A stretch of 64,000 nucleotides of DNA from Epilithonimonas zeae (lineage in GTDB: Bacteria; Bacteroidota; Bacteroidia; Flavobacteriales; Weeksellaceae): positions 1,302,001 to 1,366,000 of the forward strand of contig NZ_CP075338.1 of the NCBI RefSeq assembly GCF_023278365.1, written 5' to 3'. The stretch's first letter is position 1, and each line of letters starts with the position of its first letter. The position numbers were made by a program, and so were the translations under genes. The notes below the pieces were generated by a model. That model was not told the origin of the DNA. It made no database searches and saw only the letters and a list, made by a program, of their open reading frames with translations. Shown here in pieces: positions 1 to 64,000 of this stretch.

Positions 1-13
1 ATCAATTCAATTT

Positions 14-784
14 TTAAAAAGGTATCTCAACTTGTCTTCCCTTATAAACGTCGTTTCCGATTTTGAATAATGCGACATAAGAACCCGCTCCGTCGGAATT
101 GGACAAATGGATGTATATCGAATTATTTACTTTGTCATAATAACATTCGGTGTAACCATTGTTGGGATTGAAAAGGTCTTCGATATCTTTCTTGGGGATT
201 TCGATTTTCTGATTTCCTATTTTCACAGTAATAGACTGGTAATAACTTTTAGGAATTGTTCCGTCTGTTCCCCACATTTCGCGGCTTTTGTATTTTGTGA
301 TTGGAAAATCTGTCTCAGAAAAGTATTTTTTGTTGGATTCATAATCAAAATCACCCGTTTTGATATTGATATCGATATCGTTTAAATGAAAAACCGCCTT
401 GTTATCGTGAGTATCTACAGAAGGTATTTTCTCAAGATCTTTGATATATTTGATCCTTGAACGATGTATATAACCGGATTTTCTATTGTTATCAAAGCTA
501 ATATTCAACCAATCCGTGTCTAAATCTTCAAAAATAAAAACTGCTTCTCCCGATTTTATCTTTCCGATGATTTTGCTGTTCGTTGACTCTTTTTCTCTCA
601 CATTCACGTAACCGTCTTTATCGACAATCACAGCAAAATTGCAAAATGACGTTATATCATCTTCTTCAGAAATTGGCTTTGTTTCTGTAATTTTTTGAGG
701 TTCTTTTTTTTCAATTGTCTTCTGCTTTTCTTCTATGCAGGATTGCAAAGTGAAAATTATAATTAATAATAAAAACTTCTTCAT
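14..784 (-). CDS. SH3b-domain lipoprotein
   Basis: A 256-aa predicted lipoprotein. The second Met (MKKFLLL) is chosen as start because it gives a clean lipoprotein signal peptide ending in LQSC; an upstream ATG at 793 would add three residues. After a Lys/Glu-rich linker, residues about 48-114 look like a bacterial SH3 (SH3b) domain, with the VNVREKEST-x-SKIIGKIKSGE pattern and a closing GYIHRSRI strand. The remaining C-terminal half is unrecognised. SH3b domains usually bind peptidoglycan or peptides, so a periplasmic envelope role is inferred only. It is last in a leftward run of small secreted-protein genes. Confidence 0.75.
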   Translation of the reverse strand: MKKFLLLIIIFTLQSCIEEKQKTIEKKEPQKITETKPISEEDDITSFCNFAVIVDKDGYVNVREKESTNSKIIGKIKSGEAVFIFEDLDTDWLNISFDNNRKSGYIHRSRIKYIKDLEKIPSVDTHDNKAVFHLNDIDINIKTGDFDYESNKKYFSETDFPITKYKSREMWGTDGTIPKSYYQSITVKIGNQKIEIPKKDIEDLFNPNNGYTECYYDKVNNSIYIHLSNSDGAGSYVALFKIGNDVYKGRQVEIPF

Positions 785-801
785 TTCAATCATTTAAAAT
801 T

Positions 802-1551
802 CTATTTCCACCATTTCTCATTCTCTTTCTTCTTTCCCAGATTGGTATCCAACTCCGTTTCGCCATACATTGAAAGGATATAATATTTCCAGCCTTTGTC
901 AAAATATTTTGGATCCGGCGAAAATTCTCCCGCTCCAATATCCAAATCACCACTTTCCGGAATTCTGTAATCGCCCCAGTTGCATTTTTTTGAAACGCCT
1001 GTTTTATAGCTTATCCATTTTCCTTTAAACTCATTATTACTAAAACCATCCGTATCATAAGCCAAAGAATTATACTTGAGTTTATTTTTATCAATGATGT
1101 ATCCCACAGTCATTGTACCTTTGATAGAACCTGTGGAAGTCATTTTCCGGTCTTCATAAAAATTGATTTCGCAGGTGGCAAAACCTTGAAGATGACTCGG
1201 GAAATCGATATTCTTTCCAATCGTGGCACTTTTAATAGTCAACGTTCCCTGAAAAGGTCGAATTGTTTCTTTAACTTTAGTTTTTCCTTGAACAATATAT
1301 TCGTAAGGATTATTTTTATTCTTAATTACAGAAATAAAATGGATATGAAACCTTTGATAATCATTCCCAATATAACCAATAGGTTCAGGTCTTTTCAAAA
1401 TTTCATTATCATCCGCAACAACAGTTTCAGCAGTAAGAATCCTTGAAATATCATAGTTCTTAATATCGTTGTAAAAGTCATTACTCTTGTTTTGAGCAAA
1501 ATTTTTACCCAAACAAAACATTAACAGCAAAATAAAAAAATTGATTTTCAT
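802..1551 (-). CDS. secreted protein of unknown function
   Basis: A 249-aa protein with an N-terminal signal peptide (hydrophobic core FFILLLMFCLG, probable cleavage after NFAQ) and no later membrane segment, so periplasmic or exported. I do not recognise a domain. The C-terminal part is rich in Trp, Gly and Lys. It lies 17 bases downstream of the leftward SH3b lipoprotein's upstream boundary and 19 bases from the next leftward membrane protein, so these genes are probably co-transcribed. Confidence 0.6.
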   Translation of the reverse strand: MKINFFILLLMFCLGKNFAQNKSNDFYNDIKNYDISRILTAETVVADDNEILKRPEPIGYIGNDYQRFHIHFISVIKNKNNPYEYIVQGKTKVKETIRPFQGTLTIKSATIGKNIDFPSHLQGFATCEINFYEDRKMTSTGSIKGTMTVGYIIDKNKLKYNSLAYDTDGFSNNEFKGKWISYKTGVSKKCNWGDYRIPESGDLDIGAGEFSPDPKYFDKGWKYYILSMYGETELDTNLGKKKENEKWWK

Positions 1552-1570
1552 AGCACAATTTTTAGTTTAA

Positions 1571-2152
1571 CTAATGAGTTTCAATGGCTTTAACTTTCCC
1601 TGTTTTCTTGTCAAAAGTAATTTTGTAATTAGGTCCGCCATAAAACAAAACAAGGGTTAAAGTATTATCTGTTTCACTATCAAATCGGATGTCTTTCGCC
1701 AAGCTAATCCTCAAATTTCCATCATTTTTAAAAATATCGTGATCTGTAGAATGGATAATTTGCTGTTCAAAAATTCCTTTTTTCTCAATGATTTCCAGCC
1801 AAGGACGCGTCATCACGCTGTAACCAACAATCTGAACTCTATAATTTTGATTCAGATCTTTCTGCATTCTGGAACCGAAAGGTGTCATCGCAAAAAATAT
1901 GGTGTAAAACGGCAGCATCATCGGTAAAATACTCAGGATCAATGCCACGATCAATGTTCCTAATAATAATTTCGCCAATAGTTTTTTCCAAAACAGAACG
2001 ATCACTGCAAAACTTGTTAAGATCCAAAGCCAAAACACAATAACATCGCTGTAATAACCTGCAAAACTGATTTTCCAGAAATAATACAGCACGCTATCTG
2101 ACACCAAAAGTATCGAGAGAACTAAATATATTTTTAGTATTATTTTTTTCAT
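1571..2152 (-). CDS. small integral membrane protein, unknown function
   Basis: A 193-aa protein with three predicted transmembrane segments in its first 95 residues (IYLVLSILLVSDSVLYYFW, then VIVFWLWILTSFAVIVLFW, then LLLGTLIVALILSILPMML). A soluble C-terminal domain of about 95 residues follows, ending in a beta-strand-like YKITFDKKTGKVKAIETH tail. No family is recognised. It lies between two leftward secreted-protein genes with short spacers, suggesting a shared transcript. Confidence 0.6.
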   Translation of the reverse strand: MKKIILKIYLVLSILLVSDSVLYYFWKISFAGYYSDVIVFWLWILTSFAVIVLFWKKLLAKLLLGTLIVALILSILPMMLPFYTIFFAMTPFGSRMQKDLNQNYRVQIVGYSVMTRPWLEIIEKKGIFEQQIIHSTDHDIFKNDGNLRISLAKDIRFDSETDNTLTLVLFYGGPNYKITFDKKTGKVKAIETH

Positions 2153-2188
2153 CGGTTTAATTAAATTTTGTGTTTATACATTTAGATT

Positions 2189-2866
2189 TTACTCCAAATA
2201 AACAAAATCTCCCGAACTCACTTTTCCAAAAATCTCATTTTGAAATTCTTTTTTGATGATAAATAAATACGCTTTGTAATGGGGATTTTTGTCTCCTCCA
2301 ATCTTCAAAGTGCTTTTTTCATCATCAAAAACTAAGTTATACTTTATGATTCTGTCTTTCAGTTGCCAAGTGTAGATGTCAAAATTTTGTCCAACAAATT
2401 CACCTTTGGTTTTCTTTGAGTTTCCGTATTTTTTGTTGAGTTTAGAAACAAAATTTTCCGTTTTATCTTTATTGGTTTCTCCGGCAACTGCATTGATGAG
2501 CATTAATTTCCCATCCATATTCGTTACAAAATTGATAGCATTGAACTCAAAATCATCAAAATTGGCAAGAACATCACGAGTAGAAAAACTACGTTGTCTA
2601 TATTCAACTCTTACAGGTTTTTCGCTTCCGATAAATTCACCGTCAGAAATAGTATCAGCCTCAATCATTTCAGATTTCACCTGATAATATCCACTATACT
2701 CTTTGCTTTTGGTATTTTCGGAAAGAAGGGTTGAAATATTGGTGTTGAAATCGAAATTTTCCAATTGTAAAGCTCCATCAGCAAGTGATTTTGCTCCAGA
2801 TTTTTCTTGTCCGTTGCAGGAAAGCACAAATGGTAAAATAATAAATATTGATAGTATTCTTTTCAT
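2189..2866 (-). CDS. lipoprotein of unknown function
   Basis: A 225-aa predicted lipoprotein. The N-terminus MKRILSIFIILPFVLSC has a typical lipobox (VLSC), followed by NGQEK. The body contains no recognised motif. The last third (KRE.. KLNKKYGNSKKTKGEFVGQ and the following strands) suggests an all-beta or alpha/beta periplasmic fold. It heads the first group of leftward small envelope genes; 334 bases without an intact gene separate it from the next lipoprotein gene upstream. Confidence 0.6.
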   Translation of the reverse strand: MKRILSIFIILPFVLSCNGQEKSGAKSLADGALQLENFDFNTNISTLLSENTKSKEYSGYYQVKSEMIEADTISDGEFIGSEKPVRVEYRQRSFSTRDVLANFDDFEFNAINFVTNMDGKLMLINAVAGETNKDKTENFVSKLNKKYGNSKKTKGEFVGQNFDIYTWQLKDRIIKYNLVFDDEKSTLKIGGDKNPHYKAYLFIIKKEFQNEIFGKVSSGDFVYLE

Positions 2867-2994
2867 TGTATTAAGCTAATGGTTCTCGTTTTAATAATAT
2901 TATTTTTTCAAATATAAGTTGAGCGAACTACAATTCGTTATATTTTAAACAATTTAAATATAAAATCATTCCTAAGTAAGATATATACTACATA

Positions 2995-3144
2995 TTATTG
3001 TTTTTCCATTCTTTTTTTATCAAAACTGATACGATTATCAAAAGCTGGGTAAGGATTTTCCCAAATATCTTCCTCGGTATTATAATGACCTTTCAATTGT
3101 ATAATTTTGTTTTCTTCGGAATTACGTTCAACCGATGATATAAA
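2995..3144 (-). pseudogene. remnant of a protein-coding gene (C-terminal fragment)
   Basis: The minus strand has an open stretch of about 49 codons with strikingly protein-like composition. It ends IWENPYPAFDNRISFDKKR-MEKQ-stop but is closed upstream by an in-frame TAA and has no usable start. It lies in the 334-base space between two lipoprotein genes. I read it as the decayed 3' end of a lost gene. The parent family is not recognised, and the rest of this spacer (2867-2994 and 3145-3200) shows nothing else. Confidence 0.35.
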
Positions 3145-3200
3145 TTAGAACCATTTACAATCCGTTTGAGACAATTTATGATTCGTAGTAAATAGAAAAC

Positions 3201-3812
3201 TTAGGATATACTTTCTATTTTGTCGATTTTCCAATGACCATCTTCCTTTTTGAGTGTATATTGGTAAGTCATTCCACAAATATCCAGGTGAAATTTCACA
3301 AATCTGGAGAAATCATTTTCAGAAATAGAACTGAATTTAACCTTATCAATATTCTTTAAATCAGATTCATAATCGTCCTGGGTCATAAAGAAATAATCAT
3401 AATCAAATCCGAAAGGCGGACCGTCATTTTCTGGATCTTGTTTGAAATGCTCATCGCCTTCAACATATTTCTGACGATATTGACTAAGAAAATTCTGAGT
3501 AAATAATTTCGAATTCGAAAGGAATTTCACCTCCTTATCCACTTGTTTGAAATCAACATAATAGTTTTCCGCATCTTCATTTTCTGAAAGAATGCCACCT
3601 TTGATGCTATGAAATTTATAAAGCATATTCTGATTGGTTTTATACCAATTCAAAAAATCCTTTACAGTCTGGATGTCTGAATTATTCTTTATTATTGATG
3701 TTTCTCTATTATTTACTGATTGGCGAGTTGTTTTTTCAACGGTATTCTTTTCGCAGGATTGTGTTGCAAAAAGCAGACATAATAAAAGAGTTGTTGTTAT
3801 TAGTTTTTTCAT
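3201..3812 (-). CDS. lipoprotein, possibly DUF3828-like
   Basis: A 203-aa predicted lipoprotein: signal peptide MKKLITTTLLLCLLFATQSC with lipobox TQSC. The mature part begins with a polar linker and then a VKDFLNWYKTNQ segment. It ends in TYQYTLKKEDGHWKIDKIES, the pattern of NTF2-like/DUF3828 proteins, where the last strand reads gxWkIdkI. This family assignment is by eye and uncertain. It is the first gene of the leftward lipoprotein group at the left end of the window. Confidence 0.55.
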   Translation of the reverse strand: MKKLITTTLLLCLLFATQSCEKNTVEKTTRQSVNNRETSIIKNNSDIQTVKDFLNWYKTNQNMLYKFHSIKGGILSENEDAENYYVDFKQVDKEVKFLSNSKLFTQNFLSQYRQKYVEGDEHFKQDPENDGPPFGFDYDYFFMTQDDYESDLKNIDKVKFSSISENDFSRFVKFHLDICGMTYQYTLKKEDGHWKIDKIESIS

Positions 3813-4142
3813 TATTGTGTTTTTGATTTTCTTAATTAATTATCGGAATATTAAGTATTACCGTTGTTCTATCATTTTTAATAACTCTAAGGCTTCCTTT
3901 TCTTCAACATTTTATTAATCTTTTTCTTACTACAAATTCACCTTCTATTATGCTTATTTTTAATCATTTGTTGTTTTTTGTAAAAATATTGATTTTGATA
4001 AGGAAACTGCATTCTTTTGTAGTTTTTTCTAATGTGCTTTATTTTAGCTTCCTAAATCCAACTATTATAAATAAATAATGCCAATAGAAATCTATTAGCG
4101 TCACTTATGAATTTCTAATATTTAATCGATTTTTTTAGTAAC
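3813..4142. other. gene-free spacer, nothing recognised
   Basis: These 330 AT-rich bases between the kdp-cluster histidine kinase and the leftward lipoprotein gene contain no convincing open frame, RNA gene or strong hairpin that I can see. Confidence 0.5.
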
Positions 4143-5861
4143 TTATATTCTAAACAAGAACAAACTCCCCACACCCAGCTCACTTTCAACCGAAATCTGT
4201 CCTCCTTGGGCTTCAACAAACTGCTTGCTGATACTCAATCCCAATCCAGTCCCTTCTTTTTTTGTACCCGGAATTCTGAAATATCGATCGAAAATTTTAT
4301 CAAGATATTGTTCTTCTATTCCACGACCAAAATCCCTAACTGAAAATTTGACTTTATCATTTTGATTTCGAACATCTATCTCAACTTCTGAGTTTTCGTA
4401 AGAATATCGGATGGCATTTGACAAAAGATTATTGAGAACCCAAGACGTTTTTTCTTCATCGGCAAAAATATTTGTCAACCCATCTTCTACTTTAATTTTG
4501 ATATTAATTTGCTTTTGCTCAGCTGCTGATTTATTGGCATTTACAGCATAATCAATGATATCTTGAACATTAGTAAATTTTGAATTGATTTGTATAGAAC
4601 CACTTTCTACCTGAGCGATATTCAATAATTCACCTGTAATTTTTAAGAGTCTGTTAGAGTCTTCTTTGATTCCGTTCACTAGGTTTTTCTGTTCATCATT
4701 CAGGTTTCCGATTCTTTCATTTTCTAATAGTTGAAGTCCCATTTGGATGGAAGAAATTGGGGTTTTGAATTCGTGCGAAACCGTTCCTAAAAAGTTGGTT
4801 TTAGCCAAATCCAATTCTTTGAAAGGTGTAATATTTCGAAGCATAATTACTTGACCAATAAATTGACTGTTTTTTTCACCAGTTGGAATAACATTAATGT
4901 CAATGATTTCTTTTTCAAAATAACTTTCCTTTCCGTCTGCATAAATTTTCATCGGTTCTTTATCTGAAATATTGTTTGTAGATTGAATCATTTCTTTAAT
5001 CAAATCCCGCACTAAATCATTGTTCACCGCCACCTCCTGAATCAATTTCCCGACAAAATTTTCTTTTCTAAGGCCTGTAATTTTCAACGCTTCGTCATTT
5101 ACGAAAAGTACTTTTTTATTTTCATCAATACCAATTACAGGATCGTGCATGTTATCAATCAAAGTCTCGATGCGTTTTTTGCCTCTGATGATTTTGTCCA
5201 GTTTACTTTCAGAGTATTCCTGAAGCTTTTCAGCCATTGTGTTGAAGGATTTTGCCAATTCTCCGAACTCACTTCTGCTTTCAAAATGAACCCGTTCTTT
5301 ATAATTCTGATTTGCTATTTGCCTGATACTTTCAGTGAGCGTTTTGATTGGATTTGCAATATTGGAAGGCAGATTTACCAACAAAATGAAGGCAATGATA
5401 AAACATAACATTCCAGCGACTGAAATTACCATAATCGCGCTTTTAGCCGTAGAATCTGCAATACTGCTTTTATGTTCAATCGCACTCATATTGAGTTGCA
5501 TCAATTCAGCAATATCTTTTCTTATCGATGATTGAAGAATCGTATTTTTTGAATCTTTTTTTAAAGCCTGAAAATGAATCACAACATTATCTGTAGCTTC
5601 TTTCTCTCCCGGTTCAGTCACATTTTTTTGTTGATTTTTCAAATGTTTTTCAAACACATTGAAAGCGAGTGGATCCGTATTGATTTCTTCCAAAGCAAGA
5701 AGCATATTGCGGGAATACTCCAGAGTATTGTAGTTGGCTTTCAGAATGTTATTCGTATCTTTTTTCAATTGATTGATATACCATCCGCTCAGAACAGACA
5801 GGATGAATATCATTATAAAAAGAAGACCAACACCGATGTTAAGTTTTGTTTTAATTTTCAT
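4143..5861 (-). CDS. sensor histidine kinase of the kdp cluster (HAMP-PAS-HisKA-HATPase)
   Basis: A 572-aa membrane histidine kinase. TM1 is about residues 8-29 and TM2 about 142-164, enclosing a periplasmic region. Then come HAMP (about 165-220), PAS (about 232-345), HisKA with phospho-acceptor His363 in NFLGTVSHEFKTPI, and an HATPase_c domain (NLLSNAIRYSYEN, DFGRGI, GTGLGLSI). Its ATG overlaps the stop of the KdpD sensor gene by one base (TAATG), so the two are translationally coupled and probably act together as a KdpD split into two polypeptides. It lacks the four-helix DUF4118 membrane module of classical KdpD. The likely partner is the sigma-54 response regulator at the other end of the cluster (inference). 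Confidence 0.88.
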   Translation of the reverse strand: MKIKTKLNIGVGLLFIMIFILSVLSGWYINQLKKDTNNILKANYNTLEYSRNMLLALEEINTDPLAFNVFEKHLKNQQKNVTEPGEKEATDNVVIHFQALKKDSKNTILQSSIRKDIAELMQLNMSAIEHKSSIADSTAKSAIMVISVAGMLCFIIAFILLVNLPSNIANPIKTLTESIRQIANQNYKERVHFESRSEFGELAKSFNTMAEKLQEYSESKLDKIIRGKKRIETLIDNMHDPVIGIDENKKVLFVNDEALKITGLRKENFVGKLIQEVAVNNDLVRDLIKEMIQSTNNISDKEPMKIYADGKESYFEKEIIDINVIPTGEKNSQFIGQVIMLRNITPFKELDLAKTNFLGTVSHEFKTPISSIQMGLQLLENERIGNLNDEQKNLVNGIKEDSNRLLKITGELLNIAQVESGSIQINSKFTNVQDIIDYAVNANKSAAEQKQINIKIKVEDGLTNIFADEEKTSWVLNNLLSNAIRYSYENSEVEIDVRNQNDKVKFSVRDFGRGIEEQYLDKIFDRYFRIPGTKKEGTGLGLSISKQFVEAQGGQISVESELGVGSLFLFRI

Positions 5862-6982
5862 TATGAAAGAATGACTAAATCTATATTTTCTTTTGACAAT
5901 CTGTTAAGTAAAGAATTGAAAGTATCCGTCGCCACAATTATTTTCCAAAGATTAAGATGCGGCTTTCCGATGCAGACTGTCGTGATTTTCCGTTCTTCGC
6001 ATTGTTCCATTATGGTGTGAGCGATATTTGTACCTTCAACCTTTATAATTTCAGCGCCTAATTCTGTTGCTAATTTAAAATTATTAATCAAATGTCTTTG
6101 CTTGTCCAGCGCTATTTTATCTGCACGTTCTCTAGGAATCTGAACATAAAGCAAACACCATTGGCTGTTATAATAATTGGCTAATCTCGCCGTTTTTCTA
6201 ATGACATTTTTCGCCGTTTTTTCGTTGGAACTAATGCAAGCCAAAAACTTTTCTTTCCTGATATTTTTGATGGATGAAACTTCGGTTTCCACCTTCCGCT
6301 GAACTTGGGAAGCTACTTCTTTCAAAGCCAATTCACGCAGTTGAAGGATATTTTCACTTTTGAAAAAATTACTAAGTGCAGAATTGATCTTAGATTGGTC
6401 ATAGATTTTCCCTGCTTTCAATCGGTCAATCAATTCTTCTGCTGTCAAATCAATATTCACTACCTCATCAGCCTGAGCCAAAACACTGTCAGGAATTCTT
6501 TCTTTGACTTCAATATCAGTAATGTTTTTCACGTCTTCATTAAGACTTTCGATATGCTGAATATTGACTGCGCTGATGACATTGATGCCAGATTCCAGAA
6601 TCTCCATCACATCCTGCCATCGTTTCTCGTTTTTGCTACCTTCGATGTTGGTGTGCGCCAACTCATCCACAATCACGACTTCCGGACGTAGATTGATGAC
6701 CGCCTGTACATCCAACTCATCCAACTCTTTTCCTTTATAAAACAATGTTCTTCTGGGAATCACCGGAAGTCCGTCAAGCAAAGCGTGTGTTTCTTTTCTG
6801 TTATGAGTCTCGATATATCCAATTTTTACATCGATGCCGTTTGACAAAAGTGTATGCGCTTCCTGAAGCATTCGGTAGGTTTTTCCTACACCGGCGCTCA
6901 TTCCGATGTAAATTTTGAATTTTCCCCGTCTTGATTTTTTGATTAAATCGAGGAAGTCCTGCGCAGATTTTTTCTCATCCAT
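5861..6982 (-). CDS. kdpD: KdpD N-terminal sensor protein (KdpD domain + Usp domain)
   Basis: A 373-aa protein equal to the cytoplasmic N-terminal half of KdpD, without the kinase. The KdpD domain carries Walker A GMSAGVGKT (residues 27-35) and the VVIVDELAHTN Walker B-like motif. A universal-stress-protein-like domain follows (from about residue 245, FLACISSNEKTAKNVIRKTA), a domain that in classical KdpD senses nucleotide or ionic signals. The histidine kinase is the next gene, coupled by a one-base overlap. It lies downstream of kdpFABC and the porin in the same direction. Confidence 0.9.
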   Translation of the reverse strand: MDEKKSAQDFLDLIKKSRRGKFKIYIGMSAGVGKTYRMLQEAHTLLSNGIDVKIGYIETHNRKETHALLDGLPVIPRRTLFYKGKELDELDVQAVINLRPEVVIVDELAHTNIEGSKNEKRWQDVMEILESGINVISAVNIQHIESLNEDVKNITDIEVKERIPDSVLAQADEVVNIDLTAEELIDRLKAGKIYDQSKINSALSNFFKSENILQLRELALKEVASQVQRKVETEVSSIKNIRKEKFLACISSNEKTAKNVIRKTARLANYYNSQWCLLYVQIPRERADKIALDKQRHLINNFKLATELGAEIIKVEGTNIAHTIMEQCEERKITTVCIGKPHLNLWKIIVATDTFNSLLNRLSKENIDLVILS

Positions 6983-6995
6983 AATTTTTTCGGTG

Positions 6996-7110
6996 GTAAG
7001 AAGTTAAAAGTAAAAGGTAAAAAGTATTGGATTGAAGTTAGTTAGTTTTTAGTTAATTAGTGCCAAATTTTTAACATTCACCTTTAACTTTTAACCTCTC
7101 ACTTCTCACC
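6996..7110. repeat. kdp-cluster palindromic repeat, copy 1
   Basis: A purine-rich arm (GTAAGAAGTTAAAAGTAAAA, starting near 6996) is followed by an approximately complementary pyrimidine-rich arm ending CCTCTCACTTCTCACC near 7110. The same two-arm plan recurs at 8791-8915, 10571-10648, 11462-11561 and 13268-13349, with a lone purine arm at 10980-11010. The repeat fills the gap between the porin gene and the KdpD sensor gene. Confidence 0.6.
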
Positions 7111-7112
7111 AT

Positions 7113-8192
7113 TTAAAAACTAACGGCCAACGATGTCACTGCCGAAAAATTATTGTTCTTAAAAGCATCATTTCTGGTCAGGAAAATTTGGTCTTTGCTG
7201 TTCAAATTTTTGATTTCTGTTCGCCAAACCAAATTCGGAAGAATCCAGTAATCGGCGTTCAAAGAATATCCAAAAGTTTGAAAACCATTATCCGTCCCAG
7301 TCGAGATGATGACGCCTTTTTTATCTTGATAATACTCACCTCTCACAGCAAAACTCAGCTTTCCTGTCGGACTGAATTTCGCAATAATCAAGGGCGAATA
7401 CCAAACATTATATTGCTCACTTCCTTTCGCTTTTTGTTCCGCGCCAACATCAAATCCTGTTGTCAACGCCAACTTATCCGTCAATTGAAAAATGCCGTAA
7501 AAATTATGGAAATATCGCATTTGTCTGAGGCTGTCCGGTTTATCATTCCCGATGAATGAACTGCTGTTCAAGGTGATTTTTTCGGTCGGTTTATAAGTTA
7601 ATTGATGACCGAACGCCACAGTAGCATTGCCTTCAATTCTCTGGATTCTTTGCCAACCATTCAGCACCAAACCGCTTAAAAACCATTTTCCTGAATTGCT
7701 GGTGTAAGAAATCTTGGCTCCACTTTCAAAGTAAGGCGAATTTTCCGCCTGCAGGCTCCTGGTCAACGCCCAGCAATCTTTGCTTACCGCACTTTCAAAA
7801 CCGATGTGAGAAGGTAAAATCCCTGCATCAATCCAAAGATTTTTTGATTTTGAAATTTTCACGCCAACATTGGCTTCATAGATATTTTTCAGCACACCAG
7901 ATTCCGCAGAATAATTAGCATTCATATAAGTTCCGGTTGCTAATGAGAGATTGGCTCGGAGTTTATCGGTTTCATAATTGGCCTTGATGAAGCCTAAGTT
8001 CAGATTGACTTCATTGTTTCTGTTGTGGCTGTAAATAAATGAAGGACGTGAATTATTTTTAGGATTATTAGCATCGAACTGATAATATAATTCTGCGTAG
8101 CCAGATATTTTCAGTGGTTTGTTTTCTTCCTGTGCAAAAAGCATAGTGGATAATCCAAGCATAGAAAATGCCAGTTTTATAGTTGTTTTCAT
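7113..8192 (-). CDS. outer-membrane beta-barrel porin (BBP2/OmpL-like)
   Basis: A 359-aa secreted outer-membrane protein. The signal peptide MKTTIKLAFSMLGLSTMLFAQ is followed by many alternating amphipathic strands and ends in the aromatic strand FSAVTSLAVSF. The region around residues 30-65 (KISGYAELYYQFDANNPKNN, SFIYSHNRNNEVNLNLGFI) is characteristic of the BBP2 putative porin family. It lies 17 bases downstream of kdpC in the same direction, so it is probably expressed with the Kdp pump. A role in potassium passage through the outer membrane is inferred from context only. Confidence 0.8.
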   Translation of the reverse strand: MKTTIKLAFSMLGLSTMLFAQEENKPLKISGYAELYYQFDANNPKNNSRPSFIYSHNRNNEVNLNLGFIKANYETDKLRANLSLATGTYMNANYSAESGVLKNIYEANVGVKISKSKNLWIDAGILPSHIGFESAVSKDCWALTRSLQAENSPYFESGAKISYTSNSGKWFLSGLVLNGWQRIQRIEGNATVAFGHQLTYKPTEKITLNSSSFIGNDKPDSLRQMRYFHNFYGIFQLTDKLALTTGFDVGAEQKAKGSEQYNVWYSPLIIAKFSPTGKLSFAVRGEYYQDKKGVIISTGTDNGFQTFGYSLNADYWILPNLVWRTEIKNLNSKDQIFLTRNDAFKNNNFSAVTSLAVSF

Positions 8193-8209
8193 TCTTTAAT
8201 TTTTCGTAA

Positions 8210-8770
8210 TTATTTCAAACCGTCTAAAGCAATATTGAGTTTCAGAACATTGATTTTTTCTGTACCGAATATTCCCAGAAAAGGTTTTTCTGTATTGGAA
8301 GTGATTAATTTCTCAATTTGATTTTCATTAAGATTTCTGATTTTTGCAATTCGTTTAGCTTGAACATTAGCTGCTTGAACAGAAATATTCGGGTCCAATC
8401 CACTTCCGCTTGCTGTGACCAAATCAGAAGGGATTTCTGATTTTTTGACATCCGGATTATGTTTCAAAAAGTTGTCTATTCTTTCCTGAACCGTTTTAAG
8501 ATAATCAGGATTGTTCGGACCTTTGTTGCTTCCTCCTGCTCCGGCTGCATTATAATCTACAGCGGAAGGACGCGGCCAGAAATATTGGTCTTCCGTAAAG
8601 GCTTGACCAATATTGGCGTAATATTTTTTATTATTGAAAGTCAGAATTTCGCCTTTTCCATTGTTGGGAGAAAACTGGGCGATTCCAAAAACGATTAAGG
8701 TATAGAATCCAGCAAAGAATACGAGGCAAACTACTGTGAGTCTGATGGCTGGTAATATATTTTGTTTCAT
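8210..8770 (-). CDS. kdpC: potassium-transporting ATPase subunit C
   Basis: A 186-aa KdpC: one N-terminal transmembrane segment (LTVVCLVFFAGFYTLIVFGIA), then a periplasmic domain with the family motifs YFWPRPSAVDYNAAGAGGSN and LVTASGSGLDPNIS. KdpC stabilises the KdpFABC complex and supports ATP binding by KdpB. It lies between kdpB and the porin gene. The 143-base gap to kdpB holds a palindromic repeat copy. Confidence 0.96.
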   Translation of the reverse strand: MKQNILPAIRLTVVCLVFFAGFYTLIVFGIAQFSPNNGKGEILTFNNKKYYANIGQAFTEDQYFWPRPSAVDYNAAGAGGSNKGPNNPDYLKTVQERIDNFLKHNPDVKKSEIPSDLVTASGSGLDPNISVQAANVQAKRIAKIRNLNENQIEKLITSNTEKPFLGIFGTEKINVLKLNIALDGLK

Positions 8771-8790
8771 TTTGATTGATTTTTATTTTA

Positions 8791-8915
8791 GTTAAAAGTT
8801 AGAAGTCAGATGTTAGATGTTAGATGATGAATTAGTAATTAACTTTTATAATGTTGTAGTGGTTTGCCCTAAAACTAGCAACCTCACCAATTTTCACCTT
8901 TTACTTCTCTCATCT
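8791..8915. repeat. kdp-cluster palindromic repeat, copy 2
   Basis: A purine-rich arm beginning GTTAAAAGTTAGAAGTCAGA (8791 on) and a pyrimidine-rich arm TTCACCTTTTACTTCTCTC (about 8893-8911) flank a spacer of about 65 bases. The right arm runs up to the kdpB stop codon. Confidence 0.55.
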
Positions 8916-10971
8916 AAAAGAATAACGATACCAAAAGGTCTATGATTTTTATCCCAATGAAAGGAATCAAAACGCCTCCCAAACCGTAAATCAAAAGGTT
9001 TCTTCTGAGCAATGCACTGGCACCAATTGGTTTGTAAGCAACGCCTTTCAGAGCCAGTGGAATAAGCATCGGAATGATAATCGCATTGAAGATAACTGCT
9101 GATAAAATGGCGGTTTCCGGAGAATGCAGATTCATAATATTAAGACCTTGGAGCGCCGGAATCGACGCGATGAACAACGCCGGAACAATGGCAAAATATT
9201 TTGCGACATCGTTGGCAATACTGAACGTCGTCAAGGTTCCGCGGGTCATCAAAAGCTGTTTTCCGATTTCCACGATTTCAATCAGTTTGGTCGGGTCGTT
9301 GTCCAAATCCACCATATTTCCGGCTTCTTTCGCCGCCTGAGTTCCACTGTTCATTGCTACACCGACATCAGCTTGAGCGAGTGCGGGAGCATCATTGGTT
9401 CCGTCGCCCATCATTGCAACCAAACGGCCTTCTGACTGTTCTTTCTTGATGTAGTTCATCTTATCTTCCGGTTTAGCTTCCGCAATGAAATCATCCACAC
9501 CAGCTTTTTCAGCGATGTATTTAGCAGTCAAAGGATTATCCCCAGTTACCATCACCGTTTTAATTCCCATTTTTCTCAAGCGTTCGAAACGTTCCTGAAT
9601 GCCCGGTTTGATAATATCCTGAAGCTCTACAACGCCTAAAACTTTTTCGTTTTCCGAAACGACTAAAGGTGTCCCTCCGTTGCTCGAAATATTTTTTACG
9701 GCTTCTTCTGTTTCTTTCGGAAATTGATTTCCTGCTTTTTCCACCAAATTTCGGATGGCGTCAGAAGCACCTTTTCGGATTCGGATATTGTCATAATTGA
9801 TACCTGAGCTTCTTGTTTCCGCCGTAAACTTGATGAATTCCGAATTGTTGATTTCATAACTTAAAGGATTAACACCAGCTAATTCTATGATGGATTTTCC
9901 TTCAGGTGTTTCATCAGCCATTGAACTTAATACAACAGCTTTCGTGAAATCTTGTTCATTAATTCCGTTAACCAAATGAAAGTGAGTCGCTTTTCTGTTT
10001 CCGATGGTGATGGTTCCTGTTTTGTCCAACAAAAGAACATCTACGTCACCAGCCGTTTCTACCGCTTTTCCACTTTTCGTAATCACGTTGGCTCGCAAAG
10101 CTCTATCCATTCCTGCAATTCCGATGGCTGACAATAATCCGCCGATGGTAGTTGGAATTAAACAAACAAATAATGAGATAAAAGCCGCAATTGTAATGGG
10201 TGTGTGTGCATAATCTCCGAATGGTTTCAATGTCACAGTAACGATGATGAAAACTAAGGTAAATCCTGCTAAAAGAATTGTTAAAGCAATTTCGTTGGGT
10301 GTTTTTTGTCTGGAAGCACCTTCTACCAAAGCAATCATTTTATCCAGAAAACTTTCGCCAAGTTCTGTCGTAACTTTTACTTTTATTCTGTCTGACAGAA
10401 CTTTAGTTCCGCCTGTTACACTGCTTTTGTCGCCACCGGATTCTCGGATTACCGGTGCACTTTCTCCTGTGATGGCGCTTTCATCAATAGTAGCAAGACC
10501 TTCGATAATTTCTCCATCGGATGGAATAATATCGCCAGGTTCACAAAGAAACACATCACCTTTTTTTAGCGAGTTAGAAGTTGTAAGTAAGAAGTCAGAA
10601 GAATTCAAATCGAAAAGACTTTTTACATTCAACATCTCTCTTTTCACCATTTTTGCGAGCGTTTCTTCCCTTGTTTTTCTAAGTGAATCGGCTTGAGCTT
10701 TTCCTCTAGCTTCAGCGATAGCTTCGGCAAAATTGGCAAAAAGCAAAGTGATAAAAAGAACTGCAGTCACGACAATATTGTAAATCAAACTTCCCTGATT
10801 TTGTTCTCCTGCGGCAATCCAGATGCAAACGCCAGCCATTACCAGCGTTCCTACCCAAACCATAAACATTACCGGGTTACGGAACATTTTAGCTGGATTT
10901 AGTTTTATAAAAGATTGTTTCAAAGCTTCGTTGACGAGTTCTGCCTGAAACAAATTGTTATTATTTTTCAT
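8914..10971 (-). CDS. kdpB: potassium-transporting P-type ATPase subunit B
   Basis: A 685-aa P-type ATPase catalytic subunit of KdpFABC. The phosphorylated Asp316 lies in DKTGTIT; other motifs are the actuator TGES ([11 protein letters not shown]), GDNPLTA and [18 protein letters not shown]. It couples ATP hydrolysis to high-affinity potassium import through KdpA. Residues of roughly 110-133 (reading [19 protein letters not shown] in part) look foreign to the family: they are encoded by an in-frame copy of the palindromic repeat found between the kdp genes. The reading frame is intact. The insert falls in the actuator domain, before [13 protein letters not shown]. Confidence 0.96.
10571..10648. 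repeat. palindromic repeat inserted in frame within kdpB, copy 3
   Basis: The left arm 10571-10601 begins GAGTTAGAAGTTGTAAGTAA and the right arm 10619-10648 ends ATCTCTCTTTTCACC. Aligned by eye without gaps, the left arm matches the arm at 10980-11010 at about 22 of 31 positions. It sits wholly inside kdpB without breaking the frame. Confidence 0.6.
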
Positions 10972-10979
10972 TGTTTTAT

Positions 10980-11010
10980 GAGTTAAAAGTAAGATGTGAA
11001 ATGTGAGAAG
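10980..11010. repeat. kdp-cluster repeat, lone purine arm
   Basis: A 31-base purine-rich arm starting GAGTTAAAAGTAAGATGTGA just upstream of kdpB. No matching pyrimidine arm follows before the four-helix-bundle gene; the next such arms are beyond that gene at 11462-11561. Confidence 0.5.
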
Positions 11011-11107
11011 TTTTTAATCGATCACAATTAGATTATTTTAAAGGTTATGCAATGATCCAAAATTCCATATTAAAATTTTTTTTTAGTTTTATTTATAAAA
11101 ACATTTG

Positions 11108-11464
11108 ATGAAACCACATAGAAATTTGAAAGCCTGGAGCGACAGCATTTCATTAATAAAAGAGATTTATGTAATTACTAAATCATTTCCTAGAGAAGAA
11201 CTTTTTGGCATCACTTCGCAGATGCGCCGAGCAGCATTGTCAATTCCACTGAATATTGCTGAGGGGGCAGCAAGAACTAGTAAAAAAGAATTTATTCGTT
11301 TTCTGGACATTGCCATTGGTTCTATTGCTGAGCTGGACACTCTATTTATTATTTCATCTGATTTAAAGTTTTTATCTGATGACGAATTTCGTTTACTAAA
11401 TGAAAAACTTGATTTAATCGGAAAACTGGTTTATGGATTAAAGCGTAAGTTGCTTAGTGCGTAA
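11108..11464 (+). CDS. four-helix-bundle protein (S23/IVP family)
   Basis: A 118-aa protein of the four-helix-bundle (23S rRNA intervening-sequence, S23) family: HRNLKAWSDSISLIKEIYVIT, FGITSQMRRAALSIPLNIAE, GAARTSKKEFIRFLDIAIGS and a final amphipathic helix with a basic end. Start: ATG at 11108 rather than the adjacent TTG. It is encoded opposite to the kdp genes, in the space between kdpA and kdpB, flanked on both sides by palindromic repeat arms. Relatives occur in rRNA intervening sequences and as Avd in diversity-generating retroelements, but neither an rRNA gene nor a reverse transcriptase is present here. Its function is unknown. Confidence 0.85.
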   Translation: MKPHRNLKAWSDSISLIKEIYVITKSFPREELFGITSQMRRAALSIPLNIAEGAARTSKKEFIRFLDIAIGSIAELDTLFIISSDLKFLSDDEFRLLNEKLDLIGKLVYGLKRKLLSA

Positions 11465-11561
11465 GAAGTCAAATGTTAGATGTCAGAAGTTTGATGTAAA
11501 AACCAATCACAGAATATTTTGTCAGTGATTTGCTTCTTACTTCTTGCTTCTCACTTCTCAC
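11462..11561. repeat. kdp-cluster palindromic repeat, copy 4
   Basis: A purine-rich arm TAAGAAGTCAAATGTTAGAT (11462 on) and pyrimidine-rich arm CTTACTTCTTGCTTCTCACT (within 11532-11561) lie between the four-helix-bundle gene and the kdpA stop codon. Confidence 0.6.
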
Positions 11562-13255
11562 CCACCAAAATATTCTGCGATTGGACCTAATGCCAAAGCC
11601 GGAAAGAAAGATAAAGCTGCAACCAATGCAATGACCGCAAAAACCATTAATCCGAATGTGGAAGTATCGGTTTTCAAAGTTCCTGCACTTTCGGGAATGT
11701 ATTTTTTAGCAGCTAAACTTCCTGCAATCGCAACCGGACCAATAATTGGAAGATATCTTGCCATCAACATCACGATTCCACAGGCAATATTCCAGAATGG
11801 TGTATTGTCTCCTAAACCTTCGAAACCGCTTCCGTTATTGGCACTTGATGAGGTGAATTCATAAAGCATTTCGCTGAAACCGTGAAACCCAGGATTGTTG
11901 AGCCAGCTTGCATAAGCTTCAGGATTATGGGCATAAGTATAACTTGCAATCGCTGTTCCTGCAAGAATCAAAAATGGATGAAGAAGTGCAATCATCATTG
12001 CGATTTTCATTTCTTTAGCTTCAATTTTTTTTCCGAGGAATTCTGGCGTTCGGCCAACCATCAATCCACTGATGAAGACAGCGAGAATAATAAATATATA
12101 GAAATTGAGAAACCCAACACCTACACCGCCGTAGAAACAGTTGACCATCATTCCGAGCAGTTGATTCATTCCACTAATCGGCATAAAACTGTCGTGCATA
12201 GAATTGATACTTCCTGTAGAAATGACGGTAGTTGCGATGCTCCAATAAGCCGAAGCTGCAGAACCAAAACGAATTTCTTTCCCTTCCATATTGCCCATCG
12301 TTTGAGAAATTCCCATTTGAGAAATATTTGGATTTCCATTGACTTCTGAGACAATTGTAGGAATCGTAAGAATCAGAAAACCAATCGTCATTACACCAAA
12401 GACTGTCCACGCCAATTTTCTTCTTTTGATTACATATCCCATCGCAAAAATCATTGCTAACGGAATCAGCATTTGGGTAACAATCTCAACAATATTGGTA
12501 AAGTAATTTGGATTTTCTAGTGGATGAGCTGAGTTGGGACCAAAAAATCCACCTCCATTTGTTCCCAAATGTTTGATGGCCACAAATGCAGCAACTGGAC
12601 CGCGGCTGACTTCGACTTTATCACCTTGTAAATTAACAATCGAATCTTTGCCTTCAAAAGTCATCGGCGTTCCATTGAATGCCAACAGAGAGGCAACTAT
12701 GATTGCAATTGGTAACAAAATTCTTGTACAACTTCTTATAAAAAAGAAGTAAAAATTTCCTAATCTCTCAGTAGTTCTTTCCTTCATCGCTATAAAAACA
12801 ACAGCTGCCACAGCCATTCCGCAACCTGCAGAAATGAATTGCCAAAGCATCAATGTCAATTGTCCTAAATATGACATTCCTGTTTCGCCTGAATAATGCT
12901 GAAGATTGGTATTGGTCACAAAGCTTACCGCTGTATTAAATGCTAAATCACCGCTCATTGACGGATTGTTGTCGGGATTCAATGGAAGCCAGTCCATATT
13001 GGTTAGAACAAACATTGCCACTAGAAACCAAACTAGATTAATAGTTAATAGAGCGATCAAATGTTGTTTCCAAGTCATTTCCTTTTCCGGATCGATACCT
13101 GAAAGTTTGTAGAAAATGTTGTCTATGGGATTTAAAATTTTATTCAGCCAAGTTTTTTCATTACTGAATATTTTGCCAATGTATCTTCCCAATGGTATCG
13201 CAAGAGAAACAGCGAGAAAGAACATTAATATAATTCCTAAAATTTCTGAGTTCAT
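11558..13255 (-). CDS. kdpA: potassium-transporting ATPase subunit A
   Basis: A 565-aa KdpA, the channel-like potassium-translocating subunit of KdpFABC, with about ten transmembrane segments and the repeated pore-loop pattern (NTAVSFVTNTNLQHYSGE, GTNGGGFFGPNSAHPLENP, TSSSANNGSGFEG). The start is the Met of MNSEILGI; the frame is open 19 codons further upstream, but that part is encoded by palindromic repeat and lacks kdpA-like sequence. Kdp genes run kdpF, kdpA, then, after the antisense four-helix-bundle gene, kdpB and kdpC. Confidence 0.96.
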   Translation of the reverse strand: MNSEILGIILMFFLAVSLAIPLGRYIGKIFSNEKTWLNKILNPIDNIFYKLSGIDPEKEMTWKQHLIALLTINLVWFLVAMFVLTNMDWLPLNPDNNPSMSGDLAFNTAVSFVTNTNLQHYSGETGMSYLGQLTLMLWQFISAGCGMAVAAVVFIAMKERTTERLGNFYFFFIRSCTRILLPIAIIVASLLAFNGTPMTFEGKDSIVNLQGDKVEVSRGPVAAFVAIKHLGTNGGGFFGPNSAHPLENPNYFTNIVEIVTQMLIPLAMIFAMGYVIKRRKLAWTVFGVMTIGFLILTIPTIVSEVNGNPNISQMGISQTMGNMEGKEIRFGSAASAYWSIATTVISTGSINSMHDSFMPISGMNQLLGMMVNCFYGGVGVGFLNFYIFIILAVFISGLMVGRTPEFLGKKIEAKEMKIAMMIALLHPFLILAGTAIASYTYAHNPEAYASWLNNPGFHGFSEMLYEFTSSSANNGSGFEGLGDNTPFWNIACGIVMLMARYLPIIGPVAIAGSLAAKKYIPESAGTLKTDTSTFGLMVFAVIALVAALSFFPALALGPIAEYFGG

Positions 13256-13267
13256 TTTTTTTAATTT

Positions 13268-13349
13268 GAAGTGAGTGAGAAGTAAGAAGTGAGAGGTAAA
13301 AGAAAGCGGCACAGACCTTCTGACTTTTTACCATAAACTTTTCACCTTT
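13268..13349. repeat. kdp-cluster palindromic repeat, copy 5
   Basis: A purine-rich arm GAAGTGAGTGAGAAGTAAGA (13268 on) and a pyrimidine-rich arm with CTTCTGACTTTTTACC and CTTTTCACC (to about 13349) fill the gap between kdpF and kdpA. Confidence 0.55.
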
Positions 13350-13427
13350 TTAAAATTTTTCCGGTTTTACAAGCACGTAACACATATATGCGAAGACGGC
13401 AATAGCAATGATAAATAATGCAGTCAT
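13350..13427 (-). CDS. kdpF: potassium-transporting ATPase subunit F
   Basis: A 25-aa single-span membrane peptide, MTALFIIAIAVFAYMCYVLV followed by KPEKF. It matches KdpF in length, hydrophobic profile and the conserved LVKPEKF end, and it lies directly upstream of kdpA. KdpF is a lipid-like stabiliser of the KdpABC complex. Its ATG overlaps the stop of the preceding tiny frame by four bases (ATGA), so the two should be co-translated. Confidence 0.9.
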   Translation of the reverse strand: MTALFIIAIAVFAYMCYVLVKPEKF

Positions 13428-13504
13428 ATTTTTTCGAAGTATTTGACGGTTAGAAAAAAGATTACGAACAGAAGTAGTCCTGTAATGATTAATAGTGTTG
13501 TCAT
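13424..13504 (-). CDS. 26-aa single-span membrane peptide upstream of kdpF
   Basis: ATG at 13504 opens a 26-codon frame reading MTTLLIITGLLLFVIFFLTV then KYFEKI and a TGA that overlaps the kdpF ATG by four bases. It is one hydrophobic helix with a basic/acidic tail, similar in style to KdpF but without its KPEKF end. Coupling to kdpF and the protein-like composition support it being real. It may be an extra small Kdp subunit (inference). Confidence 0.65.
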   Translation of the reverse strand: MTTLLIITGLLLFVIFFLTVKYFEKI

Positions 13505-13513
13505 TTTAAATTT

Positions 13514-13648
13514 TTATGAAAATTGAATAATTGCCGCAAATACAAAAACACTGAGAATCACAGTTAGATTGACGATTAGAATCTGAAGATTATGTTTTGA
13601 GTTGGAAGCTTTCCACTGTTCCCAATTCCCTTGATTTCGGTTTTTCAT
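13514..13648 (-). CDS. 44-aa single-span membrane protein, kdp-associated
   Basis: The start at 13648 (MKNRNQGNWEQWKASNSKHN) is preferred over longer in-frame extensions, which run into the next gene in another frame. The polar N-terminus is followed by one transmembrane helix, LQILIVNLTVILSVFVFAAI. It lies nine bases before the 26-aa peptide and ten after the 119-aa gene, so it belongs to the kdp operon. The family is not recognised. Confidence 0.6.
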   Translation of the reverse strand: MKNRNQGNWEQWKASNSKHNLQILIVNLTVILSVFVFAAIIQFS

Positions 13649-13659
13649 TGTTTGGAAAT

Positions 13660-14019
13660 TTATAATCCGGATTTGTAAACCTGACGGAAATAAGCTTTCT
13701 GTAGACCAACAGGAATTTTCTCGAAAATGAGATTTTTGTAAACTCTGTCGCAAGAAAAAGTGAGTCTATCCAAAGAATAAATAAAAATAGACTCTACCGC
13801 ATTCTTCAATGTTTCGTCTCCTTTTCTGTAGATCTCATTCATTTTGTTGAGACAATTTATCAATACTATTTTGTCTTTCCTTTGTATCAGTTTCTGGATT
13901 TGTTTTGTGAAAACATTGATGACCATAAAAGAATTTTTGGTCTTGTAGATTTCTTTGAACTCTTCTTCGGACTCAGGTGCAACTTTGATGATTTCCTGAA
14001 TGGCTTCTGTGTGATTCAT
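13660..14019 (-). CDS. 119-aa soluble protein heading the kdp operon
   Basis: A small, mostly helical cytoplasmic protein (MNHTEAIQEIIKVAPESEEE, then FMVINVFTKQIQKLIQRKDK, NCLNKMNEIYRKGDE). Proteins of this type occur ahead of kdp genes in other Bacteroidota and I think they belong to a domain-of-unknown-function family (possibly DUF7674), but I am not certain. It is the first gene after the regulator's terminator, so the kdp promoter should lie in 14020-14130. Function unknown; a regulatory or assembly role is a guess from position. Confidence 0.65.
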   Translation of the reverse strand: MNHTEAIQEIIKVAPESEEEFKEIYKTKNSFMVINVFTKQIQKLIQRKDKIVLINCLNKMNEIYRKGDETLKNAVESIFIYSLDRLTFSCDRVYKNLIFEKIPVGLQKAYFRQVYKSGL

Positions 14020-14130
14020 TTTATTATTATTTTGAACCAGTTATGCCAAGATATATTCCCTTTAAGAACTTAATCATCCTATCAATTGCAAATCAATTAA
14101 TTAAAATTTATTTTTGAAATTTGGACAACA

Positions 14131-14159
14131 AAAAAGCCTATCAAAATGATAGGCTTTTT
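14131..14159. terminator. rho-independent terminator between response regulator and kdp operon
   Basis: A perfect 13-bp inverted repeat AAAAAGCCTATCA / TGATAGGCTTTTT with a three-base loop. Read leftwards it has a run of T after the stem, so it ends the response-regulator transcript before the kdp operon begins. Confidence 0.85.
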
Positions 14160-14177
14160 CTCAATATGATAATTAAT

Positions 14178-15527
14178 TTAAGATATTTTGTATTCCTCTA
14201 TTTTGCGATATAAAGTTGCAATTCCTATTTCCAGCAAACGCGCAGCTTCAGCTTTATTTCCTTTAGTATAATTAAGAGTTTTCTGGATATGAATTTTCTC
14301 CGCACTTGCCATAGAAAATGCTGACAAGGATTTGTTGCTAGAAGTATCAGATGTCGACAATTGCTGCAAATCGAAAGGTAAGCTTTGAATTGTTAATTCC
14401 TGACTATCTTCCAGAATTACGCTTCTCTCTATAACATTCCTAAGTTCACGAATGTTTCCTTTCCAAATATGCTTTTTCAACACATCCAAATATTCTTTGG
14501 AAATCGATGTAATTTTCTTTCCGATTTTTTGTGTGAATTTTCTCAAAAAATAATTAGCAAGTTCCTCAATATCTGAAGTTCTCTCACGCAAGGATGGCAG
14601 AACAATACTGAATATATTAATTCGATAAAACAAGTCTTCACGGAAATTTCCTTTGTCGATTTCATTTTGCAAATCTCGATTCGTTGCAGCAATTATTCTT
14701 ACATTAACTTTGGTAGGTTTGCTGTCTCCAACTTTCAGAAACTCGCCAGATTCTAAAACACGAAGTAATTTTGCCTGTAAATCCAATGGCATCTCTCCTA
14801 TCTCATCAAGAAAAACAGTTCCGTTATTGGCTTCTTCAAAAATTCCTTTTGAATCTTTCATTGCGCCAGTGAAAGCTCCCGCCTTATGACCAAACAATTC
14901 GTTTTCCAATAATTCTTTGCTGAAAGCCGAGCAGTTGATGGCTACAAAATTTTGCTTATTGCGATTACTTGCATTATGAATAGCCTGCGCAAAAACTTCT
15001 TTTCCAGTTCCGGTTTCCCCATTTAGCAAAACTGTTGCATCAGTTCCAGCCACTTTTTTAGCTGAATCGATAGCGAACTGAATCAGTCTTGATTTTCCGA
15101 TGACATTGTCAAAAGATTGTTTGTTGTCGAGTTGTTTTTCCAACTGTAAAACTCTCCTATTGAGAACAACTTTTTCTAACGCTTTATAAACAAGAGGAAT
15201 AATTTTGTTGTTGTCATCACCTTTTGTAATATAATCGAAAGCGCCGTTTTTAATTGCCTGAACACCATCCGGAATATTGCCGTAAGCCGTCAAAAGAATA
15301 GTTTCTACTGAAGGATATTTCTCTTTAATAATTTTAGAAAATTCAACACCGCTTCCATCGGTAAGTTTGACATCGCTTATAACAACATCAATATCAGAAA
15401 CTTCTAATCGCTTTTTTGCATTTTTCAAATCAGAGGCCTGAAAAACTTCAAAACCTTCCAAACTGATAATTCTGGAAAGTAAAGTCCTGATTTTTTCTTC
15501 GTCGTCTATGATTAGGATTTTGTTCAA
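14178..15527 (-). CDS. sigma-54-dependent response regulator (NtrC family) of the kdp cluster
   Basis: A 449-aa NtrC-type activator. The receiver domain has phosphorylation site Asp52 (VVISDVKLTDGSG). The AAA+ sigma-54 interaction domain has Walker A GETGTGKE, the sigma-54 contact loop GAFTGA and Walker B GTVFLDEIGEMP. A Fis-type HTH is at the C-terminus (GNKAEAARLLEIGIATLYRK). It replaces the OmpR-type KdpE of proteobacteria. The obvious partner is the histidine kinase at 4143-5861 (context). I could not find a convincing -24/-12 promoter before the kdp operon. Confidence 0.92.
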   Translation of the reverse strand: MNKILIIDDEEKIRTLLSRIISLEGFEVFQASDLKNAKKRLEVSDIDVVISDVKLTDGSGVEFSKIIKEKYPSVETILLTAYGNIPDGVQAIKNGAFDYITKGDDNNKIIPLVYKALEKVVLNRRVLQLEKQLDNKQSFDNVIGKSRLIQFAIDSAKKVAGTDATVLLNGETGTGKEVFAQAIHNASNRNKQNFVAINCSAFSKELLENELFGHKAGAFTGAMKDSKGIFEEANNGTVFLDEIGEMPLDLQAKLLRVLESGEFLKVGDSKPTKVNVRIIAATNRDLQNEIDKGNFREDLFYRINIFSIVLPSLRERTSDIEELANYFLRKFTQKIGKKITSISKEYLDVLKKHIWKGNIRELRNVIERSVILEDSQELTIQSLPFDLQQLSTSDTSSNKSLSAFSMASAEKIHIQKTLNYTKGNKAEAARLLEIGIATLYRKIEEYKIS

Positions 15528-15627
15528 TGGCTGAGATTATGATGCAAATGTAAATATTGTATTCAAAACTTACTAAATTAATTAATATTGAATTATTATT
15601 ACAAACGATAGACTAACTAAAAACCCG

Positions 15628-15635
15628 TAACTTTG
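15628..15635 (+). promoter_or_regulatory. -7 promoter element of mnmE (TAACTTTG)
   Basis: Matches the Bacteroidota TAnnTTTG -7 element. It ends six bases before the mnmE ATG at 15641, so the transcript may be leaderless or nearly so. No clear -33 element was seen. Confidence 0.45.
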
Positions 15636-15640
15636 TGAGC

Positions 15641-17026
15641 ATGAATCAGGATACTATTTGTGCGCTGGCAACAGCTAACGGAATTGGAGCTATTGGAATC
15701 ATTAGAGTTTCCGGAAATCAATCTTTTGAAATTGTCAATAAAATATTCGAAGGTAAAAATCTGGAAAAGGTGGAATCGCACACAGTTCATTATGGTTTTA
15801 TCAAGGATGAAGATGAAACGATTGATGAAGTAATGATCTCTGTTTTTCACGCACCAAAAACTTTCACGACAGAAAATTCTGTAGAAATTTCTTTCCACGG
15901 CTCGCCTTACATTGGTAAAAAAATTCTTGAAGCCTTAATTAAAAATGGCGCAAGAATGGCGAAAGCGGGAGAGTTCACAATGCGCGCTTTTATGAATGGC
16001 AGAATCGATTTGTCTCAAGCTGAATCTATTGCAGACCTGATTGCGTCTGAAAACGAAGCTTCAAGAAAAGTAGCTTTGAATCAATTAAAAGGCGGAATTT
16101 CGAACGAAATTTCATTCCTGAGAAATGATTTGCTGAACTTCACTTCTTTAATAGAATTAGAACTTGATTTTGCTGAAGAAGATGTGGAATTTGCTGACAG
16201 AACCGCACTTAAATCCTTACTTTATAAAATAGAGGATAAGCTAAATTCTTTGATTGAAAGTTTCCAGTACGGAAATGCCATTAAAAATGGAACGGCAGTC
16301 GCAATTATTGGAAAACCGAATGCTGGAAAATCCACTCTTCTCAACGCACTTTTAAAAGAAGAGAGAGCAATTGTAAGCAATATCGCAGGAACAACTCGTG
16401 ATACGATTGAAGAAATTCTCCATATCAAAGGTCATGCATTCCGTTTAATTGACACAGCTGGTTTACGCGAAACATCAGACGAAATTGAAGCGATTGGGGT
16501 AAAAAAAGCTAAAGAAAAAGTAGAGAATGCTGAGATTTTAGTTTATCTGGCTGATGCCGGAACTGAGGATTTTTCAGAAGATATAGAAATGATAAAGTCT
16601 CTATTGAGAGTTGATCTGAAGTTGATTATCTGTGCTACAAAAATTGATGAAGTGATTCCAACTCAATATGAAAAATTAGAACAGATTTTCAGAAACGAAA
16701 TCTCCACGGATTTTGATTTTATAAAAATATCAGCCGTTGAGAACCAGAATATTCAGGATTTGAAAAATGAGTTATCTTCCTACATAGAGCATCTGAAATC
16801 AGAAGAGGGAAATGTTGTCATTACCAATCAACGTCATTATGAAGCTTTGCAAAAATCCTTGAATTCAGTTGAACGAGTTGATGATGCGGTGAGTTCGCAA
16901 ATCACAACGGAACTTTTGGCTTATGAACTTCGTAATGCTTTAGAATATCTTGGCGAAATATCTGGGGAATTCAGCAATGATGAGGTTTTAGGAAATATTT
17001 TTTCGAAGTTTTGTATCGGGAAATAA
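15641..17026 (+). CDS. mnmE: tRNA modification GTPase MnmE
   Basis: A 461-aa MnmE (TrmE), which with MnmG makes the 5-carboxymethylaminomethyl modification at wobble uridine of certain tRNAs. N-terminal formyl-THF-binding domain (DTICALATANGIGAIGIIRVSG-type start), helical domain, G domain with GKPNAGKS, DTAGLRET and the potassium-dependent insertion, and the C-terminal catalytic CIGK. Start: ATG at 15641; a GTG two codons upstream is less likely. Its last codons form the attachment site of the 29-kb element that follows. The terminal TGT-ATC-GGG-AAA-TAA is probably supplied in part by the element. Confidence 0.97.
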   Translation: MNQDTICALATANGIGAIGIIRVSGNQSFEIVNKIFEGKNLEKVESHTVHYGFIKDEDETIDEVMISVFHAPKTFTTENSVEISFHGSPYIGKKILEALIKNGARMAKAGEFTMRAFMNGRIDLSQAESIADLIASENEASRKVALNQLKGGISNEISFLRNDLLNFTSLIELELDFAEEDVEFADRTALKSLLYKIEDKLNSLIESFQYGNAIKNGTAVAIIGKPNAGKSTLLNALLKEERAIVSNIAGTTRDTIEEILHIKGHAFRLIDTAGLRETSDEIEAIGVKKAKEKVENAEILVYLADAGTEDFSEDIEMIKSLLRVDLKLIICATKIDEVIPTQYEKLEQIFRNEISTDFDFIKISAVENQNIQDLKNELSSYIEHLKSEEGNVVITNQRHYEALQKSLNSVERVDDAVSSQITTELLAYELRNALEYLGEISGEFSNDEVLGNIFSKFCIGK

Positions 17027-17027
17027 T
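17012..17027 (+). repeat. attL (mnmE side)
   Basis: TGTATCGGGAAATAAT, encoding the last residues Cys-Ile-Gly-Lys-stop of MnmE. It matches attR in 14 of 16 bases; both differences are third-position synonymous changes (GGG/GGA, AAA/AAG). The crossover probably lies within TGTATCGG. Confidence 0.85.
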
Positions 17028-17122
17028 TTAGCTTTTCTTTGATTTCTTTTTATTTATTTTCTTTGATTACCAACCATTTATACAAATTTTATTTTCTCTT
17101 TTTGGAGTTTATTTATATATTT

Positions 17123-17182
17123 GTACACCTGGTGTACACCTCGAACTACAAAAAGCAGTGCAAAGGTGTACAAATGTACACC
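17123..17182. promoter_or_regulatory. left-end arm-type sites (GTACACC / GGTGTACA), overlapping integrase promoter region
   Basis: Four copies: GTACACC 17123-17129, GTGTACACC 17132-17140, GGTGTACA 17165-17172 and TGTACACC 17175-17182, the last two forming a near palindrome. A TATATTTG -7-like box (17116-17123) abuts the first. They fit integrase arm-binding or autoregulatory sites just upstream of the integrase gene. Confidence 0.55.
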
Positions 17183-17195
17183 TTAAATAAAAGAT

Positions 17196-18335
17196 ATGAA
17201 TATTACTTTAAAACAGAAAAATTTAGCTGATGGAAGGATTAGTCTTTTCATTGAGTATTACAAGGGTTCTTCTACTAATGCACAAGGAAGAAGAGTTCAC
17301 CTGCGAAATTTTGAGTATTTAAAACTGTATTTGCACCCCGATCCAAAGTCGGCTAAGGAAAAAAAAGAAAATAAAGAAACTATGGCTCTTGCCGAAAGTA
17401 TTTTGGCAATCAAAAAAGCTGAATATGTTCAAGGTCGCTACGATTTGAAAGATACTGTAAAAAGTAAAAGGACTTTTTTAACATACTTTGAGGAGTTGAC
17501 AGAAGAAAAACAAAAACAAGATACTTCTAATAATTACGGTAATTGGTTATCGACTCTACAACATCTCAAAAAGATTGTTCCAAAAAATATGACTTTCGAT
17601 GAAATTGATGAAAGCTTCGTCAAGAAAGTTCACCGATATTTCGAAAAAGATGCTCTCACAAAAAGTGAGCTGCCACTTTCTCAGAACTCAAAATATTCAT
17701 ATTTCAACAAGTTTAAAGCTGCTCTAAGAAGTGCTTTCGATAATGGATATTTGACAGTAAATTATGCGTCAAAAGTAAAATCCTTTGAACAAGCGGAAAG
17801 CCAAAGAGAATATCTGATTTTTGATGAATTGCAACGTTTAGCAAAAGCGGAATGCAAATACCCGGTTTTGAAAAAAGCATTTCTTTTTTCGTGTTTATCA
17901 GGACTACGGTGGTCGGATATTAATACTTTGACCTGGAAAGAAGTTCGTGATGAAGGTGATGTTTCCAGAGTCAATTTCCGACAGGAAAAAACAGATGGCG
18001 TAGAATATCTCTACATCTCAAAACAAGCCAGGGAATTGCTGGGCGAAAGACAAGATCCTCAAGCAAGAGTTTTCAAAGGTTTGAAATATGGAATGACCTA
18101 CAATACTGAAATTATCCGTTGGTGCAATCGAGCTGCAGTTCCTAAGCATATTACTTTTCATTCAGCGAGACATACGAACGCTGTCTTACTTCTGGAAAAT
18201 GGCGCTGATATTTACACAGTTTCAAAAAGACTGGGACATCGGGAATTGAGAACGACTCAGATCTATGCAAAAATTGTGGATAGCAAAATGAAAGAAGCTG
18301 CTGAGATTATTCCGGAATTAAATATCGAGTTATAA
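17196..18335 (+). CDS. int: tyrosine recombinase (integrase)
   Basis: A 379-aa site-specific integrase of the Bacteroidota type. Arm-binding N-terminal domain (about 1-85), SAM-like core-binding domain (about 90-190) and catalytic domain with Arg238 (LSGLRWSDI), Lys265, His322-x-x-Arg325 (HSARH), His348 (LGHRE) and nucleophile Tyr357 (TTQIYAKI). It lies 170 bases inside the left att site, pointing into the element, and should catalyse integration at and excision from the mnmE 3' end. Confidence 0.95.
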   Translation: MNITLKQKNLADGRISLFIEYYKGSSTNAQGRRVHLRNFEYLKLYLHPDPKSAKEKKENKETMALAESILAIKKAEYVQGRYDLKDTVKSKRTFLTYFEELTEEKQKQDTSNNYGNWLSTLQHLKKIVPKNMTFDEIDESFVKKVHRYFEKDALTKSELPLSQNSKYSYFNKFKAALRSAFDNGYLTVNYASKVKSFEQAESQREYLIFDELQRLAKAECKYPVLKKAFLFSCLSGLRWSDINTLTWKEVRDEGDVSRVNFRQEKTDGVEYLYISKQARELLGERQDPQARVFKGLKYGMTYNTEIIRWCNRAAVPKHITFHSARHTNAVLLLENGADIYTVSKRLGHRELRTTQIYAKIVDSKMKEAAEIIPELNIEL

Positions 18336-18530
18336 AAAATTCCGTTTTCTATTTTTAAACTCAAATAAAATCACTTTCTCATCCAGTTGAATCCAGAATA
18401 ATCTTATTTAGCCTTTTAACATTTCAAATTAGTCCAAAGTATTCTTATTTAGCCTGCAAGCTATTGATAGTCTTCCATTTATGGTTTTTATTGTTGACTT
18501 TTGTTTCGTTAAACCAATTAAAAGAAACAG

Positions 18531-18815
18531 ATGGAAAATAACGAAATCATCATTCATAAGCTCAACCGAATTGAAAAGCATATTTTCGGGCTCAAGGCAA
18601 TTCTTAATGTAGAAGAGCTTTCAGATTACACAGGGTTCAAGAAATCCTATATCTACAAATTGGTTCATACCAACTCTATCCCATTCTCAAAACCTTCCGG
18701 AAAAATTCTATTCTTTGAACGAAAAAAAATTGACGAATGGTTGCTCAAAAACAGCCATAAATCAAACGATGAGATCCAACAAGAAGCAATAGAATTTTCT
18801 TTACGCAAAAAATAA
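18531..18815 (+). CDS. helix-turn-helix DNA-binding protein (excisionase-like)
   Basis: A 94-aa protein with an HTH_17/MerR-like module: ILNVEELSDYTGFKKSYIYK then a wing FSKPSGKILFFERKKIDEWL, residues about 24-71. Such proteins beside Bacteroidota integrases usually act as excisionase/recombination directionality factor or as regulator. It is 195 bases downstream of the integrase and precedes the replication genes. Confidence 0.85.
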   Translation: MENNEIIIHKLNRIEKHIFGLKAILNVEELSDYTGFKKSYIYKLVHTNSIPFSKPSGKILFFERKKIDEWLLKNSHKSNDEIQQEAIEFSLRKK

Positions 18816-18842
18816 AACCTAACTACTGCCATAGTTAGGTTT
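18815..18842 (+). terminator. hairpin after the HTH gene, possible terminator
   Basis: A perfect 11-bp stem AAACCTAACTA / TAGTTAGGTTT with a six-base loop, starting at the HTH stop codon. The T run is short, so it may attenuate rather than fully terminate. Confidence 0.5.
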
Positions 18843-18918
18843 AAATGTTTGTTTTACTGGAAGTAAAGAGCAAATATAAAAATTATTTGTGACTCCTTCC
18901 AAAATCAAAAAATGTTTT

Positions 18919-20079
18919 ATGGAAGAAAATAAGATTCTGTATCAAATTGAGACAGAAACGAAAACAATATTTGACAGAACGCTCAATTATTTGAATTCAA
19001 AATATTCAATTAGATTCAACACAATCTCTCTTGAGCTTGAAATTAAACTTGTTTCGGATAAAAAATGGTCACCACTCAATTTGAACTCATTATTTATAGA
19101 ACTTGTCAGAGCAGGAATTGATATTCCGATTAATAAGTTGGAGATTCTGGTCAGAAGTCATTTGATTCAGCAGTACAATCCGATTCGGGAATATTTCGAA
19201 AACTTGGAAAATTGGGACAACGATAACCATATCAGTAAGCTTTGCAGTTATGTAAAGACGACCGATGATAAATCCTTCCAAAAGTATTTCGAGAAGTGGA
19301 TAACCAGGACTGTAATTTGTGCATTGAAACCCGGCTACATCAACAAACAGTGTTTTGTGCTGTTCAATACTAAGCAAAACAGTGGAAAGACGAGTTTTCT
19401 GCGATTTCTCATTCCTGCAAGTCTTGAACAATATTATACAGAAGACATTGGTGTTGATAAAGATGGCTTAATTTCCTTATGTAAAAACCTTCTGGTCAAT
19501 ATTGATGAGCTTTCGGTAATGTCAAAAACAGATGTTAATATTCTTAAATCCTTCATTTCAAAAAATACCGTCAATGCACGTTTGCCTTACGATCGAAAAT
19601 CATCATTGATGCACCGAACGGCTTCGTTTTGTGGGTCTACCAACCGGTCGGATTTTTTAACCGATGAAACCGGAAGTGTGCGGTGGCAGATTTTTGAAGT
19701 TTTGGAGATTGATTTCAATTATTCTAAGGAAATCAATATTGAAAAAGTTTGGTCACAAGCATACTATAATGCTTTTGAAAGAAAAAATTACAATCCTGAA
19801 CTCACGGCTGAAGATATCCAGGAAAATGAAAAGCGGAATGAAAAATTCAAACAGGTATCCCTGGAACAGGAAATTATCCTTAATCATTTCGAAAAATCCA
19901 AACTGCAAAGTGAATTTCTGACGCCTTCGGACATTATGCTTGCTATGAACAATGCGCTTGGTGTACGGCTGAACATTATAAAAATTGGTAAAGCCTTGAC
20001 CGCAATGAACTATGAAAGAATTAAACATCCGAAAAGACAAGTCTATGGATATTTGATCCGAAGGAAAATTGACGAATGA
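18919..20079 (+). CDS. VapE-like ATPase (virulence-associated E family, SF3-like helicase)
   Basis: A 386-aa protein of the virulence-associated E family common in mobile elements and satellites. Walker A NTKQNSGKT (residues 150-158) and Walker B LLVNIDEL (Asp196) are followed by the arginine-containing RKSSLMHRTASFCGSTNR region typical of VapE. ATG at 18919 (MEENKI) is chosen; the open frame begins with GTG at 18889. It probably unwinds the origin during element replication, together with the primase downstream. The iteron-like cluster lies between the two genes. Confidence 0.88.
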   Translation: MEENKILYQIETETKTIFDRTLNYLNSKYSIRFNTISLELEIKLVSDKKWSPLNLNSLFIELVRAGIDIPINKLEILVRSHLIQQYNPIREYFENLENWDNDNHISKLCSYVKTTDDKSFQKYFEKWITRTVICALKPGYINKQCFVLFNTKQNSGKTSFLRFLIPASLEQYYTEDIGVDKDGLISLCKNLLVNIDELSVMSKTDVNILKSFISKNTVNARLPYDRKSSLMHRTASFCGSTNRSDFLTDETGSVRWQIFEVLEIDFNYSKEINIEKVWSQAYYNAFERKNYNPELTAEDIQENEKRNEKFKQVSLEQEIILNHFEKSKLQSEFLTPSDIMLAMNNALGVRLNIIKIGKALTAMNYERIKHPKRQVYGYLIRRKIDE

Positions 20080-20095
20080 AATAATCTAAAATTAC

Positions 20096-20271
20096 TTACC
20101 ACTTACCTGAAAATTTCAGAAACTACCATTAGTACAAAGTTTATAATAAGGTAACTGAATAAAAGTAAACTTACCTAATTACCTAAAATAAATGAAGGTA
20201 ACCAGGTAATGAAAGGTAGGACGTAAAATGTGTAGAAACCTCGATGAACAAAGGCATAGGTAGTAAGGTAG
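20096..20271. repeat. iteron-like cluster of AGGTAA/TTACCT motifs, candidate replication origin
   Basis: About nine copies of AGGTAA/G or its complement lie in 176 bases: 20096-20100, 20103-20108, 20149-20154, 20171-20176, 20179-20184, 20196-20201, 20204-20209, 20214-20219, 20258-20263 and 20266-20271 (the first one partial). Several are in pairs 7-8 bases apart. They lie between the VapE-like and primase genes, where an element's origin would be expected. Confidence 0.55.
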
Positions 20272-20319
20272 GCGAACTTTTAAAAAAACTTTATAAACAA
20301 AACACAAAAATAAGATTCT

Positions 20320-21201
20320 ATGAACTGTAAACAATTCAACAGCATACCGTTGGAAGAAGTCCTCTTTTCTCTCGGACACCTTCCCACGAAACAAAATGAA
20401 AAAGAAGCTTGGTATCTCAACCCATTTGCCAGCGAATCCCAAGCCTCTTTTAAAATCAATAAAAGCCTAAACTATTGGTACCTCTTTTCAGAAGGAATTG
20501 GAGGTAATAATACCGATTTTATGAGGAAATATCTGAATGCTTCAGTAAGTGAAGTTTTAGTTTGGGCAGAGAATCACTATTTTTCTTCTTTTCAAAAGCA
20601 AAATGTTCCTTATCAGAAATTTGAGAATCTTCCGAAAAATTACGAGATAATTGAAATTAAAAATGTCCAGCATCCGGCACTCCTGGAATATTTGAGAGAA
20701 AGAAAAGTACAAAATCAAACCGAATTTTTAAAGCAAATCCATTATCAGAATAACAATAAAAACTATTTTGGAATTGGTTTCAAAAACGATTCAGGCGGTT
20801 ACGAAATCCGCAATAAATATTCAAAAATCTGCTTAGGTAAAAAAGATGTCACAACCATTAAAAACGGTTCTGATTCACTTCGGATTTTCGAGGGATTTTT
20901 CGACTTTCTTTCTTTTAAAACTATAGAAAATCAATTGGCAAAAGGACCGTCTGATTATCTCATTTTGAACTCTGTCTCTATGATTCAAAATATTAAAAAT
21001 TCTCTTGAAAAATATGAAAATATTGAGCTTTATTTTGATAATGACCAAGCCGGGAATCGTGCTGTAGAAATCATTCGAAATGAAACAAAAAGAATAGAAG
21101 ATTGCCGGGTTCTCTATTCAGATTTCAAGGACTTGAATGAATATCTTACAAAGAAAACCGAGGAAGTTCAAAAACAATATAAATCTGCATTTAAGAGATG
21201 A
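20320..21201 (+). CDS. Toprim-domain DNA primase-like protein
   Basis: A 293-aa protein with a CHC2-like N-terminal region that has lost its zinc-binding cysteines (WYLNPFASESQASFKINKSL, WYLFSEGIGG) and a C-terminal Toprim domain. Its acidic residues are Glu191 (LRIFEGFFDFLSF) and the Asp240-x-Asp242 pair (LYFDNDQAGNRA). It should prime DNA synthesis of the element with the VapE-like helicase. Its stop overlaps the next start by four bases (ATGA). Confidence 0.88.
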   Translation: MNCKQFNSIPLEEVLFSLGHLPTKQNEKEAWYLNPFASESQASFKINKSLNYWYLFSEGIGGNNTDFMRKYLNASVSEVLVWAENHYFSSFQKQNVPYQKFENLPKNYEIIEIKNVQHPALLEYLRERKVQNQTEFLKQIHYQNNNKNYFGIGFKNDSGGYEIRNKYSKICLGKKDVTTIKNGSDSLRIFEGFFDFLSFKTIENQLAKGPSDYLILNSVSMIQNIKNSLEKYENIELYFDNDQAGNRAVEIIRNETKRIEDCRVLYSDFKDLNEYLTKKTEEVQKQYKSAFKR

Positions 21202-21836
21202 GAAATTCAAAAACTTTTGATGGGAACTTATTTGAGAAAATGTTTGATTTAAATTCAAAAAATAAAATCGGCGCAAATACTATAGCTGTATTTACTTTTA
21301 TCCTGTACAAATGTGAAGATCCACGAAAAGAAATTGTTTTATCAGACTATCAAATGGCAAGAGAGCTTGGGCTTTCCAGGCAAACAGTCATCACTGCAAA
21401 AAATAAGCTCAAACTTTTAGGACTTTTAGATTATAATAGAAATCCGGGTTTTCCAAATCGTTTTATTTTAAATGGAAACCCAATGCCAAAAGTAACACCA
21501 AAAACCTATGAAATAATAGATAAGCCGATTGATGGATTAAAAACCATTGTGGAATCGGAAATTAATACAAAAAGTTCATTTTCAAAATATCCGAACTTAA
21601 AACAGTTTATGGATTTTGCAAAAACTTTGAAGGACTATTCAGAAAAACTGGATGATTTATTGATTCAAAAATTTCAAAAATGGGAAGAAGCAGATTGGAA
21701 AAATTCACTTGGAAGACCTATTTTGAATTGGCAATCTACTCTTGAAAAAAATATAAATACACTCGATGTTTCACATTATAATAAAGGTTCTTCGCTAATT
21801 AATCTTCCAATTATCAAGAGACCTATGCTAGACTAA
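21198..21836 (+). CDS. winged-helix protein of the replication module
   Basis: A 212-aa protein whose residues about 15-90 form a helix-turn-helix domain (DYQMARELGLSRQTVITAKN, KLKLLGLLDYNR) like the N-terminus of phage replication initiators/DnaD-like proteins. The C-terminal part is charged and helical and ends with a W-rich DWKNSLGRPILNWQSTLEKN segment, a pattern seen in replication proteins that bind helicases. It overlaps the primase gene, so it is translationally coupled and probably acts in replication start. Confidence 0.7.
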   Translation: MRNSKTFDGNLFEKMFDLNSKNKIGANTIAVFTFILYKCEDPRKEIVLSDYQMARELGLSRQTVITAKNKLKLLGLLDYNRNPGFPNRFILNGNPMPKVTPKTYEIIDKPIDGLKTIVESEINTKSSFSKYPNLKQFMDFAKTLKDYSEKLDDLLIQKFQKWEEADWKNSLGRPILNWQSTLEKNINTLDVSHYNKGSSLINLPIIKRPMLD

Positions 21837-21905
21837 AATCAACCATTCCGACTGGTCTAAATTAAGGTAGACTAAATAATATTTCTGTTTTACGAAAATT
21901 ACATA

Positions 21906-21964
21906 GCAAGATGTGTCTTTGTATATACAAAATTTTCATTTTGTACTATCAAAGACTCTCTTGC
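21906..21964. repeat. nested three-part inverted repeat downstream of the replication genes
   Basis: Three matched arm pairs are nested: GCAAGA 21906-21911 / TCTTGC 21959-21964, GTCTTTG 21915-21921 / CAAAGAC 21950-21956, ACAAAA 21927-21932 / TTTTGT 21939-21944, separated by small internal loops. It lies in the 603-base space before the first cargo gene. It could be a structured RNA, a strong terminator or a mobilisation/replication origin. Apart from this and the next repeat, 21837-22439 shows nothing else. Confidence 0.5.
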
Positions 21965-22130
21965 CTTTTCTTCGAAAAGGGTGAAAAAACTTCGGAACTC
22001 GTTTTTTTGTTTTGGAAATCCTTTTTTTTTAAGAATAGAAAACTATGTATTTTGTTTAGATATATATAGAAGAAATTGCTGGTGAAAAGAAAAAGACTAT
22101 TGAGAAAGCGAAGTAAAAGTAGTGAGTGAA

Positions 22131-22157
22131 AATACTAAATTGATGCAATTTAGTATT
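22131..22157. repeat. perfect 11-bp inverted repeat
   Basis: AATACTAAATT / AATTTAGTATT with loop GATGC. It has no following T tract, so it is not an obvious terminator. It is a candidate protein-binding site or part of an origin. Confidence 0.45.
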
Positions 22158-22439
22158 AAATGTTTTTTTTGATTGTCAATTTGATGTGGCTATTTCAAGT
22201 TCAGTCTAAACAGTGGAATTTATTTTATCTGCGTTTGCTTTTATCAGAAAAACAAAACATTCGTTAAGCCAAGAAAAAATCAATATAAAAATATTTGTAA
22301 GTACTAATAATCAAACCATCAAAATAAATTTTATATTAGCAGTAGAAAATAGCTTTAAGAAAGTTATATAAATCAGATTGACGCAATACGTAAATTTGGA
22401 AAACATCTGCCTTTTATAATACATTTCGCTGACAACTTT

Positions 22440-23807
22440 ATGAAATCAAAATCTGAATTTAAAGAAGAATATAAAGAAATATGTGATCTTGCATTTTCAT
22501 ATGCAGTTTCAAATATGAATGAAAATATTTGTGAAGAACCAAATATTAAAAACTGGACTAAAGAAAATCAAACAAAATTTTTGTCTTTAGTAAATGAAGG
22601 TTTCAAAAAGGCTCAAAATGAAATTATTAATCAAATTATTTTTTATCAAGAGAAACTAGCCATAGCTAAAATCGAATTAAAAACAAGTAGAAAAAACAGA
22701 GATAAGAATTTAGAAAAAAAGATAAAAAGTAATATAGATTTAATATCATATCGCTTGAAACTTCTTTCTTACATAATGGATGGGATAGCATGGCAATTAT
22801 TTGGTGGACAGACATTTATAACCAAAAGGTTTTATATTGGAGAAACTCCTAAAACATTGACAAATTCCAATATTTTGCACGTGAAAAATGTTGCAGATAA
22901 AATTAATGAAGATCCTTTACAATTTGCTTTAATATCAGACCTGACAAATTTTGTACAAATTGGAGATTTAGTTATTAAGAGAAAAAATGGGGTTGGGATT
23001 TGTGAACTTAAAGAAGGTAAAATCAATGAAGAACTTATTGAAATTAAAAATAAAATCTATCAAAGTGACATTAGTAATGAAATAATTAACAATACCATAA
23101 AAGAATTAGATAAAAAAAAGTTAGAACAATTGCAAAGAATGCTTAAGCAAGATGCAAGAATGCAAGATGCAATTGATGTTGTTAACAATGAAGAAGGAAA
23201 TGATCACAAAACAGGAAAAGAAATAAAAATTATTTCCAATGAATCTCCTACACATTATTATCATAATGAAATGCTGAGAACAATTTCTGGTTTAAGTGAC
23301 AAAAACTGGGCGTATCTTGTAGAAGATTTATCAATAATACATTTAGGTGCGTATAAGCCTGATTCATATATATTATCAAATATTGCTATTCGCGCAATCT
23401 TAGATGAACAATCTAAGAACTATATAATTGCTGATTACAAAGAAATTATAAATGCTACTTCTCAACCAATATTTGCAAAACCTCTACCTCCGGAAATAAT
23501 TAATGAAATATTATTTGATGATATTAGAATTATTATTGGTATTGATCTCACAATGTTCTTTAAGAGATTTGAAGAGATTTTTGGAATAAAAACAGAATTT
23601 TTATCTCGAAAAGAGACGAAGAAATTATTAGAAGAAAATAAAGAAAATGCTAAGAATTTTTTTACAATAGACAATAGGTCGATTAAGTTTGTTAATCCTA
23701 AAAATGGAAATTTTGTTATGCTAGGAGGCGGAATAATCTCTAAGCTATTATTTGATAATTACCATCCAATATCTATTTTTGAATATATTAATGAACTTCT
23801 TAACTGA
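22440..23807 (+). CDS. unknown protein with a PD-(D/E)xK-like motif, first cargo gene
   Basis: 455 aa, strongly AT-rich, family not recognised. Residues about 60-115 are a charged coiled-coil-like stretch, followed by YIMDGIAWQLFGG. Residues 176-191 (GDLVIKRKNGVGICELKEGK region; Asp176, Glu189, Lys191) have the spacing of a PD-(D/E)xK nuclease core. The C-terminal half has a LIVEDLSIIHLGAYKPDSY-like block and ends in MLGGGIISKLLFDNYHP. It has its own spacers on both sides, so it may be a stand-alone defence gene. Nuclease activity is inferred only. Confidence 0.5.
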   Translation: MKSKSEFKEEYKEICDLAFSYAVSNMNENICEEPNIKNWTKENQTKFLSLVNEGFKKAQNEIINQIIFYQEKLAIAKIELKTSRKNRDKNLEKKIKSNIDLISYRLKLLSYIMDGIAWQLFGGQTFITKRFYIGETPKTLTNSNILHVKNVADKINEDPLQFALISDLTNFVQIGDLVIKRKNGVGICELKEGKINEELIEIKNKIYQSDISNEIINNTIKELDKKKLEQLQRMLKQDARMQDAIDVVNNEEGNDHKTGKEIKIISNESPTHYYHNEMLRTISGLSDKNWAYLVEDLSIIHLGAYKPDSYILSNIAIRAILDEQSKNYIIADYKEIINATSQPIFAKPLPPEIINEILFDDIRIIIGIDLTMFFKRFEEIFGIKTEFLSRKETKKLLEENKENAKNFFTIDNRSIKFVNPKNGNFVMLGGGIISKLLFDNYHPISIFEYINELLN

Positions 23808-24026
23808 AAAAAACTGCAAATAGCATAGTTTTGCAAAATATGGTATTAAGCACAAAATTGAAATTCTACTCCTTTTATTCCGCAAATTGCTTTTCATTTT
23901 GATTGTTTAATTTTAACAATATGAAAAAGCATTTGCTAAGTTTCCGAATTCTTGAACTTTTAATTCTTCGAATTCCCGCACGTCGCACATCCTTTTCCGT
24001 TAGCTATAATTTTTTAAACCGACACC

Positions 24027-24773
24027 ATGAGCCTAATAGACTATCATCGAACAACATCAAGTGAACTTTTAGCCTTGACAAATAAAGTCAGAAGCCTGAT
24101 AACACATTGGGGTGAAGACGGGCGTTACAAGGAAGCGGTTTTGAAAAATGTTATAGGACGTTTCCTGCCTGAAAAATACTTAATTGGGACTGGTTTTGTG
24201 ATTAAACAAACTGAAAATCGTGGCGAACATTTATCATCAAGACAGATTGACTTAATAATTTATGATGATGCAAGTCCTGTACTATTTAAAGAGGGTGATT
24301 TTGTAATCTTAACACCAGATGCAGTTAGAGGAATTATTGAAGTAAAAGCAAATTTACAAAACCAAGGAGTAACCGGTGTTTTACATCAAGCAAATGAAAA
24401 TGGGCAATTTATTTTATCAGGTAAAGAAGATAAAACGCAAAATTTTTTCAACGGCGTATTTTCATACGAAGGTTTCGGAAATAATTTCGCTATGCAAACT
24501 TTCGTAGACAATTATTTACAAAGCAACCTAGACTTTTCAACTGATATTGATTACTTGAAGTTTAAAGTAAATCACGTTTCCTTAAATAAAGATTGGTTTA
24601 TAAAGGTATGGAATGATGATACAAATCCTCATTCAATTTATAATATTGAAGACCTTTCCTTTTCATTCTTTATTTCAAACCTTATTGACACTTTGGCGAA
24701 CAAATCAATTCAGAAAAACAATTTTATTTGGTATGCAACTGACAAAGAACTAAATCTCAAAAGACAATTTTGA
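24027..24773 (+). CDS. DUF6602-type protein (nuclease-like fold)
   Basis: A 248-aa protein that I recognise as a DUF6602 member: FLPEKYLIGTGFVI, then SSRQIDLIIYDDASPVLFKE, then LTPDAVRGIIEVKANL. Asp75, Glu105 and Lys107 make a PD-(D/E)xK-like triad (IDLIIYD...IIEVKA), so a nuclease or nucleic-acid-binding fold is likely. Such genes are frequent in defence islands. The biochemical role is not known to me. Confidence 0.65.
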   Translation: MSLIDYHRTTSSELLALTNKVRSLITHWGEDGRYKEAVLKNVIGRFLPEKYLIGTGFVIKQTENRGEHLSSRQIDLIIYDDASPVLFKEGDFVILTPDAVRGIIEVKANLQNQGVTGVLHQANENGQFILSGKEDKTQNFFNGVFSYEGFGNNFAMQTFVDNYLQSNLDFSTDIDYLKFKVNHVSLNKDWFIKVWNDDTNPHSIYNIEDLSFSFFISNLIDTLANKSIQKNNFIWYATDKELNLKRQF

Positions 24774-25143
24774 AAGTAAAACAACAGGTAAGATAGATTT
24801 GTCTAGAGCGGGGCTGAAGTGCTTTGATTGAAAATTTTTTGCAAGGTTCAACATTCATACTTCTATTGAAGTCTTGCGTTGCAAACTCCATTTTCGCCAG
24901 CACCCAAACGTTAAAATAAATTTAAAAATCTCAAAAAAGAATGGGTTTGATGTTATTAGAAAAATAGTTAGATTTTTAAATTTTTGTTGTTTGATAAAAA
25001 AAATTAAATTGGTTTCAAAAAAACAATATAAAATTTTGCTCCTTAACAATTAATGATTTTCCTGTAATTGAATTTATAAATTTATTCAGCAATTTTCTGT
25101 TTACTCTATTAGTTATTTCTCTTTTATTACCCTGTTTTTGAGG

Positions 25144-25242
25144 TATAAAAAGAAGCCCACGCCGTTGTATATACTACTTGAGTATTTAGTGAGTATCCGT
25201 GACCTCACCCTACGGGTGTACAAGCACCCTCGTTGTTCTTGG
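25144..25242 (-). ncRNA. candidate guide RNA of the dCas12f homologue
   Basis: Directly downstream of the dCas12f stop, the minus strand can fold three consecutive hairpins: GGGTG-CTTGTA-CACCC (25229-25214), GTGAG-10 nt-CTCAC (25208-25189) and ATACT-CAAGT-AGTAT (25185-25171). An unpaired ATACAAC (25170-25164) follows, then non-structured sequence. This is the layout of Cas12f/TnpB-type guide RNAs, where the scaffold ends in a CAAC-like tail and the guide follows. If so, the guide begins GGCGTGGGCTTCTTTTTATA (25163-25144). Neither transcription nor the exact ends can be known from sequence. The rest of 24774-25140 shows nothing recognisable. Confidence 0.5.
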
Positions 25243-26337
25243 CTATCCAATAATCAATTCGATGCCTGCCTTTTCTGCTTTGTATTTTATTTTGGTCTGC
25301 AATTCATAATAACTCCAGTTGCGAAGCACAAATTCCTGTTCTTTTGCAATTCCTATTTTGTCTTGCTGATTTTTAAGAATAAGTGTACCCGCCTGTTGCT
25401 GGATGCAGAAATCAATCAGTTTGCGGCTATACAAATGAAGCCGATGGCTTACGTAACGGCTTTCTAGATTTTCTGTCTTATATAATGCCTTCTGTTTCCG
25501 TTTAGCTCCATTTTCTGAACGGGCATAGGCAATACCCTCCTTAATCCTTTTTTGACTTGCCTGAATCGCCAACCTGCGATACAAAAACTCTTCTTTTGAT
25601 CCAATATTGATTCGGACATTGTTGGCTTTTGCAACTATTGGATGCTCCAGAGAAAGGGAAGCTTCCGCTATGATTTCGGGTTTTAAAAGATGCTCGTCCT
25701 TATCAAATTCAAAAACTGCAAGCCAGAAGATTTTCCTGTCTTTCAGCTGTATCTGCGAAGTGCAAAGCTTTATCTCTTCTTTTAGCAGACGTTCCATAAT
25801 CACTCGCTTATCAGTGTAGTCTCTGCCTAAGTATGTTTTGACAGGTATCGCAAACATATTAAAACAAAAGGCTTTCGTTTCTGCGTCAAATCTCATTCTA
25901 CTAATGCATTTAACCGGAAGTGGGATCGGAATGTCTCTTTTATAATTTCTAAGTGATTTTGTTCCCTGCCAATAATCGGCTTTGTTTTTAGAAAAAGTTG
26001 ATTGAATTGTATTGTTAAGACTTCCCAGAATATCTGTCGGGATTTCCCCTTTGAATCGGTCAAACACCATTCGTGCTGTAGTGCCAGTTTTCGAACGGTT
26101 AAAAATTCCCATATGATCTTTTTTTTCATCAGCTAACTTGTATTGGATTTCTTCTGTGAAGTAAAAGAAATCTTTGATCATTTCCTGGACATATAAATGT
26201 GAAGCTATTAAGTTGGCCGCTCGGAAACAACGGTTCTGATATCGATAAAGTTTTTCCCACATTTCATTTTTTTGATCCGATGGAACATCGATCAATAACT
26301 GAATTTTTCGGGTAAGTGTCATCGTAGATTTTTCCAT
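25243..26337 (-). CDS. nuclease-dead Cas12f-like RNA-guided protein (dCas12f)
   Basis: A 364-aa Cas12f/TnpB-superfamily protein that cannot cleave. The conserved landmarks are clear: EEFLYRRLAIQ, GAKRKQKAL, SHRLHLYSRKLIDFCIQQQA and LRNWSYYELQTKIKYKAEKA. RuvC-I, normally GVDLG-x-x-HP, reads EASLSLEHPIVA with Ser227 in place of Asp. RuvC-II, normally ExDL-type, reads TLILKNQQ with Lys322 in place of Glu. The protein stops at AGIELIIG, before the zinc ribbon and the RuvC-III Asp. The start at 26337 is one base after the sigma-factor TGA, so the two are translationally coupled; an ATG at 26388 would overlap the sigma gene. Expected role: RNA-guided DNA binding that recruits the sigma factor. Confidence 0.82.
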   Translation of the reverse strand: MEKSTMTLTRKIQLLIDVPSDQKNEMWEKLYRYQNRCFRAANLIASHLYVQEMIKDFFYFTEEIQYKLADEKKDHMGIFNRSKTGTTARMVFDRFKGEIPTDILGSLNNTIQSTFSKNKADYWQGTKSLRNYKRDIPIPLPVKCISRMRFDAETKAFCFNMFAIPVKTYLGRDYTDKRVIMERLLKEEIKLCTSQIQLKDRKIFWLAVFEFDKDEHLLKPEIIAEASLSLEHPIVAKANNVRINIGSKEEFLYRRLAIQASQKRIKEGIAYARSENGAKRKQKALYKTENLESRYVSHRLHLYSRKLIDFCIQQQAGTLILKNQQDKIGIAKEQEFVLRNWSYYELQTKIKYKAEKAGIELIIG

Positions 26338-26338
26338 A

Positions 26339-27154
26339 TCAAATAGGTATTTCAGAGTTTTTCCGATTCTGTAAATATTGATAGGCACAAAGAAACTCTT
26401 GATGCACTTCTTTTTCAGAAAGTTTGAGTTCTCGTGCGATCACTGCAAATGAAGATTTCTGTTCAAATCTTCTTTTTATGATTTCAATTTGTTGACTGCT
26501 AAGTTCATCTTGGTGAACCTTGTCTTTCTGAGATTCAATCGCTAGCTTTCCATTAGAATTTGTCTTTAAGATTTTCTTTAGATCGTTTATTGCCCCAGCT
26601 ACTTCATTGCTTATATCTTTAACACTACTACCCATTGCTTCTGCAATAGGTTTGTATCTAAAGCCATATTGAAGGCAAAGCTCGATCAGGTGCTTTCTTT
26701 TTGGGTTTATCACCTTTAATACTTTATTGACTTCATCAAAATCTTTTTGATCGGACTCCTGCTGAATAAGATTTTCTTTGTCTTGCAGAGGATCATATCC
26801 GATAAGATAATCCTGATAATTCTCAAAACTTTCAAGGGAAGCTGTTAAGCGAGCGAATTTATTTTTCGGAGCAGTAAAATAAGATATACAGTCTCTTTTT
26901 AAAACAAACCGCAAAAAGCCAAGAATATGATTTGGCGTTTCTATGGAATCACGGTGTAACCATAATTTAAGAAATGTATCTTGCACAAGTGTTTCCACAA
27001 CAAAATCATCGTCAAGCATTTGTTTTCCGATCCAGAAAAGAAGTCTTTTGTACCGTAGATGAATATGTTCTAATGAGGCAGGATTACCTTTTTTCAGCAG
27101 TTCATATAACTGAAAATCAGTTAGCTTTCGGGGTAGTGAGTTTGTTCTTTTCAT
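26339..27154 (-). CDS. sigma-70 family (ECF-like) sigma factor linked to dCas12f
   Basis: A 271-aa sigma factor, longer than the usual 160-200 aa of ECF sigmas. Region 2 lies at about 12-93 (LRYKRLLFWIGKQMLDDDFV, VETLVQDTFLKLWLHRDS, ending LKRDCISYF) and region 4 at about 138-195 (KRKHLIELCLQYGFRYKPIA, EAMGSSVKDI). An additional C-terminal segment at about 215-262 (LSSQQIEIIKRRFEQKSSFA, VIARELKLSEKEV) resembles a second region-4-like HTH. No anti-sigma gene is adjacent; the dCas12f gene follows after one base. In recently described Bacteroidota systems such sigma factors are brought to DNA by dCas12f and guide RNA. That is the favoured role here (inference). Confidence 0.85.
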   Translation of the reverse strand: MKRTNSLPRKLTDFQLYELLKKGNPASLEHIHLRYKRLLFWIGKQMLDDDFVVETLVQDTFLKLWLHRDSIETPNHILGFLRFVLKRDCISYFTAPKNKFARLTASLESFENYQDYLIGYDPLQDKENLIQQESDQKDFDEVNKVLKVINPKRKHLIELCLQYGFRYKPIAEAMGSSVKDISNEVAGAINDLKKILKTNSNGKLAIESQKDKVHQDELSSQQIEIIKRRFEQKSSFAVIARELKLSEKEVHQEFLCAYQYLQNRKNSEIPI

Positions 27155-27284
27155 AAGCGGTATTTTTCAGCTTATTGATTGCTAAAAGAAACTGCTTAGA
27201 TATCCGAATGAATTATCTGTACCATTTTATGCAATATCTCACTACATCTTGCCTCCAAATAAATGGCGTGAAACTCAACATATC

Positions 27285-27393
27285 CGAACTGGGGCACTGG
27301 TATACCTTATATGCAGATAAGTGAGCTCACGCCTAGGTCGTGAGCTACTTTACTTATCCTCTCGCATATTAAAAATTACCAGTTTTCAGTTCG
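27285..27393. repeat. 109-bp imperfect palindrome upstream of the sigma/dCas12f operon
   Basis: Five nested arm pairs are found: CGAACTG 27285-27291 / CAGTTCG 27387-27393; ACTGGTA 27296-27302 / TACCAGT 27377-27383; ATATGC 27309-27314 / GCATAT 27364-27369; GATAAGT 27316-27322 / ACTTATC 27352-27358; AGCTCACG 27324-27331 / CGTGAGCT 27339-27346, with small internal loops and a seven-base apical loop. It lies between the divergent sigma and XRE genes. It may be a structured RNA, a cis element or a cruciform site. Confidence 0.7.
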
Positions 27394-27485
27394 AGATTCT
27401 AAGCAATAGCTTCTATATTTCTTTGAAGTATCGCAAAGTTACATTTCAATAACTTATTTTACAAATATAAGAATATTTTCTAAAA

Positions 27486-27503
27486 TATGTACTATAGTAC
27501 ATA
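27486..27503. promoter_or_regulatory. 18-bp palindromic operator upstream of the XRE gene
   Basis: TATGTACTATAGTACATA is a perfect 18-bp palindrome, 33 bases before the XRE start codon. It is a likely binding site of the XRE protein itself, as for controller proteins of restriction systems. Confidence 0.65.
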
Positions 27504-27536
27504 ATATTTTTTGATGTTTTTCATTCACTTTGGTTT

Positions 27537-27818
27537 ATGAATGAATCATTAGAAGAAATAGAAAGATATGTTATAAAACGTGTTAAAGAAATACGAGAAT
27601 CAAAGAGTGTCACTCAAGAGGAACTCTCACTTTCTATTGGGAAGAATATTGGATTTATTTCACAGATAGAAGCTCCATCTAAAAAAGCAAAATATAATTT
27701 GATCCATCTAAATCTAATTGCAATAGCATTAGGATGCTCCATTAAGGATTTTCTTCCTGATGAACCTATTCGAGATAAGAAATACGATATTAAAGAAATT
27801 AAAAGTAAAAAATCCTGA
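27537..27818 (+). CDS. XRE-family transcriptional regulator (controller-like)
   Basis: A 93-aa Cro/CI-type HTH protein: residues about 12-70 contain VKEIRESKSVTQEELSLSIG, NIGFISQIEAPSKKAKYN and LNLIAIALGCSIKDFLPDE. Size and location, just upstream of a restriction/anticodon-nuclease island, match controller proteins of restriction systems. A perfect palindrome before its start suggests autoregulation. It is divergent from the sigma/dCas12f operon. Confidence 0.85.
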   Translation: MNESLEEIERYVIKRVKEIRESKSVTQEELSLSIGKNIGFISQIEAPSKKAKYNLIHLNLIAIALGCSIKDFLPDEPIRDKKYDIKEIKSKKS

Positions 27819-28294
27819 CGAGAGTTGGGATTTTTTTGTAATGATAAAAGTGCTTTTAGAGATTAGAATGAAGAGTTAAACTACATCTTGTACCTTATTT
27901 TTTGATTGATATAAAAACAATTTGAATTTATGACCTTCTTAGTCGCTCAATCCTAAACGACTATTTGAATTATTGATTTAAAAAGATCTTCTTCGTACTT
28001 ACGCATAAGATTTTATTAAGAAAATATGAGAAGATTCATTTGAGAAAATAGTTTGAATTCTGTGCTAATATTTTGTTTTGTTAAACGTTACGGTTTTCCG
28101 TTTTTTCTTTTACTTTCCTTTTGTTACATTTAAAGGTTGGAAAATACGGAATATCCAATTTAGCTTTTAGGTACATTTTAATCGAATATTAACGAGATTT
28201 GATGTAAAGTTTTCCTAATAGTAATAATGATTTATACAGTGCAATAAAAGATAGAGATGGTTAAATTCTAGAGAAAACTAAAAACTAAATACCA
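27819..28294. other. 476-base spacer before the RloC-like gene
   Basis: It begins with a weak hairpin plus T run (AAAATCC / GGATTTTTTT, about 27809-27837) that may end the XRE transcript. The rest is AT-rich with no open frame or structure that I can support. The promoter of the next gene is presumably here. Confidence 0.4.
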
Positions 28295-30526
28295 ATGATT
28301 AATTCAATTATTTTAAAAGGGGTAGCTACTTATGATTCAACAGATGGCATCCTAATAAATAATTTAAAAAGAGTAAATTTTTTATACGGAACCAACGGTT
28401 GTGGGAAAACTACTTTGTCTAATTTTTTACAAGAAACTGCTAACCCAATATTTGCAAATTGTAAAGTATCTTGGGTAGATGAGCAACCTATTAAGACATT
28501 AGTATACAATAAGTCATTTCGAGAACATAACTTCGGAAAAGGTAATATTAGTGGAGTCTTTACTTTGGGGCAAGCAACCACTGATGAAATAAAATTAATA
28601 GAAGAAAAAAAGGAAGAATTAAGAAAGATAAAAGATGAAGGTGGAAAATTAAAGGATACACTAAATAGTCAAATTGAAAAAAAGAAAAATTTAGAGAAGG
28701 AATTTACTGATGAATGTTGGAAGAAAATATACAAAAAATACGATAAGGAATTTAAAGATGCTTTTGTTGGTTCGATGAAATCCGGAGAATTATTTAAAAA
28801 CAGACTTTTAAAAGAATTTTCTACTAATACAGCCAATCTAGAAAACTTAGAATTTTTAAAAGAAAAAGCAAAAACTATATTTGGCGAAGTACCTCAGAAA
28901 ATAAAACTTATTAATGATATTATGTACAGAAATATAATATCAATTGAAAAAGATTCTATTTGGAATAAAATAATTGTTGGAAAAGCAGATGTCGATTTAG
29001 CTCGATTAATACAAAAGTTAAATATTAATGATTGGGTAAATGAGGGAAGAAAATATATACAAGAAAATGAAACTTGTCCATTTTGTCAACAAAAGACAAT
29101 CACAAAAGATTTTAAAAAACAGTTAGAAAACTTCTTTGATGAAGTTTACATCAATGATTTAAAAAAGTTAAAAGATTTAAAGCAAGAATATAATTCTGCT
29201 AATGAGAATATTCTTAACGAGCTTAATGCAATTGAAATTGATCATAAGATTCTAAAAGATTCTAAATTAGATATTAATAAGTTTTCCGCATATCTAAAAA
29301 CACTAATTAGCCAAAATACTACGAATAATGAACTCCTAAATAGTAAAATAAAAGAGCCTAGCAGGAAAATAGAGCTTATTTCTCTCGAAGAACAATTCGA
29401 TTTAATCAAAAACTTAATTGATAAAGCAAATGATGACATTAAGAAGCATAATGAATTAGTAGAAAATTTTATTTCAGAAAAAGACAAGCTAACTCAAGAA
29501 ATTTGGAAATTTTTGGTTGAGGAATTTAAAGATGACCTAGCAAAGTACAATTCAAATACTACCGGACTTGATAAAGGAATAATAAAATTAGAAGCAGACC
29601 GCGGTGCAAAGTTAGAAATTTATAAAACACTGAAAAGCGAGATTGTCAAGTTAAGCAAAAACGTTACTAGTATTCAGCCGACTGTTGATGAAATCAACAA
29701 TCTATTGCAGGCTTACGGATTTCTAAATTTTAAAATAGTACCTGCAACTGAAGATGGATTTTATCAAATACAAAGAGAAAATGGAGAAATAGCAGCAATG
29801 ACTTTAAGTGAGGGAGAAGTTACTTTCATTACTTTTCTATATTATTTACAACTTGCAAAAGGAAGCCTTGATGAAAACACAGTTAATGATGAGCGTATTT
29901 TGGTAATTGATGATCCAATTTCGAGCTTAGATAGTAATGTACTATTTGTTGTAAGCACTTTAATAAAAGAAATATTAAAAGATGTACGAAATAACATTGG
30001 AAATATTAAGCAAATTATTCTTTTGACTCATAATATCTATTTCCATAAAGAAGCTTCATTTGAAGGTAATAACAGAGGGAAGGGAGAAAGGAATCAATAT
30101 TATATACTTCGTAAAGTAAACTCTGTTACTAGATTATTTCCTTATTTAGATAAAAATCCAATATCTTCTTCGTACGATTTATTATGGAATGAAATAAAGG
30201 ATTATAAAAAGAATTCTGGTATCACTGTTCAAAATGCAATGAGAAGGGTAATCGAAAATTACTTTAGTATTTTAGGACAAAAGAGAGATGAGACATTGTT
30301 GTCAAAATTTACTAATCCTCAAGAAAAGGAAATTTTTAGATCATTATTGAGTTGGATAAATGAAGGCTCACATACTTTGCCTGATGATTTATATGTTGAA
30401 CTTCCTGATCAGTCAATAGAATCTTATTTAAAAGTTTTTAAGGAAATATTTCTCCACACACATAATATTGGGCATTATAATATGATGATGGGTGCCGAAG
30501 AAAATGAAGAAATACTAGTAGAATAA
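28295..30526 (+). CDS. RloC-like anticodon nuclease (AAA ATPase with zinc-hook and HEPN-type end)
   Basis: A 743-aa AAA_13-type ATPase. Walker A is YGTNGCGKTT (GTNGCGKT 32-39). A long coiled coil carries the zinc-hook CPFC (Cys260, Cys263). The ABC signature LSEGE and Walker B ILVIDDPISSLDSN follow. The C-terminal region has Arg650-x3-Glu654 and His693 (MRRVIENYF ... INEGSH), resembling the Arg-Glu-His triad of PrrC/RloC anticodon nucleases. RloC proteins cleave tRNA when DNA damage or anti-restriction is sensed, and are often tied to type I restriction systems, as here. The zinc hook favours RloC over PrrC. Function inferred from motifs. Confidence 0.75.
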   Translation: MINSIILKGVATYDSTDGILINNLKRVNFLYGTNGCGKTTLSNFLQETANPIFANCKVSWVDEQPIKTLVYNKSFREHNFGKGNISGVFTLGQATTDEIKLIEEKKEELRKIKDEGGKLKDTLNSQIEKKKNLEKEFTDECWKKIYKKYDKEFKDAFVGSMKSGELFKNRLLKEFSTNTANLENLEFLKEKAKTIFGEVPQKIKLINDIMYRNIISIEKDSIWNKIIVGKADVDLARLIQKLNINDWVNEGRKYIQENETCPFCQQKTITKDFKKQLENFFDEVYINDLKKLKDLKQEYNSANENILNELNAIEIDHKILKDSKLDINKFSAYLKTLISQNTTNNELLNSKIKEPSRKIELISLEEQFDLIKNLIDKANDDIKKHNELVENFISEKDKLTQEIWKFLVEEFKDDLAKYNSNTTGLDKGIIKLEADRGAKLEIYKTLKSEIVKLSKNVTSIQPTVDEINNLLQAYGFLNFKIVPATEDGFYQIQRENGEIAAMTLSEGEVTFITFLYYLQLAKGSLDENTVNDERILVIDDPISSLDSNVLFVVSTLIKEILKDVRNNIGNIKQIILLTHNIYFHKEASFEGNNRGKGERNQYYILRKVNSVTRLFPYLDKNPISSSYDLLWNEIKDYKKNSGITVQNAMRRVIENYFSILGQKRDETLLSKFTNPQEKEIFRSLLSWINEGSHTLPDDLYVELPDQSIESYLKVFKEIFLHTHNIGHYNMMMGAEENEEILVE

Positions 30527-30904
30527 TTTTGTAAACAATAAATACCTTACAAAATTAGCTCTTGCATTATCTCTTAAATATAAACCTTACAAATCATTTA
30601 AATAAAGAATTCTAAGTCGGTTGTAGAGAAGAGCTTTTTTCCCACTCTACGTTAACACAAGGTTCCCAAACAACAATGTATTGGTCGTCCTTGAAAATTA
30701 AGAAATGGGATAATTACAATTTTAAATATTGATTTCTAAATAATGGTGCACAAAGCGTTTAGGACAGAACTCAGAAAATTTTCTGGGTTTGATGTACAAG
30801 AGCAAAATAAAATTTATCTGTCATTTCGTCACAATCCGAGTTCCCAAGTTATAGCGAAAGCCAGACAAAGGTTTTGGAAATGATAATGTAATTGAAATTT
30901 AATA
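30527..30904. other. 378-base spacer, little recognised
   Basis: AT-rich sequence without a supported gene. It holds a perfect 14-bp palindrome CAGAAAATTTTCTG at 30772-30785 that might be a protein-binding site. No terminator with a clear T tract follows the RloC-like gene. Confidence 0.35.
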
Positions 30905-32608
30905 ATGAAACGAAAAAAAATTGGAAGGAATTTAAAATTAGTGGTAGCTCAAAATTGGAAAGATATTTTTCCGGATAAAATTGAAAAAAGAAATGTTATA
31001 GATCTTTTGGCAGGTATTGATCCAGATATCTTGTTGCTAATTGTTTGTGCAATAAATCAATCCTTTATCGCAGGGGAATCCTTTGAAATGAAATTGATCG
31101 ATTCATTGTCAGATCTTGAGAAAATAAAATATCGATATGAGATAAGTAAAATATTGAATTGTTTAAATAAGAGAAACTCTAATATTAACGAAACAAAGTG
31201 TATTTTCAATGTCAAAGCTAATAACCTATTAATTAAAAAAATCGTTGAGAATTATAATTATTTAAAGGATAAATCAAATTCTGAATTCGAATCATTTCCA
31301 TTTATTCAGGCATATTTAATATTCAATTCAGAAGTGTATCCCACTATTAAATTTATGGATGATATACCAGAGAAGTACTTCAAAAGCCTAGCGCAATTCA
31401 TTATTACAACAAAAACCATTGATTTTGATTTTGTTTATCATCAGCTGTTTATTTTTGTTCGGTTACGATCTTTGTTTGAGTATCTATGTAGAAATTATTC
31501 TGGTTTTTTGCAGCGATTTGAAGATAAGCATAATATAAATGGTTTAGACAAATATATTTTTGATCAACTCTTTTTATTAAACTATTTGGATGACAAAAAC
31601 TATATAAGTTTAGACCCAAAAAATTCAAAAGAAATACGAATAAAAGAATATTGTGAAGAATTATGCATAAATTCATTATTCAATAAACAAAAAATTGAAC
31701 TAAAATATTATCCACTGTTAAAGGATATTGATAATGACAATGGTTATTTTGTGCTTAACAAAGCTTACTTATTCCTGAATTTTTATCATAAAATAAAATA
31801 TAAAGTATTCCAATTTTTAACTGAAGAATACAAGGCATTTAATTCGTATAACGATTTTTCTTCCGAATATGCAGAAAAGGGGAGTGAAGAAATATTGTTT
31901 CGAAATTTGATTCAATTATCCTTAAAGAATAAGTATTATAAAGTAATATTTAATGAAAAAAATAAATCATTAATTGATTGTCTAATAATCAATAATAAAC
32001 ATATTTTTATATTCGAATTTAAGGATTATGAGAGCATTAATAAATTAGATACGATCTACGATTATAAAGAGGTCGAAAGAATAATTGAGAAAAATTTTGT
32101 CAAGAAAAAAGGAATCTCTCAATTAATCTCAATGATGAATAAGTTAAAAATTAACAGTGACTTTAAAGAGATTATTGCAAGAAAAAATATTAAACCTCAT
32201 ACTATCGAAATATATCCTGTTATTGTAGTATCAAATTCATTTTATAATATTCCTTCTTTAGAGCATTACTTAAGCCTCAAAATGATGGAAAAACTTAGTG
32301 TAATAGATTTAGGTGTTAAAAAAGTTCACAATCTTACAATGATTGATTTAAATTCATTGGTTGAATTAACATACTATAATAATCAATTTGATTTGGTAAA
32401 ATGCCTTAAAGAATATGCGTTGAAAAAAAAGAAATTTAATGAAAATGTAGCTTTACCCAATTACCCATCTTTTAGGGAAAGTTTCATTAAAGCAGATATT
32501 GTAAAGAATGGTGATTTTCTTACACAATTTTTAAAGTTAACTAACTTTGAAAACACTGAAGATATTAAATCAATGCCTGACGATTTTTTTAAACGAAAGA
32601 AAAGATAG
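30905..32608 (+). CDS. unknown protein with a C-terminal PD-(D/E)xK-like motif
   Basis: 567 aa, Lys- and Asn-rich, AT-rich, no recognised family. A long helical N-terminal part is followed by residues 329-380, where Glu329 (SEEILFRNLI), Asp358 (SLIDCLII), Glu371 and Lys373 (IFIFEFKDYE) match the E...D...ExK layout of PD-(D/E)xK nucleases; then comes KKGISQLISMMNKLKIN. It sits between the RloC-like gene and hsdM, with spacers on both sides. It may be a restriction-like effector of its own or a companion of the type I system (inference). Confidence 0.5.
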   Translation: MKRKKIGRNLKLVVAQNWKDIFPDKIEKRNVIDLLAGIDPDILLLIVCAINQSFIAGESFEMKLIDSLSDLEKIKYRYEISKILNCLNKRNSNINETKCIFNVKANNLLIKKIVENYNYLKDKSNSEFESFPFIQAYLIFNSEVYPTIKFMDDIPEKYFKSLAQFIITTKTIDFDFVYHQLFIFVRLRSLFEYLCRNYSGFLQRFEDKHNINGLDKYIFDQLFLLNYLDDKNYISLDPKNSKEIRIKEYCEELCINSLFNKQKIELKYYPLLKDIDNDNGYFVLNKAYLFLNFYHKIKYKVFQFLTEEYKAFNSYNDFSSEYAEKGSEEILFRNLIQLSLKNKYYKVIFNEKNKSLIDCLIINNKHIFIFEFKDYESINKLDTIYDYKEVERIIEKNFVKKKGISQLISMMNKLKINSDFKEIIARKNIKPHTIEIYPVIVVSNSFYNIPSLEHYLSLKMMEKLSVIDLGVKKVHNLTMIDLNSLVELTYYNNQFDLVKCLKEYALKKKKFNENVALPNYPSFRESFIKADIVKNGDFLTQFLKLTNFENTEDIKSMPDDFFKRKKR

Positions 32609-32800
32609 TAATTATTTTGGATTATTTTAATGAGCGAAATCTCTTGATTGTTATCAGAGTTTACAATGAATATAAAAATAGATATTAATTGAAAATAATC
32701 ATCTATTAAGTGTTCTAAACTTGGATAAATTGCTATATTTTTATAAATTCTAAACCAAAATTTAATAAAATTATATTTATTTGGTTTTTAATATGTTAAA

Positions 32801-34399
32801 ATGACTCAAAAAGATATTAAACAGCTCGAAGTAGAGCTTTGGGAAGCAGCCGATGAATTAAGAGCTAATTCAAAATTGACTGCGGCTGAATATAAAGATC
32901 CTTTATTAGGATTAATTTTATTGCGTTTTGCTGAAAATAAGTATTTAGAAGCAAAAGATAAATTACAAGAAATACTACCTGTAAATCCTCGTACTGGAAA
33001 ACGTCGTGATGTTAAGAAAGATGATTATGTTGCTCTTGGAGCAATGTTCTTACCAGAAAAAGCACAGTATACTCATCTTGCCAATTTGCCGGAAAGCGAA
33101 GATTTGGCCGAAGCTGTAAATTCTGCAATGAAGCTTATTGAAACTGAATATGAAGAACTGGCAGGTATTCTTCCTAAAAATTATCAGGAACTGACGCCTG
33201 AAGATGATTCTGATAATAATTTACTGGCAAACCTGATCCGTATTTTTAACAGTGACTCAGTACAAAAGGCTAAAGGTGATGTCTTTGGAAGAGTGTATGA
33301 ATATTTCCTGATGAAGCTTTCAATGATGGGCGCCGGTGCTCAAGAAGGAGGGGAATTCTTTACGCCCCCATCATTAGTACAATTGATTGTTAATTTTATT
33401 CAGCCGGATCACGGGATTATCCATGATCCTGCGTGTGGTTCGGGAGGTATGTTTGTACAAACTGCACACTTTATCAAAAATCATCAGAACAAAAAAGTAA
33501 ACGAAGCTATTCAAGTTTTCGGTACCGAATATAAAAGCAATACCACACGTTTGGCCAAAATGAACTTAGCCATCCATGGAATAAACGGGAGTATAGCTAA
33601 TAATAATTCTTTTTACAGCGATCCACACGAACTCTATGGAAAATGTGATTTCCTGATGGCAAATCCGCCTTTTAATGTGGATAAAGTAGATGCTAAGAAT
33701 AAATTTTTAGCAGAAGATAAACGTTTACCATTTGGGGCACCGTTAACAGGTAAGGGAACGATTGGAAATGCCAATTATCTTTGGATACAGTATTTTATGT
33801 CATATCTGAACCCAACTGGAAGGGCTGGTTTTGTAATGGCGTCTTCAGCAACTGATGCTGGAAATGCTGAAAAACGAATCCGTGAAGAATTGGTAAAAAC
33901 AGGAAATGTAGACTGTATCGTTTCTATCGGAAACAACTTTTTCTATACCCGTTCGCTGCCTTGCCATTTATGGTTTTTTGATAAAGGAAAGCGAAAAGAG
34001 AACAAAGATAAAATACTGATGATAGATGCCCGTAATGTTTATCGAAAGGTAAGCACAACGATTAATGATTTTTCTCCTGAGCAATTGGAAGGATTAACGG
34101 CCATGATAGCATTATACCGAGGTGAAACTCCTGAAGTAGCAATAGACAATTCTTGGTTTAACGAGCATTTCCCTGATGGGACTTATCGTGATGTAGAAGG
34201 TTTATGCAAAATGGTGGATTTGGAAGAAGTGGCGGAACAGGATTACAGCTTGACACCGGGACGATATGTTGGTGTAAACATCGACATTGATATGGATTTT
34301 GATTACAAAACCCGAATGCAGGAATTGCATGGCGAATTAGCTGAGCTGAATATGGAAGCCAACCAATTGATGAATCAAATTCAAGCTATTAAATTATGA
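32801..34399 (+). CDS. hsdM: type I restriction-modification DNA methyltransferase subunit M
   Basis: A 532-aa adenine-N6 methyltransferase. The HsdM N-terminal helical domain (LEVELWEAADELRAN, LLGLILLRFAENKYLEA) precedes SAM-binding motif I DPACGSGGMFVQ and catalytic motif IV NPPFNV. It methylates the host recognition site with HsdS and forms part of the restriction complex with HsdR. The hsdS start overlaps its stop by four bases. It opens an uninterrupted operon that runs to the Septu-like pair. Confidence 0.95.
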   Translation: MTQKDIKQLEVELWEAADELRANSKLTAAEYKDPLLGLILLRFAENKYLEAKDKLQEILPVNPRTGKRRDVKKDDYVALGAMFLPEKAQYTHLANLPESEDLAEAVNSAMKLIETEYEELAGILPKNYQELTPEDDSDNNLLANLIRIFNSDSVQKAKGDVFGRVYEYFLMKLSMMGAGAQEGGEFFTPPSLVQLIVNFIQPDHGIIHDPACGSGGMFVQTAHFIKNHQNKKVNEAIQVFGTEYKSNTTRLAKMNLAIHGINGSIANNNSFYSDPHELYGKCDFLMANPPFNVDKVDAKNKFLAEDKRLPFGAPLTGKGTIGNANYLWIQYFMSYLNPTGRAGFVMASSATDAGNAEKRIREELVKTGNVDCIVSIGNNFFYTRSLPCHLWFFDKGKRKENKDKILMIDARNVYRKVSTTINDFSPEQLEGLTAMIALYRGETPEVAIDNSWFNEHFPDGTYRDVEGLCKMVDLEEVAEQDYSLTPGRYVGVNIDIDMDFDYKTRMQELHGELAELNMEANQLMNQIQAIKL

Positions 34400-36099
34400 G
34401 AGAAGGTTGGATAGATTATAAACTAGGAGAAGTTGTTGAAATTAAATATGGGAAAGATCATAAGAAATTAAGGGATGGAAATTATCCTCTATATGGATCT
34501 GGTGGTGTTATGAGATATGTTGATTCTTATCTTTATGATAAAGAATCCGTATTAATACCGAGAAAAGGGACATTAAGCAATTTGTTTTATTTAAATGAAC
34601 CTTTTTCTACTGTCGATACAATGTTCTGGACGAAGATTGATAAATCTATAACTGAGCCACGATTTCTATATTATTTACTAAAAACTTACGATTTAGCATC
34701 TCTTGATGAAGGAGCTGCTATTCCCAGCTTGACAACAAAAGCACTCAACGTTGTTAATATTTCACTTCCACAACTCGAAACCCAGCGCAAAATCGCCAGC
34801 ATTTTATCAGGTTATGATGATTTGATAGAGAACAACTTAAAGCGTATAAAAATTTTGGAAGAAATGACACAACAAACCTATGAAGAATGGTTTGTGCGAA
34901 TGCGTTTTCCGGGTTATGAAACTGCGGTTTTTGGTGATAATGGTTTGCCGGAGGGTTGGGAGAAAGTGAAGTTGGGGGATGAATTCATTATTAAAAATGG
35001 TAAATCATTTAAAGGATTAAACACTGGTAATCCTTACGAAAATAAAATTTATGGTTCTAATGGAATTATTGGGTATTCAAATTTATCTAATACAACAAAC
35101 AGTGTAATCATAGGAAGAGTTGGAGCTTATTGTGGATCAATTAACTATTGCTCAGAAGATTATTGGGCAACAGATAATACAATATTTGTTGAAGAAAAGT
35201 TTAATAACATTTCAATTGAACTAGCATATTTTATATTAAAGCAATTGAATTTAAGAACATATGCAGGAGGTGCAGCGCAACCACTTTTAACCCAGAATAC
35301 TATAAATCAATTAGAGATAATTAAGCCGAGTAAAGAGTTAATTATTAAGTTTTCTGAAAAGTGCAAAAATATAAACAAGCAAATAATAAATCTAACAAAC
35401 CAAAACCAACGTTTACGCGAGGCGAGAGATATTTTGTTGCCAAGATTAATGATGGGAATAATTGACGTTGAAAGTTTAGAAACAAAACAAAACGAAGCTA
35501 AAATAATTCCATTAGCACAGCCTAAAAAAGAAACCTCCAAAGAATTTAAAGAAGCTGTTTTGATTGCTTGTTTAGTGGAAAGATTTGGAAGTGAAAAATA
35601 TCCTTTGGGTAGAAAAAGATATACTAAACTTTCTTATTTATTTCACAGATATTCAGATAATAAAATTCAGGATTATCTAAGAAAAGCCGCAGGGCCATAT
35701 AATCCAAAAACAAAATATGGTGGTCCTGAAAAAATTGCTTTACAAAATAAATATATTCAAAATTGGAAAGGGGATAAAGGAACAACTGGTTTCGTAACTG
35801 CCGAAAAAATAGAAGATGCTAAAAAGTACTTTTCTAATTATTGGCAAGTCGCAGATTTGGACTGGTTAACAACAGAGTTTAAGTTCAAATCTAATGATGA
35901 ATTGGAACTTTTAGCAACAGTTGATAATAGTTTGGTGGAACTTTCTAAGAAGAATCTTGAGTTTACCACAGTTAATGTTTTGGACATTATAGAATCTGAA
36001 AAGGAATGGGAAGCTAAGTTGGAACGAACGATTTTTAGTAATGCGAATGTGGAGGGGGCGATTGGGTTTTTGAGGGGAGTTTTGGAGTATAATAGTTAG
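34396..36099 (+). CDS. hsdS: type I restriction-modification specificity subunit S, with C-terminal extension
   Basis: 567 aa, longer than the usual 400-450 aa. Two target-recognition domains: the first (about 1-140) ends with the conserved QRKIASILSGYDDLIENNLK helix, the second (about 190-340) with a similar NQRLREARDILLPRLMMG helix. A further block of about 180 residues (from FKEAVLIACLVERFGSEKYP, through RKRYTKLSYLFHRYSDNKIQ) is not part of canonical HsdS. It begins only a few residues after the second conserved region and may mediate protein contacts. Overlaps hsdM by four bases; the next gene starts nine bases later. Confidence 0.92.
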   Translation: MREGWIDYKLGEVVEIKYGKDHKKLRDGNYPLYGSGGVMRYVDSYLYDKESVLIPRKGTLSNLFYLNEPFSTVDTMFWTKIDKSITEPRFLYYLLKTYDLASLDEGAAIPSLTTKALNVVNISLPQLETQRKIASILSGYDDLIENNLKRIKILEEMTQQTYEEWFVRMRFPGYETAVFGDNGLPEGWEKVKLGDEFIIKNGKSFKGLNTGNPYENKIYGSNGIIGYSNLSNTTNSVIIGRVGAYCGSINYCSEDYWATDNTIFVEEKFNNISIELAYFILKQLNLRTYAGGAAQPLLTQNTINQLEIIKPSKELIIKFSEKCKNINKQIINLTNQNQRLREARDILLPRLMMGIIDVESLETKQNEAKIIPLAQPKKETSKEFKEAVLIACLVERFGSEKYPLGRKRYTKLSYLFHRYSDNKIQDYLRKAAGPYNPKTKYGGPEKIALQNKYIQNWKGDKGTTGFVTAEKIEDAKKYFSNYWQVADLDWLTTEFKFKSNDELELLATVDNSLVELSKKNLEFTTVNVLDIIESEKEWEAKLERTIFSNANVEGAIGFLRGVLEYNS

Positions 36100-36108
36100 A
36101 GAAAAATA

Positions 36109-37872
36109 ATGGCAGAACTGATTTACAATATCAAAAATATTTTTTCGACCCATATAGACGGTTGCTTGCTAGACTATGAGGCCGAATTTTACCATATAGC
36201 ATCCTATCAGCGAGGTTACAAGTGGGGTTTTGATGAAAATGGTGCGGTAAGTATTTTGCTGAATGATTTATGGAGTACCTTTACTAAATCTCTAGACCAA
36301 AAAAAACCGGTGGATTATTATCTGCAGTACATTACACTAAAAAAAAGTGACGGCACAAATTATCTAGAGGTAATTGATGGGCAACAACGGCTAACAACAC
36401 TTTCTATAATGTTGTCCATTCTTTCCTATTTAACTGGTGAAGATAATATTGCCAAAAATCGATTGGATTATGCCGTTCGCTCTAATTTTTTTAAAAACTA
36501 CATCTACCAAAACGAAAAATTAGAAGGCCTATTGGAATGTGAATGGGATCGCAAGACAGGACTTATCCTTGAAGAAGAAAGCTTTAACAATCAGGATACG
36601 TTTTATTTATTTGGAGCTTTAAAAAAATGTCATTCATTTTTTAGTGAATTAGATGTTGAACACCAAAAGAAGTTTTACGATTTTCTCTTACATCAAGTAC
36701 AAATCATTGTGAATGTAGTAGAGCACGTGAGTAGTGAAAAAGTTTTTTCAAATTTAAACAGTAATAAAATACCGCTTACTGAAGCAGAACTGATCAAGGC
36801 TTTGTTTATCACTAAACATGCTCGTTTATCTGATGATTTGAGAAAAAAATCGTTTAGAGAAATTCAGGAGCAACGCTTGATCTTGGGCAGACGTTGGGAT
36901 GAAATTGAGAATTGGGTAAATGATAAAGTTGTTCAGAGTTATTATTTTGGTTCGTTCAATGATCCTATGTTTGGTTTTCTTTCATTGGTTGCCAAAAGCA
37001 TAGAGGATGTATCTTTCAAAGAGCAAACGAGCCATCATGAACTGTTCAATTTTTTTAATCATTTAGATGTGGATGTCCTACAAAAAGAATTGTATCATAC
37101 TTTTTGGATATTAAAGGATTGGCTCAAAGACCCAATCATCTATAACCGATTAGGGTATTTGTTTTTTCATAAAGGGTCAAAGTTTAGTGTAAAAGATTTT
37201 ATCAAATACTTTAAGTATAAATCTAAAGAAGGTTTTTACAACAAATTGCTAAAGAAAGTTATTGCCAACATTCCAACAGGATTGGATATTAATTATGAGG
37301 ACAATCCCAATGAAATTCATCAAGTACTGTTGGCTTTAAATGTGTTGTCAGGAAATTCGAAATTTGATTTTTACAATTACGTCAAAGAAAAATGGACACT
37401 TGAACATATTTTTCCACAAACGCCGGAAGGTAAGAAAAACATACTTACTGATAGCGATAAGGAAAACATTATCCAAATGGTAAACGAAGATGATAAGCCT
37501 AAAGTGGAAAAAGTAATTCGTAAGAAAGAAAGAACACCAGAGGAAAAGCTTGTTTATACAGATGCCTTGAAACGATCGGGGTATATTCATCATTTGGGGA
37601 ATATGTGTTTACTTTCAAATGTTGACAATATTTTGAATGGCTGTGGTTTCTACGATGAAAAACGAACGAAACTTCTTACACGTATAAAAAATGGTGGATT
37701 TATACCATCACATACGATAGAAGTGTTTACCAAATCGATATTTGATGAAAATCCGGGTGATTTTACACGTTGGAACAAAGAAAATATCGATCAGCACGGA
37801 CAGATTATTCACGACAAAATTTCAACCCTAACCCAATCATTAAAAGAAGAAGTTCAAGATGAAAGCAGGTAA
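36109..37872 (+). CDS. DUF262/DUF1524 protein (GmrSD-like, HNH end)
   Basis: A 587-aa protein with an N-terminal DUF262 domain carrying DGQQRLTT (residues 90-97), the nucleotide-using motif of GmrS/SspE-type proteins. The C-terminal DUF1524 HNH-like region begins WTLEHIFPQTPEG with His433, and continues HHLGNMCLLSNVDN. Proteins of this build restrict modified phage DNA (GmrSD) or act beside DNA-modification systems. It is inserted between hsdS and hsdR and overlaps the next gene by 14 bases. Its link to the type I enzyme is inferred from the operon. Confidence 0.85.
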   Translation: MAELIYNIKNIFSTHIDGCLLDYEAEFYHIASYQRGYKWGFDENGAVSILLNDLWSTFTKSLDQKKPVDYYLQYITLKKSDGTNYLEVIDGQQRLTTLSIMLSILSYLTGEDNIAKNRLDYAVRSNFFKNYIYQNEKLEGLLECEWDRKTGLILEEESFNNQDTFYLFGALKKCHSFFSELDVEHQKKFYDFLLHQVQIIVNVVEHVSSEKVFSNLNSNKIPLTEAELIKALFITKHARLSDDLRKKSFREIQEQRLILGRRWDEIENWVNDKVVQSYYFGSFNDPMFGFLSLVAKSIEDVSFKEQTSHHELFNFFNHLDVDVLQKELYHTFWILKDWLKDPIIYNRLGYLFFHKGSKFSVKDFIKYFKYKSKEGFYNKLLKKVIANIPTGLDINYEDNPNEIHQVLLALNVLSGNSKFDFYNYVKEKWTLEHIFPQTPEGKKNILTDSDKENIIQMVNEDDKPKVEKVIRKKERTPEEKLVYTDALKRSGYIHHLGNMCLLSNVDNILNGCGFYDEKRTKLLTRIKNGGFIPSHTIEVFTKSIFDENPGDFTRWNKENIDQHGQIIHDKISTLTQSLKEEVQDESR

Positions 37873-39940
37873 ATACAACATTAAAGAGCTGTTCTCAAAT
37901 AAAAATATTGAAGCTGTCATCATCCCCGAAATTCAGAGAGATTATGTATGGGGAAAAGATCAGGTTGAAGGATTGTTGCAGTCGATATTTGATGATTATA
38001 TCAATTTTGAAGGTTCAAAAAGTAAAATACATATCACTGTACATAATAATCCCGCATTGGAAAAAACGCTCAGTAATTACTATAAAACTTTAAAATATAG
38101 TACCAGCATTGGTTTTATATATGCCTACAGCGATTTTGAATATCCAGACAAATATTTTTTAATAGATGGACAACAACGCCTAACCACAGTCTATTTGCTT
38201 TTGGTTGCTATTGCGTCGAAAGATGAGAATTTTAAAAACCAATTCTCAAAAATATATTTTAAAAATAGTAAATCTTTTATAGAGTACCGTGTTCGCGAAG
38301 CAAGTTTATTGTTTTTAAATCAAACCATTAAACATAATCTTCTTCACAACGATGCGGAATTAGAAGAGCAATGTTGGTACTACAATTTCTATAAAAATGA
38401 CAAAACCATACAATCCATTGTAAGAAATTTAGAAACAATTAAAAATTTTCTAGCTGAAAACTTTGACGATATCGGCAGTTTTAAAGACTACGTGTTAAAC
38501 CACGTTCAGTTTTGGTACTTTGATACGAACATTAGTGAGCAAGGGGAAGAATTGTATATCTATATGAACGCCAGAGGTGAACGAATGCAATCGAACGAAA
38601 ATTTAAAAGCAGAACTACTGGCAAAGATAAATTCACAAGATGAAAAAGATGAATGGGGAAGAAAATGGGAAGAATGGCAAAATGATTTTTGGTTAATTAG
38701 AGGCAAACACGAAAACGCTGATGAAGTGTTCAATGAATTTCTTTATTGTATTGCTGGTTTAGAAAATCATAAGAACAATAAAGGTTTTTTTATAAAAAAT
38801 TCAAATAAAGGTTTTGCGCCACCAACAAACAATCAGTTGCTACAATGTTTTAGAAACCATTCTTTTCTCACAATAGAAAGGTATATCAATGCTCTAAAAA
38901 TAATATTGGGCGACGAAATACTAGATTTTTGCAAAAAAAATGATTTATACTACAAATGGATTATCCATACAAGAAATCTGATCCGAAAGTTACTCAATGA
39001 TAATCAAACCAATTATTTTATAAAGCTGGATGATGCCAACAGAGGAACGGAACAAAATAGAATGGTTTTATTATGGTCTGCATTAGAGTTGTTTTCCAAT
39101 GTACAAACTTTCGATTTAGACACTATCATTTCATTTAGGATAATTTATAACCGCTATCATAATTATATTAGAGCAGTAGCTACTAATTTGAATGATGTTG
39201 CAAAATTTAAAAGCATTGGTTTCGAAGTCGTAATTTCAGATAATAGCAATGATGAGGAGGTTTTAAAATATAAATTTTTAAGCTCTCAGAAACAGAAATC
39301 AAATTTGCACAATATCCTGTCAGTTATTTGGCATTTAGAAGACCATCCGATAAATTTAGATGGAAGTTACTTGAGAAATATCAACAGCATTCATCTAATA
39401 GATTATAAACAGAACCCTTCAGTTGAAGAATTGGAATTAATCAGAGATAAATTTTACGAATTATTTCCTATTAAGGAAGATAAGAGTGTGAATTGGGACA
39501 ACTATGCAAAAATTATCAGTTGTCTAATTACCTATGGTAAATGCTGGAATGCCAAAGTGACCAATAGCTATGATAATTTGGATTTTGATAATGAAAAAAG
39601 AATTGTCCGAGATATCGATGCTGAAGAAGACAAATGCTTTTCAAAATTTTTCGAAAACTATTTGCAGGCCAATAATTTGATAGAGTTAGAAAAAAGAATT
39701 CTCATTGAACCTAATTATGATGATCAGACCGAAGAGTGGCTTGATGCAATACAGTGGTATAACTTCCAACTGAAAGAAAAAATGTGGAAGGAAGGATATT
39801 ATATCGCGGTGGGAAATCATAATCATAGAAAAGCAGATAAACACTTTCCAAATTTTTATCGTTTTGTTAATACCAAAGGAAATTTCAATGGTGGAAATCC
39901 AACTATATTGTCTAGCAAAGTAAAAACTGTAAAAAACTAA
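37859..39940 (+). CDS. second DUF262-domain protein without HNH end
   Basis: 693 aa. N-terminal DUF262 with IPEIQRDYVWGKDQV and DGQQRLTT (residues 103-110). The rest is long and helical, and I see no HxxP/HNH motif equivalent to that of the preceding gene. The pair looks like a two-subunit system in which one member keeps the nuclease end and the other does not. It overlaps the previous gene by 14 bases and hsdR starts five bases later, so translation is probably coupled. Confidence 0.8.
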   Translation: MKAGKYNIKELFSNKNIEAVIIPEIQRDYVWGKDQVEGLLQSIFDDYINFEGSKSKIHITVHNNPALEKTLSNYYKTLKYSTSIGFIYAYSDFEYPDKYFLIDGQQRLTTVYLLLVAIASKDENFKNQFSKIYFKNSKSFIEYRVREASLLFLNQTIKHNLLHNDAELEEQCWYYNFYKNDKTIQSIVRNLETIKNFLAENFDDIGSFKDYVLNHVQFWYFDTNISEQGEELYIYMNARGERMQSNENLKAELLAKINSQDEKDEWGRKWEEWQNDFWLIRGKHENADEVFNEFLYCIAGLENHKNNKGFFIKNSNKGFAPPTNNQLLQCFRNHSFLTIERYINALKIILGDEILDFCKKNDLYYKWIIHTRNLIRKLLNDNQTNYFIKLDDANRGTEQNRMVLLWSALELFSNVQTFDLDTIISFRIIYNRYHNYIRAVATNLNDVAKFKSIGFEVVISDNSNDEEVLKYKFLSSQKQKSNLHNILSVIWHLEDHPINLDGSYLRNINSIHLIDYKQNPSVEELELIRDKFYELFPIKEDKSVNWDNYAKIISCLITYGKCWNAKVTNSYDNLDFDNEKRIVRDIDAEEDKCFSKFFENYLQANNLIELEKRILIEPNYDDQTEEWLDAIQWYNFQLKEKMWKEGYYIAVGNHNHRKADKHFPNFYRFVNTKGNFNGGNPTILSSKVKTVKN

Positions 39941-39945
39941 CCCCT

Positions 39946-42900
39946 ATGTCCTACGAATACTCAGAAGATGCATTGATAGAAAACGCTACCGAAGAAGTTT
40001 TAAGAGAACTTGGATGGGAAGTTACTACAGCCTGGAAGAATGAAAGTTTTGGAACTGAAGGATTATTAGGTCGTGAGGATAAAGGAGAAGTAATCTTAGA
40101 ACGATATGTTTTAGAGGCTTTACAGCAGTTAAATCCAGATCTTCCAGAATTAGCATATACACGAGCTTTAGAAAAAATTGTTCAAAAAGAAGCAGATAAA
40201 ACTATTGCTCAACAAAATAAAGCCAAATATCAATTATTAAAAAATGGTGTTGAGGTTTCGTTTACAAATGAGGAGGGCAAAACCCAAAAGAAAACTTTAA
40301 GAATATTTGATTACAAAGATTATTTAAACAATCATTTTCTGGCTGTTCGGCAATTCGAAGTCAATGGCGAGTTACATAATCGTCGTCCTGATGTGATTGG
40401 TTTTGTAAATGGTATTCCATTAGTATTCTTCGAGCTTAAATCTCACGCTATCGATCTGCGCTCTGCTTATGAAGATAATTTCAAGGATTATAAAGATACA
40501 ATCCCTCATTTATTTTATCATAATGCCTTTATAATTTTAAGCAACGGTACAGATGCTAAAGTAGGTACCGTAACCAGTCCATATAAATACTTTCTTGACT
40601 GGAAACGTATAACAGAAGATGCTGAAGGAATTGTAAGTTTAGATACAATGCTTAGAGGAACCTGCGCTCCTGAAAACCTGATGGATATTTTCGAGAACTT
40701 TTTACTCTTTGATGAAAGCAATGGAAATATTGTAAAGCTAATGGCGAAGAACCACCAGTTCATTGGAGTAAACAGAGTTTTGGAAAATGTGCAAAATATA
40801 GATGACCTTGAAGGAAAGTTAGGAGTTTATTGGCACACTCAAGGTTCTGGTAAAACATATTCTATGGTCTTTCTTTGTGAGAAGATACATCGAAAGTTCG
40901 GAGGTTCTTACACATTTTTGATTGTTGTCGATCGCACAGAACTGGAAAACCAGGCTTACGATACATTTTCAGGTGTTGGAATTGTTAATAATAAAAATAT
41001 CATTGCAGGTAAAAAGAAAGGTATAACGGGTAGAGATCATCTGAGAGAATTATTAAGTGAAAATCACAGGTATGTATTTTCATTAATACACAAGTTTTCT
41101 ATTGATCCTGAGTTAGAAACAGAATACCCACTTATTACAGAAAGAAAAAACATAATTGTAATTTCTGATGAAGCACACCGTACACAAGGTGGTAAATATG
41201 CAAGAAATATGAGATTTTTTGGATTGCCTAATGCTTCATATTTAGGATTTACCGGAACTCCCATCATTAAAGAGGAGCAGGAAGTCACAAAGAATATCTT
41301 TGGAGAATATGTTTCTGTATATGATTTTAAAAGAGCAATTGAAGATGAAGCAACACTACCATTAAAATATTTGAATCGTGGAGAGCGACTAAATATTGAT
41401 AATCCTGCATTGGATGAACAAATGGCTGAGATTCTTGAAAATGAAAATCTTGATGAAGATCAGCAAAAGAAATTAGCTTATCTATTTAAAAAAGAATACC
41501 CCATACTTACTGCAGAATCGCGTCTGAGAGAGATCGCTAAAGATTTGGTTTGGCATTTTAATGAAAGAGGCTATCAGGGGAAAGCAATGTTGGTAGCACT
41601 TGATAAGCCGACAGCGGTTCGGATGTATGATTACATTATGGAATATTGGCCAGAATATCTGACCGAGCTGGAACAAAAAATTGCAGAATCAAAAGACCTT
41701 CAGGAAGAGCAGGAATTAAAACGTAAATATAACTTAGTTGCTTCAACGGAGGTTTGTGTTGTCATCAGTTCAGAACAAAATGAAATTGATAAATTCAAAA
41801 AAATTAATTTAGATATTGAAATGCATCGTCGCAAAATGGTTGAAAGAAATCTTGAAAAAGAATTTAAAGATGAAGAGCATCCATTCCGATTAGCAATTGT
41901 ATGTGCGATGTGGATAACAGGATTTGATGCTCCTGCTATTTCAACAGTTTATATTGATAAGCCGATTAAAGGACATACTTTAATGCAAACAATTGCCAGA
42001 GCAAACAGGGTGTATGATGATGAAAAAGAAAACGGGCTTATTGTTGATTATGGTAATGTTTACCAACAATTAGAAAAAGCTTATGCAGTTTACGGAGAAG
42101 GAGATAAACGTAAAAAAGGAGAAAGGAGTGATAGTCAAAAACCATTCGAGCAGTTAGAAGCAATGTCTGACGAAATCGAGGAAGCCATTTCCGAAGTTGT
42201 GGAAATGTTAAAAGAAGAAAATTTTGATTTAGATACTTTAATTGAAGCTACAGCTATGGGAAAAATTGCAGCAGTAAATAACGGAGCCAATGCTGTTTGT
42301 AGAAATGACGAATCCCGTGCTAAATTTGAGATAGCGGCTAGAAACGTATTTAGAAAATATAAAGCACTTTTTCCTGAAAAACAGGCAAAAAAATTCACTC
42401 CACAATACAATGCTATCGATGCTATTTACAGCAAACTCAATCAAAAAGTAAAAAGTGCTGATGTCACAGAGATTATTTTACGTTTACAGAGTGTGGTCAA
42501 TGATTCCGTTGTGGTCGATACTGTTCAGGAAAATCCCTATACAATGATAGATTTGTCTAATTTAAATATTGATGCATTAAAAAAAGCATTTGAGAAAATC
42601 CCTAGAAAAAATGAATTAGTATATGATCTGAATAAAGCTGTGGAACAAAAATTAGAACAGATGCTTAAAGAGAATCCTTTACGTTTAGAGTTTTATGAAC
42701 GTTATAAAGAAATTATCGAAGCTTACAATAATGGTAAATCTGAAGTAGAACTTGTACGCAGTTTTGAGCAATTGGCAGCATTTGTTCAATCCCTGTCACA
42801 AGAAGAAAAAAGAGCTTATCAAGAAAATTTGGATGAACCTACCTTATCCATTTTTGATCTTTTAATTCAGGATAAAAATTTGGATAAGGAAGAAAGAGAA

Positions 42901-43116
42901 AAAGTGAAGAAAGTGGCAGCACAAACTTTAGAAATTCTCAAAAATGAAAAGTTAAATATTCCTAATTGGAAAGAAATTCGAGAAGTAAAAGCAGGTGTAA
43001 AAACTACTATTTATGAACAGTTATTATGGCTTCCAGAAAATAAATATACTGATGAAGAAGTAAGTTTAAAAAGTATTGCTGTTTATCAGCATGTTTATTC
43101 TTATTCATTTTTGTAG
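39946..43116 (+). CDS. hsdR: type I restriction endonuclease subunit R
   Basis: A 1056-aa HsdR translocase/nuclease. The PD-(D/E)xK domain has Asp149 (RRPDVIGFVNG), Glu163 and Lys165 (FFELKSHAIDLR). The SF2 motor has Walker A HTQGSGKT (about 297-304), DEAH-type ISDEAHRTQ, GFTGTPI and the late motif QTIARANRVYDD. The C-terminal helical region binds the methylase core. It cuts unmodified DNA after translocation. It is separated from hsdS by two DUF262 genes, an unusual order. Confidence 0.96.
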   Translation: MSYEYSEDALIENATEEVLRELGWEVTTAWKNESFGTEGLLGREDKGEVILERYVLEALQQLNPDLPELAYTRALEKIVQKEADKTIAQQNKAKYQLLKNGVEVSFTNEEGKTQKKTLRIFDYKDYLNNHFLAVRQFEVNGELHNRRPDVIGFVNGIPLVFFELKSHAIDLRSAYEDNFKDYKDTIPHLFYHNAFIILSNGTDAKVGTVTSPYKYFLDWKRITEDAEGIVSLDTMLRGTCAPENLMDIFENFLLFDESNGNIVKLMAKNHQFIGVNRVLENVQNIDDLEGKLGVYWHTQGSGKTYSMVFLCEKIHRKFGGSYTFLIVVDRTELENQAYDTFSGVGIVNNKNIIAGKKKGITGRDHLRELLSENHRYVFSLIHKFSIDPELETEYPLITERKNIIVISDEAHRTQGGKYARNMRFFGLPNASYLGFTGTPIIKEEQEVTKNIFGEYVSVYDFKRAIEDEATLPLKYLNRGERLNIDNPALDEQMAEILENENLDEDQQKKLAYLFKKEYPILTAESRLREIAKDLVWHFNERGYQGKAMLVALDKPTAVRMYDYIMEYWPEYLTELEQKIAESKDLQEEQELKRKYNLVASTEVCVVISSEQNEIDKFKKINLDIEMHRRKMVERNLEKEFKDEEHPFRLAIVCAMWITGFDAPAISTVYIDKPIKGHTLMQTIARANRVYDDEKENGLIVDYGNVYQQLEKAYAVYGEGDKRKKGERSDSQKPFEQLEAMSDEIEEAISEVVEMLKEENFDLDTLIEATAMGKIAAVNNGANAVCRNDESRAKFEIAARNVFRKYKALFPEKQAKKFTPQYNAIDAIYSKLNQKVKSADVTEIILRLQSVVNDSVVVDTVQENPYTMIDLSNLNIDALKKAFEKIPRKNELVYDLNKAVEQKLEQMLKENPLRLEFYERYKEIIEAYNNGKSEVELVRSFEQLAAFVQSLSQEEKRAYQENLDEPTLSIFDLLIQDKNLDKEEREKVKKVAAQTLEILKNEKLNIPNWKEIREVKAGVKTTIYEQLLWLPENKYTDEEVSLKSIAVYQHVYSYSFL

Positions 43117-43147
43117 AAGATTTTATTAAAATTTTAAAATAAAAAAT

Positions 43148-44911
43148 ATGCTGGATCTTGTTGAAGTTCATGAAGAATTATATTTATATCTGCTTGAACA
43201 AAGGAAAAGAAATTCTGAACTAAAATTTACTTTTAGAAAAAGTAATCATGCAAATAGATTGGAAGAAGGGTATTGGTTTTACGGAAATGAAAACTATTTA
43301 GCAATATCATTTTGGGAAGGGATGGATTGGAAAAATAGAACTCCGAATATATGTTTCATAATTGATAACGAGGGAAAATGCACCTTGGAAATTAATGTTT
43401 CAGATTCTACTATCAAGAAAGAATTTATTGAAAGATATTTTTTAGAAAGAACACTAAATTTAGAAAAAATTGGTAAAAAATATATCATCAAGTATGATAA
43501 TGTTTTTTCTGAATACAGTAATCGCATATATGATCTAAACGATTACAAGTCTGTTTTTGATTTTTTCCTGCACACAGATAAAGAAAATATTGATGATATT
43601 ATTAGGAGTAATTCTGATTTTTTTGAGATGATGGGATCAAGTGAAAATGAAATTTCATTTTTAAGTTCAGAAGAATTTCTAAAAAGACATAATAAAATTA
43701 GGCAATATAGAAAACGCAAGCAAGAGATTGATAATGAAGATGAATTTGTTATCAAAGAGGATAAGCCTTGGAAATTATTTTCAATTGATATAAAAGATTA
43801 TGGATTAATAAATGACTTATCGATTGAAATAAAAAACAAAAAAAATCAGTGGATATTTTTAACAGGTGAGAATGGATCTGGTAAAACGAACCTTTTACGA
43901 GCAATGGCAACAGCATTGGGAAATAGAATGTTGTCAAAAAATGAATTTGAAGAAAATCCTAATTTTAAAGTTACTGCCAACTTCATTTATAAAAATAAAT
44001 TACAAGAATACAGTAGAATTGGAAATGGTGAAGTAAAAGGTAAAAGAAAACCATACATTCAAGGGTTGGCAATGTATGGTCCATATAGACTTGATATGGT
44101 GGTAGATAAGATGAATAAGGCTAAATTTAAAAAAGAATTAAATAAAGAAGAGTCTTTCAAATCTTTATTTAAGGTAGGAACTCCACTATTAAGTATTGAC
44201 AAACAGTTTGAGTTTTGGAGGTCTGGATCAAAGCGGGAAAAGAATCTTTTTCAAAAAAGAGAATATTATATTAAGTCTTTAATAATTGATGTTGTTCATA
44301 ATTTAGTTGATATTAGATTTACCATTGAAAATAACAAAAAAATTACAAAGTACATTTTTACTAATGATCAGAATCAAGAATATTCTTTAGTTTGGGAAAA
44401 ATTATCAACTGGTACAAAGAGTACTATTGCGATGCTTGGTGATATTCTGATTCGTCTTTTCAATCAACAATCTGACATTCTTGATCCAGCAGAATTACGT
44501 GGGATTGTTATTATAGATGAAATTGATTTACACCTTCATCCTAAAGCACAAAAAGAATTAGTAATAAACCTCTCAAGAACATTTCCTAATATTCAATTTA
44601 TTGTTTCTTCCCATAGTCCAATACCTTTTATTGGTGCACCTGAAGAGAGTGTATTCATTACGGTTGAAAGAGATCAGAATGATAATATCAAAGCGACAAT
44701 GTTAGATATAGACATTTCAAATCTATTACCTAATACAATTTTAAGCTCACCTATTTTTGGCTTTGATTCCATAATTAATGTTCAACATAATCCAAATGAG
44801 AGTTTGATAACAGAAAACGATTATCAAGAAGCCGCATTTTATAAAATTTTGAATAGAAAGATCACGGAACGAACTATACAATTAGGAATAGATAATGATT
44901 CAGATAACTAG
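43148..44911 (+). CDS. AAA ATPase of a Septu-like system (PtuA-like)
   Basis: A 587-aa protein. About 200 N-terminal residues are unrecognised; then comes an ABC/SMC-type ATPase with Walker A LTGENGSGKTN (about 239-249), Walker B GIVIIDEIDLHLHP and the switch His in FIVSSHSPIPF. The partner HNH gene overlaps its end by 17 bases, the same ATPase + HNH plan as Septu (PtuA/PtuB) and the effector pair of retron Ec78. No reverse transcriptase is present, so Septu-like is preferred. It lies 31 bases after hsdR and probably shares the operon. Confidence 0.78.
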   Translation: MLDLVEVHEELYLYLLEQRKRNSELKFTFRKSNHANRLEEGYWFYGNENYLAISFWEGMDWKNRTPNICFIIDNEGKCTLEINVSDSTIKKEFIERYFLERTLNLEKIGKKYIIKYDNVFSEYSNRIYDLNDYKSVFDFFLHTDKENIDDIIRSNSDFFEMMGSSENEISFLSSEEFLKRHNKIRQYRKRKQEIDNEDEFVIKEDKPWKLFSIDIKDYGLINDLSIEIKNKKNQWIFLTGENGSGKTNLLRAMATALGNRMLSKNEFEENPNFKVTANFIYKNKLQEYSRIGNGEVKGKRKPYIQGLAMYGPYRLDMVVDKMNKAKFKKELNKEESFKSLFKVGTPLLSIDKQFEFWRSGSKREKNLFQKREYYIKSLIIDVVHNLVDIRFTIENNKKITKYIFTNDQNQEYSLVWEKLSTGTKSTIAMLGDILIRLFNQQSDILDPAELRGIVIIDEIDLHLHPKAQKELVINLSRTFPNIQFIVSSHSPIPFIGAPEESVFITVERDQNDNIKATMLDIDISNLLPNTILSSPIFGFDSIINVQHNPNESLITENDYQEAAFYKILNRKITERTIQLGIDNDSDN

Positions 44912-45803
44912 AAAAGATTACAATGATATTCCCGAACCTTTGACAAGACCTGGGACATTTAGGCAAATTGAGCGTGCAGTTGCAGAAATGAATGGTGATA
45001 AGTACAATACTACTTATTATAAAGATGAAGTTGTAGTTAATAAGCTTAAAGCATTTTCTGTGCATAAAGATAATCTTGATGCGGGTGATAAACCAAAATG
45101 CTATTATTGTGAATCATATGTTGATCACGTAGCGACTTTACAGGTTGAACATTTTAGACCAAAGGCTAAAGTCGATGAAATTGATAATAATAGTTTATCC
45201 CATCCTGGTTATTATTGGTTGGGTTTGGAGTGGAGCAACCTTTTGTTATCTTGTCCAAGTTGTAATGGTAAAAATGCAAAAGGTAATAGATTTCCTTTAG
45301 TTGATTTCAACAATAGAGCCAGAGCAATAAACCCAATAGGAAATTCACCACTTTCATTTGACAGAACACATTGTATTGCCAATCAATCTCCCTTATTAGA
45401 TGAAGAACCATTATTAATTAATCCGGAGTATGAGGATCCGACTCCTTATTTGACATTTAATGACGTAGGACAAATACAGGGTATTGGTGAAAAAGGAGAA
45501 AAGACAGTTGATATATTGAAATTATATAGAGATCCTTTGTTGGCAGCCCGTCAAGTTAAATTAAATGAAATTATTAAGAATATTGAATTAGCTTGCGCAG
45601 CAAGAGCAATGGGTAAAATTAATGATGATGGTCTAAAAGTTTGGCTAGAAGCAGAGTGTACTAAAGTCTTAGAATTAGATAATGTTAGAAATGAGTACTG
45701 TTTGTGGGGTAGACATATTATTGCAAATTTTGAAAGTTGCGTTGTTTCTAAAATTGCGATATATAAAGACGAGTTACGAGATGCTTTCCAAGAAGTTAGA
45801 TAG
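44895..45803 (+). CDS. HNH endonuclease of a Septu-like system (PtuB-like)
   Basis: A 302-aa HNH nuclease. Zinc ligands Cys69-x2-Cys72 (CYYC) and Cys120-x2-Cys123 (CPSC) frame the catalytic VEHFRPKAK with His86 and the NGKNAKGNRFPL helix. PtuB-type nucleases degrade DNA or RNA when released by the PtuA ATPase during phage attack. It overlaps the ATPase gene by 17 bases and is the last gene of the element before the right end. Confidence 0.82.
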   Translation: MIQITRKDYNDIPEPLTRPGTFRQIERAVAEMNGDKYNTTYYKDEVVVNKLKAFSVHKDNLDAGDKPKCYYCESYVDHVATLQVEHFRPKAKVDEIDNNSLSHPGYYWLGLEWSNLLLSCPSCNGKNAKGNRFPLVDFNNRARAINPIGNSPLSFDRTHCIANQSPLLDEEPLLINPEYEDPTPYLTFNDVGQIQGIGEKGEKTVDILKLYRDPLLAARQVKLNEIIKNIELACAARAMGKINDDGLKVWLEAECTKVLELDNVRNEYCLWGRHIIANFESCVVSKIAIYKDELRDAFQEVR

Positions 45804-45872
45804 ATATAAAAACTGAGCTATAATTTGTTGAAATTCTGAACTTATTTTTTTCTAAAATTGATGAAAATTGAA

Positions 45873-46106
45873 GTGTACAGGCGAAATGTATCAAATATCA
45901 CTGTCGCATTCGGGAATTTTTAATTGTTTAATTTACAGTAATTTACAAGGTTGAAGGTGTACAGAAGTAGTACAAATGCACTTTTAAATTTATCGTCAGA
46001 TATTCTAAAGCATTGGTTTACAATCGTTTAATGTGACGAGATTCGTGCGGAAAAGTAGAAAAAAAAGATGTTGCAGCATCTTGATTGTGTACCACTTTTG
46101 TACACC
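45873..46106. promoter_or_regulatory. right-end arm-type sites (GTGTACA / TGTACACC)
   Basis: GTGTACA 45873-45879, GGTGTACA 45956-45963, GTACA 45970-45974, GTGTACC 46087-46093 and TGTACACC 46099-46106. They share the core of the left-end sites at 17123-17182 and lie within 280 bases of attR. The rest of 45804-46149 has no gene that I can support. Confidence 0.5.
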
Positions 46107-46149
46107 TTGTATTGCGCAAAGCACCATCAATAAACACTTCTATAGATAC

Positions 46150-46165
46150 TGTATCGGAAAGTAAT
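46150..46165 (+). repeat. attR (displaced mnmE 3' end)
   Basis: TGTATCGGAAAGTAAT, preceded by TAC, so it still reads Tyr-Cys-Ile-Gly-Lys-stop. The part right of the crossover should be the original mnmE end of this chromosome. A terminator follows at 46225, as expected downstream of mnmE. Confidence 0.85.
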
Positions 46166-46224
46166 CGCTCGTAATTAACAAATAATTATTTCAAAAATAA
46201 TTCAAAAGGCTTATTCTCTTTAAC

Positions 46225-46253
46225 AAAAAGACCAGATTAATTCTGGTCTTTTT
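46225..46253. terminator. bidirectional terminator, formerly of mnmE
   Basis: AAAAAGACCAGA / TCTGGTCTTTTT, a 12-bp stem with a five-base loop and T runs on both strands. It serves the leftward gene at 46273 and, before integration, would have served mnmE. Confidence 0.85.
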
Positions 46254-46272
46254 TATAAAAGTCATATTCCAA

Positions 46273-46809
46273 TTAGTAACTCCAAAAACTCCACTGTTCG
46301 CCATTATAAACAGCAAGCGTTTTGAGTGGCCCATTGGATAACAAAACCATTGTTCCTGGAGCTGGGTTGATGATATTCTGATAAGAAGTTGCAATTGGCA
46401 AAACCATCGCCTTGGAAGCAGATTCCAGAACCAGAATTCCATCAGCTGAAGAAGTATTACTTCCAATAATTACTTTAGAATTGGTATTTTCTCTCGCAGG
46501 TGGCTGAATGGTTAAATAAGAAGTTGCATTAGCAGGCTGGACACTCAGATCTATCCAGGCTGTTCCATTGTAATATTTTGCCTTTGCAGCCGTCGCTGTG
46601 GATGCATCAAAAATTATACTTCCCGCCGTTGTTATGGCGGTTTTATCTGTCACATAAGGCAAGATAAGTCCACGATTGCCCGCTGTAGAAAACTCCATCA
46701 AAACAGACGTTTTGTCTACCGCACTTCCTACTGCATCACCAAAAATAACCTGTGCAGATATATTGTTCTTACAAACAATAAGAACAATTAACAATAATAC
46801 TTTTTTCAT
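46273..46809 (-). CDS. secreted protein of unknown function
   Basis: A 178-aa protein with signal peptide MKKVLLLIVLIVCKNNISAQ. The mature part is Ala/Thr/Ser-rich with repeating short strands (NRGLILPYVTDKTAITTAGS, IIFDASTATAAKAKYYNGTA), a pattern of flavobacterial surface proteins that describe values with an IDLSVQP-like block. No T9SS sorting domain is visible. It follows the 389-aa gene after one base and shares with it a PVEGMMVYDTT-like / PAPGTMVLLSNGP motif, so the two proteins probably work together. Confidence 0.65.
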   Translation of the reverse strand: MKKVLLLIVLIVCKNNISAQVIFGDAVGSAVDKTSVLMEFSTAGNRGLILPYVTDKTAITTAGSIIFDASTATAAKAKYYNGTAWIDLSVQPANATSYLTIQPPARENTNSKVIIGSNTSSADGILVLESASKAMVLPIATSYQNIINPAPGTMVLLSNGPLKTLAVYNGEQWSFWSY

Positions 46810-46810
46810 T

Positions 46811-47980
46811 TTAAGGACAAGTTTTTCTGTTGAAACATTTCCATCCGACTGATGAATTCACGTAAACCTTCAGACAGTTTTCTGTAGTGTCATAAACCAT
46901 CATTCCTTCTACAGGATTGGTAATATTGGCAAGTCCAGCAGTAGAAACCCTAGTAGGTACAAAAGCTTTTCGATTGGATTCCAAAGCCAGGAAACCGCCT
47001 TTTCTCACCATTGGCCAATTATCTGCAGCTCCGGCTCTCCCTTGGGATGTAATTCCGATTTTGGTATCCTGAACAGTTCCGGATGTTACCGCATTTTCCA
47101 GACAGTAAAGTGACAAAGAGTTGGTACTGTACGCAGAAAATGCCACGTCACTATCACCAGATAATACTTGTACAAATTTGACTGCACTTTGATAATTAGC
47201 AAGTGTAATCCCAAAATCACTTAACTTGAAAGTCAAAACTCTCACGTCCCTTGTTGTTCCAGAGAAACCACTTCCACTATTATAGTTGTGTGGACAATTT
47301 CCGGCAAAATAAAAACTCCAGAGTGCCGTTCCGGAAGGGGTTACTGAAGAAAAATTAACATCCTTTTGAACACCAACAGTATTTCCATTGATGTCAGTAA
47401 ATTTAAAAACATCGAAAGTTGTACTTGGCGCACCCACTTGAGTCACAATGATATCAGGAATATTATCTGAAATACAATTAGGATTGATGTCTGCCAAAAC
47501 ATTAACATAGAAACTCAAATCCTGTCTTGGAATGTTGAAAACCGCAGTACTAAGATCAAGACCATTTAGCCCATCTCGCAAATAATAGCCGAGTGAAGTA
47601 TCGCAACTCAAGGATGGCCTATTGGTCTGATCCTGTAAAACACCATTCACATATCTTGGAATTCCAATAAGGTAATTTGTAGAGGTGCTTCCAACAGAAA
47701 AAGATGTGGGAAATGCTCTATAATTTTCATTAACATAAGTTCCGACTCTGGATCCAAACAATGTTGGATTAACGCCTGAAGAATAATTAACACCTCCTAC
47801 CGAGAAACCTAAAAGGTTATTAGTGTCTTGTGCTGTAACATAGCTACCTGAATTATTCTGTGATGTCCAGAATGTATTATAATCTCCGTAGATTACATCT
47901 GGCCGAATCTGAGAGTCAAAAAAGTAACCGGTAAAAAAAGCAATCAGAACAAAAGCTTTTTTATAAAATATCATATCCAT
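46811..47980 (-). CDS. secreted surface-type protein of unknown function
   Basis: A 389-aa protein with an N-terminal signal peptide (FYKKAFVLIAFFTGYFFDSQ); the Met at codon 3 (47974) is an equally likely start. The mature part is rich in Asn, Ser, Gly and Thr and beta-strand-like, and ends with NPVEGMMVYDTTENCLKVY and KCFNRKTCP. The PVEGMMVYDTT...CLKVY tail is common in flavobacterial exported proteins. It forms a two-gene leftward operon with the next gene. Confidence 0.65.
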   Translation of the reverse strand: MDMIFYKKAFVLIAFFTGYFFDSQIRPDVIYGDYNTFWTSQNNSGSYVTAQDTNNLLGFSVGGVNYSSGVNPTLFGSRVGTYVNENYRAFPTSFSVGSTSTNYLIGIPRYVNGVLQDQTNRPSLSCDTSLGYYLRDGLNGLDLSTAVFNIPRQDLSFYVNVLADINPNCISDNIPDIIVTQVGAPSTTFDVFKFTDINGNTVGVQKDVNFSSVTPSGTALWSFYFAGNCPHNYNSGSGFSGTTRDVRVLTFKLSDFGITLANYQSAVKFVQVLSGDSDVAFSAYSTNSLSLYCLENAVTSGTVQDTKIGITSQGRAGAADNWPMVRKGGFLALESNRKAFVPTRVSTAGLANITNPVEGMMVYDTTENCLKVYVNSSVGWKCFNRKTCP

Positions 47981-48186
47981 TTAAAACAATTTTCATTTCC
48001 ATACCAACCAACCCGTATGTTCCGCGACAAATATATAGAAATTTGCTAATCACAACATATGACACTGATTTATATCATAATTATTAACAAAAATTTGATT
48101 ATTATTAATAATTTTTTACATATAATCTTTTTAAATTACATTATCATTAATTCACAATTACAAATTTATTACAGATAGTAATTTCC

Positions 48187-48194
48187 TATATTTG
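48187..48194 (+). promoter_or_regulatory. -7 promoter element of tyrS (TATATTTG)
   Basis: Exact TAnnTTTG match, 20 bases before the tyrS ATG. Confidence 0.6.
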
Positions 48195-48214
48195 CAGCTA
48201 ATTTTTTTAAGACA

Positions 48215-49510
48215 ATGAATGCATTTATAGAAGAGCTAAAATGGCGCGGACTTTTTTCTGATATGACGCCGGGAACGGAGGAACAACTGGATAAAGAAAT
48301 GACAAAAGCTTACATTGGGTTTGACCCAACTGCAGATTCTTTACATATCGGAAGCCTTATCCAAATCAAAATCCTGGCTCACTTTCAGCAGCACGGTCAT
48401 CAGCCGATTGCTTTGGTTGGTGGTGCAACAGGAATGATTGGTGACCCTTCTGGCAAATCTGCGGAACGTAATCTTTTGAGTGAAGAAACGCTACTCTATT
48501 ACGTTGATTGCCTGAAAAATCAATTGTCAAGATTCTTAAAATTTGATGGTGATGGAGATAACAAAGCCATTCTTGTCAACAATTACGATTGGATGAAGAA
48601 TTTCACTTTCCTTGACTTTGCTAAGAATATTGGAAAGCATATCACAGTAAATTATATGATGGCTAAAGATTCTGTAAAGAAACGTTTTTCCGGAGATTCT
48701 GGTGTTGACGGAATGAGTTTCACAGAATTCACTTACCAACTTTTACAAGGTTATGATTACCTTCATCTTTACCAAAATGACGGTGTGAAGCTTCAAATGG
48801 GAGGTTCTGACCAATGGGGAAATATCACAACAGGAACAGAATTAATCAGAAGAAAAGCGCAAGGTGAGGCTTATGCTTTAACCGTTCCTTTGATTACAAA
48901 AGCGGATGGTTCCAAGTTCGGAAAGTCAGAAAGTGGCGAGAACTATTGGCTGGATGCTAAGAAAACTTCGCCATACAAATTCTACCAATTCTGGCTAAAT
49001 GCAACAGATTCTGATGCAGAACGTTTTATCAAGTTCTATACTTTCCTTCCAAAAGAAGAGATTGAAGTTTTGATTGAGGAACATAAAACTGCGGCACATG
49101 AAAGAAAACTTCAGAAAAAACTTGCTGAAGAAGTTACAATTTGGGTTCATGGACAAGCAGAATATGAGAAAGCTTTGAAAGCTTCTCAGATTCTTTTCGG
49201 ACAATCTACAACAGAGGATTTGGTAAGTCTAGACGAAGAATTGTTCCTTCAAATTTTTGATGGCGTTCCACAAAAGGAAGTTTCAAAATCTGAATTGGTT
49301 GGCAGCAATATCGTTGATTTGATTTCAGAAAAAACAGGTTTCTTAAAATCTAAAGGTGAAGCTAAAAGAGAATTAACAGGAAACGCCATCTCCGTAAACA
49401 AAACCAAAGTTGGCGAAGATTATTCGGTTTCAGAAAGTGATTTGATTGATGGAAAATTCCTTCTTCTACAAAAAGGAAAGAAAAATTATTTCATAGTAAA
49501 AGGAATCTAA
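48215..49510 (+). CDS. tyrS: tyrosyl-tRNA synthetase
   Basis: A 431-aa class I aminoacyl-tRNA synthetase charging tRNA-Tyr. HIGH-type signature HIGS at residues 44-47 ([19 protein letters not shown]) and KMSKS-type KFGKS near 234 ([15 protein letters not shown]). Tyr-binding block [13 protein letters not shown] and [12 protein letters not shown]-terminal S4 RNA-binding domain ([20 protein letters not shown]). Length is normal for the family. Confidence 0.97.
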
Positions 49511-49551
49511 ATTTCATCAATCATTAATTAGTTCAATTACATTTTTATTAA

Positions 49552-50304
49552 ATGGCAGTTATCATTTTTATCATAGTACTTTGGTACTCCGGTTTATTTT
49601 TTCAGACATTTTTTCTTCACCGTTATGCAGCGCATCAAACATTCAAGATGTCAAAATTTGGTGAAAAATTATGTTATGTTTTAACGTGGGTTACACAAGG
49701 TTCTAACTATCTTTCAGCTTATGGTTACGGTGTAATGCACAGATTGCATCACGCTTATGCAGACACGGAAAAAGACCCACACTCTCCAAAATACGATGCT
49801 AATTTGTTCGCAATGATGTGGAGAACGAAAAAAATCTATCAACAAATCAATGACCAAAAAGCAAAGATAGAAGAAAAATTCACCAAGAATGTCCCGCAAT
49901 GGAGAGGCTTTGACAGATTTGCAAGTTCTTGGGGTTCCAGAATCGGATGGGCAGTTTTATACACCGTATTTTTCTACTTTTTCGCAACCGCTTGGTGGCA
50001 ATGGCTTTTGTTGCCGGTTGCTTATATGATGGCGCCAATCCACGGCGTAATTATCAATTGGTTTGGTCACATCTACGGTTATGTGAACTTCAAAGTTTCT
50101 GACACTTCCAAAAATCTCCTTAGGTTTGATTGGTTGATGATGGGAGAAGCTTACCACAACAATCATCACAAACACGGTGGAAGAGCCAATTTCGGAGGCG
50201 TAAGATGGCACGAGATTGACGTTACTTATTGCATTATGATTCTTTTGGACAAGATGAAATTAATCAAACTGAATCCTGTCGCAGTTGTAAAAAGAGAAAT
50301 TTAA
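49552..50304 (+). CDS. acyl-CoA/fatty acid desaturase
   Basis: A 250-aa integral membrane di-iron desaturase with three histidine boxes: HRYAAH (23-28), HRLHH (63-67) and HNNHH near residue 203, with transmembrane segments around them. It introduces a cis double bond (probably delta-9) into membrane fatty acyl chains. It is 41 bases downstream of tyrS in the same direction and ends in a terminator hairpin at 50321. Confidence 0.9.
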   Translation: MAVIIFIIVLWYSGLFFQTFFLHRYAAHQTFKMSKFGEKLCYVLTWVTQGSNYLSAYGYGVMHRLHHAYADTEKDPHSPKYDANLFAMMWRTKKIYQQINDQKAKIEEKFTKNVPQWRGFDRFASSWGSRIGWAVLYTVFFYFFATAWWQWLLLPVAYMMAPIHGVIINWFGHIYGYVNFKVSDTSKNLLRFDWLMMGEAYHNNHHKHGGRANFGGVRWHEIDVTYCIMILLDKMKLIKLNPVAVVKREI

Positions 50305-50320
50305 TTTTAAAATAAATATT

Positions 50321-50345
50321 TAGGTTAGGCATTTTGTCTAACCTA
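50321..50345 (+). terminator. terminator of the desaturase gene
   Basis: TAGGTTAG / CTAACCTA stem with a nine-base loop followed by TTTTTT. Confidence 0.7.
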
Positions 50346-50416
50346 TTTTTTATTGCATTGAACAAGAATATCTATTAATTATAAAATTAGTAATATCTTC
50401 GTGTAAAACACAAACT

Positions 50417-51259
50417 ATGCATCCTTTTTCGATAACATTTCACACAGCTGACCATCTTGTATTCAAAATTATTTCTATTCTTCTAGGACTTTTTATTGTT
50501 GTGATTTGGGCTTATAACTCATCTCACATCAAACTAGTTTTACGCATAATCATTGGGTTAATTGGAGGAATTGCCGGATATTATATCGCCATATTTTTCT
50601 TTGGAATTCTGCAATTTTCTTTTACTACAATTAAAGATAATTTCAGTTCCAATAAATATTCTGCTACGATAATCAAATATGAAAATTTCGTCAGCACAAG
50701 CACTTCCAGAGATAGTAGAAGTATTGGCTCAAGAACAAGACGAAACACATTCTACAAACCATTATTAGAATATAAAGATGATAATGGAGTTATTAAAAAC
50801 ACATATGGCGATGTGTCTTTCAGCGACAATAATATAAAATCCGTTGGAGATACAATAGACATCATTGTAGAAAATGGTGAAGCAAGAATGATTACACCTA
50901 TCAAAATTTTTGCTCTTGTGGTGAACATTATTGTGATTTGCTTTCTTGTGATTTTCTACTACATCCTCTACAGTTACGCGCAAACTCAATCCTTAGAAGA
51001 CATTGGAACATTCGCTTTGGCAATATTTGGATTTATCATTTTTCCTCTCGCTTTTTGTATTCTTATTTATCTTTTCCTAAATATTGGTTATGATTATTTT
51101 TTCCTTGGTAAAAGATATACGGGTAGAAATACAGCAATTGGTGTTTCCGCTTTAGGAATCTTCCTGTTGCTTGGTTTATTTGGATTTATAAAAAGTATTT
51201 TTACGAAAAAACGCAAAAAGAAGAAAAAGAAATTATTAAAAATGAATAAAAACCATTAA
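50417..51259 (+). CDS. DUF3592-type membrane protein
   Basis: A 280-aa membrane protein. Two N-terminal transmembrane segments (IISILLGLFIVVIWAYN, IIIGLIGGIAGYYIAIFFFG) are followed by a soluble domain with YSATIIKYENFVSTS, RNTFYKPLLEYKDDNGVIKN and VGDTIDIIVENGEARMI, the features of DUF3592. Two or three further membrane segments and a very basic C-terminus (KKRKKKKKKLLK) complete it. Function unknown. Convergent with the oxygenase gene through a shared terminator. Confidence 0.7.
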   Translation: MHPFSITFHTADHLVFKIISILLGLFIVVIWAYNSSHIKLVLRIIIGLIGGIAGYYIAIFFFGILQFSFTTIKDNFSSNKYSATIIKYENFVSTSTSRDSRSIGSRTRRNTFYKPLLEYKDDNGVIKNTYGDVSFSDNNIKSVGDTIDIIVENGEARMITPIKIFALVVNIIVICFLVIFYYILYSYAQTQSLEDIGTFALAIFGFIIFPLAFCILIYLFLNIGYDYFFLGKRYTGRNTAIGVSALGIFLLLGLFGFIKSIFTKKRKKKKKKLLKMNKNH

Positions 51260-51303
51260 TCACAATTTTATTTTTTTTGATAAAATTTTCACTCATCGAA
51301 ATA

Positions 51304-51335
51304 AAAAATACCGTTGAGTTTTCAACGGTATTTTT
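51304..51335. terminator. bidirectional terminator
   Basis: AAAAATACCGTTGA / TCAACGGTATTTTT, a perfect 14-bp stem with a four-base loop, between two convergent genes. Confidence 0.85.
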
Positions 51336-51355
51336 ATTTTTAAATATAATTTCAA

Positions 51356-52306
51356 TTAGATTTTTATCAAACCTAATTCAATCAATCTTTCTCTTAAAAA
51401 TTCTCCTGCTGTTGCATCAGGGTACAATTTCGGATTATTTTCATCAACACAATTTTCAAGTGCATTCAAAGGCATATCGCTCACCGGATGCATAAAAAAT
51501 GGAATAGAATATCTCGAAGTTCCCCATAATTCTCTAGGTGGATTGACCACTCTGTGAATCGTGGATTTCAATTTGTTATTAGTATGTCTTGACAACATAT
51601 CGCCAACATTAATCATCAATTCATCAGGTTCTGCAATCGCATCAATCCATTCACCTTTGTGGTTTTGAACCTGAAGACCTTTCCCTTGAGAACCCATCAA
51701 AAGCGTAATCAAATTAATATCTCCGTGAGCAGCAGCTCTTACCGCATCATTCGGTTCTTCGGTAATTGGCGGGTAATGAATTGGTCTAAGGATAGAATTC
51801 CCTTCAGCAATTTTATCATCAAAATAAAACTCATCCAAATCCAGATACAAAGCCAAAGCTCTCAAAACATATTTCCCAGTTTTTTCAAGCATCTGGTAAG
51901 TTTCTTTCCCAACTTCATTGAACTTTGGAAGTTCTTCCACGATGACATTGTCAGGATATTCGCTTTTGTATTTTGAATCATCCGAAACGTACTGTCCGAA
52001 ATGCCAAAATTCTTTCAAATCTCCTTTTTTAAAGCCTTTTGCGGTTTCTTTACCAAAACCAACATAACCTCTTTGTCCTCCGATTCCGGGAATCTCGTAC
52101 TTTAATTTGGTTTCTGTTGGGAGTTGAAAGAAGTTTTTGACTTCTCCATAAAGATTGTCTACGAGTTGGTCATCCAGGAAATGTCCTTTCAGGGCTACAA
52201 AACCAATTTCTTCGTAAGCTTTTCCGATTTCATTTACAAATTTCTGTTTGCGTTCCGGGTTGTCCGAAAGGAAATCACGCAGGTCTACACTAGGTATTTT
52301 ATCCAT
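51356..52306 (-). CDS. isopenicillin N synthase-like 2-oxoglutarate/Fe(II) oxygenase
   Basis: A 316-aa oxygenase from ATG 52306 (MDKIPSVDLRDFLSDNPERK); longer upstream frames read through non-conserved sequence. The DIOX_N-type N-terminus (VNEIGKAYEEIGFVALKGH) precedes the double-stranded beta-helix with iron ligands His and Asp in AAAHGDINLITLL and distal His in KSTIHRVVNP, and a RYSIPFF motif for 2-oxoglutarate binding. The substrate is not known. Single-gene transcript, divergent from the carboxylesterase. Confidence 0.88.
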   Translation of the reverse strand: MDKIPSVDLRDFLSDNPERKQKFVNEIGKAYEEIGFVALKGHFLDDQLVDNLYGEVKNFFQLPTETKLKYEIPGIGGQRGYVGFGKETAKGFKKGDLKEFWHFGQYVSDDSKYKSEYPDNVIVEELPKFNEVGKETYQMLEKTGKYVLRALALYLDLDEFYFDDKIAEGNSILRPIHYPPITEEPNDAVRAAAHGDINLITLLMGSQGKGLQVQNHKGEWIDAIAEPDELMINVGDMLSRHTNNKLKSTIHRVVNPPRELWGTSRYSIPFFMHPVSDMPLNALENCVDENNPKLYPDATAGEFLRERLIELGLIKI

Positions 52307-52396
52307 TTTAGAAATTTTTCGTGGTGCTAAAATACGTTTTTTATAGCACACAAAACTTATAGATAAAAACTATTCAAAATTCTAAGTTCTGTTATT

Positions 52397-52404
52397 TATC
52401 TTTG
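52397..52404 (+). promoter_or_regulatory. -7 promoter element (TATCTTTG) of the carboxylesterase gene
   Basis: Exact TAnnTTTG match, ending four bases before the ATG at 52409, so the transcript is likely leaderless or has a very short leader. Confidence 0.55.
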
Positions 52405-52408
52405 CACA

Positions 52409-53047
52409 ATGGATTTACAATATCTCGTAAGAGAACCTCAAAATATTACGCCAGAAACGCCCGTTTTGTTTTTGCTTCACGGTTATGGAAGCAATGAAGA
52501 AGACCTTTTTAGTTTTGTTCCAACTTTACCGGAAGATTGGTTGGTCATCAGTTTCCGAGCACCGAAAAATTCCAGCTACGGTGGCTATGCTTGGTTTGAT
52601 ATCGACTTCAATAATGCTGAAAATTTTGTGGACGAAAATGAAGCTAATGAAGCTGTAAAACTGGTTTTGGAAAATATTATGACCGTTACCAACAGATATG
52701 GTTTGACGGATAACAAGACGCATCTTTGCGGTTTCAGCCAAGGCGGAATGATTGCTTATTCTCTGGCTTTACAATATCCGGATTTGTTCTCGAAAATAGC
52801 TTGTCTAAGTTCTTATCCAGAAGAGAAGCTTCTGAAAAACATTGTGAAAGAAAAAAAGAAATTAGAAAATCTGCGTTTCTTTATTTCTCACGGGACAGAC
52901 GATGCTGTGATTCCTTTGGAATGGGGCAGAAAAGCAGCAGACCTTTTATATGATTTGAGTGCTTATTTTTCGTTTAGAGAATATATGTCCGGACACGGCG
53001 TGAATCAGAAAAATTATCTCGATTTGATGGAATTTTTTAAGAAATAA
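52409..53047 (+). CDS. alpha/beta-hydrolase, carboxylesterase/phospholipase family
   Basis: A 212-aa cytoplasmic hydrolase. Oxyanion motif FLLHGYGSNEEDL, nucleophile Ser in GFSQGGM, Asp in SHGTDDAVIP and His in SGHGVNQ complete the triad. The family hydrolyses small esters; the exact substrate is unknown. Terminator at 53051. Confidence 0.9.
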   Translation: MDLQYLVREPQNITPETPVLFLLHGYGSNEEDLFSFVPTLPEDWLVISFRAPKNSSYGGYAWFDIDFNNAENFVDENEANEAVKLVLENIMTVTNRYGLTDNKTHLCGFSQGGMIAYSLALQYPDLFSKIACLSSYPEEKLLKNIVKEKKKLENLRFFISHGTDDAVIPLEWGRKAADLLYDLSAYFSFREYMSGHGVNQKNYLDLMEFFKK

Positions 53048-53050
53048 AAT

Positions 53051-53085
53051 AAAAATCCCGAACATTAATTCTGTTCGGGATTTTT
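53051..53085. terminator. bidirectional terminator
   Basis: AAAAATCCCGAACA / TGTTCGGGATTTTT, a perfect 14-bp stem, between the convergent carboxylesterase and aminopeptidase P genes. Confidence 0.9.
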
Positions 53086-53108
53086 TATGTTTTGAATTAA
53101 ATTTCGAA

Positions 53109-54407
53109 TTAAGAATTCATCAGGTCTTCGATTTCTTCCACAGTAATTGGAATATTCGCCATCAAATTAAATGGTTTTCCGGAAGACTGAATCACATAAT
53201 CGTCCTCAATTCTCACGCCGAATCCTTCTGCCGGAATATAGAAACCTGGTTCGTTGGTAAACACCATATTTTCAACAAAATCATCTGTTAAGATTCCGTA
53301 ATCGTGCGTATCCAATCCCATATGATGAGAAGTTCCGTGCATCATAAATTTTTTGTAAGCTGGCCATTTTGGGTCTTCATTTTGGACATCAGCTTTATCA
53401 ATCAATCCCAGTTGAAGCAATTCGGTAGTATAAACCTCACCCATTTCTTTATGGAATCTGTACCAGTTATTTCCTGCAACCAATCTATCTTCAGCCTCAA
53501 TTTTACATCTTAAAACCGAGTTGTAAATTTCCTTTTGTCTTTCCGAATACTTTCCGCTCACTGGAATCGTTCTGGTCAAATCACTGGAGTAATTCGCATA
53601 TTCTGCACCAACATCCAAAAGAATCAAATCGCCTTCTTTGCATTGCATATTATTGGCGATATAATGAAGAACATTCGCATTATTTCCACTTGCAATAATT
53701 GGCGTATAAGCAAAACCTCTACTTCTGTTTCTTACAAACTCGTGGATCAGTTCCGCTTCGATTTCGTATTCCCAAACGTTGGGTTTGATGAAATTCAGTA
53801 ATCTTCTGATTCCTTTTTCCGTGATATTACACGCATTTTGAATCAAGGCTAATTCTTCTGGTTCTTTGATGCTTCTCAAACGCTGAAGAATTGGATTGCT
53901 CCTTTTATAATTATGCATCGGGAAATCCGACTGTATTTTTTTGATGAATCGGTCTTCTCTCAACTCCGTTTCTACAGCATTTCTGTAATGTTCATTCTTA
54001 TTCAGATAAACATTTTCAGCTTCGTACATCAGATTTTTGAAGACTTTATCAAAATCGCTCAACCAATAAACCGTCTTGATTCCGGAAGTTTCAAAAGCTT
54101 GATTTTTGTCTAATTTTTCACCTTCCCAGACCGCAATGTGATCGTTGGTTTCTCTTAAAAATAATATCTCACGATTTTCTTCCAAATAAGCATCAGGGAA
54201 AATCACCAAAATACTTTCTTCCTGGTCTACTCCACTCAGATAAAAAATATCACGATGCTGTTGGAAAGGCATTGTAGAATCTGCACTGATGGGATAGATA
54301 TCGTTGGAATTGAAAACGGCCAAAGATTTTGGTAACAATTGTTCTGCAAACTTCTTTCTGTTTTTCACAAAAAGAGAACTTGGAATCTGTTCGTATTTTG
54401 TTGTCAT
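53109..54407 (-). CDS. pepP: Xaa-Pro aminopeptidase (aminopeptidase P)
   Basis: A 432-aa M24B metallopeptidase removing N-terminal residues next to proline. The AMP_N domain (FVKNRKKFAEQLLPKSLAVF, FYLSGVDQEESILVIFPDA) precedes the pita-bread domain with metal ligands Asp in LLDVGAEYANYSSDLTRTI (two), His in HGTSHHMGLDTHD, Glu in TNEPGFYIPAEG and Glu in GVRIEDDYVI. Length is normal. A TAAATTTG -7-like box on the minus strand lies in the upstream region near 54465. Confidence 0.95.
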   Translation of the reverse strand: MTTKYEQIPSSLFVKNRKKFAEQLLPKSLAVFNSNDIYPISADSTMPFQQHRDIFYLSGVDQEESILVIFPDAYLEENREILFLRETNDHIAVWEGEKLDKNQAFETSGIKTVYWLSDFDKVFKNLMYEAENVYLNKNEHYRNAVETELREDRFIKKIQSDFPMHNYKRSNPILQRLRSIKEPEELALIQNACNITEKGIRRLLNFIKPNVWEYEIEAELIHEFVRNRSRGFAYTPIIASGNNANVLHYIANNMQCKEGDLILLDVGAEYANYSSDLTRTIPVSGKYSERQKEIYNSVLRCKIEAEDRLVAGNNWYRFHKEMGEVYTTELLQLGLIDKADVQNEDPKWPAYKKFMMHGTSHHMGLDTHDYGILTDDFVENMVFTNEPGFYIPAEGFGVRIEDDYVIQSSGKPFNLMANIPITVEEIEDLMNS

Positions 54408-54555
54408 TATAAAATGGATTTGAATTACAATTTCCTATCAAATAAGAAATTAATTAAAGTGATCCAAATTTACAAAACATAGCTGTGCAAAGGAGAAACT
54501 TAACCATAAATTTTTCATAAAATACGATTTAACATAATATTCACAGCATTTTTAC

Positions 54556-54563
54556 TTATATTT
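54556..54563 (+). promoter_or_regulatory. -7 promoter element (TATATTTG) of the esterase gene pair
   Basis: Exact TAnnTTTG match 19 bases before the ATG at 54583. Confidence 0.5.
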
Positions 54564-54582
54564 GGAATGCAATATATTCTAG

Positions 54583-55572
54583 ATGAAAGTAAAATACAGA
54601 ATCATACTTGTTTTTTCTTTGATTATCCTTAGTTTTCTTAGCTATAAAGTGAGTATGGAAAAAGCCAATTCGGATATAAAGTTGCCCAAACTCGCCCTTA
54701 ATTATAATCTCCAAAAAGATATTATTTACAAAAATACGTCTGAAAATCAGCCATTAAAACTGGACATTTATCAGCCTAAAAATCTTACAACTAAATCTCC
54801 TGTTGTTATCTTCATCCACGGTGGTGCCTGGGTTATTGGTGATAAAGAAATTGTTGCACAAAATTACAGAGCGTATGTTTTGGAGGAACTTGTGGACAAC
54901 AATTACACGGTTATCAGTATCAATTTTACGAATATTAATAATGAAACGCATCTAGATAAAACTTTGCAGGATTGTACAGATGTTCTGAAATGGATCCAGG
55001 ATAATTCTGAAGAATATCAATTAGACATTAATAACATTGGGGTTTGGGGCGGATCTTCCGGTGCTCACATTGCAATGTTGACCGCTTATAATCAGCAAAA
55101 CAATATCATTTCCGGATTTCCAAAACTGAAATATGTAGTCAATTTTTTCGGACCATCTGACTTGAATGAGCTTTTCAAAACCGATGCTAATAAGTTACTT
55201 TTGAAAGCTTTTAAAATGTCTTATCCGAAAACTTACAACATAAGAAAACAAAAAATAAAGCAGTTGACAGGCTTCGATATTAATACTCAAAAAGAAGAAG
55301 CCATCAAGAAAAGCAAAGAATTCTCTCCGGTGACTTACATTACAAAACAAACTGTACCAACTTTGATTTTTCACGGAACCAGCGATAGTACTGTGGATAT
55401 TTCACAATCTCAATTATTGGCAGATGCATTGGAAAAAAACAAAATTTATCATCAATATTTTGTTTTGGACAATGCGAAACACGCTTTTAGTAATATCAAT
55501 TTGGATGAAGCTAAAGATGTCGCAAAAAAAACTTTAGAATTCATAAAATTACAGACCAAATATGTACAATAA
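54583..55572 (+). CDS. alpha/beta-hydrolase esterase (BD-FAE/HSL-like)
   Basis: A 329-aa secreted or membrane-anchored esterase. N-terminal hydrophobic segment (IILVFSLIILSFLSYKVSM), oxyanion motif IHGGAWVIGDKE, nucleophile Ser in GVWGGSSGAHIA, Asp in FHGTSDSTVD and His in AKHAFSN. The family cleaves esters of sugars or lipids. The next esterase gene begins 11 bases before its end, so the two form an operon. Confidence 0.88.
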   Translation: MKVKYRIILVFSLIILSFLSYKVSMEKANSDIKLPKLALNYNLQKDIIYKNTSENQPLKLDIYQPKNLTTKSPVVIFIHGGAWVIGDKEIVAQNYRAYVLEELVDNNYTVISINFTNINNETHLDKTLQDCTDVLKWIQDNSEEYQLDINNIGVWGGSSGAHIAMLTAYNQQNNIISGFPKLKYVVNFFGPSDLNELFKTDANKLLLKAFKMSYPKTYNIRKQKIKQLTGFDINTQKEEAIKKSKEFSPVTYITKQTVPTLIFHGTSDSTVDISQSQLLADALEKNKIYHQYFVLDNAKHAFSNINLDEAKDVAKKTLEFIKLQTKYVQ

Positions 55573-56710
55573 TTGGTTTAAATTTTTTCTCTTTAGAAAA
55601 TCATTATTTTTACTTTCAGTTTTGGCAGCTGTTGTTTTGAATGCGCAAATTACTTTTAAAATTGTAGAACTTCCTGAGAATACAAATCAAAATCCGAAGC
55701 TATTTCTGGCTTCTAATCTTAACAATTGGAATCCGAATGATAGCCAGTTTGAGTTCAAAAAAGATCTGGAAGGTTCATATACATTAACGATTCCTACTCC
55801 ATCCCAGAAAATAGAATATAAAATCACGCAAGGCAATTGGGAAACTGCTGAAGATTCTCAAAACAGAACTTTGGAAGTTTCTAATTCTTCAAAAACTGTT
55901 GAATTAAAAATCCAAAACTGGACGCAGCCAAAAGAGAAAAAGCATACCGCGACTTCTAATGTAAAAATCTTAAGTGAGAATTTTAAAATTCCGCAACTCA
56001 ATACGACGAGAAAAATCTGGATTTACCTTCCACCTGATTACAAAAAATCCAACAAAAGATATCCTGTGATTTATATGCACGATGGACAGAATCTTTTTGA
56101 TGAATTCACAAGTTTTTCCGGAGAATGGAGCGTGGATGAAACACTAAATGAAATCTTTTCTGAGACTGGAGAGTCTGCAATCGTCATAGGAATCGACAAT
56201 GGTGGAGAAACCAGACTGGCAGAATATTCGCCGTGGAATAATGCAAAATATAAAACGAAAGGCGAAGGCGATTTGTATCTGGAATTTCTTACAAAAACTT
56301 TGAAACCTTATATCGATAAAACTTACAGAACTCAGAAACAAGCTTCTAAAACCTTGGTTATGGGAAGTTCTATGGGTGGTTTGATTTCGCTTTACGCTTC
56401 GGTAAAATATCCGAAAGTTTTTGGAAAAGCCGGAATCTTCAGCCCTGCATTTTGGTTTGTTTCCAAGGATTTGAAGGCCTATCTGAATAAAAACCAAAGC
56501 AATCTCAGAAATTCTAAATTCTATTTTGTAGCCGGAAAAAATGAAGATGAAACGATGGTTCCTGAAATTGAAACTGTAAACAAATCGTTGTTAAAGAAAT
56601 CTGTTCCGGAAAAAAATATTGTTGTGAAAATAGATGAAGATGGAACACATTCTGAAAACTATTGGAAACGGGAACTGAAACAAGCTTTGATTTGGTTGAT
56701 GAAGTCATAA
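55562..56710 (+). CDS. secreted esterase (esterase D/enterochelin esterase-like) with N-terminal glycan-recognition-type domain
   Basis: 382 aa. Signal peptide ending VVLNAQ; a beta-sandwich resembling CBM20/48-type modules (FLASNLNNWNPNDSQFEFKK, GSYTLTIPTP, IEYKITQGNWETAED) at about 30-115; then a Putative-esterase domain with IYLPPDYKKSNKRYPVIYMH, nucleophile Ser in VMGSSMGGLISLY and His in DEDGTHSENYW. Overlaps the upstream esterase by 11 bases, so translation is probably coupled. It may act on acylated sugars (inference). Confidence 0.88.
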   Translation: MYNNWFKFFLFRKSLFLLSVLAAVVLNAQITFKIVELPENTNQNPKLFLASNLNNWNPNDSQFEFKKDLEGSYTLTIPTPSQKIEYKITQGNWETAEDSQNRTLEVSNSSKTVELKIQNWTQPKEKKHTATSNVKILSENFKIPQLNTTRKIWIYLPPDYKKSNKRYPVIYMHDGQNLFDEFTSFSGEWSVDETLNEIFSETGESAIVIGIDNGGETRLAEYSPWNNAKYKTKGEGDLYLEFLTKTLKPYIDKTYRTQKQASKTLVMGSSMGGLISLYASVKYPKVFGKAGIFSPAFWFVSKDLKAYLNKNQSNLRNSKFYFVAGKNEDETMVPEIETVNKSLLKKSVPEKNIVVKIDEDGTHSENYWKRELKQALIWLMKS

Positions 56711-56784
56711 TTTTCAATCCTTCTATATGTATTCTTTGGAATGACAAATCTTATTTGTTGCTAAACGGATATTAGGATGATAAA

Positions 56785-56876
56785 ATCCCTAGCCCCGATT
56801 GCAGCGGTTACCCCGCAACTAGCTTTGGGAAAAGCCATGGCGTGAGGAGTATGAGCGAAAAGCGGGAAATAGCTCC
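56785..56876. repeat. GC-rich intergenic element, AGCCCCGAT...GGGAAATAGCTCC type
   Basis: A local GC-rich stretch with TAGCCCCGATTGCAGCGG near the start and GAAAAGCGGGAAATAGCTCC near the end, much richer in GC than its surroundings. Similar blocks between genes occur in related genera as far as I recall. A second, partly similar element is at 63212-63292. Function unknown. Confidence 0.45.
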
Positions 56877-56898
56877 AAAAAATTCAAAATAAAAACAC

Positions 56899-56906
56899 TA
56901 AATTTG
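56899..56906 (+). promoter_or_regulatory. -7 promoter element of rbfA (TAAATTTG)
   Basis: Exact TAnnTTTG match, ending eight bases before the ATG at 56915. Confidence 0.55.
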
Positions 56907-56914
56907 CAGCATTT

Positions 56915-57274
56915 ATGGAAAGCAACAGACAAAGAAAAGTAGCGCAAATTATTCAGGAAGATATGGCAGAAATCTTCCGCAAACAGGCATCTGAAAGTAA
57001 AGAGAGCTTTTTGGTATCGGTTTCTGACGTGAAAGTAACTGCCGATTTGAGTATCGCAAAAATATATTTGAGCATCTTTCCGGCTGAACTGAGAAAGCCG
57101 ATTATGAAAGAAATCAACACCAATAATGCTTTTTACCGCAACTATATTGGACAAAAAATGTCTAAGCAAGTGCGCATCATTCCGCAATTGTCTTTTTACA
57201 TCGACACAAGTCTGGACGATGTAGAACGCATCGAAAGAGAGCTAAAAGGCGAAGGCGACAACCCAATTCTATAA
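56915..57274 (+). CDS. rbfA: ribosome-binding factor A
   Basis: A 119-aa RbfA, the 30S maturation factor that binds near the 16S 5' end. ESNRQRKVAQIIQEDMAEIF start, KH-like fold with VSDVKVTADLSIAKIYLSIF and QVRIIPQLSFYIDTSLDDVE. Normal length. The permease gene starts 12 bases later. Confidence 0.93.
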   Translation: MESNRQRKVAQIIQEDMAEIFRKQASESKESFLVSVSDVKVTADLSIAKIYLSIFPAELRKPIMKEINTNNAFYRNYIGQKMSKQVRIIPQLSFYIDTSLDDVERIERELKGEGDNPIL

Positions 57275-57286
57275 CCTGCGACTGTA

Positions 57287-58489
57287 TTGAAAAATGCTTT
57301 TTACATAGCATCTCGATATCTGATTTCTAAAAAAGGAAGTACAGCAGTTACCTTCATCACTTGGCTGGCGGCTCTTGCGATGGTGGCGGCTGTGGCAGCG
57401 ATGTTTATCATCATTTCGGTTTTCTCCGGATTGGAGGAAATGAACAAGCAAATGATTGCCAACCTGCACGCAGATCTTACTATCAAAAGCAAAACCGGGA
57501 AGATTTTACCGGATATTGATAAAATCCAAAGCTCGCTGAAGAAAAATTTTGATATTGCTCATTTCTCAAAATTGATAGAGGAAAAAGTCTATCTGAGTTA
57601 TAAAAATAATGGGGAAATTGCTTACCTGAGAGGCGTAGATTCTGCTTACACAAGTGTGAATCCTATCAATGAAAATATTTTCTATGGCAAATATCCCGAT
57701 TTCAAATACAGCAATGAGGTGATTATGGAAAATAGTCTGGACAACAGACTCTCGCTTCCTGTGAACTCTAGTCAAGATTTTGCAACGATTCTGATGCCGA
57801 AACCTGGAAAAGGAATTATCCAGCAAGAGAATGATATTTTTAATAAGAAAGACATTTTCGTCAGTGGAATTTTCCCTGGTAATGACCAATTGGATAATTA
57901 CATAATTGCTCCGATAGAATTAACACAACAACTTCTTGGACTTCCAAAATCGGCTTGTTATCAAATCGTGATTAAGCTGAAAAATCCTGCCAATGCAGAA
58001 ATCGTTAAATCTAATCTGTCTAAAGAGTTTGGAGATAAAATAGTCATCAATACAAAATCTGAAGAAAATGCAGCTTTTTGGAAAATGATTAATACCGAGA
58101 AACTGATGATTTATCTAATCTTTGGTTTGGTGATTTTCATTACGACATTCAATTTGGCTGGAGCGATTACTATTTTACAATTAGACAAAAAAGACCAGGC
58201 GAAATCCTTAGTCGCTTTAGGGTTCAATAAAAAGAATCTTAGGATGATTTATTTCTTCACAGGATTTTTGATTGTCTTCTTTGGAATTATGATGGGACTT
58301 GTGATTGGTTCGGTGATTTCTTATCTGCAAATAAGAACAGGGTTGTTCCGTGCCAGTGAGACCTTACCTTTTCCGGTTAAAATAGAAATGATAAATTATA
58401 TTATTGTTTCTGTTACAGCTCTATTCTTTGGGCTTTCTATTTCCTGGATTTTTTCTAAAATTAATAAAAGATATATTTCGGATAATTAG
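57287..58489 (+). CDS. FtsX/LolC-E-like permease
   Basis: A 400-aa ABC-transporter permease of the MacB/FtsX type. One N-terminal and three C-terminal transmembrane segments (FITWLAALAMVAAVAAMFII; LMIYLIFGLVIFITTFNLAG; FFTGFLIVFFGIMMGLVIGS; last segment from YIIVSVTALFFGLSISWIFS) flank a large periplasmic domain. The sequence AFYIASRYLISKKGSTAVTF is typical of LolC/LolE-like proteins for lipoprotein release. The start is the rare TTG at 57287 (TTGAAAAATGCT); no ATG lies close enough to include the conserved N-terminus. ATPase gene not adjacent. Confidence 0.85.
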   Translation: MKNAFYIASRYLISKKGSTAVTFITWLAALAMVAAVAAMFIIISVFSGLEEMNKQMIANLHADLTIKSKTGKILPDIDKIQSSLKKNFDIAHFSKLIEEKVYLSYKNNGEIAYLRGVDSAYTSVNPINENIFYGKYPDFKYSNEVIMENSLDNRLSLPVNSSQDFATILMPKPGKGIIQQENDIFNKKDIFVSGIFPGNDQLDNYIIAPIELTQQLLGLPKSACYQIVIKLKNPANAEIVKSNLSKEFGDKIVINTKSEENAAFWKMINTEKLMIYLIFGLVIFITTFNLAGAITILQLDKKDQAKSLVALGFNKKNLRMIYFFTGFLIVFFGIMMGLVIGSVISYLQIRTGLFRASETLPFPVKIEMINYIIVSVTALFFGLSISWIFSKINKRYISDN

Positions 58490-58712
58490 AATCTTGTTGG
58501 TTCTCATTTGCGAAATCCCTTACTTCTTAAACAGTAAAAACCTGTTGTTAAATATTTAACATACTGATAAAATAAAAAATACAGATAAAATTATCTGCAT
58601 TTTAGAATTTTGCACTTATAACATTAGCATTTTAAAGATTATTAAAAAAAATCATCTGAATAGTAGCAAATCAATGTATAATGTTAATAATTAAATACTT
58701 TATTTATAAAAT

Positions 58713-58755
58713 TATTTTATACCTTTAGCGCCCTTAATTTTTTGAAATGAAAAAA
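58713..58755 (+). promoter_or_regulatory. duplicated upstream region of endonuclease gene 1
   Basis: 43 bases identical to 59983-60025, covering a TACCTTTA -7-like box, the leader CGCCCTTAATTTTTTGAA and the first nine bases of the gene. Confidence 0.6.
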
Positions 58756-59820
58756 TGTATTTTTATTCTTGCTGTTGGAATGTTCGGCATTACAAATGCG
58801 CAGATCCCGACAGGTTACTATGACAGCGCAGCCGGATTGACCGGATATGCGCTTAAAACTAGACTTGGAGAAATCATAACTGCTGGTTACCAAACCAAAA
58901 GCTATGATAATCTTTACAATGGTTATCCTACAACAGATACTGACAAATTCTACGAAAATGATGGTAGTGTTCTGGATATCTATTCTGAAAATCCTACTGG
59001 TACAGATCCTTACAATTACCAGCACGGTGTAAAAAAATGTGGTAACTATGCCAACGAAGGAGATTGCTACAACAGGGAACACTCTATTCCACAGAGTCTT
59101 TTTAATGAAGCAAGTCCAATGGTTTCCGACATCCAACACATCCTTCCGACAGACGGGAAAGTAAACGGAATGAGAAGCAATTATCCTTACGGTAAAGTAA
59201 ACAATCCGACTTGGACTTCTAAGAATGGATCTAAAGTTGGACCTAATGCTTCTTCTGGCTATTCAGGTACAGTTTTCGAGCCAATCAATGAGTTCAAAGG
59301 TGATGTTGCGAGAGTAATGTTGTATTTTGTTACAAGATACCAAACAAAACTTTCTGGTTTCTCTAGTGGCAATATGCTTAATACAAGTAATGTTAATCAA
59401 GGATTGACGACTTGGGAATTAAATCTTATGTTGCTTTGGCACCAGCAAGACCCAGTTTCTGAAAGAGAAATTACAAGAAACAATGCGGCTTACAATTACC
59501 AAAAAAATAGAAATCCATACATCGATCATCCAGAATATGTTGCTCAAATCTGGGGAACTGTAATGGCTGTAGACGACGCTTCTTTTTCTAAGAATTTGAC
59601 TATTGCTCCAAACCCTGTAAAAGGTAATGTTATTAGCATCACTGGAGATAAAGATTTGAAACAATTCAAAAAAGCATTTATCTATAATATGGTAGGACAA
59701 AATGTTCAGACCATTGAAAATCCGTTCCAAGCTGGAAACACAATTACTTTGAAAAATTTACCTAAAGGCGTATATATTCTTAAAACCGGAGAATTAAACA
59801 CCAAATTTATAATTGAGTAA
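58747..59820 (+). CDS. secreted endonuclease I family nuclease with type IX sorting domain, copy 1
   Basis: 357 aa. Signal peptide MKKCIFILAVGMFGITNAQ. Endonuclease I (EndA/NucM) core with metal/catalytic motif CYNREHSIPQS, DIQHILPTDGKVNGMRSNYP and YQKNRNPYIDHPEYV, and a paired-Cys segment near KKCGNYANEGDCYN. The C-terminal Por secretion/T9SS type A domain (FSKNLTIAPNPVKGNVISIT, LPKGVYILKTGELNTKFIIE) sends it out through the type IX system. It digests extracellular DNA. Paralogue of the next gene. Confidence 0.93.
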   Translation: MKKCIFILAVGMFGITNAQIPTGYYDSAAGLTGYALKTRLGEIITAGYQTKSYDNLYNGYPTTDTDKFYENDGSVLDIYSENPTGTDPYNYQHGVKKCGNYANEGDCYNREHSIPQSLFNEASPMVSDIQHILPTDGKVNGMRSNYPYGKVNNPTWTSKNGSKVGPNASSGYSGTVFEPINEFKGDVARVMLYFVTRYQTKLSGFSSGNMLNTSNVNQGLTTWELNLMLLWHQQDPVSEREITRNNAAYNYQKNRNPYIDHPEYVAQIWGTVMAVDDASFSKNLTIAPNPVKGNVISITGDKDLKQFKKAFIYNMVGQNVQTIENPFQAGNTITLKNLPKGVYILKTGELNTKFIIE

Positions 59821-59842
59821 TCAAAACAAATTTATTTCAATG

Positions 59843-59868
59843 AAAGACAGAAATTAATTTCTGTCTTT
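59843..59868 (+). terminator. terminator of endonuclease gene 1
   Basis: 26-bp perfect palindrome AAAGACAGAAATT / AATTTCTGTCTTT followed by T residues. Confidence 0.85.
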
Positions 59869-60016
59869 TTTTTATTTCGCAATATTAAAAATCTAAAATT
59901 TTATCGAATAGAAAATACAATATTTAATTAATAATAAATTACTGCTACAATGTTAATAATTAATAACATTAATCAATCATAATATTTTATACCTTTAGCG
60001 CCCTTAATTTTTTGAA

Positions 60017-61078
60017 ATGAAAAAAAGTATTTTTATTCTTTTGGTTGGTATGTTTGGTATTACAAATGCGCAGATTCCAACCGGTTATTATGATGGAACT
60101 GACGGACTTACCGGCGCCGCACTTAAGACTAAACTAAGCGAAATCGCTACACGAGGCCACCAAGACAAAGGTTACAATTGGGGTGTTTTTTCTTCAGCCG
60201 ATAGAGACAAATATTATGAAAAAGATAATACTGTTTTAGATATTTATTCTGAAAATCCGACCGGACCAGATCCTTACAATTATACAATGGGAGCTAATCA
60301 ATGCGGTAATTACAGCGGAGAAGCATCTTGTTATAACAGAGAGCATACCATTCCAAAATCGACGTTCGACGATAGAACACCAATGCATAATGACTACCAC
60401 CACCTTTTACCAACTGACGGTTATGTGAATGGTAGAAGAAGCAACTGGCCTTATGGAGAAGTTGGAACTGCAACTTGGACTTCCAGAAATGGCTCAAAAT
60501 TAGGAAGCAGCAAACTGAATGGTTATGGCGGAACCGTTTTCGAACCAATCAATGAGTTCAAAGGTGATATTGCGAGAATCTATTTCTATTTTGCTACAAG
60601 ATATCAATCGTTAATTACCGGATTTAATTATGATATGTATGACGGAAGCACTTTTAAAGTATTTGCTGAGCCATTTTTAAGTATGCTTTTAAGATGGCAC
60701 CAGCAAGATCCTCTATCTCAAAAAGAAATTGACAGAAACAATGCCGTTTATGCATACCAAGGAAACAGAAATCCATTCATTGATCATCCAGAATATATTG
60801 CTCAAATCTGGGGAACTGTAATGGCTGTAGATGATGCTTCTTTCTCTAAGAATCTTACAATTGCTCCAAATCCTGTAAAAGGAAATACAATTCAGGTAAC
60901 AGGAGACAAAGACTTGAAACAATTCAAAAAAGCATTTATTTACAATACTGTTGGACAGAATGTACAAACGATTGAAAATCCTTTCCAGAATGGAAATACA
61001 ATCACTTTGAAAAATCTTCCAAAAGGTGTTTACATCTTGAAAACAGGAGAATTGAACGCGAAATTCATCGTTGATTAA
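60017..61078 (+). CDS. secreted endonuclease I family nuclease with type IX sorting domain, copy 2
   Basis: 353 aa, paralogous to copy 1 along its whole length: signal peptide ending GITNAQ, CYNREHTIPKS, DYHHLLPTDGYVNGRRSNWP, YQGNRNPFIDHPEYI and the same T9SS C-terminal domain (last 80 residues nearly identical). The middle region (TGFNYDMYDGSTFKVFAEPF) is more diverged. Promoter region identical to copy 1. A tandem duplication giving two extracellular nucleases, probably with different substrate preference (inference). Confidence 0.93.
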   Translation: MKKSIFILLVGMFGITNAQIPTGYYDGTDGLTGAALKTKLSEIATRGHQDKGYNWGVFSSADRDKYYEKDNTVLDIYSENPTGPDPYNYTMGANQCGNYSGEASCYNREHTIPKSTFDDRTPMHNDYHHLLPTDGYVNGRRSNWPYGEVGTATWTSRNGSKLGSSKLNGYGGTVFEPINEFKGDIARIYFYFATRYQSLITGFNYDMYDGSTFKVFAEPFLSMLLRWHQQDPLSQKEIDRNNAVYAYQGNRNPFIDHPEYIAQIWGTVMAVDDASFSKNLTIAPNPVKGNTIQVTGDKDLKQFKKAFIYNTVGQNVQTIENPFQNGNTITLKNLPKGVYILKTGELNAKFIVD

Positions 61079-61105
61079 TTGTCTTAAACAAATATTAAAA
61101 ACCTG

Positions 61106-61131
61106 AAATCAGTTGCTTTGGCAGCTGATTT
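61106..61131 (+). terminator. terminator of endonuclease gene 2
   Basis: AAATCAGTTGC / GCAGCTGATTT stem with one G-T pair and a four-base loop, followed by a T run. Confidence 0.8.
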
Positions 61132-61162
61132 TTTTTACCTTGAAACTTCAAAAAATCTAAAA

Positions 61163-61831
61163 ATGAAATACAACAGACAGCTTTTCAAAAAGCTTTTTTT
61201 CTTGGCAATGATTCTCAACTCTCTCCTATTCTTTGCTCAGGATAAACCTTATTGGAAAGAAATCCAGGAATTCAAAAAATTAGATGAAATCAACGGAATT
61301 TCTAAGAAACCAATTCTATTTTTAGGAAGTTCATCTTTTACTTATTGGAAAGACGTGAATGATTATTTTCCAGGAAAAACGATTATCAACAGAGGTTTTG
61401 GAGGTTCCAGATTATTAGATCTAAATAATTATTCCGAGGAACTTCTCACGCCTTACAATCCTAAACAGATTGTTATCTATTGTGGAGAAAATGATATTGC
61501 TACAGACAATCCTTCTTCAGCCGAAGTTTTAGAAAGATTCAAAACATTCTTTGGAAAAATCAGAGCTAAATATCCGAAAGTTCCGGTAGCTTATGTTTCT
61601 ATCAAATATTCACCAAGCCGTGAACAGTTTTGGCCGCAGATGAAAGAACTTAATCAATCAATACAAGCTTACCTTAAAACTCAAAAAAGAGCAAAATATA
61701 TTGATATTACAAAAGTAATGAATGACGAAAACGGAAAAGTAAAAACCGACATTTTCAAAGAAGATATGTTGCATATGAAGCCTGAAGGTTATCGACTTTG
61801 GGCAAAAGTGATAGAGCCTTATTTAAAATAA
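61163..61831 (+). CDS. SGNH/GDSL hydrolase, secreted
   Basis: A 222-aa hydrolase from ATG 61163 (MKYNRQLFKKLFFLAMILNS), which gives a signal peptide; the longer frame starts inside the terminator of the preceding gene. Block I FLGSSSFTYWKDV, block II NRGFGGSRLLDL, block III YCGENDIA and block V DMLHMKPEGYRLW with catalytic Ser, Gly, Asn and Asp/His match the SGNH family. Substrate unknown (acetylated glycans or lipids). Terminator at 61851. Confidence 0.9.
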   Translation: MKYNRQLFKKLFFLAMILNSLLFFAQDKPYWKEIQEFKKLDEINGISKKPILFLGSSSFTYWKDVNDYFPGKTIINRGFGGSRLLDLNNYSEELLTPYNPKQIVIYCGENDIATDNPSSAEVLERFKTFFGKIRAKYPKVPVAYVSIKYSPSREQFWPQMKELNQSIQAYLKTQKRAKYIDITKVMNDENGKVKTDIFKEDMLHMKPEGYRLWAKVIEPYLK

Positions 61832-61850
61832 ATTTTTGAAACATAAAATT

Positions 61851-61881
61851 AATTCCTTAGTTCTTAAATAATTAAGGAATT
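61851..61881 (+). terminator. terminator of the SGNH hydrolase gene
   Basis: AATTCCTTA / TAAGGAATT stem with a 13-base loop, then TTTTT. Confidence 0.65.
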
Positions 61882-61929
61882 TTTTATTTTTAATTTGTAT
61901 TTATTCTAAATTACTTTATATTTGCAGCT

Positions 61930-62082
61930 ATGATTTCAACTGTTATTCCTTTCAAGATTGCCCCTTTGGCTCCGGCTTACAGAAACGATGAAATGATGTA
62001 TTGCGACAAGAAAAAATGTTGCAAAAAATTCAAGAAAGGGAAACGTTGTAAAAAATGTCCGGGCAGATTGAAAATCAGTTAA
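61930..62082 (+). CDS. 50-aa Cys/Lys-rich small protein
   Basis: ATG at 61930 opens a 50-codon frame, [20 protein letters not shown] at the start and a tail rich in Cys and Lys: [20 protein letters not shown] then PGRLKIS. Five cysteines in 16 residues suggest a metal-binding or nucleic-acid-binding knob (inference). The -7 box TATATTTG ends five bases before the ATG, so the mRNA is probably leaderless. Its 3' end overlaps the convergent J-domain gene by eight bases. Too short for usual gene finders, but the composition and promoter argue for a real gene. Confidence 0.6.
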
Positions 62083-62719
62083 ACATCATCCAGATAATCA
62101 TAGCAGCCAATGCTAAAAATATAAATATAGAAACCAGTCGTTTAGATTGATTTTCTTTTTTTGCAGGTTTCTTGAAAGATTCAGATGGATTGTTTAAAGA
62201 TTCTTTTTCATCAATTGTAGATTCTGATTCTGCTAATTCTGTAATTGTAATTCCCTGAACAATTGTTTTATGAAGAACAGTATTTGTCGCGTGGAGCAAA
62301 ATCTGGAATTTCCCTTGAGAATCAAATTCTTTTATTCTAATCGTCCTTTCACCATTCGGTTTTTCTAATCCAAAAGGAACAATTTTTACCAAGTCCGCAT
62401 CATAAGTATTCCAATAAATAGTAATTTCCTCACCTTTTATTGCTCGGATTTTACTAGCAGAAAAATTCTTGATTTTCGGAGGAAGAATACTTTTCACATT
62501 TCTCTGCTGACTGGAGAGATTTTGGTCATACAACTTTCGTCGTCCATCATCCATCAAAGTTTCATAAGCTTCCTTGATCTCTTTGAATCTATCAGAAAAG
62601 AACTCATCATTATCATTTTTATCCGGATGATATTTCAGAGACAATTTTCTGTAGGCTTTTTTGATGTCTTCTGCAGAAGCATTTTGAGGAATTCCGAGAA
62701 AGTAATAGTAATCCTTCAC
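62075..62719 (-). CDS. J-domain membrane protein
   Basis: 214 aa. N-terminal J domain (residues 1-68: [32 protein letters not shown] with the HPD motif, [19 protein letters not shown]) that stimulates Hsp70 ATPase. The middle region holds a beta-sandwich-like [20 protein letters not shown] and [18 protein letters not shown], a fibronectin-like layout. One C-terminal transmembrane helix ([17 protein letters not shown]) is the anchor. It lacks the zinc domain of true DnaJ. Convergent with the small Cys-rich gene. Confidence 0.85.
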
Positions 62720-62903
62720 AAAGCAAATTTAATGATTCCGTTTATTTTAATAACACTCAAAAATTAATTTCTCACTAATTTCACGGATTATGCAGATAGA
62801 AAATCAGCAAAACTTGCCCGGTTTGCGAGAAATAAAAGCAAAAAAAAACGAAAAGCAATCACTTTCCGTTTTTCTTAACAATTTAATTTAATTTTTTAAA
62901 AAA

Positions 62904-63143
62904 TTATTCTGCAGTTCTTGGTTTGCAGCATCCTCTTCCAAATTGCGCTCTCACTTTCTCCTTCAAAGAGTTGTATTCTTCGTCATTCATCGTTCTAATT
63001 CTGTCTGCAAAACCGAACGGTGTTCTTTCCTTCACATCATATTCGTCGAAGATTCCTCTTACGAATGCTTTTCTTTTTTGCGCTTTTTTGGCGATGATTG
63101 CGATAGCTGCTAAACCTGCGATGGCTAAAATTCCTTTTTTCAT
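62904..63143 (-). CDS. 79-aa membrane-anchored small protein
   Basis: A hydrophobic N-terminus (KGILAIAGLAAIAIIAKKAQ) is followed by a charged region with FDEYDVKERTPFGFADRIRT and KEKVRAQFGRGCCKPRTAE, a Cys pair near the end. No family recognised. Single leftward gene; a GC-rich intergenic element lies upstream at 63212. Confidence 0.6.
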   Translation of the reverse strand: MKKGILAIAGLAAIAIIAKKAQKRKAFVRGIFDEYDVKERTPFGFADRIRTMNDEEYNSLKEKVRAQFGRGCCKPRTAE

Positions 63144-63211
63144 TTTTTTAAAGTTTTACGTTTTACATTTAGGAAGACGCAGACCTAAATCTTTTACTTT
63201 AAATAATTATT

Positions 63212-63292
63212 GGGGCGCCTTTATCCGCCCTCCGTTCCCACTTTTTTTTAGCAAAACAAAAAATAGCTCCACTCAGTTCGGGGCGCGCTGCG
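63212..63292. repeat. GC-rich intergenic element
   Basis: TGGGGCGCCTTTATCCGCCC at the start and AAAATAGCTCC then CAGTTCGGGGCGCGCTGCG at the end, strongly GC-rich against an AT-rich background. It shares the AATAGCTCC motif with the element at 56785-56876. Confidence 0.45.
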
Positions 63293-63363
63293 AAAGTAAT
63301 TTTCTCACAATTTCAAATATTATTAATTATAGTTACTTTTGTTTATAAGTCAATCACATTAAA

Positions 63364-63870
63364 ATGAAAATAATCATATCGATATTTATACTACTTTTGA
63401 CCAGCAACATTTTTTTCTCTCAAGATTTAAGACTATATACTCCTATATTAATAGTCAATGCTAAAGACACAATAATTGATGGGAATAAAGTTAATAAAGT
63501 AGTTGCTGACTATTACAATCCCGATTTTAAGAAGATGGAAAAAGAGTATTTGAGATATGATTCCAATTCTCAAGTAGTAGAAATTTATGATAAGAAATCA
63601 AACTTTTTTAAGCCTTTTATTAATCTGAAATTTCAAGGAGAAACTATAGAAAATTATTTCGGAATGTTTAAATATTTCAAAATAATTCAGAACACGAAAA
63701 ATGAATTTAAAACCTCATCCGCGACCGGTAATTTTCCAAGTCATTTTGAAAAAATTAATTCTATTGAGATCTTACAAAAAGAAAAAAGGTATTTAATATT
63801 AAAATTTAATTACTCAGATATTTATGGCTTCAGGGGTTTTGGAGTTTTAAGCTTAACAGATTTTCAATAA
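63364..63870 (+). CDS. secreted protein of unknown function
   Basis: A 168-aa protein with signal peptide MKIIISIFILLLTSNIFFSQ. The rest is a small beta-rich domain (LYTPILIVNAKDTIIDGNKV, NKVVADYYNPDFKKMEKEY, YFKIIQNTKNEFKTSS) without recognised family. The next gene starts about 78 bases later in the same direction. Confidence 0.55.
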   Translation: MKIIISIFILLLTSNIFFSQDLRLYTPILIVNAKDTIIDGNKVNKVVADYYNPDFKKMEKEYLRYDSNSQVVEIYDKKSNFFKPFINLKFQGETIENYFGMFKYFKIIQNTKNEFKTSSATGNFPSHFEKINSIEILQKEKRYLILKFNYSDIYGFRGFGVLSLTDFQ

Positions 63871-63947
63871 AACACTTAAACAAAAAACCTTGCCCATCCC
63901 AAAGCTTTTATTTTAATAGTTTTCATTACTTTGTCGAAAACACCTTT

Positions 63948-64000
63948 ATGTACAAATTATTATTTCTTGTAATTTCCAGCATTTGTTTCAGTCAAAAAAA
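63948..64000 (+). CDS. start of a secreted protein, cut by the window end
   Basis: ATG at 63948 begins a typical signal peptide (MYKLLFLVISSICFSQ) and the frame runs off the window. A TTACTTTG near-consensus -7 box lies at about 63927-63934. Product unknown. Confidence 0.5.
   Translation, partial: MYKLLFLVISSICFSQK

Follow-up and report, generated by a model that had tools for sequence, protein, structure and literature searches.

The locus examined here places a gene for an ECF-type sigma factor directly before a gene for a nuclease-dead Cas12f (dCas12f), and the question that it raises is which DNA such a pair would be guided to and what would follow from its binding there. The stretch analysed, referred to below as the window, comprises 64,000 nucleotides of Epilithonimonas zeae (positions 1,302,001 to 1,366,000 of contig NZ_CP075338.1, assembly GCF_023278365.1), and the coordinates of its relevant features are collected in Table 1. 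The favored reading, to which a probability of about 0.57 is assigned on the basis of sequence comparisons, is that this mobile dCas12f-sigma module and its predicted guide RNA bind the DNA of a leader with the layout of a switch and start transcription past the first arm of the leader's predicted terminator. The elements that can be read from the DNA are the gene pair, the dead catalytic site, a guide-like unit, the leader with its alternative helices, and the identity of the guide seed with one leader strand.

Table 1. Coordinates of the features discussed, in positions of the window
Feature	Position	Strand	Remarks
Tyrosine integrase of carrying element	17196..18335	+	Phage_integrase, Arm-DNA-bind_5
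Guide GGCGTGGGCT, then T-rich run	25144..25163	-	Flanks diverge past the T run
Predicted guide RNA scaffold	25164..25231	-	Starts 11 nt past the dCas12f stop; kept in 15/15 genus copies
Nuclease-dead Cas12f	25243..26337	-	364 aa (ATG form; GTG-start form to 26388); PDB 9n9c
ECF-type sigma-70 factor, dCas12f partner	26339..27154	-	271 aa; Pfam Sigma70_r2 and r4; PDB 9n9q_C
Leader RNA element upstream of sigma (model R1)	27257..27411	-	Covarying structure; E 2.8e-33 in own genome (copy in training set)
Predicted terminator 3' arm TCACGCC, then T-rich run	27265..27271	-	Compensatory A-U at a pair otherwise G-C in 39/45 leaders
Predicted RNA-guided start	27287..27287	-	46 nt after the TAM, by arithmetic from a literature distance
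Guide-like strand GGCGTGAGCT in own leader	27324..27333	-	Terminator 5' arm and hairpin 3' arm; predicted self-target, 1 mismatch in 10
TAACTTTG, presumed primary-sigma-type -7 motif ahead of leader	27434..27441	-	TAnnTTTG pattern
Divergent small HTH (XRE-like) gene	27537..27818	+	HTH_19 E 4.9e-6, below curated cut-off

The sigma factor and nuclease-dead Cas12f gene pair

The sigma protein has Pfam Sigma70_r2 and r4 matches above cut-off and aligns over residues 17-262 with chain C of PDB entry 9n9q, named RpoE (E 2e-82), and the dCas12f matches PDB 9n9c, named nuclease-deactivated Cas12f, over its full length (E 3.3e-156), the next PDB chains being Cas12f and TnpB-like nucleases with far weaker scores. 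A single base separates the sigma stop codon from the dCas12f ATG at 26337. The dCas12f frame can be read as 381 aa from a GTG at 26388, overlapping the sigma gene, or as 364 aa from the ATG, and the latter start is supported because 9n9c begins at the Met aligned with it and because M18 is invariant among 10 aligned sequences. In the 381-aa numbering, the position of the RuvC-I Asp in the Cas12f 9nzo is taken by Ser244 and that of the RuvC-II Glu by Lys339, and the protein stops short of RuvC-III and the zinc ribbon, the Pfam TNB domain being matched at 1-20 of 60 and below cut-off. Ser244 is invariant and position 339 is never acidic in the 10 aligned sequences, which include the window's copy, and as these catalytic losses are common to all 10 they are probably ancestral. 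Since dCas12f has 1137 homologues at E<=1e-3 (the best 120 of the 1137 being listed) and the sigma domains score above cut-off, the pair is, by these matches, far beyond chance.

Judged by the same similarities, the pair belongs to an already known kind of protein system. The sequence-only reading made earlier had described a 271-aa sigma ORF followed after one base by a 364-aa Cas12f homologue, with which the ORF coordinates agree, and the alignment with an active Cas12f that it had proposed as a check, made here against 9nzo, confirms the losses that it had named (RuvC-I Asp to Ser, RuvC-II Glu to Lys, no zinc ribbon or RuvC-III). Its suggestion of a probable RNA-guided transcription system is matched by the similarities to 9n9c and 9n9q and by the guide RNA-like unit that follows dCas12f. 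The span that it gave held both genes and omitted the predicted guide RNA (25231-25144, minus strand), the leader and the divergent HTH gene; the guide RNA, the guide-matching leader and the predicted targets had thus escaped it.

Distribution of the module and likeness to known systems

Matches to dCas12f were found in 11 of the 23 genomes of the genus (E<=1e-3) and, in a sample of 395 genomes from the order, in 22 (E<=1e-20), with two or three matches per genome, fragments included, in 3/11 and 8/22 of the positive genomes, respectively. A search of named genomes found 232 relatives, the best 80 of which were kept for locus counts; these 80 loci come mainly from Weeksellaceae and Flavobacteriaceae, with two from Echinicola. 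A sigma ORF lies upstream of dCas12f in 14 genus loci, namely those in which an upstream ORF was read. Plasmids and phages gave matches in 4 and 2 records, respectively, none of them at 60% identity or above. One further dCas12f (L073) is cut by a contig end. A literature search returned no paper on dCas12f with sigma factors among the matches listed.

Type V-F CRISPR-Cas12f is alike in having a homologous protein (9nzo, E 1.6e-38) and is defined by an active RuvC site; in contrast, the window's dCas12f has lost the catalytic residues, no CRISPR-like repeat array was found in window positions 22000-31000, and neither Cas1 nor Cas2 was found among the proteins scanned. TldR proteins are not known to have a sigma partner and act alone, which differs from the sigma ORF preceding dCas12f in the 14 genus loci read. 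TldR proteins share with the window's dCas12f the loss of nuclease activity, the relation to TnpB/Cas12f and the use of a guide RNA, which they apply to host genes (PMC13418256), and they differ in acting by repression, whereas the window's module, with its sigma partner, is predicted to activate.

Predicted guide RNA

The unit downstream of dCas12f is read as a predicted guide RNA because of its position, its conservation and its match to other genomic sites. Throughout the genus the scaffold has the form GAGGGTGCTTGTA..ACTCACTAAATACT..AGTATATACAAC, after which come GGCGTGGG and a T-rich run (15/15 copies, one copy being a fragment). By pattern expression, a guide RNA-like unit follows dCas12f in 76 of the 80 named loci, and the 82 units found in total divide into 69 of the GCGTGRG type and 13 others. 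Among the same 80 loci, L200, L236 and L241 yielded no guide unit with this expression, and the sequence of L187 ends near the position expected for one.

Several loci (L163, L164, L165, L166, L167 and L169) carry tandem guide units with differing guides after dCas12f. A degenerate dCas12f C-terminus lies between the guide units of L167 (E 1.5e-5; one of nine loci checked), which suggests that guide arrays can grow by duplication of the 3' end of the dCas12f gene. A second guide class, TGAGCGGTTTTC, GGGGCGGTTTTC and AGAGCGCCTTTC, is seen in L167 and L169. The GCCTTCCC guides of L165 (genome G342) resemble a GCCTTCCC stretch upstream of their own sigma gene, where the leader model described below (R1) has no match, and this sequence perhaps represents a different target class. 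Truncated dCas12f C-termini that retain the guide RNA unit, possibly orphan guides, are present in L011 and L072.

A leader RNA upstream of sigma factor and receptor genes

Outside sigma operons, the first copies of the conserved element that lies upstream of the sigma gene were found by a guide-like pattern search of the genus at <=2 mismatches, in which the counts per genome were near those of the reversed control; one recurring string stood among the matches listed, and all nine places fetched proved to be leader copies upstream of other genes. Model R1, built from 21 leader copies, finds two leaders in the window's own genome (150 of 1524 first-look candidates being scored), the one before the sigma gene and a second at G000:C1:780666-780830 (E 1.5e-10). 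At E<=1e-5 the leader occurs in 22 of the 23 genus genomes, including 11 of the 12 without dCas12f. Twelve of the 56 genus leaders precede sigma-dCas12f and 20 precede a SusC-type N-terminus, as judged by eye from the longest nearby ORF, the other 24 being followed by ORFs for small secreted proteins, by regulator-like or different ORFs, or by no ORF. Four SusC-type proteins, half of them from the genus and half from other genomes, were tested against Pfam and all have a TonB Plug domain; a fifth protein, of another class, has a thioredoxin fold. In the named loci the leader stands before sigma in 62 of 80, at 0.85-1.2 kb before dCas12f, where the sigma gene begins. The motif TAnnTTTG, which we take to be a primary-sigma-type -7 promoter motif, is found within 60 nt upstream of the leader in 55 of 60 stronger loci, compared with 3.0 expected from shuffles.

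No match to the leader was found in Rfam 15 for the window region and eight leader-bearing loci. Structured 5' elements without Rfam matches are known from Flavobacterium, with none before SusC in the accessible part of the report (PMC9723704). The leader upstream of sigma and of SusC/TonB receptors is what is new here, and not mobility.

The second leader (L119 4667-4831) lies in another integrative island, beside tRNA-Met, that contains a tyrosine integrase and an AAA_21/methyltransferase gene, and it precedes two small secreted-looking proteins with no Pfam match and a weakly lipocalin-like one. A Flavo-1 RNA (RF01705, E 2e-13) is located at L119 8359-8465.

Two competing helices in the leader

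The structure was examined in an alignment (A5) of 45 leaders picked for diversity, which left out low-scoring leaders, among them the second leader of the window's genome and three genus sigma leaders with the strand lost or changed. A hairpin, GCTCACG/CGTGRGC, has 100% of its cells paired and 4/7 pairs changed on both sides, and a predicted terminator helix, GGCGTGR/YCACGCC plus CTC/GAG, is 96.2% paired with 8/10 pairs changed on both sides. Against shuffles that do not keep relatedness, none of 500 reached any of the five measures for the terminator helix; for the hairpin, none of 500 reached four of the five, and 500/500 reached the count of further pair types. A T-rich run (five or more T among the final 9 nt) follows the terminator helix in 41 of the 45 aligned leaders. 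The two helices are mutually exclusive, with GGCGTGRGC as their common strand, and the layout is predicted to be that of an attenuator in which an antiterminator-like hairpin competes with a terminator. The full leader of the window folds best in the hairpin state (-57.7 vs -49.2 kcal/mol). Its two mutually exclusive conserved helices and T-rich tail liken it to attenuators and riboswitches, and it is unlike them in having no Rfam match and in that one of its strands is the guide's match.

Match between guide and leader

The guide copies the leader strand that is common to both helices. An exact GGCGTGRGCT occurs at four places in the 3.94 Mb of the window's own genome: in the guide, in each of the two leaders and once within another gene. 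The window's guide matches over 10 nt at most before its T run, with one mismatch in ten to its own leader, which has A for G at position 7, and with 10 nt matched in the second leader, which then diverges. A search of the own genome with 16 nt of the guide at <=2 mismatches found the guide itself only. Two other GCGTGRGCTC sites were dropped as targets, as they fall within ORFs of 596 and 1026 aa and have T before them, and a site at 3558922 (L184) was rejected because it lies inside a long open frame. The TAM of the window's site would be the G that forms the first base of GGCG, but the register differs by one base between families, and a G TAM requires that the first G of the guide be placed opposite it.

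Across the named loci, 51 GCGTGRG-type guides have a leader at their locus, and for 21 of them that leader holds a site that follows a G and differs from the guide at <=2 of 12 positions, against 2/1020 in shuffled leaders; the other 30 have at least 3 mismatches in 12, partly from the T run. The strand GCGTGRR is kept in 50 of the 62 sigma leaders of named loci and altered in 12, and among genus sigma leaders it is kept in 9/12 and altered in L007, L123 and L132. On account of these altered strands, self-activation as predicted from the match is not general.

For the GCGTGGG class, the identity of guide and leader is partly circular, because the first non-sigma leaders were found with the guide sequence and picked by a common string; the cases with odd guides are not. 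Genome G366 has GCGTGACAT in both a guide and a leader, and in G157 and G363 leaders with CTCAC are paired with CTCA-type guides. A second leader is matched by a guide over the first 10 positions in G101 and G395. Counter-cases are G342, in which the guides do not match the SusC leader and the sigma operon has no R1 match, G317, which has no leader but its own, and the second module of G363, which has a CTCT guide and no CTCT leader.

Guides and sites in Allomuricauda

Preprints from 2025 reportedly describe RNA-guided transcription by the F. taeanensis dCas12f-sigma system, with 5'-G as the TAM and transcription starting some 46 bp downstream. Allomuricauda taeanensis JCM 17757 (L245) encodes the 9n9c sequence as far as it is printed. 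The F. taeanensis system (9n9c, 9n9m, 9n9o, 9n9q) shares with the window the gene pair and its order, the lost catalytic residues and the downstream guide unit, and its dCas12f is 63% identical to that of the window. The guides differ, GGCGTGGGCT in the window and TTGTGGGATATACGC in F. taeanensis, as do the match sites, which lie inside the leader for the window, including that of its own operon, and 187 bp beyond the leader for F. taeanensis, whose guide has no match in its own leader.

A search of four Allomuricauda genomes with GTTGTGGGATAYACG (<=2 mismatches) gave 13 to 22 places per genome compared with 12 to 14 for the reversed control, and with counts so near the control most of these places are taken as chance. 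Seven loci were read, and the five best sites, GTTGTGGGATAC[AC]CG, come from three of the genomes, including the F. taeanensis reference. All five, which have a preceding G by search design, share a strand with the leader motif GAAAACTGG and are found 312-344 nt further downstream. Judged by eye, three of the five are followed by receptor-type ORFs, the two other loci ending too soon, and a TonB Plug protein follows the one site tested. The remaining two loci are the guide itself and L298 (GTTATGGGATATACG), a G-preceded site with one mismatch and without a leader; no GTTGTGGGATAC[AC]CG site was found in the fourth genome (G412). As the window-type match falls inside the leader and the Allomuricauda sites just downstream of it, two unrelated guide sequences both appear to point to the leader or to the stretch directly after it.

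Proposed mechanism and alternatives

According to the favored reading, a primary-sigma promoter would make the leader RNA, which would end early whenever the terminator helix forms. Guided dCas12f would open the DNA at GGCGTGRGC, its sigma partner would recruit RNA polymerase at the leader, and the new transcript, lacking the 5' arm of the terminator, would run into the gene. The start predicted at 27287 would fall between the terminator arms at 27333 and 27271-27265. Transcription from there would escape the terminator, because the remnant of the leader, the 31 nt beyond the +46 start, has no predicted structure, while the terminator segment folds at -29.2 kcal/mol. Candidate targets in the own genome would be the operon of the module, amounting to self-activation weakened by one seed mismatch, and the leader in the other island, and candidates in relatives include SusC/TonB receptor genes. 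In a broader and more tentative reading, given somewhat less than even odds, the module, as a mobile sigma factor guided by RNA, would override an RNA switch of the host. Its guide would copy the strand contested by antiterminator and terminator in a previously undescribed leader of Bacteroidota, with transcription of receptor genes, island cargo and its own operon starting beyond the terminator whatever the leader senses. The altered strand in 12 of the 62 sigma leaders slightly lowers the odds of both readings.

If true, this would identify the natural targets of RNA-guided sigma factors from a large group, account for the near constancy of their guides, and give such guides the role of forcing transcription past an attenuator. 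It would also tie these sigma factors to a leader RNA that is widespread before SusC-type receptors even where the system is absent, and the analysis in addition describes an RNA element without a match in Rfam 15.

The same module could be an ordinary dCas12f-sigma activator, with the leader an unrelated 5' UTR element, the guide identity reflecting only that a sequence conserved by chance ahead of SusC genes is targeted, and with no bypass of a terminator. This would accommodate the leaders in 11 of the 12 genus genomes without the protein, the Allomuricauda sites that lie downstream of the leader and not inside it, and the strand altered in 12/62 sigma leaders, but it leaves aside that the seed falls on the very strand common to both alternative helices and that the predicted start lies beyond the terminator 5' arm in both guide classes; it is considered unlikely, although it retains real weight.

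A bound dCas12f that halts polymerase coming from an upstream promoter would make the leader a site of roadblock, as for the TldR proteins, which repress transcription (PMC13418256). The location of the site downstream of the TAnnTTTG motif in 55/60 loci agrees with such a role, which is nevertheless improbable given the sigma ORF before dCas12f in the 14 genus loci with an upstream ORF read and the RpoE included in the solved dCas12f entry. Action on the leader RNA instead of the DNA, with GGCGUGGG pairing with the terminator 3' arm as an antiterminator in trans, would account for a guide seed equal to the sequence of the terminator 5' arm; however, the sigma factor would not be needed, and in Allomuricauda the DNA matched by the guides lies outside the arms and is preceded by G, so that this is held to be very improbable. 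The least credence is given to the view that the module is decayed or silent and travels as cargo, for which the T run of the guide, its mismatch to the own leader and the truncated dCas12f copies elsewhere (L011, L072) could be cited, whereas both ORFs are intact and highly conserved and the leader, the window's copy included, keeps compensatory changes.

Carrying element and neighboring genes

The integrase of the carrying element adjoins the 3' end of mnmE (15635-17026), a 463-aa ORF whose end is intact, and a search at the far end of the element gave no att repeat of mnmE of at least 13 nt. The earlier description of a mobile element integrated in mnmE thus holds as regards an integrative element, mnmE itself being intact and merely adjacent. 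The mobile location had also been put forward as the new aspect, which is not borne out, as some of the positive genomes hold two or three matches and the flank of L245, the F. taeanensis reference, has an integrase-like match, like 10 of the 80 named loci in all.

Besides the tyrosine integrase, the element encodes HTH_17, VapE and Toprim proteins, a PD-DExK nuclease-like protein, an AAA_13 protein (PADLOC PDC-S06) and a type I restriction set that encloses two Orf5/HEC-06-like genes. A small divergent ORF of differing sequence stands beside the leader in 19 of 20 loci checked, its HTH likeness being weak and coming from the window's copy alone. Directly after the type I restriction set of the same element, a Septu-like PtuA and an HNH partner occupy window positions 43148-45803. 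Two tandem similar secreted-looking proteins of 357 and 353 aa, with a common C-terminal stretch, are encoded at 58747-61078.
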